A stretch of DNA of 31,112 nt from a virus. The position numbers and the translations under genes were made by a program. The notes beneath the pieces were generated by a model. That model saw nothing but the letters and a program-made list of their open reading frames with translations. It was not told where the DNA came from and did no database searches. The DNA is taken from positions 1 to 31,112 of IMG/VR virus record IMGVR_UViG_3300021142_001705. One strand, 5' to 3'. Shown here in pieces: positions 1 to 31,112 of the stretch (position 1 is its first letter; each line of letters begins with the position of its first letter).

Positions 1-380
1 ATTTGAAAGCGCATTTCTTTCACTGGAATGTGGAAGGAATTCACTTCCAAGAATTACATGCCTTGTTTGAAACTATCTACACTGAAGTGTATGGCACGGT
101 GGATGAATTTGCAGAAAAGATTCGTAGCCTGGGTGGTTATGCTCCTGGGTCAAACAGTCGTTTCAGTGTGCTAAGTCAAATCGATGACGAAATTGAAGTT
201 GTTCCGGCCGAAGCAATGATACGGGAACTGTTGGAAGATACTGCCAAAATGATGGTCATACTCAAGCGTGTGTATGACATGGCCGAAACACAAGGCGAAC
301 ACGGTTTTAGTAACTTTTTGGCCGAGCGCATGGATGCATTTAGAAAACACGCATGGATGTTGAGAGCGAGCACAAAATGA
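1..380 (+). CDS. dps: Dps/ferritin-like protein, 5'-truncated
   Basis: The first complete codon is at base 3 and the start lies upstream of the window, so about 126 C-terminal residues are visible. They follow the Dps pattern: HFFHWNVEG near the start, then a second His in F-x-E-L-H, then V-D-E-F-A-E-K-I-R-S-L-G-G. These supply the His, His, Asp and Glu that bind iron at the Dps subunit interface. Dps proteins oxidise Fe(II) with peroxide, store the iron and often shield DNA. The stop overlaps the next start (ATGA at 377-380), so it belongs to the same transcript as the tagged genes downstream. Whether it carries the same N-terminal tag cannot be seen. Its likely role is to protect phage DNA from oxidative damage; packaging in the head is only a guess. 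Confidence 0.8.
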   Translation, partial: LKAHFFHWNVEGIHFQELHALFETIYTEVYGTVDEFAEKIRSLGGYAPGSNSRFSVLSQIDDEIEVVPAEAMIRELLEDTAKMMVILKRVYDMAETQGEHGFSNFLAERMDAFRKHAWMLRASTK

Positions 381-766
381 AAATAAAAGAAATAATAATC
401 GAATCTGACATTCCAGCACAACCCACCATGCTACCCAAGGATCGCACCGCTGGTCTCAAAGGCCCACTGAGCTTGCCAGCATTGAGTCAAAACAAGTCTA
501 ATGGCAGCAGCTACATGCAGTATAGATTTGGATTGGCCTTAGCCGGAGCGCCCGATATTCCTACTCCGGCTGTGGGTGCATTCAGTGGTGATCCTTATGC
601 ATCAACCTATACCGATGTCGAACGCGAAATGATTGATTTTGCTCTAGATCAGGTGGGTGGTGGAAAAGCACTAGAAATGGGCGATAATCGCAGTCGCGAA
701 GATGATCATGTGCATCATGTAAGTCCAGTGCGCCAAGTTGGGGCTATTGTCTTAAAGAAGAAATAA
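377..766 (+). CDS. Small protein with capsid-targeting-like N-terminus (paralogue A)
   Basis: The start at 377 is chosen because the ATG overlaps the previous stop (ATGA) and gives the N-terminus MKIKEIIIE, shared in form with several neighbours. An in-frame ATG at 353 would lie inside the Dps gene. The product is 129 residues. After the tag it has a low-complexity Pro/Ser/Gly stretch, then a segment around YMQYRFGLALAGAP, a YTDVEREMIDFAL helix and a C-terminal VHHVSPVRQVGAIVLKKK. The next gene repeats this layout, so the two are tandem paralogues. I recognise no enzymatic domain. By analogy with T4 internal proteins, which start MKTYQEFIAE, it could be a small internal head protein cut after I-I-E. 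The function is unknown. Confidence 0.7.
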   Translation: MKIKEIIIESDIPAQPTMLPKDRTAGLKGPLSLPALSQNKSNGSSYMQYRFGLALAGAPDIPTPAVGAFSGDPYASTYTDVEREMIDFALDQVGGGKALEMGDNRSREDDHVHHVSPVRQVGAIVLKKK

Positions 767-1149
767 TGAAAATACATGAAATTATTAACGAAATGAAGTT
801 GGGTAAAATACCTCCGGGGCATAAAGAAGCCACTGCTAAAGGTATTCATTTGTTCATGGACCCAGATGGATGGGACAATGATCACCATCTAGAACGTGTG
901 ATGCGAGCCGCTGCCATGGCAGACGGCAGTGATGACCCAATTGATGTAGACAATAACAGTTTTGTTGGCAAGTACAATATTGCGTATCCTTATACCGAGG
1001 TGGAAAGTCGCATGATGAAACAGGCGTTTCGGGCACTGGGATCTGATACCTACAGTCATCAGGAACACAAGACCAGTCAAGAGCAGGAAACAGTTCATAA
1101 AACCAGTCCGACTCGTCAGGTTGGTGCAATAACACTCAAGAAAAAATAA
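766..1149 (+). CDS. Small protein with capsid-targeting-like N-terminus (paralogue B)
   Basis: The 127-residue product begins MKIHEIINE and starts in a TAATG overlap with the previous gene. It shares with that neighbour a central helix (LERVMRAAAMADG versus MQYRFGLALAGAP), a YTEVESRMMKQAF segment and the C-terminal pattern VHKTSPTRQVGAITLKKK. The middle is acidic and His-rich (D-P-D-G-W-D-N-D-H-H). No catalytic motif is evident. The terminal lysine codons form an A/G-rich stretch that may serve as ribosome-binding site for the gene starting at 1151. Likely role by context: a small packaged or head-associated protein. This is inference from the tag only. Confidence 0.7.
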   Translation: MKIHEIINEMKLGKIPPGHKEATAKGIHLFMDPDGWDNDHHLERVMRAAAMADGSDDPIDVDNNSFVGKYNIAYPYTEVESRMMKQAFRALGSDTYSHQEHKTSQEQETVHKTSPTRQVGAITLKKK

Positions 1150-1150
1150 C

Positions 1151-2950
1151 ATGAAGTCTATAGAGTTTGATCGTGCCTGTCAGTTATTTGAAGATACCAA
1201 TCAGTTTGTGCATCGGTATCTGCCGTGGCTGAAAGATCAATTGCAACTAGATCAATTGCCCAATATACAACTACTGGCCAAACCCGAAGATCAAACATTT
1301 GGCAAATACGGAGATGGCAAATTGTACGTGGTCACTGGTGGTCGACATCCAGTTGATGTGTTGCGTACCTTGGCACACGAACTAACTCATTACAAACAGG
1401 ACTTAGATGGTAAACTCAACCCTGAATCAGGCGAGACTGGTAGTGAAGAAGAAAACGAAGCAAATTCAAATGCCGGCATAATCATGCGTGCGTTTGCCAA
1501 GGCACATCCCGAAGAACTGGGACTCGATCCCAAACTTAAAGAAGACTTTACTGGTTGCGCCAAACCCGGATCAAGACCGGGCAGTCTACGTCGCAAGGCC
1601 GGTCTTAAAAAAGGTGAAACCATGCGCAACAGTGACCTAATGCGACTGCATGGTCGAGCCAATGAAATGAAACGCAGCAACAACAAGGCCACTCGCGAAC
1701 GCGGAGTGCAACTGGCACGTCAGGTTCAGTGGTACAAAAATTTCCACAAAACCAAGAGTCAAGCCGAAGGCGCTGTAAACGAAGATGCAGTGGCTGACTT
1801 GAAAAAAGATCTAAAAAATCCACACAGTTACAATGCCATCGATCACATGATGAAAGCCATTGCCAAGAAACACAAAATGACTCCCAAACAACTGCACGAT
1901 AAATTTGTCAACAAAACCGGTGATATTCCTGACAACTGGATCAAACAAACCACTAAAGAGGACATCAGTCGTCGCGGATTCATGCGCGGTGCTATAGGTG
2001 CTGGTGTTGCAGCCGCAACTGGTGGAGCATTGGCCAAAACTGCCAGACAACCTGCAGAGTTGCCCATGACCGGATACTATCAAGTATGGATAAAACCTGG
2101 CGACACTATTTATAGTATAGCACGTAGTACCGCATCCGATCCACATGATATAATGAAACTCAACGGGTTTGACAATAAAACCCGTCTTGAAAAAGGACAA
2201 CTGGTCAAGATTCCTGAATATGGCAAGCATCCCGAATATCCCTTAAAGGCACAACAGGCAAAAGCAGCAGCTGCGCCAGTGGCACAACCGCCAGTAGTGC
2301 CGGGTAAAAGCATATATGCTGATCCTGCCGACGCTGGTGTTGACCGCAGTCGAAAAACAGCAGAACCGGTAAAATCCACAGACATTCCTAAATCAATAGC
2401 AGTCAATAATCCCAAGAGTGCGTTAAACGAACCCGGGTTCATGGACAAGTTAAAAGACGTGGCACATAGACTTGGACTTGAAGTAAATGCGTTAATTGGA
2501 ATTATCGGGCACGAAACCATACGTACATTTAGTCCTTCAATTCAAGCACCCGACAAAATTACAAAAGACGGACAACGTGTACCCGGAGCAGTGGGACTTA
2601 TACAATTCACACACGGCACCGCAAAAGATTTGGGAACAAGTACAGAAGAACTCAAGCGCATGAGTGGTACTCAACAACTGGACTATGTGTACAGATTTCT
2701 TAAAAGGTCTTCTCGACCTGGTATGGACGCCGGAGATCTTTACATGAGTATATTCATACCGGCCTATGTGGGACGCGATCCAAGAACAGTGATAGCTAAG
2801 GAAGGTGGCGGAAGATTACCCGGTACTGGTTTAAATATGGATCAAATCTGGAGAGATAATCCTGAATTTGGTAAACACAAACACAAGAGTTATTTTACAA
2901 TTCAAGACGTCAAAAACACTTTAGCGAACTTTATGAATGTGCCGCGATAA
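1151..2950 (+). CDS. Multidomain metallopeptidase / LysM / lytic transglycosylase-like protein
   Basis: The 599-residue product has a composite architecture. Residues 1-15 (MKSIEFDRACQLFED) are tag-like. Residues 67-85 contain LAHELTH, an HExxH zinc-peptidase motif (His76, Glu77, His80). Residues about 138-200 are basic (RPGSLRRKAG and an Arg/Lys-rich helix). Residues 273-298 look like a twin-arginine signal (SRRGFMRG, then an Ala/Gly-rich hydrophobic run). Residues 309-355 fit a LysM peptidoglycan-binding repeat. Residues about 430-530 fit a lytic transglycosylase domain, with Glu455 in IIGHET and the AVGLIQF motif at 480-486. The parts suggest cell-wall degradation, perhaps during entry. 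An internal Tat-like signal would work only after proteolysis; V-N-E|D at 209-212 is a plausible prohead-protease site. Domain assignments are by motif; the processing is inference. Confidence 0.75.
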   Translation: MKSIEFDRACQLFEDTNQFVHRYLPWLKDQLQLDQLPNIQLLAKPEDQTFGKYGDGKLYVVTGGRHPVDVLRTLAHELTHYKQDLDGKLNPESGETGSEEENEANSNAGIIMRAFAKAHPEELGLDPKLKEDFTGCAKPGSRPGSLRRKAGLKKGETMRNSDLMRLHGRANEMKRSNNKATRERGVQLARQVQWYKNFHKTKSQAEGAVNEDAVADLKKDLKNPHSYNAIDHMMKAIAKKHKMTPKQLHDKFVNKTGDIPDNWIKQTTKEDISRRGFMRGAIGAGVAAATGGALAKTARQPAELPMTGYYQVWIKPGDTIYSIARSTASDPHDIMKLNGFDNKTRLEKGQLVKIPEYGKHPEYPLKAQQAKAAAAPVAQPPVVPGKSIYADPADAGVDRSRKTAEPVKSTDIPKSIAVNNPKSALNEPGFMDKLKDVAHRLGLEVNALIGIIGHETIRTFSPSIQAPDKITKDGQRVPGAVGLIQFTHGTAKDLGTSTEELKRMSGTQQLDYVYRFLKRSSRPGMDAGDLYMSIFIPAYVGRDPRTVIAKEGGGRLPGTGLNMDQIWRDNPEFGKHKHKSYFTIQDVKNTLANFMNVPR

Positions 2951-2951
2951 T
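2938..2951 (+). repeat. 14-bp direct repeat, left copy
   Basis: TGTGCCGCGATAAT occurs here across the stop codon of the 1151-2950 gene and again at 4056-4069, immediately after the stop of the 2997-4055 gene. The two copies exactly bracket the promoter and oxygenase-like gene between them, as expected for an inserted cassette. Confidence 0.75.
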
Positions 2952-2961
2952 TAATGTTAAT

Positions 2962-2990
2962 TTGACATTGTTGACAGATATTGCTATACT
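2962..2990 (+). promoter_or_regulatory. Sigma-70 type promoter
   Basis: TTGACA at 2962-2967 and TATACT at 2985-2990 are separated by exactly 17 bp. The expected transcription start is close to 2997, which is also the ATG of the oxygenase-like gene, so the mRNA would be leaderless or nearly so. No Shine-Dalgarno sequence lies between the -10 box and the ATG. Confidence 0.7.
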
Positions 2991-2996
2991 ATTTAA

Positions 2997-4055
2997 ATGA
3001 CCTCTATCTGTAAAATTATTACCAAACCTGAAACTGTACTAACTGTACGATTACGTAACGGTAAAGTTGATGAGACTGTTGCCACTGCACAAGAATTTCA
3101 ATTGCTAGATGATTGGCAATTGATTGAAATTATTGATTCTGAAATCAAAGAAATTGAAATTCAATCAATCTCAATTGATAACGAAGACCTCGGCGAACTG
3201 CTTTATACCAGTTGGGCCACTGATGGCAGCAAAAGAAAATTTCAACCTTGCACCAGTTTAAACAACAAATTTATTCGATGGTCAATGGTGTTGCATTCTG
3301 ACGTTAGCGCATTCAAAGAAAGATTGTGTAATCAAGTGGTTAACGGAGATTTTGGTAAAAATTTATTTGAGCATTATCAATGGTTTTTAGATCTAGCAGA
3401 AAATTTATCGCAATCAACTAACAGCAATAACCTTGATAAATTCATGCAAAGATCACAAGGACTGAATTTATATCCCAAGCACAGTTACTATCTTTGGCCG
3501 TTTATCAGTTTAGACATACCAATAGATCAATTGGCAATATACGAAGAAATACAAAATCTAGAACGAATTTCGGCAGGCTCACGCAGTCCAGGATGGTCAC
3601 GCAAAGATTACACTGCAGATGTACTTGGATCTTTAGAATTACCACAAACTAAAAAATGGTTGGCTGATATAGGAGTTGCTGGACTGGGTCACGTTAATCC
3701 GGCACTTTTAAAATCCCGTGGTTATATCAATTTGCATCGCGATTTTGATCAAGACCATAGAGGCAAATACTGGGATCCACACATACAAGGAATGCCGCCG
3801 CCGGAACGAGGAATAGGAATAGATATAATACACGTGCCTTTATTGGGCAATGAACAAGTAAAATTAAAAGTGTCTGGCGGTGGTATCATGCCCAATACTG
3901 CCAATTTACTCAATCATGCTGCATATGCTCATGCAGCCGTCAACGAAGGCTATAACGACCGATACGTGCTTATAATTTATGCTGTCTGGACCGATGAATT
4001 TGTTCAAAAATATCTGATTCCAACCGAGATTTATTGCAATCTAGATATAGCATAG
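2997..4055 (+). CDS. Fe(II)/2-oxoglutarate oxygenase-like protein (aspartyl/asparaginyl hydroxylase type)
   Basis: The 352-residue product has a C-terminal half with the H-x-D...H...R arrangement of 2OG oxygenases: INLHRDF (His237, Asp239), His317 or His322 in LLNHAAYAHAA, and Arg332 in DRYVLIIYAVW. The spacing resembles aspartyl/asparaginyl beta-hydroxylase-like proteins. The N-terminal 200 residues carry no motif I recognise. Family members hydroxylate protein side chains or small molecules; the substrate here is unknown. The gene has its own strong promoter directly upstream, lacks the N-terminal tag of its neighbours and is bracketed by 14-bp direct repeats. That suggests it was inserted into the tagged-gene cluster as an independent unit. 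Confidence 0.6.
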   Translation: MTSICKIITKPETVLTVRLRNGKVDETVATAQEFQLLDDWQLIEIIDSEIKEIEIQSISIDNEDLGELLYTSWATDGSKRKFQPCTSLNNKFIRWSMVLHSDVSAFKERLCNQVVNGDFGKNLFEHYQWFLDLAENLSQSTNSNNLDKFMQRSQGLNLYPKHSYYLWPFISLDIPIDQLAIYEEIQNLERISAGSRSPGWSRKDYTADVLGSLELPQTKKWLADIGVAGLGHVNPALLKSRGYINLHRDFDQDHRGKYWDPHIQGMPPPERGIGIDIIHVPLLGNEQVKLKVSGGGIMPNTANLLNHAAYAHAAVNEGYNDRYVLIIYAVWTDEFVQKYLIPTEIYCNLDIA

Positions 4056-4069
4056 TGTGCCGCGATAAT
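4056..4069 (+). repeat. 14-bp direct repeat, right copy
   Basis: This is the second copy of TGTGCCGCGATAAT, beginning on the base after the oxygenase-like gene's stop codon. Recombination between the copies would remove one repeat, the promoter and the whole gene, and rejoin the tagged-gene cluster. Confidence 0.75.
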
Positions 4070-4091
4070 CAATAAAGCTCGTCTGCCAATT

Positions 4092-4163
4092 CGTTGTTGC
4101 CTAGGGGAGAGATATGGAAAATCCTCAGGTTCTTCAAATCTTTATCTCCCCATATCGCAACGG
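4092..4163 (+). promoter_or_regulatory. Intergenic structured RNA, possible bistable hairpin
   Basis: The gap between the oxygenase and amidoligase genes contains two competing stems. GGGGAGA (4104-4110) pairs with TCTCCCC (4145-4151), and GATATGG (4111-4117) pairs with CCATATC (4150-4156). They share bases 4150-4151, so both cannot form together. An outer CGTTG (4092-4096) / CAACG (4158-4162) pair fits the second stem. The first stem would cover a Shine-Dalgarno-like GGGGAG and the second would cover an ATG at 4114. The pairings are seen in sequence; the regulatory role is inferred. Confidence 0.4.
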
Positions 4164-4179
4164 CACAGGGTATTTGTGA
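4114..4179 (+). CDS. Possible 21-residue leader peptide
   Basis: An ATG at 4114 follows a good ribosome-binding site (GGGGAGAG at 4104-4111) and opens a short frame beginning MENPQVLQIF and ending GTGYL at TGA 4177-4179. The stop lies 10 nt before the amidoligase ATG at 4190, which has no ribosome-binding site of its own. Translation of this peptide could therefore feed ribosomes to the amidoligase start. The peptide resembles nothing I know and the frame may be fortuitous. Confidence 0.3.
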   Translation: MENPQVLQIFISPYRNGTGYL

Positions 4180-4189
4180 TAAATACTCA

Positions 4190-6208
4190 ATGCGTTTTAC
4201 ACAAATAAACAAAGCCGTAATACAAAAACAAGAACTTGACGAAGTTCGCATGAGTCCCACTGCGTTTGCTGATGCTGTCAAACAAGGTGACACTCAAGGT
4301 GTTTTGGTGGGATTTGAATTTGAAATCTGTGCCCCCAAATCAACTGTTCAAGGAAATTTTGGTGGCAATACCAACACTGATGCTAACCCTCGCGATCCGC
4401 GTGAACAGATGCAACATGATTTTGAACAATTTGAAATTTTTGACTACAGAAGTTTTAAAAATGTTACCATCAGTGAATTTGATCAAACACTTAAACTAAA
4501 AAAACCCTTGGGCGGTTACACCAGCATGGCCGAAGCACTGGCCGCATATTCAGCAAAGACTTTGACCCAAGCCAAGGAATCGTTTAGCCAATTGCCCGAA
4601 GACCTACGTATAAAATACAAAAAGACCGCAATAGACCGAGCCAAATACAAACAAGCGGAATATCCCTATCCCGATAAAAAGATTGGAACGCAGTTGTGGT
4701 TTGCTAAATCATTGGGCGATTTGATTTTTTCTCGAGAATTAGATTATCGAACTCCGCGCAAACGAGACAGTCGAGCCCGTCACCAACTTTATGATACGGT
4801 TATAAAATTAACAAACCTATCAGTTCCCAACGACTGGGATACATTTTTTGACGAAATAATACCTCCAGAATTGCGTGGATCCATGCGCGGTAGCCTATTT
4901 ATAGCACGCCATCTAAACGAATACTTTGACTATGATCTTGAGCAAGTTGAAAAAGTGTTTGATTTAGAACAGGCAAGAGACGATTATAGAGAATACGACG
5001 ATGAGTGGAACGAAGATGATTCTATTTACATGGATCTTTCTTTGGTATTACAACCTGTGGTAGAAAAAACCATGGGACGACGAGTTACAGTGTTTGGCGA
5101 TTATCACGAGAATACAAAGAACATGACCGACTGGTACATCGAGCCTGATGGCAGTATCATACCTGATGGTGACGACTATGATGGTTGTGCAGAAATTGTC
5201 AGTCCACCGTTACCGGCCCTGGAAGCCATGACCGTGCTGACTAAATTTTATTCCATGGCCAAACAATTGCGTCTTTACACCAATTCCTCAACTGGCCTGC
5301 ATATCAATGTCAGTATTCCCCAAGAACTAGACGTATTAAAACTTGCTGTGTTCTTGGGTGAAGAACGAGTACTCGAATACTTCAAACGCGAGGACAATAT
5401 TTTTGTACAAAGCATATTGAAACATCTCAAGAGCTCGGGACCGCGACAGGCATTTGTACAAAGTCGACCCGGAGAACCAGCCAAGCCCACTGTTCTCAAA
5501 TTGCCGTTGTTGCAACACATGGCACAAGAATTTAGTAGACAACACAAGGCCAGCATCAGTTACAACGGTACTTATGTGAGTTTCAGACATGCCGGAGGTG
5601 ATTATTTAAACGACTACAACAGTATTGTACAATTAGTAGGACGTTTTGTTCGAGCCATGATCATTGCTGCTGATCCTGCGGTATACCGAAATGAATACAT
5701 AACCAAATTGACACAGTTGGTGGGCGGTGTTCCTGCAACAAACCTTGATCACAGTGCAGAGCTTCAACAATTACGAACACAGGGAATACCGATTTATACG
5801 GTTACTGCATGGAATAACAAAAATAGAACTGCAAAACAAATTATCAACAACATATCATCGGTATTTAAACAAAAAAATTCCAAGTTAATCGTTGCCGGAT
5901 TTGGGCCTGCTGGTGAAACTGGAAAAGATAACATGTTGAGAAAAGCTGACCATGATTTTCTCACATTGAAGCGAGCTCTTGAAAAAGCCAACCCATCAGA
6001 CTTTATAACTATACAAGTTTATAATTCTGACGGAATTAAAAATATCAACTTGGGCGCAACAACTTCAATTGGTTCGCAATTTTTTGTAGTAGATAAAGGA
6101 ATGTTACCTTCCAATACTGCAATAGCACAACAAATTATAAAACAAAAAATGCAACAAGCATACGGCACCGCAATTGCTGCACCAGTAAAGGTCAAGAAGA
6201 AAAAATGA
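4190..6208 (+). CDS. Amidoligase-like enzyme (GS/GCS fold, ATP-dependent COOH-NH2 ligase)
   Basis: Starting at 4190 the product has 672 residues. Its N-terminus, MRFTQINKAV followed by QELDE, is only loosely like the neighbours' tags. The core matches the phage amidoligase family: GVLVGFEFEICAP (Glu43, Glu45), then the acidic D-G-S-I-I-P-D-G stretch followed by CAEIVSPPL, then STGLHINVSI, the metal- and ATP-binding signatures of the glutamine synthetase-like fold. Members form amide or isopeptide bonds between carboxyl and amino groups. The last residues are VKVKKKK, encoded by an A/G-rich stretch that may act as ribosome-binding site for the next gene. The ATGA overlap couples it to a gamma-glutamyl-cyclotransferase-like gene, a pairing known for amidoligases. 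A longer reading from TTG at 4094 is possible but lacks a ribosome-binding site. Confidence 0.75.
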   Translation: MRFTQINKAVIQKQELDEVRMSPTAFADAVKQGDTQGVLVGFEFEICAPKSTVQGNFGGNTNTDANPRDPREQMQHDFEQFEIFDYRSFKNVTISEFDQTLKLKKPLGGYTSMAEALAAYSAKTLTQAKESFSQLPEDLRIKYKKTAIDRAKYKQAEYPYPDKKIGTQLWFAKSLGDLIFSRELDYRTPRKRDSRARHQLYDTVIKLTNLSVPNDWDTFFDEIIPPELRGSMRGSLFIARHLNEYFDYDLEQVEKVFDLEQARDDYREYDDEWNEDDSIYMDLSLVLQPVVEKTMGRRVTVFGDYHENTKNMTDWYIEPDGSIIPDGDDYDGCAEIVSPPLPALEAMTVLTKFYSMAKQLRLYTNSSTGLHINVSIPQELDVLKLAVFLGEERVLEYFKREDNIFVQSILKHLKSSGPRQAFVQSRPGEPAKPTVLKLPLLQHMAQEFSRQHKASISYNGTYVSFRHAGGDYLNDYNSIVQLVGRFVRAMIIAADPAVYRNEYITKLTQLVGGVPATNLDHSAELQQLRTQGIPIYTVTAWNNKNRTAKQIINNISSVFKQKNSKLIVAGFGPAGETGKDNMLRKADHDFLTLKRALEKANPSDFITIQVYNSDGIKNINLGATTSIGSQFFVVDKGMLPSNTAIAQQIIKQKMQQAYGTAIAAPVKVKKKK

Positions 6209-6918
6209 AAATATCAGAAATTCTAAGAGAAAACTTTGCTGATGGTAAAAATCCCGGACGCAAAGGTCTCGCTAAACGTAGTGGTGTTAATACCAAAGCC
6301 AGTGTAAGCAGTCTACGTAAAACTGCCAAACACTCAACTGGTGAAAAAGCCCGTATGGCACATTGGTTGGCCAACATGAAGGCCGGCAAAGCACGAGCTA
6401 AAGCAAAAAAGCATGAAAGTGTTGACGAAGGTCGAAATGCGGATGTGCCGGTATATTACTTTGCTTATGGCATGTTGACCGATCCACATCTGATGGAGGG
6501 TCTAGAACTAGTGGGAGTAGGCAAATTACGCAATTTCAAATACCATATGTATTCATGGGCCAATGTGGAACCCACACCGGGCGCTAAAGTATTGGGATGT
6601 TTATGGGCCATCGACCGTAGAGAAATTGCCAGACTGGACCAAGCCGAAGGATATCCCAGTCTGTATGATCGTAGAACCTATCCGGTGTATTGCAACGGCC
6701 AAAAATATCCAGCAGAAGTTTATGTAATGACTCCGCAAACACTAGAATATTGTCAAGGTTCTCAACCCAGCCAAGGTTATGTCAATAGAATAGTTCGTGG
6801 CTATAGAAATGCTGGCATTCCATTATCGCAATTGCAACATGCATTACAAATATCAGGAGTTGCCAAAACTCCAAAAAAAATTGCAAACGATCCCAGTCCT
6901 TGGGCAGATGACAAATGA
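6205..6918 (+). CDS. Gamma-glutamyl cyclotransferase-like (AIG2/GGCT) protein with tag and basic N-terminal module
   Basis: The 237-residue product starts MKISEILRE, a clear capsid-targeting-like tag. Residues 10-70 form a Lys/Arg-rich module (GRKGLAKRSG, then STGEKARMAHWLANMKAGK), followed by SVDEGRN at 72-78. The GGCT fold follows: VYYFAYGMLTDP at 83-94, and LDQAEGYPSLYDRR with the likely catalytic Glu148. GGCT enzymes release 5-oxoproline from gamma-glutamyl compounds. Next to an amidoligase it may edit or reverse gamma-glutamyl or similar amide links. V-D-E|G at 73-76 is a plausible second prohead-protease site that would free the enzyme from the tag and basic module. The gene is coupled by ATGA on both sides. 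Domain identity is fairly secure; packaging is inferred. Confidence 0.75.
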   Translation: MKISEILRENFADGKNPGRKGLAKRSGVNTKASVSSLRKTAKHSTGEKARMAHWLANMKAGKARAKAKKHESVDEGRNADVPVYYFAYGMLTDPHLMEGLELVGVGKLRNFKYHMYSWANVEPTPGAKVLGCLWAIDRREIARLDQAEGYPSLYDRRTYPVYCNGQKYPAEVYVMTPQTLEYCQGSQPSQGYVNRIVRGYRNAGIPLSQLQHALQISGVAKTPKKIANDPSPWADDK

Positions 6919-7262
6919 AAGCACGTGAATTTTTAAATAAGTTGCCCGAGTTTACCACTGCTTATCATATTACTACACGAGAAAATGCCGATAATATTCG
7001 ACACGGCGGATTAGATCCACGTGAAGAAGGCAAGGCCTATTTGGTGGTTGATGAGGGCGATCCTGCTAAACTCCGAGACGATTTACGCACTGTGGCCGGA
7101 TGGCTGTTAGAACGAGATAATGATGATCCATTGACATTATTAAAAATCAATGTCACAGGCGTACCCTTGGAATTTGAACATGGTTGGTATTTTTCTACAG
7201 TTGCTATACCATCTAATCGTATTAAAGATTTAGGCGAACGTGCATTTGCTCGAGTATCATAA
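6915..7262 (+). CDS. ADP-ribosyltransferase/KptA-like small protein
   Basis: The 115-residue product begins MKAREFLNKLPEF, a weaker version of the neighbours' tag. Residues 16-36 (AYHITTRENADNIRHGGLDP) match the H-x-T-x7-I-x3-G-L-x-P signature of the ADP-ribosyltransferase and RNA 2'-phosphotransferase fold, where the His contacts NAD or the phosphate. A short beta-rich remainder (LTLLKINV, HGWYFSTVAIP) is consistent with a compact ART-like domain, though the usual downstream catalytic residues cannot be assigned with certainty. T4 packages an ART (Alt) in its head and injects it to modify host RNA polymerase, so an ART-like protein in a tagged cluster is suggestive. ATGA and TAATG overlaps link it to both neighbours. 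Confidence 0.5.
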   Translation: MKAREFLNKLPEFTTAYHITTRENADNIRHGGLDPREEGKAYLVVDEGDPAKLRDDLRTVAGWLLERDNDDPLTLLKINVTGVPLEFEHGWYFSTVAIPSNRIKDLGERAFARVS

Positions 7263-7816
7263 TGCGTATTACAGAAATCATTACCGAACGCAGGCAAGCC
7301 ATGTTGCAATGGTTTCGACAGATATTGCCCAATTATCCTGACTATGTTATTCGAGATTTAATTTACAACTTTGGTCGTGGTCGTTGGCCCAAAAAATATT
7401 CCACGCTCAACAGAAACGAAGTAATACGCGGCCTGCAACTGCACCTGGGAATTGATGATAAGACAGAATGGAGATTAGAGCAATTGCCATTTACCCTAGA
7501 CATGTTTGTGCCTAGGGTACAGAAACAATTAGAAAAAGACATTGCCGAACAAACATCACGATTAAAATTTCAAAATGTATTACAAACTGCACAGGGCGTT
7601 GCCGAAAACGAACTTGACCCAAGAGATGACGACGAGCGTATGCAGATACAACGACGCCTGGCTCAACAGCAAGGTGGAGTTAGACAGGAACCAGTTATTT
7701 TGATCAAGCATCCGCAAGGATATATATTAATAGAAGGATGGCATAGAACCATACAACATTTTGTTGCATATCCCGAGGGATATCGTGGGCCAGCCTGGGT
7801 GGCTTATCCCAAATAG
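7262..7816 (+). CDS. Tagged protein with C-terminal ParB-like domain
   Basis: The 184-residue product starts MRITEIITE, the tag form. Residues 10-110 are helical and charged with no motif I recognise. VAEN at 113-116 followed by an Asp/Glu-rich linker could be a second prohead-protease site. Residues about 143-184 (EPVILIKHPQGYILIEGWHRTIQHF) resemble the ParB/Srx fold, whose hallmark G-x-H-R loop binds nucleotides; here it reads EGWHRT. Related domains occur in nucleases, CTPases and phosphotransfer enzymes. It is the last gene of the tagged cluster and is followed by a structured intergenic region. The ParB-like call is moderately supported and the function is unknown. Confidence 0.5.
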   Translation: MRITEIITERRQAMLQWFRQILPNYPDYVIRDLIYNFGRGRWPKKYSTLNRNEVIRGLQLHLGIDDKTEWRLEQLPFTLDMFVPRVQKQLEKDIAEQTSRLKFQNVLQTAQGVAENELDPRDDDERMQIQRRLAQQQGGVRQEPVILIKHPQGYILIEGWHRTIQHFVAYPEGYRGPAWVAYPK

Positions 7817-7820
7817 AACA

Positions 7821-7906
7821 CCTACCTTAGGTTCCGTTGTCGCAACGGTTAGGGCACAAGCCCAGGCGTCAAATAGGCGGCTGCTGCCTAATACACGAAT
7901 TACGCC
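7821..7906 (+). ncRNA. Candidate structured RNA between tagged cluster and oxygenase gene
   Basis: This non-coding stretch holds several perfect short stems: CCGTTG (7834-7839) with CAACGG (7843-7848) around a TCG loop, GGGC (7852-7855) with GCCC (7860-7863), GGCGT (7865-7869) with ACGCC (7902-7906), and nested TAGGC (7874-7878) with GCCTA (7886-7890). CCTA (7821-7824) can also pair with TAGG (7850-7853). It lacks a tRNA T-loop and matches no riboswitch I know. It could be a small RNA, a cis-regulator of the gene at 7937 or a processing site. Confidence 0.4.
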
Positions 7907-7936
7907 AGATTCTGTATAAAGTGAGCATTAATAATT

Positions 7937-8461
7937 ATGATCGAATTCAAGGAACTAGCACCGGGACTGTGGCATGTGACAAAATTTTTCCCCGATCATG
8001 TGTGGGAATCCGTGGTTGACCAAGTGACCAAATTATCCAATGATTTGTACGATCCACGCACCGAACCCAATAGACTCAGACTTGAAGTGTACGAGCATTT
8101 GCGTGATACCGAACTTGGACAACTGTTGATACAGTATGGCCAGTCAACTGCAACCGTTGTGAAAAAATTAGTGAATTCGGTGCAGCCCAGCAACGGAGTC
8201 AATGTCAGTCTTTGGCGAGATTTACCGCGATTTCAAAGTCCCTGGCACGCAGATGAATTTACTAGACTACCAACTGCACAAATTTACATGACCGGATTGT
8301 CGGATTCGGGTACTGCATTTGATATCGATGGCCATCAATTCAGTTTGCCATTTACTCCCAATACCGGATATTTAATGGACAACAGTTATCAATATCAGCA
8401 CGGCATGCTCAAATTGATTGGCAAGGAACTTCGGCAATCAATGTACTTGATTTATAGATAA
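7937..8461 (+). CDS. 2OG-Fe(II) oxygenase-like protein (prolyl hydroxylase type)
   Basis: The 174-residue product shows a compact double-stranded beta-helix pattern: VSLWRDLPRFQSPWHADEF with the H-x-D pair His104/Asp106, AQIYMTGLSDSGTAFDIDG, then His155 in YQYQHGM and Arg166 in KELRQSMYLIY. These are the iron ligands and 2OG-binding Arg of prolyl-4-hydroxylase-like phage proteins. The substrate cannot be predicted. The gene follows a structured non-coding region. The dsbA promoter overlaps its 3' end. It is the second of three oxygenase-like genes in the window. Confidence 0.65.
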   Translation: MIEFKELAPGLWHVTKFFPDHVWESVVDQVTKLSNDLYDPRTEPNRLRLEVYEHLRDTELGQLLIQYGQSTATVVKKLVNSVQPSNGVNVSLWRDLPRFQSPWHADEFTRLPTAQIYMTGLSDSGTAFDIDGHQFSLPFTPNTGYLMDNSYQYQHGMLKLIGKELRQSMYLIYR

Positions 8462-8475
8462 CTACAGTCTATAAT
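8447..8475 (+). promoter_or_regulatory. Sigma-70 type promoter for dsbA
   Basis: TTGATT (8447-8452) and TATAAT (8470-8475) are 17 bp apart. The -35 box lies within the end of the oxygenase-like gene. The predicted start near 8482 gives a short leader containing AAGGAG (8488-8493) before the ATG at 8499. Confidence 0.65.
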
Positions 8476-8498
8476 AGTTGCTTTACTAAGGAGAACTT

Positions 8499-8759
8499 AT
8501 GACAGCACGTATGTTTAGTGGTGCAGAAAAAGCCAAACTAACACAAATTATCAATGAAGGCATGCGGGTCATGCAAGAAGTGGACGATCTCAATGCCGGA
8601 CTTGCCGACACTGTCAAAGCCATTGCCGAAGAAATGGAACTGAAGCCAGCGGTGCTAAAAAAGGCCATTCGTACTGCACACAAGGCCAGCCTGACTGCAA
8701 CCAACCAAGATCACGAAGATTTGAACACAATCTTAGAAACAGTTGGTAAAACACTTTGA
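8499..8759 (+). CDS. dsbA: DsbA-like dsDNA-binding protein
   Basis: The 86-residue, highly helical product reads like the T4-like phage DsbA family: KLTQIINEGMRVMQEVDDLNAGL, DTVKAIAEEMELKPAVLKKAIRTAHKA. T4 DsbA binds double-stranded DNA and stimulates late transcription. The second half looks like a small helix-turn-helix-type unit. A strong ribosome-binding site (AAGGAG) and its own sigma-70 promoter precede it, consistent with a separately expressed regulatory or DNA-binding protein. Identification is from recognised family resemblance. Confidence 0.6.
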   Translation: MTARMFSGAEKAKLTQIINEGMRVMQEVDDLNAGLADTVKAIAEEMELKPAVLKKAIRTAHKASLTATNQDHEDLNTILETVGKTL

Positions 8760-9052
8760 AATGGCTTGATAATACTCTTGATTGGATGCGTCGTGACTAT
8801 CAAGAGTATCCTGCACGTTTTGTGTTAGAAGTGCTGGGCTGGGTTGGCAGTGTGGGTTGTGCGGTTGGAATGACTGTGTTTTTACCCAATCCGCCCTTGT
8901 TGCCATTGTATTGTATCTGGGTCTGTAGTACAATAATATACTCCTGGGCCGCATGGACTCGGGGCAGTTTTGGCATGCTGGCCAACTATGCGCTGTTGTT
9001 TACCATTGACACCATTGGTTTGATAAGGCTCGTAATTGACGCCACTAAATAA
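8756..9052 (+). CDS. Small membrane protein, about three TM segments
   Basis: The 98-residue frame starts at a TTG that overlaps the dsbA stop (TTGA), a coupled start analogous to ATGA. The next in-frame ATG is at 8786 and would remove ten residues. Hydrophobic segments lie near residues 23-45 (VLEVLGWVGSVGCAVGMTVF), 47-67 and 75-94, with a short Trp/Arg-containing loop (AAWTRGSFGM). I recognise it as a kind of protein common in T4-like marine phages, but its function is not known. Confidence 0.65.
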   Translation: MKWLDNTLDWMRRDYQEYPARFVLEVLGWVGSVGCAVGMTVFLPNPPLLPLYCIWVCSTIIYSWAAWTRGSFGMLANYALLFTIDTIGLIRLVIDATK

Positions 9053-9119
9053 TATAGAGTCGCTTACTTACAAGCAAGAATTACAGTATTTGCCAGCTAA
9101 AAGTGGCATGGGAGCATAA

Positions 9120-11780
9120 ATGAGTTACGTAGACGCACTGTTTGAACGTGCAAAAGATAGAATCCATGTAGTAGAACGAGTCAATGGCGAGCGTGTTTAT
9201 CGAGAATATCCGGCCAACTATGTTTTTTACTATGACGATCCTCGCGGCAAGCATCGTACCATATATGGTACACCGGTCACTAGATTTCACAGTCGTACCA
9301 GCAAAGAGTTCCAAAAAGAATTAAAAATAAACAGTCACAAACGTATATGGGAAAGTGACATCAATCCCATATTCCGATGTCTAGAAGAAAACTATCTCGG
9401 TGTTGATTCGCCCAAACTACAAACTGCATTTTTTGATATTGAGGTCGACTTTGATCCCGAACGTGGTTACAGTCGACCCGAAGATCCGTTTAATCCCATC
9501 ACCAGTATTTCGGTTTATCTAGACTGGATGGAAAAAATGATCACCTTGGTGGTTCCACCCAAAAGTTATTCGTGGGCCACTGCCGAAGAAATCTGCAGTC
9601 GATTTGACAACTGCTTCTTGTTTGAACGCGAAGAGGACATGTTGAACACTTTCCTCGAACTGGTGCAGGATGCAGATATTGTAAGTGGTTGGAACTCGGA
9701 AGGTTTTGATATTCCGTATACAGTTATGCGCATACACAAGGTACTGAGCAAGGACGACACACGAAGACTTTGTTTGTGGAATCAGTTTCCCAAACAACGT
9801 ATGTTTGAACGGTTTGGTGCAGAAAATCTCACATTTGACTTGATTGGTCGTGTTCACATGGATTATATGCAACTGTATAGAAAATACACTTACGAAGAGC
9901 GACACAGTTACAGTTTAGATTCGATTGCTGAATATGAATTGGGCGAACGCAAAACACAATACGAAGGCACACTGGACCAACTGTACAATAAAGATTTTCC
10001 GTTGTTTATTGAATACAATAGACAGGATACTATGATTATCGCCAAACTAGACAAGAAATTACGTTTCTTGGATCTAGCAAACGAATTGGCACACGATAAC
10101 ACTGTTTTACTTGCAACCACAATGGGTGCAGTGGCAGTTACCGAGCAAGCGATTATCAATGAAGCACATGCTCAAGGCATGATAGTACCTAACCGGAGAT
10201 CAAGAGATGACAAAGAACAAACCCAAGCCGCAGGTGCCTATGTTGCTTATCCCAAAAGAGGCATGCACGAATACATCGGCGCAATCGACATCAACTCGCT
10301 CTATCCCTCGGCTATTCGTGCCCTTAACATGGGACCGGAAACCATTGTTGGACAACTAAGACCCATAATGACTGATAAGTATATTGCAGACAAGGTGGCA
10401 GCTGGTGCCAGTTTTGCAGATGCATGGGAAAACATGTTTGGTAGTTTGGAGTATCAAGCGGTCATGTCCGGCGAAATCGGTACCGAAGTCACAATTGACT
10501 GGGAAGATGGATCAAGCGATGTCATGAGTGCCGCACAGGCCTGGAAATTGATATTTGACAGCAATCAACCCTGGACTGTGAGTGCCAATGGTACTATATT
10601 TAGATTTGACACAAAAGGAATAATTCCGGGATTATTGGAGAGATGGTATGCCGAACGAAAAGAAATGCAAGCAAAAAAGAAAGCCGCAACATCTACGGAA
10701 GAAACAGCGTTCTGGGACAAGCGACAACTTGTCAAAAAAATCAATCTCAACAGTCTCTACGGCGCTATTCTTAACGCCGGCTGTCGTTTCTTCGACCCAC
10801 GTATTGGTCAAAGCACAACGCTTACGGGCCGTATTATTGCAAAACACATGGATGCCTACGTCAATGAGTCAATCACGGGCGATTACGACCATACTGGCTC
10901 AGCTGTCATCTACGGTGACACAGACTCTGTCTACTTTACGGCGTGGCCGGCAATCAAAGAAGAAGTAGAGGCCGGACGCATGGAATGGAATCGAGAAATC
11001 TGTGTACAACTGTACGATACCATTGCCGAAGGTGTAAATGCCAGTTTTCCTGAATTTATGGAGCGTGCTTGCCACTGTCCGCGAGACATGGGTGCCATTA
11101 TCCGAGGCGGCCGTGAAATGGTGGCCAGCAAAGGTCTCTTTATTAAAAAGAAACGTTATGCAGTACTGATCTATGACATGGAAGGTGTGCGATTGGATGT
11201 GGGTGGTAAAAAGGGCAAAGTAAAAGCCATGGGCCTGGATCTAAAACGATCAGACACTCCCCGGGTAGTACAAGACTTTTTGAGCGACATTTTACAAGAC
11301 GTATTAACCGGTGCCGAGCGTGAAGCCATTGTGGACAAGGTTCGCGAATTTAAACTGTTGTTCAAGGATAGACCAGCATGGGAAAAAGGCACGCCCAAGC
11401 GTGTGAACAACTTGACCAAGTACACTGCCGAAGAACAACGACTAGGCAAAGCCAACATGCCGGGACACGTTAGAGCTGCAATGAACTGGAATAGACTAAA
11501 ACAAATGCATGGCGATAACTATTCAACTGCCATTGTTGACGGCATGAAAACCATTGTGTGTAAATTAAAAGATAATCCACTGGGACTTACCAGTGTCGGA
11601 TATCCTACCGATGTACTACACATTCCGCAATGGTTTAAAGAGTTACCATTTGATGATCAGCTGATGGAAAGTACCATTGTGGATCAAAAGGTAGAAAACT
11701 TGTTGGGTGTACTGGAATGGCATATTTCAGAAAGTACAAATATTAACTCATCTTTTGATGACCTTTTCTGTTTTGAATAA
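9120..11780 (+). CDS. 43: DNA polymerase, family B (gp43 type)
   Basis: The 886-residue product is full-length against T4 gp43 (898). Exonuclease motifs appear in order: FDIEVDF (Exo I), WNSEGFDIPY (Exo II) and YNRQDTMII (Exo III). Polymerase motifs follow: DINSLYPSAIR (A), KINLNSLYGAI (B) and VIYGDTDSVYF (C), then a KKKRY element. Both proofreading and polymerase active sites are therefore intact. It replicates the phage genome with the sliding clamp, probably encoded at 12767. The start at 9120 has a GGGAG ribosome-binding site about 7 nt upstream. If the DNA carries a 7-deazaguanine installed by DpdA after synthesis, this enzyme must also copy that template. No intein or split is present. 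Confidence 0.97.
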   Translation: MSYVDALFERAKDRIHVVERVNGERVYREYPANYVFYYDDPRGKHRTIYGTPVTRFHSRTSKEFQKELKINSHKRIWESDINPIFRCLEENYLGVDSPKLQTAFFDIEVDFDPERGYSRPEDPFNPITSISVYLDWMEKMITLVVPPKSYSWATAEEICSRFDNCFLFEREEDMLNTFLELVQDADIVSGWNSEGFDIPYTVMRIHKVLSKDDTRRLCLWNQFPKQRMFERFGAENLTFDLIGRVHMDYMQLYRKYTYEERHSYSLDSIAEYELGERKTQYEGTLDQLYNKDFPLFIEYNRQDTMIIAKLDKKLRFLDLANELAHDNTVLLATTMGAVAVTEQAIINEAHAQGMIVPNRRSRDDKEQTQAAGAYVAYPKRGMHEYIGAIDINSLYPSAIRALNMGPETIVGQLRPIMTDKYIADKVAAGASFADAWENMFGSLEYQAVMSGEIGTEVTIDWEDGSSDVMSAAQAWKLIFDSNQPWTVSANGTIFRFDTKGIIPGLLERWYAERKEMQAKKKAATSTEETAFWDKRQLVKKINLNSLYGAILNAGCRFFDPRIGQSTTLTGRIIAKHMDAYVNESITGDYDHTGSAVIYGDTDSVYFTAWPAIKEEVEAGRMEWNREICVQLYDTIAEGVNASFPEFMERACHCPRDMGAIIRGGREMVASKGLFIKKKRYAVLIYDMEGVRLDVGGKKGKVKAMGLDLKRSDTPRVVQDFLSDILQDVLTGAEREAIVDKVREFKLLFKDRPAWEKGTPKRVNNLTKYTAEEQRLGKANMPGHVRAAMNWNRLKQMHGDNYSTAIVDGMKTIVCKLKDNPLGLTSVGYPTDVLHIPQWFKELPFDDQLMESTIVDQKVENLLGVLEWHISESTNINSSFDDLFCFE

Positions 11781-12718
11781 TGAAGATCAGTAAACTACTT
11801 GAACTAAGAGACAATCTTATAGCGGTATACGATACTGATTCCTTGATTCAAAAAATAAATGAACTGGTTATTGATTTGTCAAATGTCAAGAGCGGAATCA
11901 CTGACAATGACAGTCAACAACAGATAACCAACATCTTAACAAAGTTGCTGGATGCTATCAACAACATACAGTTGTCAGACGAGTCGTTCAACACACTAAT
12001 TGATAGCATAAAAGGCCAAATCAAGTCCAAGGAAACCGGGTACTTCAAAGAAGACTATCAATTATCTTTGCCCAAAGATCCGTTAAAGGTCATACGCGAG
12101 CATCGCGTGCTCTATGTTGACGACAACGTCAAACGCGAAATTGAGGAGCGTGCGGCATTTTATACTGATTGGAAATATCCAGCACTGGAAATTTGTTGTC
12201 GTGACGGTGCACTGACCAAGCACATGGTTGCTGCTGATCCGTTGTACGTGATTGAACATCATAAAGAATTTATTGATTCCACGCTTGGCCAGTTTCCCGA
12301 AGCGTATCAAAGACGTATTAGGCCTTATCTTGTTTCGCCCGATGATGCGCTGACCGATATTTTACCAAAAAATCAATTTGGATTTGTGCTGTGTTGGAAT
12401 TTTTTAAATTACGAAAATTTTGTAAACACTCAGATCTATTTAAAATCAATTTTTGAATTACTGCGTCCGGGTGGGGTGTTTATGTTTAGTTATAATGATG
12501 GCGACAGTGCATACGGAGCGGCCATGGCCGAAAGCATGGTTGCAACCTATATTCCCACTCCCACATTGATTGAGTCGGCAAAAACCATCGGTTACGAAAT
12601 TGTCACACATCAAAAAAGAAACAATCGCCTGAGTTGGATCGAAATCAAGAAACCAGGCGCATTGACCACAAACAAAGCGCACCAAGTCATGGGCGAAATA
12701 AATCATATCACGCCTTGA
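11780..12718 (+). CDS. Class I SAM-dependent methyltransferase with tag-like N-terminus
   Basis: The 312-residue product starts in a TAATG overlap with the polymerase gene. It begins MKISKLLELRDN, close in form to the tags at 377, 766, 6205 and 7262. Residues 10-95 are a helical, Asn/Asp-rich region. A methyltransferase fold follows: ALEICCRDGALTKH is a motif I variant, FGFVLCWNFLNY marks motif II/IV, and LLRPGGVFMFSYNDGD is the usual post-motif strand. The substrate is not evident; DNA, protein and small molecules all remain possible. It sits between polymerase and clamp genes rather than in the tagged cluster. The tag resemblance may therefore be fortuitous or mark another packaged enzyme. 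Confidence 0.65.
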   Translation: MKISKLLELRDNLIAVYDTDSLIQKINELVIDLSNVKSGITDNDSQQQITNILTKLLDAINNIQLSDESFNTLIDSIKGQIKSKETGYFKEDYQLSLPKDPLKVIREHRVLYVDDNVKREIEERAAFYTDWKYPALEICCRDGALTKHMVAADPLYVIEHHKEFIDSTLGQFPEAYQRRIRPYLVSPDDALTDILPKNQFGFVLCWNFLNYENFVNTQIYLKSIFELLRPGGVFMFSYNDGDSAYGAAMAESMVATYIPTPTLIESAKTIGYEIVTHQKRNNRLSWIEIKKPGALTTNKAHQVMGEINHITP

Positions 12719-12743
12719 CTTTTTCTAAATACACTGCTATAAT
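12715..12743 (+). promoter_or_regulatory. Sigma-70 type promoter for the clamp gene
   Basis: TTGACT (12715-12720) and TATAAT (12738-12743) are 17 bp apart, with the -35 box overlapping the methyltransferase stop codon. A GGAGA ribosome-binding site precedes the ATG at 12767. It gives the probable clamp gene and the coupled genes downstream an independent start. Confidence 0.7.
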
Positions 12744-12766
12744 ACTATTATCAACGGAGAACACTA

Positions 12767-13513
12767 ATGAAAGATTATTTACTTGACATTGTCAAACACA
12801 CCGCCGGCTTTAATGCGCTGACCCTGATAAAGGTCACAGGTACTGAGACCAGTACCGTGGTCGATTCTTGGGATCGAGCAGACAAAACAGTGGTACTACA
12901 TGCCGAATTCAAAGCACCAGTGGCAGAATTTGTTGGCAAATTCGGTATGCCAAACATAGATAGACTCAACAGTATATTGAGCAATCCCGAATATGCCGAG
13001 GATGCAAAGTTCACAGTTGAAACTCAGAAAAACGCCACTACCGGCCTAGATGAATTATCAGCAATTCATTTTGAAAACAAGGATGGTGATTTTAAAAATT
13101 CCTATCGATTCATGGCCGGTAATATTGCTGACAGTCAAATGCCAACACTGTCGATGAAAAAACAAATTAGTACTTGGACCACTGAAATAAGACCCAGTGT
13201 GACCAGTATTCAACGTTTGCGACTGCAAACACAGATTCATAATGCCAGCACTGTTTTTAGCACACGAGTAGTTGATGGTGATTTGGTTGTGTATTTTGGT
13301 GATCCTTCTAGCCATACCGGTAATTTTATATTTCACAAGGATACCGGATGGACACTGAAAAATGAAACTTATTGGCCAACTGCAACCATTAACAGTGTGC
13401 TGTCGATGCCGGGCGAAAAGACCATGAAACTGTCAGATGAAAATACTGCAATGATCACAGTTGATTCGGGACTGGCAGTTTATTCGTATAGAATCATGGC
13501 ACAAACAAAATAA
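12767..13513 (+). CDS. 45: Probable sliding clamp (gp45 type)
   Basis: The 248-residue product is near the length of T4 gp45 (228). Clamp-like features are EFVGKFGMPNIDRLNSIL in the first domain, alternating beta-rich segments throughout (HFENKDGDFKNSYRFM, DGDLVVYFGD), and a C-terminal EKTMKLSDENTAMITVDSGLA followed by VYSYRIMAQ. Clamps encircle DNA and hold the polymerase; in T4, gp45 also activates late transcription. Location one gene after the polymerase and a dedicated promoter support the call. The sequence has diverged from T4 and no single residue proves it. Confidence 0.6.
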   Translation: MKDYLLDIVKHTAGFNALTLIKVTGTETSTVVDSWDRADKTVVLHAEFKAPVAEFVGKFGMPNIDRLNSILSNPEYAEDAKFTVETQKNATTGLDELSAIHFENKDGDFKNSYRFMAGNIADSQMPTLSMKKQISTWTTEIRPSVTSIQRLRLQTQIHNASTVFSTRVVDGDLVVYFGDPSSHTGNFIFHKDTGWTLKNETYWPTATINSVLSMPGEKTMKLSDENTAMITVDSGLAVYSYRIMAQTK

Positions 13514-15172
13514 ATGTTGATAGATGCAGGATTCTTGACCAAATGGGAGACCAAAGGTCACCGTTATGGCATGTGTATGAGTCATCCCGACCGGGACCTT
13601 GCGTATATCAATATTCCAAAAAATGCCACGTCGTGGACCAAACCCAATTTACGTGATTGGAATTGGGAAGTTTACAACTATCATCACGACAGTTTTATAC
13701 GAGATAAAACAAAGATTGTGGCCTTGCGTGAACCCATTGATCGCTGGATCAGTGGTATTGCTGAATATTTTGCTTTGTACTATCAATCGTATACACCAGA
13801 TGATATGACTCCGATGTTGATTGACATGGTGTTTGATCAAGTCACATTTGACGATCATACCGAACAACAGACACATTTCTTACACGGTCTTGATACTGAC
13901 AGTTGTGTATTTTTAAAATGCAACAGTGCCTATAGAATTAACTTTGGTAGGTTACTCAAAGAACACAGTATGATGAACAATTATGAAAATTATAATTATC
14001 AGAACACCAGTGGAGAAAGTCCGATTCGGAATCGATGGAAAGAATTTTTCAGTGAGCAAATTGAAAAACAACCAGAATATTTTGAACGTCTTAGAAGATA
14101 TTTTTCTGCCGACTACGAGTTGTACAACACAGTCAAATACTATGGCAGCGATCATCCCTTAAACTTGTCAGTGTTGGCCACCTTTGGTTCTAATTATCCG
14201 CGTGGCGCACATTATACCGGTCCCGAGATTGCCAACAAATGTGATATGCCATGGAAAAGTCTAAGCATTGATAGATCTGGCAATTGTTTTGTATGCATAT
14301 GCGAAGCGCATTTGCCAATACCGATCGGCAAGATCAACGATTTTGGCAATTTACGAGACATTTGGACCAATGATCAAACTCAGCAACTGCAACAGACCAT
14401 TACAGATAAGAAATTTACCTACTGTGCAATTGAACATTGTGGTATAACACAGGCACCCATCAAGTTGGATGAATATCGAATATCGGTCAATATTGACGAA
14501 AGTTGCAATCTAGCCTGCCCCAGTTGTAGACGTGCCCCGGTCAATCATACCACGGGAGATTATTTTGAAAAAAGCAAATCACAGGTAGAGCATTTTGTAA
14601 AATTACTTAACAATTTTAGATTACCACTTTATCTTACCATGACCGGAAACGGTGATCCTTTGGCCAGTTTAATCATGAGGCCGTTAGTTCTGGATTGGCA
14701 ACCGCGGGCTCGACAACGTGTGCAGTTGTTTACTAACGGACACTTGATGAAAAAATTATTGCCCGACAGCACAATTCTAAATAACATATCAGATTTTAAA
14801 ATAAGTGTAGATGCTGGTAGCGAAAGTGTGTATGAAAACGTGCGCAAGCCCGGCAAATTCAAAAATCTTAGAGAAAATCTAGATTGGTTGGCTGAAAATC
14901 GTCGACCTGGAGTAAATGTGCGTTTGATGTATTGCTTACAGGCTGCCAATGCCAATGATGTTGTAAATTTTGCAGAAATGTGTAATAATTACAACTTTAT
15001 TGGAGAGATTACAAAACTAGACAATTGGTTTACTTTTGATGATTTCAACAGCCAAAATGTTGTGGACAATCGCGCACATCCGTTGAGATCTACAGCCATT
15101 GATCAATTGAGACAAATTCAAGACCGGCCCAACATAGTGCTGTCTAATCCTGTTAAACGAATATTATTATGA
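13514..15172 (+). CDS. Fusion protein: sulfotransferase-like, SPASM, radical SAM
   Basis: The 552-residue product begins directly after the clamp stop codon. Residues 1-210 look like a sulfotransferase: YINIPKNATSW at 31-41 fits the 5'-phosphosulfate loop, LREPIDRWISG at 71-81 the 3'-phosphate site, and a YFSADYELYN segment ends the domain. Residues 243-309 hold Cys243, Cys258, Cys261, Cys263, Cys304 and Cys309, a SPASM-like auxiliary Fe-S domain. Residues 322-450 form a radical SAM core with Cys331-x3-Cys335-x2-Cys338, a TGNGDPL segment and SVDAGSESVYENVRKPGKF. SPASM normally follows the radical SAM core, so the order is inverted. ATGA overlap with dpdA suggests a role in the same operon, possibly base or peptide modification. 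The substrate is unknown. Confidence 0.75.
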   Translation: MLIDAGFLTKWETKGHRYGMCMSHPDRDLAYINIPKNATSWTKPNLRDWNWEVYNYHHDSFIRDKTKIVALREPIDRWISGIAEYFALYYQSYTPDDMTPMLIDMVFDQVTFDDHTEQQTHFLHGLDTDSCVFLKCNSAYRINFGRLLKEHSMMNNYENYNYQNTSGESPIRNRWKEFFSEQIEKQPEYFERLRRYFSADYELYNTVKYYGSDHPLNLSVLATFGSNYPRGAHYTGPEIANKCDMPWKSLSIDRSGNCFVCICEAHLPIPIGKINDFGNLRDIWTNDQTQQLQQTITDKKFTYCAIEHCGITQAPIKLDEYRISVNIDESCNLACPSCRRAPVNHTTGDYFEKSKSQVEHFVKLLNNFRLPLYLTMTGNGDPLASLIMRPLVLDWQPRARQRVQLFTNGHLMKKLLPDSTILNNISDFKISVDAGSESVYENVRKPGKFKNLRENLDWLAENRRPGVNVRLMYCLQAANANDVVNFAEMCNNYNFIGEITKLDNWFTFDDFNSQNVVDNRAHPLRSTAIDQLRQIQDRPNIVLSNPVKRILL

Positions 15173-16827
15173 CTACAAAAAGAGATGACCTAACTGCCAA
15201 GCAAAAAGACTACGCAGTATTCCTTCCGGCCATTAGTGGCTTTTATGCCACTTTTATAGGTAAACAACGCAACGAGCCGTATGTGGATCCCAAACGTTTT
15301 CCGCAGGGGTTGACTGACTTGGAGCAAATGAATTGGCTTAACAGTCAACAGGCATTATTTCCCTACAAATGGAGTCTATACTCGGGCGGACATGCCAACT
15401 TGGACTTGACCAAACCAGACTGGAGTGAAGACATGGTGCGTAATCGAGATCCTGCAACCACTCTACTGGGCGACTCAGGTGGATTCCAAATTGCCAAGGG
15501 ATTATGGGAAGGCGAGTGGCGTGATCCCAACAGTGCAGAAGTTCAAAACAAACTTGCTTATCTAAAAACACAAACAGTAACACGTAAAAAAGGCAAAAAA
15601 GATCTAGCAGTCAACCTTGGCGACGAATATCAAAAACTGATTGATGCAGCACAAAAGAAACGTGAAGCAGTGCTCAAGTGGTTGGATGGTATTGCTGATT
15701 ATGGTATGACGCTAGATATTCCCACATGGGTCATACATGATCCTAAGGCCAGTGCAGCTTGTGGTATCACCACACTTGAAGAAGCAGTGGATGCCACAAA
15801 GTACAATAACGAATACTATATAAAACACAGGAAAGGTGTCAAGGAAGGTGGTATGCGTGTGTTGAACGTGCTGCAAGGTGCCAATCATGATGACGCAGAT
15901 CGTTGGTATGATACCATGAAGCACTATTGCGATCCCAAACAATACCCCGGACGTCACTTTGATGGATGGGCCATGGGAGGACAAAACATGTGTGATGTTC
16001 ATCTAATCTTGAGAAGATTGATAGCATTAAAGTATGACGGTTTGTTAGAGACTGGTGTACATGATTGGATGCACTTCTTGGGCACAAGCAAATTGGAATG
16101 GGCTGTATTGCTTACTGTTATCCAACGTGCAGTAAGAAAATATCACAATCCCAATTTTACTATCAGTTTTGATTGTGCGAGCCCGTTTTTGGCAACTGCT
16201 AACGGACAGGTCTATTACGAAAATGTATTTCCGCATCAAGGCAAATGGAGTTATCGAATGAAACCCAGTGCAGATGATAAAAAATACAGCACAGATACTC
16301 GTCGCTGGGGCACGGGAGTTGTGGCCGATGGTTATTATCCAAGATGGACTGACAGTCCCATCAGTGACTTGATGACCATGCGAGATATTTGTATATACAA
16401 GCCTGGTGACCTAAACAAAAATGGCAAAGAAGGCCGAACAAGTTGGGATAGTTTCAGTTATGCATTATTAATGGGGCACAATGTTTGGATGCATTTGACT
16501 GCAGTACAGGAAGCCAATCGACGTTTTGATGCAGGCGAGTATCCGCTCATGATGGAATACAGTTCGCCCAATCGAGACCGATTTGCTGACATTGTGGAGC
16601 GTATATTTGCTGCGCCTACTCGAGCCAAATCTGAAGCCATTATCAAACAGTACTTTTGGTATTGGATGGAAATTATTGGCGGTCGTGGTAACACCGGCAC
16701 TTCGGCATTGAACTCGAGTCCGGCATTCAATGATCAATTTGAAGTAGAAACTGACGTTGAGTCTGAGGATGAAAATGAAATGACACTTGATGAAACCAAA
16801 TTAGAAGCATTAGAGGAAACTGTATGA
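15169..16827 (+). CDS. dpdA: DpdA-like 7-deazaguanine DNA transglycosylase
   Basis: The 552-residue product resembles the tRNA-guanine transglycosylase superfamily in its phage DpdA branch. GDSGGFQ at 101-107 is the substrate-pocket motif with Asp102, and Asp183 in GMTLDIPTWVIHD is a candidate nucleophile or second aspartate. The HFDGWAMGGQNMCD and GVHDWMHFLG segments fit the barrel's later strands. DpdA replaces guanine in DNA with a 7-deazaguanine such as preQ0, which protects phage DNA from restriction. The phage carries folE, queD and queE to make the precursor. The C-terminal 30 residues are acidic. ATGA overlaps at both ends place it in a coupled operon of at least five genes. The exact base cannot be read from sequence. 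Confidence 0.8.
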   Translation: MTTKRDDLTAKQKDYAVFLPAISGFYATFIGKQRNEPYVDPKRFPQGLTDLEQMNWLNSQQALFPYKWSLYSGGHANLDLTKPDWSEDMVRNRDPATTLLGDSGGFQIAKGLWEGEWRDPNSAEVQNKLAYLKTQTVTRKKGKKDLAVNLGDEYQKLIDAAQKKREAVLKWLDGIADYGMTLDIPTWVIHDPKASAACGITTLEEAVDATKYNNEYYIKHRKGVKEGGMRVLNVLQGANHDDADRWYDTMKHYCDPKQYPGRHFDGWAMGGQNMCDVHLILRRLIALKYDGLLETGVHDWMHFLGTSKLEWAVLLTVIQRAVRKYHNPNFTISFDCASPFLATANGQVYYENVFPHQGKWSYRMKPSADDKKYSTDTRRWGTGVVADGYYPRWTDSPISDLMTMRDICIYKPGDLNKNGKEGRTSWDSFSYALLMGHNVWMHLTAVQEANRRFDAGEYPLMMEYSSPNRDRFADIVERIFAAPTRAKSEAIIKQYFWYWMEIIGGRGNTGTSALNSSPAFNDQFEVETDVESEDENEMTLDETKLEALEETV

Positions 16828-17021
16828 AACTGGATAAAAAAATAGAGAAACTGCAAAAGTCACATGACGATATTGAAAAGAAAGTGACCAAGCTAGAAAC
16901 AACTGGTTCGTATGAATCTGCACACTTAGAAAAAATGAAGAAACAGCGGTTGCATTTTAGTGAGCAAATTGCTAAACTAAAGGCTGAACAAGAATTTCAA
17001 CAGCAAAAGGCAACAAAATGA
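16824..17021 (+). CDS. Small coiled-coil protein
   Basis: The 65-residue, Lys/Glu-rich product (KKIEKLQKSHDDIEKKVTKL and EQIAKLKAEQEFQQQKATK) is predicted by eye to be one or two coiled-coil helices. ATGA overlaps join it to dpdA upstream and to the next gene. It could be an adaptor for the modification operon, but no family is recognised. Confidence 0.6.
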   Translation: MKLDKKIEKLQKSHDDIEKKVTKLETTGSYESAHLEKMKKQRLHFSEQIAKLKAEQEFQQQKATK

Positions 17022-17527
17022 ACAGACCCGGACACGAAGACGTTGTTTTCTTTTATGGAACTGAAATAGAACATACACCGGCCATGGGAAAAAAGACTAT
17101 GTTTGTGGTAGGTGTGCAGTCTTCAGCAGATATTGAAAAAGCCGTTGCATTAAAATATATTGAACATATCTATTTTGGTGCCAATCATAGTTTTCCAAAA
17201 CTAGATGTCAATGACGCAGAAGGATGGAAGTCTTGGGAAAACATGATACTTCCGTTTTTACAAAAAGGATATCTTTGCACACTGGATATAGATTCAACCT
17301 GTGTAGAAGGACTGGTAGAAAGTGGCCTAACTGATTACAATAACTTTATACCCATGATATCAGTTAAACTACCTTGTATACAACTATTGGGCTATAACGC
17401 CACCCTAAAACTAGATGACCGAGATTTTGCTGCCACCAACCCCGGAGTATGGTGTCACAGCATACATGATTTGAGAACAAGAGAAAAATTTACCAACTGG
17501 GCCGAATACGCAAAGGACACCGTATGA
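17018..17527 (+). CDS. Conserved-looking protein of unknown function in the dpdA operon
   Basis: The 169-residue product has a globular look, with a beta-alpha rhythm: DVVFFYGTEIEHTPAMGKKT, MFVVGVQSSADIEKAV, EHIYFGANHSFPKLD, LCTLDIDSTCVEGLVESG, FIPMISVKLPCIQLLG, and GVWCHSIHDL near the C-terminus. Conserved-type Cys, His and Asp residues could form a metal or active site, but I cannot name the fold. Similar proteins occur, as far as I recall, in T4-like marine phages without assigned function. ATGA overlaps with both neighbours suggest co-expression with dpdA and the possible T-fold gene. Confidence 0.65.
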   Translation: MNRPGHEDVVFFYGTEIEHTPAMGKKTMFVVGVQSSADIEKAVALKYIEHIYFGANHSFPKLDVNDAEGWKSWENMILPFLQKGYLCTLDIDSTCVEGLVESGLTDYNNFIPMISVKLPCIQLLGYNATLKLDDRDFAATNPGVWCHSIHDLRTREKFTNWAEYAKDTV

Positions 17528-17967
17528 ATCAAGAACAAAGAGATACAGTAGATAGAATTAAAACTGCAGCCGCAAGACAGATTTGGGTCACTTTCCAAAA
17601 GGAAGGTATTCATTGTTATCCGGCTGCTGCCACTGATCCACAATTAGCAACAGGAGATGAATACGATGTTTCGTTCCTTGGTAGTCCTCATCGTCATATA
17701 TTTCACTTTCGTGTGGCCATCGATGTATTCCACAATGATCGCGACATCGAATTTATCCAATTCAAACGATGGTTGGAAAACCTTTACAAAGACAACATAC
17801 TAGCACTGGACTATAAGAGTTGCGAGATGATCGCTGACGACTTGTATCTCCAAATCGCTAGCAGATACCCCAACAGAAATGTTATAATTGAAGTGTCTGA
17901 GGACGGTGAAAACGGATGCTCAATTAGTTACAACCTCACCCGTCCAAGTCAATCAATTGTAATTTAA
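17524..17967 (+). CDS. Possible T-fold (QueD/QueF-like) protein
   Basis: The 147-residue product has a pattern reminiscent of pterin/deazaguanine T-fold enzymes: SPHRHIFHFRVAIDVFH (compare the H-x-H zinc site of QueD), RDIEFIQFKRWLENLY, then SCEMIADDLYLQIASRYP, and a C-terminal IIEVSEDGENGCSISY resembling the E-T-x-Y end of QueD. The N-terminal helix is unlike QueD. Position in the dpdA operon supports a link to deazaguanine chemistry, perhaps as a second pterin-type enzyme or binder. The similarity is by eye and modest; a structure prediction against the T-fold would settle it. It ends the coupled run and a new AAGGAG ribosome-binding site follows. Confidence 0.4.
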   Translation: MNQEQRDTVDRIKTAAARQIWVTFQKEGIHCYPAAATDPQLATGDEYDVSFLGSPHRHIFHFRVAIDVFHNDRDIEFIQFKRWLENLYKDNILALDYKSCEMIADDLYLQIASRYPNRNVIIEVSEDGENGCSISYNLTRPSQSIVI

Positions 17968-17976
17968 GGAGTAGAC

Positions 17977-18585
17977 ATGCGTGTTTTAGGAAAGATGATT
18001 CCATCTAACTACGAATATTTTGGTCCAGAACAACACAATGCGGACATGAAAAATATTGTAGCCAATACCGCCGAATCTGTTCGCATCATTGGACAGGTTA
18101 AAGGCCATTGGGATGGCGAGCTTGATGCAGTAGTTGCAATGGCAAATAAAGAAGTGATTACTGAAAGGGAAGACCATTCAGATTATTTATATACTGCAGA
18201 TATCTCAAACAGCACACCAACGCTACATAGAATAGCCAAAGTCATTGGATTTACTTCTAACACACAAACAAGGATACAAATGCAAAGACCTGGGTGTAAT
18301 CATTGTAGACATCGAGACCCTGCTGAGCGTTACGCAAATCCTTATCGAGTACAAGTATTAGTAGCCCTTGCTCCATGGGAATACGGGCAATGTTTATTTT
18401 TTAACGATACAATTGTTGATAAATGGCAAGCCGGAGATGTCATATATTCTGAATTTCACAATATTGACCATTTCACTACCAATGCTAGTTGGCACACAAG
18501 ACCCTTACTACACATTATCGGTGAGCCCGGGGAGTCATTAAAACAACTACTAGCCATTAAAGAAAAACACATTTTTCAACTTTGA
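17977..18585 (+). CDS. 2OG oxygenase/cupin-like protein
   Basis: The 202-residue product starts after a strong AAGGAG (17966-17971). Its second half has the H-x-D...H...R layout of Asp/Asn hydroxylase-like oxygenases: CNHCRHRDPAERY (His112, Asp114), QCLFFNDTIVDKWQAGDVIY, then His165 and Arg175 in DHFTTNASWHTRPLLHI. The N-terminal 90 residues have no recognised motif. It is the third such gene in the window and follows the dpdA operon closely, so it might act on the modified base, a surface sugar or a host protein. The substrate is unknown. Confidence 0.55.
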   Translation: MRVLGKMIPSNYEYFGPEQHNADMKNIVANTAESVRIIGQVKGHWDGELDAVVAMANKEVITEREDHSDYLYTADISNSTPTLHRIAKVIGFTSNTQTRIQMQRPGCNHCRHRDPAERYANPYRVQVLVALAPWEYGQCLFFNDTIVDKWQAGDVIYSEFHNIDHFTTNASWHTRPLLHIIGEPGESLKQLLAIKEKHIFQL

Positions 18586-18615
18586 TTTACAACTCTGCTA
18601 TTTTTAAAAGGAACT

Positions 18616-18870
18616 ATGATGGCAAACGAAAATTTAAAAAAATATCTTGTAATGAAACAGCAAGTATGTAATATTTTTGAAGACTTAGAACTCTTCAAGC
18701 AGTTTTGCGTAGACTTTGGATACGTGTATGACGAAAGTCATTTGTATAACGAACGTACTCCTGCATTTAACGAGTTTGTTAAATTCAGCAAAGGTCGTGA
18801 ACCTTGGGATCAGTGGCGTACTCCCAAACGTCGTGAGCCAAGACCCGAGTACTCAAGATCAAGGTACTGA
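18616..18870 (+). CDS. Small protein of unknown function
   Basis: The 84-residue product begins after AAAAGGAA, with ATGs at 18616 and 18619 both usable. The N-terminal half is helical (KKYLVMKQQVCNIFEDLELF) and the C-terminus is Arg/Pro-rich (DQWRTPKRREPRPEYSRSRY), suggesting a nucleic-acid or acidic-surface contact. It is followed two bases later by a MazG-like gene. No family is recognised. Confidence 0.55.
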   Translation: MMANENLKKYLVMKQQVCNIFEDLELFKQFCVDFGYVYDESHLYNERTPAFNEFVKFSKGREPWDQWRTPKRREPRPEYSRSRY

Positions 18871-18872
18871 TC

Positions 18873-19241
18873 ATGACAAATCCTTTTAGAGATCAAGAAA
18901 AGTTCATGCGAGCATGTGACCAAACTGTTGATACTAATAATATGAAGCAGTTTGGTATGTATGTCGATTTAATCAAGGAAGAACACGATGAATTGACAGT
19001 TGCCATGAACAATAGCGATCCAGTTGAAACACTAGATGCACTCGTTGACATCTTGGTGGTCACGATTGGTGCTATACATTCAATGGGTGCCGATGCTGAA
19101 GGTGCTTGGAAAGAAGTCATGCGTACCAACTTTGACAAGATTGACCGAGAAACCGGCAAAGTACGCAAACGTGAAGACGGCAAAGTTCTTAAACCCCTGG
19201 GCTGGACTGCTCCAGAACTGGCACCATTTTTAAACAAATGA
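18873..19241 (+). CDS. MazG-like nucleotide pyrophosphohydrolase
   Basis: The 122-residue product has the all-alpha NTP-pyrophosphatase layout: IKEEHDELTVAM (the E-E-x-x-E-type Mg-binding helix), then ETLDALVDILVVTIGAIHSMG with the paired Asp residues, and AWKEVMRTNFDKIDRETGKV. MazG-type enzymes hydrolyse NTPs or dNTPs to the monophosphate and PPi. Phage versions are thought to tune nucleotide pools or alarmone-like signals. ATGA overlap links it to a small membrane protein gene. A second MazG-like gene lies at 27360. Confidence 0.75.
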   Translation: MTNPFRDQEKFMRACDQTVDTNNMKQFGMYVDLIKEEHDELTVAMNNSDPVETLDALVDILVVTIGAIHSMGADAEGAWKEVMRTNFDKIDRETGKVRKREDGKVLKPLGWTAPELAPFLNK

Positions 19242-19411
19242 AACTGTCAGATAAATTGGTGTACGTGACGATTGCGACTGTTTTTATATGTATAGTCGCA
19301 TTTGTTGTAAGAGTCAACTACCTTTTAAATAATATGGTGGACAGTTGTGCTCCAGGATTGGTATTGCAAACACCACACGGCTGGGTTTGTACAGAAGTAA
19401 TAGCGAGGTAA
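19238..19411 (+). CDS. Small single-TM membrane protein
   Basis: A 57-residue frame starts in an ATGA overlap with the MazG-like gene. It has an N-terminal membrane helix (LVYVTIATVFICIVAFVV) and a short exported-looking tail with two Cys (VDSCAPGLVLQTPHGWVCTE). Its stop is two bases before the glycosyltransferase ATG, and its last codons (GCGAGGTAA) supply that gene's ribosome-binding site. This tight packing argues that it is real. Confidence 0.55.
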   Translation: MKLSDKLVYVTIATVFICIVAFVVRVNYLLNNMVDSCAPGLVLQTPHGWVCTEVIAR

Positions 19412-19413
19412 TA

Positions 19414-20619
19414 ATGAGAAAACTATGGTACATGGGCTTAGAGCCTTACAAAGCAAGATATACTTTACAACTGCAAGACTGGAATGAAGCAGTGTTCAAA
19501 CGTAGAGGTATTAACTATGAATTGGTCACAGGCGAAACGCTGAGCAATGACCAAGCTATTGTTACAGGACAGGTGTTAGACGCACATGGACGTACCTATT
19601 TTGGTATGAGTCAACTAATGAACTTGATCAAACGACTTAAAGCAGGAGATGTAACCAATGAAGATGTCATTTACTTTGAAGACATGTTCCAGCCCGGTAT
19701 CGAAAGTTTGCCATATATTTTTGACCAAATTGCCAGCAATTTTCGGCCCCGTGTTGCTGTGCGCTGTCTTGCTCAAAGTATTGATCCTGACGATTTCGTA
19801 CACGTATGGGGCATGTCTAAGTGGATGGGCTTGTATGAGAAAATGGTGGACTCGTTCGCAGACCTCGTCCTGGCCTCAAATGAAGAAATGGTAATGCACA
19901 TGAAGATCGCAGGCTGGGAAGCCCCCATCTACAATATTTCCGGTTTGGCATTTGGTCGAGATGAAGTACGTGCACGGGTACCCGGCGAACTAAAGCCATT
20001 TAATCAACGTGCACTACGTGTGGGCTTTGCGGCACGTTGGGATCAAGAAAAGCAACCAGACTTTTACATGGATTTTATTGAAGAATGGAATAAACGTTAT
20101 CCACATCTAGGCGTAGAGTTTTGTGTGTTCTCGGGTGCTAAACTAAAAAGCAACAACGACAGTTATATGAACCGTACACGTGACATGCAGGCACGTGGAT
20201 TGTTAACCCTACACGAGGACTTGGAGAAAAATGACTATTATGCTTTACTTAATGACACTCGGGTGCTATTTAATTGTGCTCTTCAAGATTGGGTGTCCAA
20301 CACTGTCAGTGAAGCAGATACTCTCGGATGTAATGTTTTATATCCTGCTTATCGGAGTTTCCCCGAGACCTTTGCTAACGATCATACAAGATTGTATGTA
20401 CCCTGGAGCATAGATGATGCTATCAACAAATTGTATCCATTGTTAAATGCACCAAGTGCTAACATGGGCCGGATCAGTGATTGGACCAATGGCACCATTG
20501 ATCGTATAGTTGATATCTTAGAGTACACCGATAACAATAAAAATAAAAAATGGGAACACAATCGTTGGGCACGTAATGGTGTAGACTATCGCAAATACAC
20601 ACACGAGAGCAAATACTAA
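19414..20619 (+). CDS. Glycosyltransferase-like protein (GT-B type)
   Basis: The start at 19414 (ATGAGAAAACTATGG, after GCGAGGTA) is preferred over 19345, which overlaps the small membrane gene in another frame. The product has 401 residues. Its C-terminal half fits a GT-B donor domain: ALRVGFAARWDQEKQPDFYMDFIEEW, GVEFCVFSGAK, LLTLHEDLEKNDYYALLNDTRVLFNCALQDW and SNTVSEADTLGCNVLYP, with the Glu that usually contacts the sugar nucleotide in the V-S-E-A-D segment. The N-terminal half includes IYFEDMFQPGIESLPYIF. It probably transfers a sugar to DNA, a virion protein or host surface glycan. With galE and the half-length DegT-like gene it forms a small sugar island. Confidence 0.65.
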   Translation: MRKLWYMGLEPYKARYTLQLQDWNEAVFKRRGINYELVTGETLSNDQAIVTGQVLDAHGRTYFGMSQLMNLIKRLKAGDVTNEDVIYFEDMFQPGIESLPYIFDQIASNFRPRVAVRCLAQSIDPDDFVHVWGMSKWMGLYEKMVDSFADLVLASNEEMVMHMKIAGWEAPIYNISGLAFGRDEVRARVPGELKPFNQRALRVGFAARWDQEKQPDFYMDFIEEWNKRYPHLGVEFCVFSGAKLKSNNDSYMNRTRDMQARGLLTLHEDLEKNDYYALLNDTRVLFNCALQDWVSNTVSEADTLGCNVLYPAYRSFPETFANDHTRLYVPWSIDDAINKLYPLLNAPSANMGRISDWTNGTIDRIVDILEYTDNNKNKKWEHNRWARNGVDYRKYTHESKY

Positions 20620-20783
20620 TGTATGCACTTGATTCTTTTATCCTAGGAGCACTTGTAGGATGGATCGCTCATGCATTGTATGAGTTTATGTTAAAACCCA
20701 TTATGTATAGCATAAACAACTGCACCGGTAACTGTAGACAAGGGAGAGATTGTGACTGCCGAGAACCCAATAAAGACCGCTAA
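20619..20783 (+). CDS. Small membrane protein with Cys-rich tail
   Basis: A 54-residue frame starts in a TAATG overlap with the glycosyltransferase gene. A hydrophobic N-terminus (FILGALVGWIAHALYEFML) is followed by NNCTGNCRQGRDCDCRE, four Cys in a C-x3-C-x5-C-x-C pattern that could bind metal. It overlaps the next gene by 32 bases. Small proteins of this look are common in T4-like marine phages. Confidence 0.55.
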   Translation: MYALDSFILGALVGWIAHALYEFMLKPIMYSINNCTGNCRQGRDCDCREPNKDR

Positions 20784-21015
20784 AGCCATAAGTGATGCAT
20801 TAATGCATCGATTAAAAACAAACGAGATGCAGTTCTACGACGTGTTACACGAAGTAGGTCCTGGTTGGTTACCTCAAGGTACTGTACCGTTTCATATCAC
20901 GGTACGCAACGGTATTGCCACCTTCCGAGTCTACGCATTAAGTCAAGTAGATGCCAACGATCAAGTCACACATTGGTTAGAGCAAATGGAACTGGACGAT
21001 CCTGATGCTGAATAG
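20752..21015 (+). CDS. Small protein of unknown function, GTG start
   Basis: The 87-residue product begins at GTG 20752 after AGGGAGAG, a good ribosome-binding site. It has an N-terminal helix (TAKAISDALMHRLKTNEM) and a beta-rich middle (GTVPFHITVRNGIATFRVYA), ending acidic. It overlaps galE by 11 bases. No family is recognised. Confidence 0.55.
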   Translation: MTAENPIKTAKAISDALMHRLKTNEMQFYDVLHEVGPGWLPQGTVPFHITVRNGIATFRVYALSQVDANDQVTHWLEQMELDDPDAE

Positions 21016-21997
21016 AACAGTTGTGGTAACTGGCGGATGCGGATACATTGGTAGCCATGTTGCACGTGCATTTAAACGACGTGGCGATACTGTACACATC
21101 ATTGATCGTGTAAAACGAGATCATACACTCAAAGAAATGGATGGTTGGTTAATTGCCGACTTTGCCAGCGACGAAGCATTATCATTTTTAGTTATGCTAC
21201 GTCCCGACATTGTTGTACATTGTGCTGGAACAAGCCTTGTTGGTCCAAGTATGGAGAATCCCGGTGAATATTATGACAATAATATTTCCAAAACCATACG
21301 TATGCTTAATGTTGTTAAAGATATTACTGCAAAAAACTCCGCACTCGCACCGGCTATAATGTTTTCTAGTAGTGCAAGCATATATGGTCATCCATATGAT
21401 GATTCTTTGTTAACAGAAGATTATCAAGGCATTCCAATTAGTCCTTATGGTAACACCAAAGCAATGACTGAAACTATCTTACGTGACTACTGGGGTGCGT
21501 ATGCGGTCCAGAGTATATGTTTTAGATATTTTAATGCTGCAGGTGCAGAACCCGTTAACTTTGATCTTGGACAAGAACCGGGTGCAACTCATGTTATTGC
21601 TCGTGCATTAGAAGCCAGCATTAACGATCAAGCATTTAGTATATATGGCACTGATTATGTTACAACGGATCACACCGCAGTTAGAGATTATGTACATGTC
21701 TGGGATATTGCACGGGCGCACGTGTTAGGTGCCAGTTATTTGTTAGATGATTATCCACAAATGGGCGCACACGTGTACAATCTCAGCACCGGATGTGGCA
21801 CCAGCGTTCTAGAAATTGCCAATTATGTAAACGAAAAATACGGATTACCAGCAGTCAATTACGAAAGCAAACGCATGGGCGATCCTCCATATTTGGTAGC
21901 AAGTGCCAAAAAAGCACGTCAACAGTTAGGTTGGGAACCACACCACAGTGATATATCCACAATCATTGACAGTGCTTATAAATGGTACACACAATGA
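21005..21997 (+). CDS. galE: UDP-glucose 4-epimerase-like, extended SDR
   Basis: The 330-residue product has all GalE hallmarks: VVVTGGCGYIGSHV (G-x-x-G-x-x-G, NAD binding), VVHCAGTSLVGPS, SSSASIYG, the catalytic pair in SPYGNTKAMTE (Y-x-x-x-K), CFRYFNAAGAEP, AVRDYVHVWDIARAHV and YNLSTGCGTSVLEI. It interconverts UDP-glucose and UDP-galactose or the N-acetyl forms. In a phage, with a glycosyltransferase and an aminotransferase-like half protein next to it, it probably feeds a dedicated glycosylation of host surface or phage components. ATGA overlap couples it to the next gene. Confidence 0.88.
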   Translation: MLNRTVVVTGGCGYIGSHVARAFKRRGDTVHIIDRVKRDHTLKEMDGWLIADFASDEALSFLVMLRPDIVVHCAGTSLVGPSMENPGEYYDNNISKTIRMLNVVKDITAKNSALAPAIMFSSSASIYGHPYDDSLLTEDYQGIPISPYGNTKAMTETILRDYWGAYAVQSICFRYFNAAGAEPVNFDLGQEPGATHVIARALEASINDQAFSIYGTDYVTTDHTAVRDYVHVWDIARAHVLGASYLLDDYPQMGAHVYNLSTGCGTSVLEIANYVNEKYGLPAVNYESKRMGDPPYLVASAKKARQQLGWEPHHSDISTIIDSAYKWYTQ

Positions 21998-22575
21998 CAT
22001 TCGAAACTTTATTTCAATTTGAACAAGAACTAGCCCAATTTACTGGTGCTCCTTATGCGGTTGTAACTGATGGATGTACCCATGCATTAGAACTGTGTTT
22101 TATTCATGATCGGGTTGAATTTTGTGCTTTTACTCCGTACACATACCTGAGTATCTTGATGCTGATGCGACAGTTAAAAATACAATATCAATTTGAAGAC
22201 TCTGGGCCCTGGACCGGAGAATATAGATTTAGAAAAACTCGAATTTGGGATAGTGCTAGATTGTTAAGGCCCGGTATGTACCGAACTGGACAGGTACAAT
22301 GTGTAAGTTTTGGACATGGAAAGCCTTTACAACTGGGACGAGGTGGTGCTATACTAACTGATGATCCCGAATTATATAAATGGGCCAGCCTTGCACGCAG
22401 TGATGGTCGAGATCTTAGAATCTCTCCTTGGGAATCTCAAGAAACATTTGCACAAGGATATCACTATTGCCCCACATTAGAACTTTGTGAACAAGGCCTA
22501 AATAAATTGTCAACAGCGGATACCGAACCTAAATATCATCAATATCCCGATTTAAGGAAAATAAATGTACGATAA
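21994..22575 (+). CDS. Half-length DegT/DnrJ-like aminotransferase-related protein
   Basis: The start at 21994 (ATGA overlap with galE) gives 193 residues, about half the 370-residue family length. The N-terminus FEQELAQFTGAPYAVVTDGCTHALELCF matches the substrate/PLP region, and SFGHGKPLQLGRGGAILTDD holds the lysine that normally binds PLP. The C-terminal domain is missing and the frame ends cleanly over the next gene's ribosome-binding site, so it looks evolved rather than broken. Similar half-length proteins occur, as I recall, in marine phages. It may act as a dimer on sugar nucleotides or have lost catalysis. Confidence 0.6.
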   Translation: MTFETLFQFEQELAQFTGAPYAVVTDGCTHALELCFIHDRVEFCAFTPYTYLSILMLMRQLKIQYQFEDSGPWTGEYRFRKTRIWDSARLLRPGMYRTGQVQCVSFGHGKPLQLGRGGAILTDDPELYKWASLARSDGRDLRISPWESQETFAQGYHYCPTLELCEQGLNKLSTADTEPKYHQYPDLRKINVR

Positions 22576-23410
22576 AGCACAAAAAGATTTTAAAGAAAAG
22601 GAATTTGTAGAAACTTATCCGCCAGAAGAACCCAAAGAATTTGTAGAAACCGAATTTGTACCGCTGGGCAAAGAAGTATTTGTCAAAGCAGGCGACATGA
22701 TGAGTGACAAAGGCTACGAAGAAGCACACTTGGCCGATGTACTTCGCTTCAAAATGAAGCGTGACAACAAACGTTTCTGGGCTGGAGATAACATCAGTGA
22801 TTATGTAACAGAAGAACACAAAGCAAAACTAATCGATGAAGCAACAGAAGCATTTGAATTGGTACTTGATCGTTTGTTGATTGATAGGGAAACAGATCCT
22901 AACAGTAAAGGTACAGCACGACGTCTAGCTAAAATGTACTTTAACGAAATAATGGCAGGACGATATGAACCAGCACCAGACGCAACAGCATTTCCAAACG
23001 ACAGTGAAGACAGATACGAAGGTATGTTGGTGGTACGCAGTGAGCTCCGCAGTATGTGCAGTCATCATCATCAGCCCGTTACTGGTGTCGCTTACATTGG
23101 CATCATTGCCGCACAAAAACTTATTGGTCTCAGCAAGTACACTCGTATTGCTCAGTGGTGTGCTCGTCGCGGCACTCTCCAGGAAGAGTTGTGCAATGAT
23201 ATTGCTAGGGAAATAGAACGGGCTACAGGTGCCGAGCATTTGGGTGTTTATATACAGGCCACGCATGGATGTTGTGAAAATCGTGGCATCATGGCACATA
23301 GCAGTCTAACACAGACCACTGTACTTAAAGGTGCGTTCAAAGATGATGCCGGTGTTAAAAAGGAATTCTTTGACAACATCAAAATGCAACAGGAATTTGC
23401 CCCGAGATGA
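22565..23410 (+). CDS. folE: GTP cyclohydrolase I
   Basis: The 281-residue product has the FolE core from about residue 70: SMCSHHHQPVTGVAYIGI (zinc Cys and catalytic His; usually C-E-H-H), LIGLSKYTRIAQWCARRGTL, EELCNDIAREIER and a TGAEHLGVYIQ...CCENRGIMAHSS segment with the second zinc Cys. It converts GTP to dihydroneopterin triphosphate, the first step to 7-deazaguanines and folate. Residues 1-60 are an extra acidic region containing KEFVET twice. The ribosome-binding site AAGGA lies in the end of the previous gene, which it overlaps by 11 bases. With queD, queE and dpdA it supports DNA deazaguanylation. Confidence 0.9.
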   Translation: MYDKAQKDFKEKEFVETYPPEEPKEFVETEFVPLGKEVFVKAGDMMSDKGYEEAHLADVLRFKMKRDNKRFWAGDNISDYVTEEHKAKLIDEATEAFELVLDRLLIDRETDPNSKGTARRLAKMYFNEIMAGRYEPAPDATAFPNDSEDRYEGMLVVRSELRSMCSHHHQPVTGVAYIGIIAAQKLIGLSKYTRIAQWCARRGTLQEELCNDIAREIERATGAEHLGVYIQATHGCCENRGIMAHSSLTQTTVLKGAFKDDAGVKKEFFDNIKMQQEFAPR

Positions 23411-23595
23411 TTAAACAGCTATCAGCAAGAATACTGAGTGAAATATTATATTACTTGGGTGACTGGATCAGTCACCCCATGCACTGGTTTGATTGGGCAT
23501 GGTTATTTCCTATTTATAATCGTCTAATGACCTGGAGTTGTGACGTACAGATGTGGGCCGGTAACGAACTACCTTGGAGGAAAGACAATGCTTAG
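23407..23595 (+). CDS. Small Trp-rich protein of unknown function
   Basis: The 62-residue product starts in ATGA overlap with folE and reads ILYYLGDWISHPMHWFDWAW, then IYNRLMTWSCDVQMWAGNEL. It is amphipathic and Trp-rich and may be membrane-associated. It overlaps the next gene by 8 bases, and its GGAGG forms that gene's ribosome-binding site. Related small proteins occur in T4-like marine phages; function unknown. Confidence 0.55.
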   Translation: MIKQLSARILSEILYYLGDWISHPMHWFDWAWLFPIYNRLMTWSCDVQMWAGNELPWRKDNA

Positions 23596-23953
23596 TGGAT
23601 TAACAGGAAGTACATACATCAATGCCACAGGTGGCGGAGTCAGTAATCCGTATATCAACGCAGATACTCCAATACCTAATCCAGCCCGGGGTGCCATGAG
23701 ATTTAATAATGGCCGAATGGAAGTATGGGACGGAAACGGTTGGACCCAGATCTATGGGGAATATGGCTCAGTAAATTTAACTGCCGAAGCCGTTGAAGCA
23801 ATTAACTGGGTACGTTCAAAGATTGAAATGGAGCGGCATGTTGAACGACTTGCTCAAGACCATGAAGCAGTTGCTGATGCATTAGCCACTGCAAAGGAAA
23901 GTCTAGACCGGCTACAGGTTATTGTAACACTAACAGACAAAGGATTAAAATGA
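23588..23953 (+). CDS. Possible structural protein with fibre-like N-terminus and coiled coil
   Basis: The start at 23588 is chosen because GGAGG lies 8 bases upstream; an in-frame ATG at 23540 would extend it into the previous gene. The 121-residue product has a Gly/Asn-rich N-terminus and GAMRFNNGRMEVWDGNGWTQ, a sequence style common in phage tail or fibre proteins. A coiled coil follows (EMERHVERLAQDHEAVADAL). It might be a virion accessory or tail-associated protein. ATGA joins it to the next gene. Confidence 0.5.
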   Translation: MLSGLTGSTYINATGGGVSNPYINADTPIPNPARGAMRFNNGRMEVWDGNGWTQIYGEYGSVNLTAEAVEAINWVRSKIEMERHVERLAQDHEAVADALATAKESLDRLQVIVTLTDKGLK

Positions 23954-24282
23954 TTAAATGGTTATGTAACAAAATAGTACAATGGGGTTCAGAGTACAGC
24001 AGACATGATGAAGAAGTGTATGCCACTGCCGGACTTGCTAGTGGTAACCCCACTAGACGCAAAGGTCATCGTGCAGGTGTAATTGCAGGCCCCGACAACC
24101 ACGACATTCCCAGAACATTTAGATTTGATGTCAGTGTGGGCCGCGGTGGTGTTGTGTTAATTACAAGACGCTATGATCCCAAAAAGGACGAGACTGTTGA
24201 GATCTTAAATGTCATACATGATGACCAAGACATTGCCGCTCAGGTTGGCCAAATTGTGGCCATGGAAATGATCAAGTCATGA
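23950..24282 (+). CDS. Protein of unknown function, paralogue of the next gene
   Basis: The 110-residue product has a C-terminal half (FRFDVSVGRGGVVLITRRYD, then VEILNVIHDDQDIAAQVGQIVAMEM) that parallels the following protein's C-terminus. The N-terminus starts MIKWLCNKIVQWG, possibly an amphipathic membrane contact. ATGA overlaps join it to both neighbours. No function is recognised. Confidence 0.5.
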   Translation: MIKWLCNKIVQWGSEYSRHDEEVYATAGLASGNPTRRKGHRAGVIAGPDNHDIPRTFRFDVSVGRGGVVLITRRYDPKKDETVEILNVIHDDQDIAAQVGQIVAMEMIKS

Positions 24283-24707
24283 AGGAACTTGCGGATCGTA
24301 AACATCGTTATGATAAAGCATACAATGTATTATTTCCAAAGTCCCGCAGTTGGAGATTGAGATTTTTTCATTGGCTCACTCAAGGTAGAATAATATTAGA
24401 GGAAGAAAACAAAGTGACAGCAAAAGCATATCAATCAGCAGCTGGGCAAACATCATTGGGACAATTACATACTATACAATTAGGTGGTCAATTGGCCAGC
24501 ACCAGCAGCATGAACCTACCAGGTATTACATTTAAAATAACCAGTGCCAATGGTGGGACTATTATCACAGTAAGCGAAAGCACACCGCAACAATATACTC
24601 TTACTACCAGTGGCAGTTCAGAAGAACTTTATATCATACCCGATGATGTAGAAGACTTTGATAGAGAGTTGGGTAAAATAATTACAATGTATAGGATGAA
24701 AAAGTAA
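24279..24707 (+). CDS. Protein of unknown function, paralogue of the previous gene
   Basis: The 142-residue product begins with a basic segment (ADRKHRYDKAYNVLFPKSRSWRLR) and a Trp-containing hydrophobic stretch. Its C-terminus (ITFKITSANGGTIITVSEST, LYIIPDDVEDFDRELGKIITMYRMKK) aligns in pattern with residues 57-110 of the preceding protein: a G-G-x-hydrophobic strand followed by an I-x-D-D-x-x-D helix. The pair probably arose by duplication and may form a hetero-oligomer. The promoter for the lipoprotein gene starts just after its stop. Confidence 0.5.
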   Translation: MKELADRKHRYDKAYNVLFPKSRSWRLRFFHWLTQGRIILEEENKVTAKAYQSAAGQTSLGQLHTIQLGGQLASTSSMNLPGITFKITSANGGTIITVSESTPQQYTLTTSGSSEELYIIPDDVEDFDRELGKIITMYRMKK

Positions 24708-24708
24708 T

Positions 24709-24737
24709 TTGACATAAAATGGCGCAATTCGTACAAT
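24709..24737 (+). promoter_or_regulatory. Sigma-70 type promoter for the FG-GAP lipoprotein gene
   Basis: TTGACA (24709-24714) and TACAAT (24732-24737) are 17 bp apart. The predicted start near 24744 leaves a leader of about 23 nt before the ATG at 24767, with only a weak ribosome-binding site (TGGA). The bases around the -35 box (TAATTTGACAT) are the same as at the 2962 promoter. Confidence 0.7.
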
Positions 24738-24766
24738 TACAGTATCTGTAACTACTGGATTTTGAA

Positions 24767-26059
24767 ATGCGTACTTTAGTATTACCGTTTGTGCTGGCGT
24801 TAACTGCATGTGGTGGAGGCGGTGGATCTACAACTACTCCTGCCGCCGCGCCAACAGTTACTGCTTTGTCTGTTGCTACCCAATACCAAAATGCCGACAG
24901 TGTTGCGGAAGTGTTTAATACCGCCATTGTTGATTTAAATGGTGATGGTCGACTGGATATTGTTGTCAGCGGATGGGCCAATGAGCCAGCCACCTACACC
25001 AATGCAGTACACGGCAAAATTCCAGTCAAAATATTAATTCAACAAACTGACGGATCCATGCAAGATCAAACCAGCACATGGTTGCCCAATAACATGATCT
25101 ATGGCACACAACGTATTTTAATAGGCGACTTTGATGGTGATGGTAAACCTGATGTATTTTTGGGTGGGTTCCAAGACAGTCCCAATCTTGGTCTTGCATT
25201 GTGTTGTAATGCCGTAAATAGTGTGATGTTGTGGAACGAAGGCACTAGTTTTACCAGATACGATTTTGCCGATTCGGTATGGGCACATGCAGTTTGTGCC
25301 GGTGACCTAGAAGGTACAGGTCGGTTAGACATTGTTGTTGGCGCCGGAGCCGGATCCAATAATACCATATACTCAAATCAAGGCAATAGAAATTTTTTAA
25401 TAACTCATATACCAAATTATTCGTTTGGTGATGCTGGCACTTGTTCTATTATTCACGATCCTGCAAGCGGCAATTCTGGTATTGTGATCAGTAATGAAGG
25501 CGCCGGATTAATCGCAGGATATAATGGTGCCGTTGTGGTTGTTGATACTGCGCTTGCAGTGCAAACACTTGTACCATTGACTGGTACTGAAGCACCAGCA
25601 GGAACCATAACACACGATATAGAAAACATAGTTCAAATCGATTTAAACGGTGATGGTCAACTGGATCTAGTGCTCACTGACAATCGTACCGATCAAGGCA
25701 ACGGTAGTTTTACTGCACTGATAAACACCGGTGGATTTAACTTTGCGAACGCTACCAGCACATACTTTCCCACACAAACCGATAATTATTATTTTCAATA
25801 CTACACAGAAAGTCTAAATATCAATGGCAATCCAGCCATTGTGGTGGACAATGTAGACAGCAACTGGAATTTCAGTACTTTACCACAATTATGGGTATTT
25901 GCAAACAGCAGTTTTCAACCCGCAAATCACGCACAGTTGACTGCCGATATTGCCAATTATATACAACCCACTTTGTACACTGACAGTTCGGGCACCATAC
26001 ACTTGCTATTAATACAACAGAATCTCAATTCTTTTACTTTTTATACAAGATCATTATGA
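24767..26059 (+). CDS. FG-GAP/VCBS-repeat lipoprotein
   Basis: The 430-residue product has a lipoprotein signal: MRTLVLPFVLALTAC, with lipobox L-T-A-C (Cys15), then a Gly/Ser/Thr-rich linker. Calcium-binding D-x-N/D-G-D-G-x-x-D loops of FG-GAP/VCBS repeats occur at residues 56-64, 121-129, 180-188 (degenerate) and 292-300, each flanked by hydrophobic strands, so a beta-propeller is likely. It should be exported, lipid-anchored in the envelope and bind calcium, perhaps altering the cell surface, blocking superinfection or acting as an adhesin. A lipobox followed by a Gly run is common in bacterial envelope proteins, so host origin is plausible. It has its own promoter and looks like a moron. 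Confidence 0.75.
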   Translation: MRTLVLPFVLALTACGGGGGSTTTPAAAPTVTALSVATQYQNADSVAEVFNTAIVDLNGDGRLDIVVSGWANEPATYTNAVHGKIPVKILIQQTDGSMQDQTSTWLPNNMIYGTQRILIGDFDGDGKPDVFLGGFQDSPNLGLALCCNAVNSVMLWNEGTSFTRYDFADSVWAHAVCAGDLEGTGRLDIVVGAGAGSNNTIYSNQGNRNFLITHIPNYSFGDAGTCSIIHDPASGNSGIVISNEGAGLIAGYNGAVVVVDTALAVQTLVPLTGTEAPAGTITHDIENIVQIDLNGDGQLDLVLTDNRTDQGNGSFTALINTGGFNFANATSTYFPTQTDNYYFQYYTESLNINGNPAIVVDNVDSNWNFSTLPQLWVFANSSFQPANHAQLTADIANYIQPTLYTDSSGTIHLLLIQQNLNSFTFYTRSL

Positions 26060-26394
26060 TACAATTACCACCAGGATGTACCGTGTCCTATCATATATGG
26101 ATAGATGTAGACACTATCACAGATGAAATGTGCGAATGGTTCAGCATGATTGGCGGCACTGTTGCCGAAGTACCAGGGCCTGTTTATGGTGCCGTAAGAG
26201 TATCCGATCTTGTAAAATTCAAAACTGTGCAATATGGACGAGCCAAACCCAGTTACTATAGACAAGACGGTACTGGCCGTGTTAAAATAAACTTCAATGG
26301 CGATGATGCTTCAACTGCCAGTATGTTCCTACTTAAATTTATGGATCATGTACAGGCACATAATATGCAACAGGAATTTGAGTTAGTTAAATAA
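26056..26394 (+). CDS. Protein of unknown function
   Basis: The 112-residue product starts in ATGA overlap with the lipoprotein gene. It is globular with beta-strand segments (GCTVSYHIWIDVDTI, GAVRVSDLVKFKTVQYG) and a helix near the end (ASMFLLKFMDHVQAHNMQQE). No signal peptide or motif is seen. Coupling suggests co-expression with the lipoprotein, but its N-terminus is cytoplasmic-looking. Unassigned. Confidence 0.5.
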   Translation: MIQLPPGCTVSYHIWIDVDTITDEMCEWFSMIGGTVAEVPGPVYGAVRVSDLVKFKTVQYGRAKPSYYRQDGTGRVKINFNGDDASTASMFLLKFMDHVQAHNMQQEFELVK

Positions 26395-26423
26395 TCTATA
26401 GCGGTCTCTGGCGATCATCCCGC

Positions 26424-26452
26424 TTTACAAATTCTGCCGCCTATGCTAAAAT
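26424..26452 (+). promoter_or_regulatory. Sigma-70 type promoter for queD
   Basis: TTTACA (26424-26429) and TAAAAT (26447-26452) are 17 bp apart; the start would be near 26459, close to the AGGAG ribosome-binding site before the ATG at 26471. A short inverted repeat, AGCGG (26400-26404) with CCGCT (26420-26424), lies just upstream and could be a weak terminator or operator. Confidence 0.55.
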
Positions 26453-26470
26453 TAACATAGGAGAACCAGC

Positions 26471-26962
26471 ATGACAACATACAAATACGTTAGTACAAAA
26501 GAATACCACGATGCATTTCCATGTGCGTATCGTCAATGGCGAGCTGACAGTCATTGTAATACGATTCATGGATATAGTTTCAGTATGAAGTTTTACTTTG
26601 AGACTGATATACTAGATGCACGTAATTGGGTAGCCGACTACGGTGGCCTAAAAGAATTGAAACGGGTATTAGAAGATCAATTTGATCATACGCTACTTGT
26701 AGCACAAGACGATCCCGAGCTTGAAACATTTAAACTGTTAGAAACTAAAAAAATGGCCAAACTGACCATCCTACCACGTTTAGGATGTGAAGGATTGGCT
26801 GATATGCTTTACAAATATGTAAATGGTGTTTACATTCCTGATATGTGGGGCCCAGGTGAAGCTGAACGTTTGTGGTGCTTTAGAGTAGAAGTAAGAGAAA
26901 CACAATCAAACATGGCCTATAGAGAAGGACATAGAGAGGACAACGAGGACTTGTTTGCCTAA
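26471..26962 (+). CDS. queD: 6-carboxytetrahydropterin synthase-like
   Basis: The 163-residue product belongs to the PTPS/QueD family. AYRQWRADSHCNTIHGYSF contains the catalytic Cys29 and His33; the canonical H-G-H zinc motif reads H-G-Y here, as I recall for a phage subgroup. ARNWVADYGGLKELKRVLEDQFDHTLLV matches the conserved D-x3-L...D-H segment, and FRVEVRET ends the fold with its Glu. QueD converts dihydroneopterin triphosphate to carboxytetrahydropterin, step two of preQ0 synthesis. It has its own promoter and AGGAG site and precedes queE by three small genes. Changed zinc ligation could alter activity. Confidence 0.85.
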   Translation: MTTYKYVSTKEYHDAFPCAYRQWRADSHCNTIHGYSFSMKFYFETDILDARNWVADYGGLKELKRVLEDQFDHTLLVAQDDPELETFKLLETKKMAKLTILPRLGCEGLADMLYKYVNGVYIPDMWGPGEAERLWCFRVEVRETQSNMAYREGHREDNEDLFA

Positions 26963-27165
26963 TGGATGCCATTACTATGTACTTGGCCATTGTGTTCTTT
27001 TGTCAAGGAACACAATGTGGGGCAATGTCAGTCGAAACACCGTATTCAAATCAAGCCGAATGTCGATCAGATGTGGCCAAGGCCGAAGAAAAGTTTAGAC
27101 AAGATCCCACAATAACCATTGTCGAAGGAAGGTGTGCCAGTTTTAAAAACGGGCTAAAATCATAA
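26962..27165 (+). CDS. Small Cys-containing, possibly exported protein
   Basis: The 67-residue product starts in TAATG overlap with queD. The N-terminus (ITMYLAIVFFCQGTQCGAM) is hydrophobic and signal-like, and the rest holds Cys34 and Cys58 in a soluble helix-rich tail, so a disulfide in the periplasm is possible. Overlap with the next small gene implies co-translation. No family is recognised. Confidence 0.5.
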   Translation: MDAITMYLAIVFFCQGTQCGAMSVETPYSNQAECRSDVAKAEEKFRQDPTITIVEGRCASFKNGLKS

Positions 27166-27323
27166 TGCGTGATCTATGGAGATTATGGGCCAAGGCATTG
27201 GGCGAGAAGTCAGGCAATACCGATCAAGAATCAGACTGTGTTGCTTGCATTCGCACTGCGATTGTGTTAACATACATAATCACAAACTGCTTTATTGTGG
27301 CAGGGGTAATTAGACATTGGTAA
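27165..27323 (+). CDS. Small membrane protein conserved in T4-like marine phages
   Basis: A 52-residue frame starts in a TAATG overlap. It reads MRDLWRLWAKALGEKSG, an acidic Cys-containing segment (ESDCVACIRT), then a membrane helix (AIVLTYIITNCFIVAGVI) ending R-H-W. I recognise this layout from many marine T4-like phages. Function unknown; an inner-membrane location is likely. Confidence 0.6.
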   Translation: MRDLWRLWAKALGEKSGNTDQESDCVACIRTAIVLTYIITNCFIVAGVIRHW

Positions 27324-27359
27324 AGAAAAACACAAAGAATACAGAGAGGATTTATTTGC

Positions 27360-27704
27360 ATGATGTTGGTATCAAAAATGAAAAATCATATTGAACGGCG
27401 TGCCGATCGAGAACGTGTGTTTCAGACAACTCCCGATAATAAAATTTTAGAAGCATTGGGAATATTGCAGGAAGAATGTGCTGAAGTCATACAAAATGTC
27501 AGCAAGTGCAGGCGTTTTGGTTTAGAAAGCGAATATTTAAACGGGGAAGGCACACAACGAGAAAATCTTGAAAAAGAAATAGGAGACGTGCTGGCCATGG
27601 TAGATATACTCATGGATCAAGGTGTGTTAAACGGTGCCGCATTAGATACGGCTATAGAAAACAAAAAACAAAAACTTCGCAAGTGGAGTAAAATATATGA
27701 GTAA
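27360..27704 (+). CDS. Second MazG-like pyrophosphohydrolase
   Basis: The 114-residue product (starts at 27360 or 27363) has ALGILQEECAEVIQNVSKCRRFG, the Glu-rich Mg-binding helix, and EKEIGDVLAMVDILMDQG with the E-x-x-D pair, the core of the all-alpha NTP-PPase fold. It overlaps queE by 8 bases. It differs in motif spacing from the MazG-like protein at 18873, so the two likely hydrolyse different nucleotides or came independently. Being coupled to queE, it could shape the GTP or dNTP supply for the modification pathway. Confidence 0.7.
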   Translation: MMLVSKMKNHIERRADRERVFQTTPDNKILEALGILQEECAEVIQNVSKCRRFGLESEYLNGEGTQRENLEKEIGDVLAMVDILMDQGVLNGAALDTAIENKKQKLRKWSKIYE

Positions 27705-28539
27705 ACTAAAAGTAGCCGAATTATTTTACAGTGTACAGGGCGAAGGTCGTTACATGGGCGTTCCCAGTGTGTTCTTGCGTGTGTTTGGTTGTAATTTTAA
27801 ATGTGCGGGCTTTGGTATGCCTAGAGGAGAAACCAGTGAAGAAGTTGAAGACATTGCTCAAGTGGTCCACCTATACAACGATTATAAACAACTGCCTTTG
27901 GTCGCTACTGGATGTGACAGTTATGCTAGTTGGGATCCTAGGTTTAAGCATCTTAGTCCCATGTTATCTACTGATTCGATTGCCCTTCAGATTATGGACA
28001 TACTACCTCACAAGGGGTGGGAGGACGAGCATCTCGTAATCACCGGAGGCGAACCTTTACTAGGCTGGCAACGAGCTTACCCAGATTTATTAGATCATCC
28101 TAAAATGGCAGGATTAAAAGAGATTACATTTGAAACAAATGGTACTCAACAATTAACACCCGAGTTTGCTGATTATTTGTGTAACTGGAATAAAGTAGGT
28201 CGCGAAATTACATTTAGTGTAAGTGCTAAATTGCCGGCAAGCGGCGAATCTTGGGAGGACGCCATTCTTCCAGACGTTGTTTGTGAATATGAACAAGTGG
28301 GTACCGCATATTTGAAATTTGTAGTGGCAACCAAACAAGATGTTGATGATGCTGAATGTGCAGTTGGCGCATATCGTGCCGCAGGATTTAAAGGTCACGT
28401 ATATCTAATGCCAGTGGGTGGTGTCGAAAGTGTTTATACGCTAAACGCTCGAAATGTAGCACTAGCGGCCATGGAGCGTGGATGGAGATACAGCGATCGG
28501 CTTCAAGTTCCGTTATTCAAGAACGCATGGTCTACGTAA
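27697..28539 (+). CDS. queE: 7-carboxy-7-deazaguanine synthase-like radical SAM enzyme
   Basis: The 280-residue product has the QueE opening AELFYSVQGEGRYMGVPSVFLRV, with cluster cysteines Cys32-x3-Cys36. The third Cys of the canonical C-x3-C-x2-C is absent at +3. A CDSYASW segment at 73-79, matching the usual C-D-[ST]-x3-W end of the motif, follows a 36-residue insertion (C-x3-C-x36-C). HLVITGGEPLL and ITFETNGTQQL fit the SAM and substrate region. QueE makes 7-carboxy-7-deazaguanine from carboxytetrahydropterin, the third step. QueC, which continues to preQ0, is not in the window. Confidence 0.85.
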   Translation: MSKLKVAELFYSVQGEGRYMGVPSVFLRVFGCNFKCAGFGMPRGETSEEVEDIAQVVHLYNDYKQLPLVATGCDSYASWDPRFKHLSPMLSTDSIALQIMDILPHKGWEDEHLVITGGEPLLGWQRAYPDLLDHPKMAGLKEITFETNGTQQLTPEFADYLCNWNKVGREITFSVSAKLPASGESWEDAILPDVVCEYEQVGTAYLKFVVATKQDVDDAECAVGAYRAAGFKGHVYLMPVGGVESVYTLNARNVALAAMERGWRYSDRLQVPLFKNAWST

Positions 28540-28555
28540 TTAAATTCCCCATTTA

Positions 28556-28584
28556 TTATTAAATAGCATAAATATATTTAATAA
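28556..28584 (+). promoter_or_regulatory. AT-rich hairpin containing a late-promoter-like box
   Basis: A perfect 10-bp inverted repeat, TTATTAAATA (28556-28565) and TATTTAATAA (28575-28584), has a 9-base loop. CATAAATA at 28567-28574 matches the T4 late promoter TATAAATA in seven of eight bases. It lies just before the GGGGAAC ribosome-binding site of the homing endonuclease. Read-through RNA would form the hairpin, whereas late RNA starting from the box would not. T4 I-TevI is controlled in a similar way. The structure is seen; the control is inferred. Confidence 0.5.
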
Positions 28585-28599
28585 CGTTTGGGGAACTAC

Positions 28600-29370
28600 G
28601 TGACAAATCCTGTAAATAAAAGAACACATAAAGAATTTATTCAATTATTTGAGTTAATGAATCCTGAATTAGTTAATAAAATAGAATTCATATCAGAATA
28701 TACCGGAGTAGATCATAAGATTAGATATAGATGTATTCACGGAGAGCAACAAGCTATCAGTTATTCATTTACTAAAAAAAGAAAATATTGTTGCCCCAAG
28801 GAATATACATCAAATCATATTGGAAAAACGTTGATAGTTTCTTCAGATGAACGACTTGATTGGTACAAAAGTCAAAGACCTGAATTAAATTTTACAGATG
28901 CAACTCTAATGCCTAATACAAGAAATAAATTTAATAATATAAAATGTAGTTTACATATAGGCATATCTTTTACTGGAATTTCAACAAAACAACATTGTAC
29001 ACCGTGTCCAATTTGTAAAAAAGAAAATTTTAAAGAATTAATGGCGTTAAGAAAAGGGGTATTTCATGCGTCTCATAAAATTACTCCTGTATCAAAGGCA
29101 GAAAAAAGATGGTTAGATTCACTAAATGTACCCGAACGCCAATATTGGTTACCAGAAGTAAAATATAGAGTTGACGGGTATGATCCAAATACAAATACAG
29201 TGTTTTTATATCATGGAAGATTTTGGCACGGATGCCCACAAACCTATGACCCAGAAATGATTCACCCGGTAGTAAAGATACCGATGAAAGATTTATACGA
29301 GAAGACTTTGATGTACGAAGATAAAATAAGAGATGCAGGATACAATTTAGTAATAGAGTGGGGCACTTAA
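28600..29370 (+). CDS. Free-standing homing endonuclease (Vsr/PD-(D/E)XK-like)
   Basis: The preferred start is GTG 28600 after GGGGAAC (28590-28596), giving 256 residues; an upstream TTG at 28588 lacks a site. The N-terminal part has Cys/His pairs (RYRCIHG, YCCPKEY, CSLHIG, CTPCPICKKE), probably small zinc-binding or DNA-contact units. The C-terminal domain, AEKRWLDSLNV then VKYRVDGYDPNTNTVFLYHGRFWHGCP, fits the Vsr-like nuclease fold with the catalytic Asp in VDGYD and a His/Cys triad further on. Codon use is markedly AT-rich compared with the neighbours, typical of a mobile gene. It lies between queE and a conserved small gene, so these may flank its insertion site. Confidence 0.7.
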   Translation: MTNPVNKRTHKEFIQLFELMNPELVNKIEFISEYTGVDHKIRYRCIHGEQQAISYSFTKKRKYCCPKEYTSNHIGKTLIVSSDERLDWYKSQRPELNFTDATLMPNTRNKFNNIKCSLHIGISFTGISTKQHCTPCPICKKENFKELMALRKGVFHASHKITPVSKAEKRWLDSLNVPERQYWLPEVKYRVDGYDPNTNTVFLYHGRFWHGCPQTYDPEMIHPVVKIPMKDLYEKTLMYEDKIRDAGYNLVIEWGT

Positions 29371-29598
29371 TTGCCATTAGACATACTCGGCGATCTAGAT
29401 CACTTTTATTACCGGGCTGAATGGCAGCCGAAGTTTGCACTGTGGCCCAGGCGTTGTGTACAATCGGGTCGCCGTATATTTTTTGAACGAGCCTACCAAG
29501 GCACTGCCGTGTATACTGGTCCTGGTGAACCCGTATACGAGCATCATTGGCACAGTAGAGACGAACACGTATTATGGCTACTGAAAAAACGAAACTAA
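29371..29598 (+). CDS. Small conserved-looking protein, TTG start
   Basis: The 75-residue frame has no ATG before ordinary coding sequence. TTG 29371 directly follows the endonuclease stop. Residues such as FYYRAEWQPKFALWPRRC, GRRIFFERAYQGTAVYTGPG and HHWHSRDEHVLWLLKK have a phage-conserved look. The gene's original start may have been altered when the endonuclease inserted. It overlaps the DUF2452 gene by 25 bases. Function unknown. Confidence 0.5.
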   Translation: MPLDILGDLDHFYYRAEWQPKFALWPRRCVQSGRRIFFERAYQGTAVYTGPGEPVYEHHWHSRDEHVLWLLKKRN

Positions 29599-30065
29599 AT
29601 TCAGCCAAGGGGCGCGAAAGTTACGATGTGACCACAGGCAACGTATTGGTTGCTTTCTTTAATAGAAACGTCAGCAAGTATGCCACCGAAGCCGGAGGAC
29701 CCAAATTTGATTTGGTTCCGGTAGAACGACAAAAAGATCTCATGATCAATCATGCCAGGATGTATGCTCAGCAAGAATACGATAGAATCATGGAAATGGT
29801 CGCAGTACTGCAACGGCAGGCCAACGACTTAAAACGTAGATTGGACATAACTGATTTAGTTTATCAAGCCGAATATCAGTTCGCTCCGGTCATGGGAAAC
29901 TGTTATTGGATAGTGTTTGTAAACGACAAACAAAAAACCATACTGACCATGACTGCGCCCGATCGATGGAGTAGCGGTAAGCCAATTAATTACGACTATA
30001 TTGCTCAAGTTAAATACATGGGAGACCATACATGGATGGAAATAAAGGAAGAACATGGCAACTAG
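29574..30065 (+). CDS. DUF2452-like phage protein
   Basis: The 163-residue product resembles DUF2452 proteins of T4-like marine phages: a Lys-rich N-terminus, GGPKFDLVPVERQKDLMINHARMYAQQEYDRIMEM, a coiled segment (VLQRQANDLKRRLDIT), then a beta-rich end (YQFAPVMGNCYWIVFVNDKQKTILTMTAPDRW). The function of the family is not known. It overlaps both neighbours by 11 to 25 bases, consistent with a coupled block of small phage genes. Confidence 0.6.
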   Translation: MATEKTKLNSAKGRESYDVTTGNVLVAFFNRNVSKYATEAGGPKFDLVPVERQKDLMINHARMYAQQEYDRIMEMVAVLQRQANDLKRRLDITDLVYQAEYQFAPVMGNCYWIVFVNDKQKTILTMTAPDRWSSGKPINYDYIAQVKYMGDHTWMEIKEEHGN

Positions 30066-30462
30066 AAAACCCAAAACAGATGTAGAAGCAAAACCTGCAG
30101 TCAAAAAAGCACCTGCTCGAAAGACCACAAAGAAAATAGATTTTACTGGTATGACTCCACGTCAAATTGCTGATGCCAAAGGCGAACCCTGGGTCAGTGT
30201 CGTCAATGTGGAACTGGATCCCGACAATATTGGCAACGGTGCATTTGAACTGGATTGGAACGAAAAGTTTATTACCAATTTGGTGCGAGCCGGCTATAAA
30301 GGTAAAACCGATTCGGACATGGTGGACCAATGGTTCAGTGATGTCTGCAGAAATGTGCTAGCCGAAAACTACGAACAATGGGAAGCCAATCAACCGGTAG
30401 ACCAACGACCTAGAGTGGTTGATAAACGTGATATCGGTGGCGGAAGAACAGAAGTAAGTTAA
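30055..30462 (+). CDS. Conserved phage protein of unknown function
   Basis: The 135-residue product has a Lys/Ala/Pro-rich N-terminal tail (residues 1-27), then DFTGMTPRQIADAKGEPWVSV, VNVELDPDNIGNGAFELDWN, EKFITNLVRAGYKGKTDSDM and WFSDVCRNVLAENYEQWE. I recognise this core from T4-like marine phages, where it has no assigned role. The basic tail suggests binding to nucleic acid or an acidic partner. The next gene follows after a short gap containing AAGGATAA. Confidence 0.6.
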   Translation: MATRKPKTDVEAKPAVKKAPARKTTKKIDFTGMTPRQIADAKGEPWVSVVNVELDPDNIGNGAFELDWNEKFITNLVRAGYKGKTDSDMVDQWFSDVCRNVLAENYEQWEANQPVDQRPRVVDKRDIGGGRTEVS

Positions 30463-30473
30463 CAAGGATAACA

Positions 30474-31112
30474 ATGACTCAAATATTAGAAAAACAAATT
30501 CCCGGAGATCTAGTACGAATATTTCTCAGTAGAGATATAGATCATGTATTTTTCAATCCGCCGGGATATAGAACTCCAGCAGTGCCAAAAGGCAAATGGG
30601 CTCCTGCAGATCAGGTATTTGACCCAGCATTCATGGCTAGATTATCTGATTATATCAAACAGTTATCCGAACAAGAAACTGCAGACGAAACCGGATACGT
30701 GCACATGTGGAAACACATGCAACAAGAACATCAAGAATTTTTAGAGTATTTACGTACAGATAACTTGCCGGCGGCATTTGATATTTTAAATACGTTATAT
30801 CAAAGCACATTAATGAATGGTATTTGTCAGGGCGTGTGGGATACTAACCCTATTCTCGCAGATGCCGACGTTGCTAGATTTAGATTGACACGACATTGGG
30901 ATTGTTTATTGGGAGTATGCGAATATCTAGGAGTAATCGGTATACAAAACAGAGAGCAGGGATTTAGCCCGGTGGTATTACCAATTGATGATCTAGTCAA
31001 TGGTCTGGCCGCTAGATTATCCAATACCATTCCCAACTTTCATGCTCCTAGATGGCAAGGTGGAATGTGGGGACTTGATACATCGTACGGAGTAATGAGT
31101 GATCGGGATATA
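30474..31112 (+). CDS. Protein of unknown function, 3'-truncated by window end
   Basis: An open frame starts at ATG 30474 after AAGGATAA and stays open for 213 codons to the window end, so the C-terminus is missing. The product starts MTQILEKQIPGDLVRIF and is mixed helical and aromatic: DHVFFNPPGYRTPAVPKGKW, EQETADETGYVHMWKHMQQE, LTRHWDCLLGVCEYLGVIG and FHAPRWQGGMWGLDTSYG. No signal peptide, membrane segment or catalytic motif is evident. It continues the + strand run of small phage genes. Confidence 0.6.
   Translation, partial: MTQILEKQIPGDLVRIFLSRDIDHVFFNPPGYRTPAVPKGKWAPADQVFDPAFMARLSDYIKQLSEQETADETGYVHMWKHMQQEHQEFLEYLRTDNLPAAFDILNTLYQSTLMNGICQGVWDTNPILADADVARFRLTRHWDCLLGVCEYLGVIGIQNREQGFSPVVLPIDDLVNGLAARLSNTIPNFHAPRWQGGMWGLDTSYGVMSDRDI

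Follow-up and report, generated by a model that had tools for sequence, protein, structure and literature searches.

Neighboring genes in a viral DNA fragment encode proteins that share a short N-terminal tag, which very probably is a T4-type propeptide for capsid targeting whose cargo is loaded into the head, cut and delivered with the DNA, cleavage here and injection being inferred. The fragment analyzed (hereafter the window, meaning the whole stretch of 31,112 nucleotides) lacks head genes. Head loading is strongly supported by inference; for injection, for cutting of the tag in this phage and for what the cargo does, there is inference at most. An initial annotation had proposed a head-loaded, co-injected enzyme set; loading is supported, while co-injection is inferred rather than shown.

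A shared leader in the window

All four N-termini that the initial annotation had read for the products at 377, 766, 6205 and 7262 are present at those starts (4/4; Table 1). They follow a strict N-terminal form, M[KR]xx[DE] followed by two hydrophobic residues, any residue and E (termed the R1 form). When starts were called without regard to the tag, 3 of 49 genes in the window had this form compared to 0.01 expected; gene 766, the fourth, is absent from this count, as the caller chose a later start for it. No window gene outside 377-7816 has the strict form. The looser leaders that had also been listed at 1151, 4190 and 6915 are real but weak within the window, where [ILVF]xE occurs at residues 5-20 in 28% of untagged genes. 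Clear tags are found on homologues of the 1151 product (MRASDFLAE/G, MRASDFLAE/N, MKVKELLNE/S and MRTIDLFEE; a slash denotes a known or presumed cut).

Table 1. Genes of the window, with leaders and predicted cut sites.
Position	Strand	Product	Length (aa)	Leader	Layout and predicted cuts
377..766	+	Tagged	129	MKIKEIIIE (377-403)	Predicted cut IIE/S
766..1149	+	Tagged	127	MKIHEIINE (766-792)	Predicted cut INE/M
1151..2950	+	Multi-domain; tagged homologues	599	Weak, MKSIEFDRACQLFE/D (leader 1151-1192)	HELTH-type metallopeptidase domain, basic segment, Tat-like signal (1961-2023), LysM, lytic-transglycosylase-like; candidate internal cuts VNE/D (residue 211) and TKE/D, the latter immediately ahead of the Tat signal
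2997..4055	+	Untagged, unknown function			Within the tagged array
4190..6208	+	Amidoligase-like (sub-threshold match)	672	Loose, MRFTQINKAVIQKQELDE/V (leader 4190-4243)	
6205..6918	+	Tagged	237	MKISEILRE (6205-6231)	Conserved basic module NFADGKNPGRKGL... (6232-6429), GGCT domain (6430-6915); predicted internal cut SVDE/GRN after residue 75, between the two
6915..7262	+	Weakly tagged	115	MKAREFLNKLPE/F (6915-6950)	
7262..7816	+	Tagged; ParB/sulfiredoxin-like (weak support)	184	MRITEIITE (7262-7288)	Predicted cut ITE/R
8499..8759	+	Synteny marker, conserved in related loci	86		Between the tagged array and PolB
9120..11780	+	Family B DNA polymerase (PolB)			79% identity to G001, 72% to G014

The domains assigned to these products differ in how well they are supported. 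Those at 377 and 766 are members of a single family without known function, 766 being a paralogue-like relative of 377; a pattern scan with 766 alone returned no relatives, and BLAST among the fetched loci did recover some. The gamma-glutamyl cyclotransferase (GGCT) of 6205 (PF06094, 4e-14) and the LysM of 1151 (PF01476, 6e-10) were recovered, and the description of 1151 as a peptidase/transglycosylase agrees with its HELTH-type domain and with PHROG matches, on which the transglycosylase-like assignment rests. For 4190 an amidoligase match exists but is below threshold (PF12224, E 5e-4); its search matched solely the window's own contig, and a homologous domain sits within a 1411-aa fused protein of G014. 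The ParB-like reading of 7262 is only weakly supported, as a ParB/sulfiredoxin-like fold (VIA Z 5.8), ART remains unconfirmed for 6915, and a sequence search of solved structures with these two products gave nothing convincing. In 31 relatives of 7262 the tag retains an invariant E9 and a hydrophobic P3.

Resemblance to T4-type cut sites

T4 gp24 starts with MAKINELLRE/S and loses its first 10 residues to the prohead protease (PMC9958956). The likeness to a T4-type leader that had been proposed for the window tags holds, but the nearest match is this propeptide and not the leaders of the internal proteins (IPs). Window-type leaders end in hydrophobic-x-Glu, matching the gp24 cut as well as MCP cuts: in G013 the MCP junction reads ...KYLSE/SATAGATSSGNVATLN, and a tagged protein of the same genome, MKIRDILE/SATAGATSSANVGTVV, has the same presumed cut context as this MCP (...E/SATAGATSS). 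Comparable MCP junctions occur in Atu_ph07 and Phosso. The S77 prohead protease is encoded in the close relatives G001, G005, G013, G014 and G015 and in T4-like isolates, and relatives with the same PolB neighborhood encode T4-type heads together with this protease. Gene order and PolB of the window are common to G001 and G014; the window PolB links this DNA with lineages whose heads are of the T4 type.

The tag is enriched on unrelated proteins

Enrichment of the tag upstream of unrelated domains in relatives, a prediction of the initial annotation, was borne out in 158 related environmental loci, which were taken as two sets. The R1 form was found in 80 of 1153 genes of the first set and 76 of 954 genes of the second, compared to 0.14 expected in each, an enrichment of about 500-fold over chance. 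The 217 non-redundant tagged proteins fall into 53 clusters, in which no fewer than 15 different Pfam domains are represented, and folded enzyme domains among this cargo include GGCT, deaminase, M48 and GH19. Only the first nine or so residues are common to the clusters, and mean column identity of the tagged proteins is 6%, which rules out common descent of the full-length proteins and upholds the earlier statement that they are not one family. P3 of the tag is I, L or V in 149 of 153. The DNA encoding the tag is distinct in 148 of 155 cases, with synonymous variation, which points to selection on the protein; a DNA-level start element was considered and ruled out on the same count. In the isolate jumbo phages Atu_ph07 and Phosso, the strict form is present in just 1 and 3 genes, respectively.

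The predicted cut site recurs at internal domain boundaries

The same domains also lie inside longer proteins, where hydrophobic-x-E precedes them at the domain boundary. The site is at a fixed distance in 26/27 instances of module B, 31/42 of module A, 19/22 of module D and 7/7 of module E, with E in all 40 printed sequences of module A, and the junction is present in 31/31 instances of the 7262 domain. Shifted-window controls gave 11-14% for modules A, B and D and were high for modules C (13/27) and E (8/21), and the junction modules were selected after being noticed. Module A has no match in isolate phages. GGCT is found behind such a junction both internally, in the window (SVDE/GRNADVPVYYF), and at an N-terminus, in locus L002 (MKINEITE/GRNGDVPVYYF).

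Because hydrophobic-x-E precedes domains at their boundaries, many cargos are probably polyproteins cut in the prohead, a new inference that rests on sequence alone; the window 6205 product (tag, basic module, GGCT) is probably one such predicted polyprotein. Several effector-like domains per chain are found in 1151 and 6205 of the window and in the G014 fusion, which joins nucleotidyltransferase, peptidase and amidoligase domains, and the predicted domain-boundary cut sites would argue against delivery as a single uncut chain. The recurrence of the site inside proteins is absent from the initial annotation.

Tag and internal sites could instead be linkers shuffled by recombination without any proteolysis, the E being part of the mobile module. 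Consistent with such a recombination unit, the P1 Glu accompanies both module A and the 7262 domain wherever they occur; at these junctions, however, a hydrophobic P3 is retained although P2, P4 and positions beyond are free to vary, and the form matches both the known cut in gp24 and that in the MCP of these phages. Moreover, in pelagiphages without the S77 protease (3 genomes), module B has neither tag nor site. We consider shuffled linkers improbable.

Tat-like segments at the predicted cut sites

Nine Tat-like segments were identified in sense-coded proteins of the group. Glu lies 2-3 residues ahead of the twin arginine in all nine, with a hydrophobic P3 in eight, and the segments are positioned directly behind the tag or, in four of the nine, inside the chain, where they make sense for export only after cleavage. 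Window 1151 has the S/T-R-R-x-F/L motif and weakly hydrophobic stretch required of a Tat signal (DISRRGFMRGAIGAGVAAATGG), with a PF10518 match below the curated cut-off (E 0.0041); an N-terminal position, also required, is not met, the segment being at about residue 271, and it would become N-terminal only if cut at TKE/D. We tentatively suggest, at somewhat less than even odds, that the head protease is a cargo processor that, by cutting at hydrophobic-x-Glu junctions within the head, would turn polyproteins into separate enzymes and DNA-compacting basic modules, with some cuts unmasking a Tat export signal. If so, the newly infected cell could export to its periplasm a cell-wall enzyme or periplasmic domain that had been carried in the head.

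That Tat-type signals come after some tags, and that the tag codons are A-rich as is typical of gene starts, would also fit a shared N-terminus serving as a translation-start or regulatory DNA element, or in membrane or export targeting, with its T4 likeness due to convergence. We find this very hard to sustain, given that the constraint is on residues rather than on the tag DNA, that the same site also turns up far into the chain, at positions that call for no start element, and that the tagged cyanophage genes described below all encode virion proteins.

Tagged homologues in virions

Absence of such proteins from virions would have counted against head loading; published virion proteomes, whose tables list just coverage, contain tagged cyanophage homologues, and for the phage of the window virion data are lacking. 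The published virion proteome of S-CREM2 includes the products of all five of its tagged genes (Fisher P = 3e-4), among them a SAM hydrolase, a kinase and a cytidylyltransferase; its authors note that co-purification is possible. The S-CREM2 pattern was modelled on T4, S-SM1 and S-SRM01 and written after its virion N-termini had been seen, and an earlier version with caller-chosen starts yielded only 2/2 (P = 0.04). Tagged cytidylyltransferases are virion proteins in S-CREM2, S-SZBM1 and S-SM1, and tags in the latter two phages include those of S-SZBM1_140 (MRFRQFIIE/A) and of T4-GC190 in S-SM1 (MKKFSAFLNE/A). The cyanophage tag, MKxFxxFLxE, differs in detail from the window tag, MKIxEIIxE. 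Atu_ph07, which has 131 virion proteins, was dropped as a proteomics anchor, the strict tag being rare there.

These data also bear on whether the tag is merely an element for prohead-core binding or assembly, on scaffold and core proteins that are degraded or expelled rather than injected. T4 gp67, gp68 and gp22 are cleaved to small peptides (PMC9958956), some small core proteins in these phages begin much as the tag does (MLIAEMFDSAPEGYY, MKLTELFNPLTESYY), and the basic modules could be lost spacers. Nevertheless, mature cyanophage virions still contain the tagged SAM hydrolase, kinase and cytidylyltransferase, and the folded GGCT, deaminase, M48 and GH19 domains have no evident scaffold role, leaving a purely structural function unlikely, if the least so of the alternatives.

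Discussion

The reading we favor is that the nine-residue N-terminus would act as a T4-type capsid-targeting propeptide with which tag-bearing proteins enter the prohead scaffolding core. The S77 (gp21-type) protease would then cut after the tag-terminal hydrophobic-x-Glu and may split longer cargos at domain-boundary sites into an enzyme domain and small basic modules; the cut cargo would stay in the head, go into the host with the DNA and, by inference, act early on the host.

Judged from genomes only, the group appears to consist of uncultured T4-type phages that place one T4-like label on dozens of unrelated proteins. Identifying the proteins that a T4-type phage delivers has largely meant mass spectrometry of individual phages, where contamination is a constant doubt. 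The tag offers a sequence-based way to read which proteins such phages probably carry in the particle and, together with the cut site, would allow what uncultured phages deliver to be read from their DNA, so that a list of hypothetical proteins and 'auxiliary metabolic genes' becomes one of first-minute effectors that can be tested. Should the internal sites be real, polyprotein processing would be a further activity of the head protease, and a new one for an assembly enzyme that has been studied so well. A further use of the tag could be as a ready-made loading signal for delivery by harmless T4-type particles.

In the open-access literature on capsid targeting together with cyanophages or jumbo phages we found work on T4, P1 and SPN3US and no description of this tag set, and no paper was found there for module, capsid-junction and T4-leader peptides (SFCARM, SATAGATS, MKTYQEFIAE), although such absence is not proof. 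As far as the accessible portions of the relevant papers go, head ejection proteins of the SPN3US/phiKZ type likewise comprise many head-loaded proteins with protease-cut propeptides (PMC5694885, PMC10052503). Polyvalent proteins (Iyer, Aravind; PMC7824862), from the part of that source available, are also large effector-domain mosaics thought to be delivered with DNA, but as large multidomain chains, whereas here prohead-protease-type sites separate the domains and the pathway is that of a T4-type head. Enzymes of T4-like cyanophage virions include cytidylyltransferase/NMNAT, SAM hydrolase and APH/ChoK kinase (PMC10665884, PMC9146016, PMC9602691, PMC3037559); the cytidylyltransferase is homologous, with tagged N-termini, and virion-found. 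The available portions of those papers mention neither a common tag nor a common cut site and do not decide between packaging and contamination, and the cargo set here is broader. The T4 gp24 propeptide equals the window tags in length and comes very close to them in residues, but gp24 is a capsid vertex protein, unlike the cargo here. Closest in kind are T4 IPI-IPIII and Alt, unrelated proteins with a common short leader ending in a prohead-protease site; T4 internal head proteins are loaded in the head core, and the IPs are injected and block host restriction (PMC9958956, PMC10229621, PMC12373910). This group differs from these in the much larger number of families that bear the tag (about 50 clusters, most of them enzyme-like) and in a cut site that is repeated at junctions between domains inside the proteins, suggesting polyprotein cargo.

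An N-terminal tag recurs on unrelated proteins

The initial annotation had placed head-loading-like tags at the starts of the products at 377, 766, 6205 and 7262, and all four were found there (MKIKEIIIE, MKIHEIINE, MKISEILRE and MRITEIITE). A pattern derived from the tags of the window and T4, before any counting in relatives (R1: M[KR], 2-3 residues, [DE], two hydrophobic residues, any residue, E) matched 3/49 window genes whose starts were called blind to the tag, against 0.01 expected by shuffling residues 2-31; gene 766, overlooked by the gene caller owing to the later start chosen, is a fourth. The looser tags proposed at 1151, 4190 and 6915 are insufficient alone, because 28% of untagged genes also have a hydrophobic-x-E within residues 5-20; clear tags do occur on homologues of the 1151 peptidase (MRASDFLAE, MKVKELLNE, MRTIDLFEE). 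A ferritin/Dps-like protein (PF00210) lies immediately upstream of the tagged array, and another adjoins the array in G014, a related contig with T4-type head genes.

Enrichment among N-termini of related phages, a check suggested by the initial annotation, was measured in 80 loci retrieved by scanning viral contigs with the 6205 product as query. Excluding the locus matching the window, R1 occurred at 80 starts among 1153 non-redundant genes in 79 loci (0.14 expected), a rate of 6.9% compared with 0.09% at internal methionines, and a second locus set, fetched with a different protein, gave 76/954 (0.14 expected). Relaxing the tag form gave 217 non-redundant proteins in 53 clusters, and the alignment of 60 cluster representatives was confined to the first residues, with a mean column identity of 6%. 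Tagged representatives matched ParB_N, phage lysozyme, GH19, LysM, SLT, peptidase M48, zeta toxin/AAA, cytidine deaminase, pol-beta nucleotidyltransferase, Gp23 itself and other families, consistent with the earlier proposal that they are not one family. Inheritance of the tag through shared ancestry of whole proteins is therefore excluded, as is a conserved DNA element, since synonymous sites vary freely and 148 distinct DNAs encode 155 tags.

Small unrelated proteins of Atu_ph07 recurrently start MRLIDLLE, MRLFDLFE or MELRDLLE, a possible jumbo-phage form of the tag; the loose pattern is only 2.6-fold over chance.

Tags end at predicted prohead-protease sites

The tag consensus is M-[RK]-[AI]-x-E-[FI]-[IL]-x-E, then a small residue. 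The T4 gp24 N-terminus reads MAKINELLRE/STTT (slashes mark cut sites, predicted elsewhere), and its first ten residues are cleaved off by the prohead protease (PMC9958956); the T4 internal-protein leader has the same mode of action and is sufficient for loading foreign proteins (PMC10229621). Relatives carry head genes in T4 order with an S77 (gp21-type) prohead protease, and their major capsid proteins (MCPs) contain the expected cut site, as in Atu_ph07 (PLME/NATAGATSSGNVAVLN) and Phosso (PLME/TATAGATSAGNVATLN). On contig G013, the MCP has KYLSE/SATAGATSSGNVATLN and one of the small tagged proteins starts MKIRDILE/SATAGATSSANVGTVV, and the tag therefore ends exactly at the expected cut point of the phage's own MCP. 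Several small tagged proteins, including those in the Table, mimic the mature MCP start SATAGATSSxN..., and the virion protein ORF160 of cyanophage S-CREM2 contains GFTGAAAPEGPVAGYDP, resembling the S-CREM2 capsid protein.

The window, a 31,112-base fragment, contains no head genes. The window PolB shares 79% identity with its G001 counterpart and 72% with the one in G014, and many of the neighbouring genes keep a common order; in the window and relatives alike, a shared 86-aa gene and PolB lie downstream of the tagged array. G001 and G014 each encode the S77 protease, portal, scaffold and Gp23-type capsid protein. Elsewhere in the window, four look-alikes identified by eye likely form a 7-deazaguanine DNA-modification set.

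Similar sites lie at internal domain junctions

The 6205 product contains, in its first ~66 residues, a basic module (NFADGKNPGRKGLAKRSGVNTKASV...) whose copies on other contigs mostly sit at the C-terminal end of unrelated proteins. The module is preceded by Glu, whether N-terminal or internal, and internal copies have a hydrophobic residue at the exact P3 position in 31/42 cases. Hydrophobic-x-E also marks the junctions of other recurrent modules: B (DUF6321-type, 26/27), D (19/22) and E (7/7); shifted upstream windows gave 11-14% for the 6205-type module (A), B and D, and 38-48% for E and C. The ParB/sulfiredoxin-like domain of 7262 is internal in about half of 31 relatives, with nothing else conserved upstream; all 31 nevertheless have Glu9, and in each of them the P3 residue is I, L or V. 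The GGCT domain occupies an internal position in the window protein (SVDE/GRNADVPVYYF) and an N-terminal one in locus L002 (MKINEITE/GRNGDVPVYYF), and the 1151-type peptidase and 4190-type amidoligase, separate window genes, are domains of a single 1411-residue protein in G014. The simplest reading of these sequences is that they represent polyproteins cut by the prohead protease. Three small phages that lack an S77 protease (HTVC027P, Skadi-1, DSL-LC04) served as a negative control: their module B showed neither tag nor site.

Giant fused proteins (988-1459 aa) that start MNIHELDSYNL or similar combine nucleotidyltransferase, peptidase, amidoligase and basic modules, matching separate window genes. 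Pfam DUF6321 occurs in 493 isolate phage records; its RRKSFCARM module, which may be a DNA-binding peptide, is a piece of long proteins in T4-like cyanophages and, in pelagiphages, a protein on its own that has neither tag nor cut site.

Twin-arginine-type signals follow the same sites

Nine sense-coded proteins of the phage group, non-independent and perhaps of four lineages, contain a twin-arginine (Tat)-type signal, with Glu 2-3 residues ahead in 9/9 and a hydrophobic P3 in 8/9. Five signals directly follow the tag, as in MRANEFVNE/DMSRRGFLGALGAGAMAASGVAQA before a GH19-like domain, and four lie inside chains, including the 1151 product (TKE/DISRRGFMRGAIGAGVAAATGGALA), which lacks a hydrophobic P3 and matches PF10518 below the cut-off. 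Downstream domains are GH19-like, M48-like or, as in 1151, LysM/transglycosylase-like. Because an export signal inside a chain would be of use only once the chain is cut, head-protease cleavage may unmask it, and such cargo may be exported in the newly infected host.

Locations of features (window coordinates unless a record, related contig (G) or related environmental locus (L) is named; Tat-type signals follow the tag or an internal hydrophobic-x-Glu junction)
Feature	Location
Tat-type signal	1961-2023 (inside 1151-2950)
Tat-type signal	L212:10572
Tat-type signal	L185:11658
Tat-type signal	L015:262
Tat-type signal	L151
Tat-type signal	L203
Tat-type signal	L078:12260
Tat-type signal	L052:5379
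Tat-type signal	L070:3642
Ferritin/Dps-like protein	3-380
Ferritin/Dps-like protein	G014:283180-283620
TGT/DpdA-type transglycosylase look-alike	15169-16827
GTP cyclohydrolase look-alike	22565-23410
QueD look-alike	26471-26962
QueE look-alike	27697-28539
MCP-mimicking small tagged protein	L038:210-467 (= G013:210-467)
MCP-mimicking small tagged protein	L005:11064-11261
MCP-mimicking small tagged protein	L045:11256-11438
Giant fused protein	G014:274614-278849
Giant fused protein	L049
Giant fused protein	L052:7235
Giant fused protein	L032:3368
Recurrent Atu_ph07 start	NC_042013, 295-350 kb, 32 kb, 398 kb, 461 kb
S-CREM2 ORF12	OR473000 7704-10313, minus

Tagged homologues are found in cyanophage virions

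Hundreds of T4-like cyanophages encode homologues of the environmental tagged nucleotidyltransferases (MKLRELFEAEAKHIAFCFGRMNPPTIGH), and the homologues detected in virions are tagged: S-SM1 T4-GC190 (MKKFSAFLNE/A), S-CREM2 ORF154 (MKNFSSFLTE/A) and S-SZBM1_140 (MRFRQFIIE/A). The cyanophage tag form occurs in 5/237 called S-CREM2 genes, against 0.07 expected. Every one of the five appears in the virion protein table as printed in PMC10665884 (48/237 overall; Fisher P = 2.9e-4), although this pattern was drawn up with the virion N-termini already known; an earlier version with caller-chosen starts gave 2/2 (P = 0.04). The five are a SAM hydrolase, an APH/ChoK kinase, a cytidylyltransferase and two hypothetical proteins. 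Absence from virions, which would have refuted the initial annotation, was thus not observed for these homologues; the authors of the S-CREM2 study caution that co-purification is possible (PMC10665884). The Cas9-annotated virion protein ORF12 of S-CREM2 has a tag-like LRFASFMAEAA close to the N-terminus; the actual start may lie further in, which could make ORF12 tagged cargo too.

A putative head-loaded cargo set

In the proposed mechanism, tagged proteins would enter the prohead core, the S77 protease would remove the tag and separate the modules, and the cargo would be kept with the DNA and then delivered. The T4 paradigm together with proteomics of homologues predicts loading and tag removal; the case for module separation comes from sequence, and injection and cargo function are inferred. 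Cargo roles can be guessed from domains: nucleotide/NAD chemistry (cytidylyltransferase, deaminase), host DNA or protein targets (ParB-like, GNAT) and cell-wall enzymes. DNA compaction or cargo tethering is a possible task of the small basic modules. In the literature found (open-access only), there was no description of such a tag set for environmental or cyanophage genomes. The closest known system, the T4 internal head proteins, works similarly and fits in the features that could be tested, whereas the set described here differs from it in breadth, cargo and internal sites.
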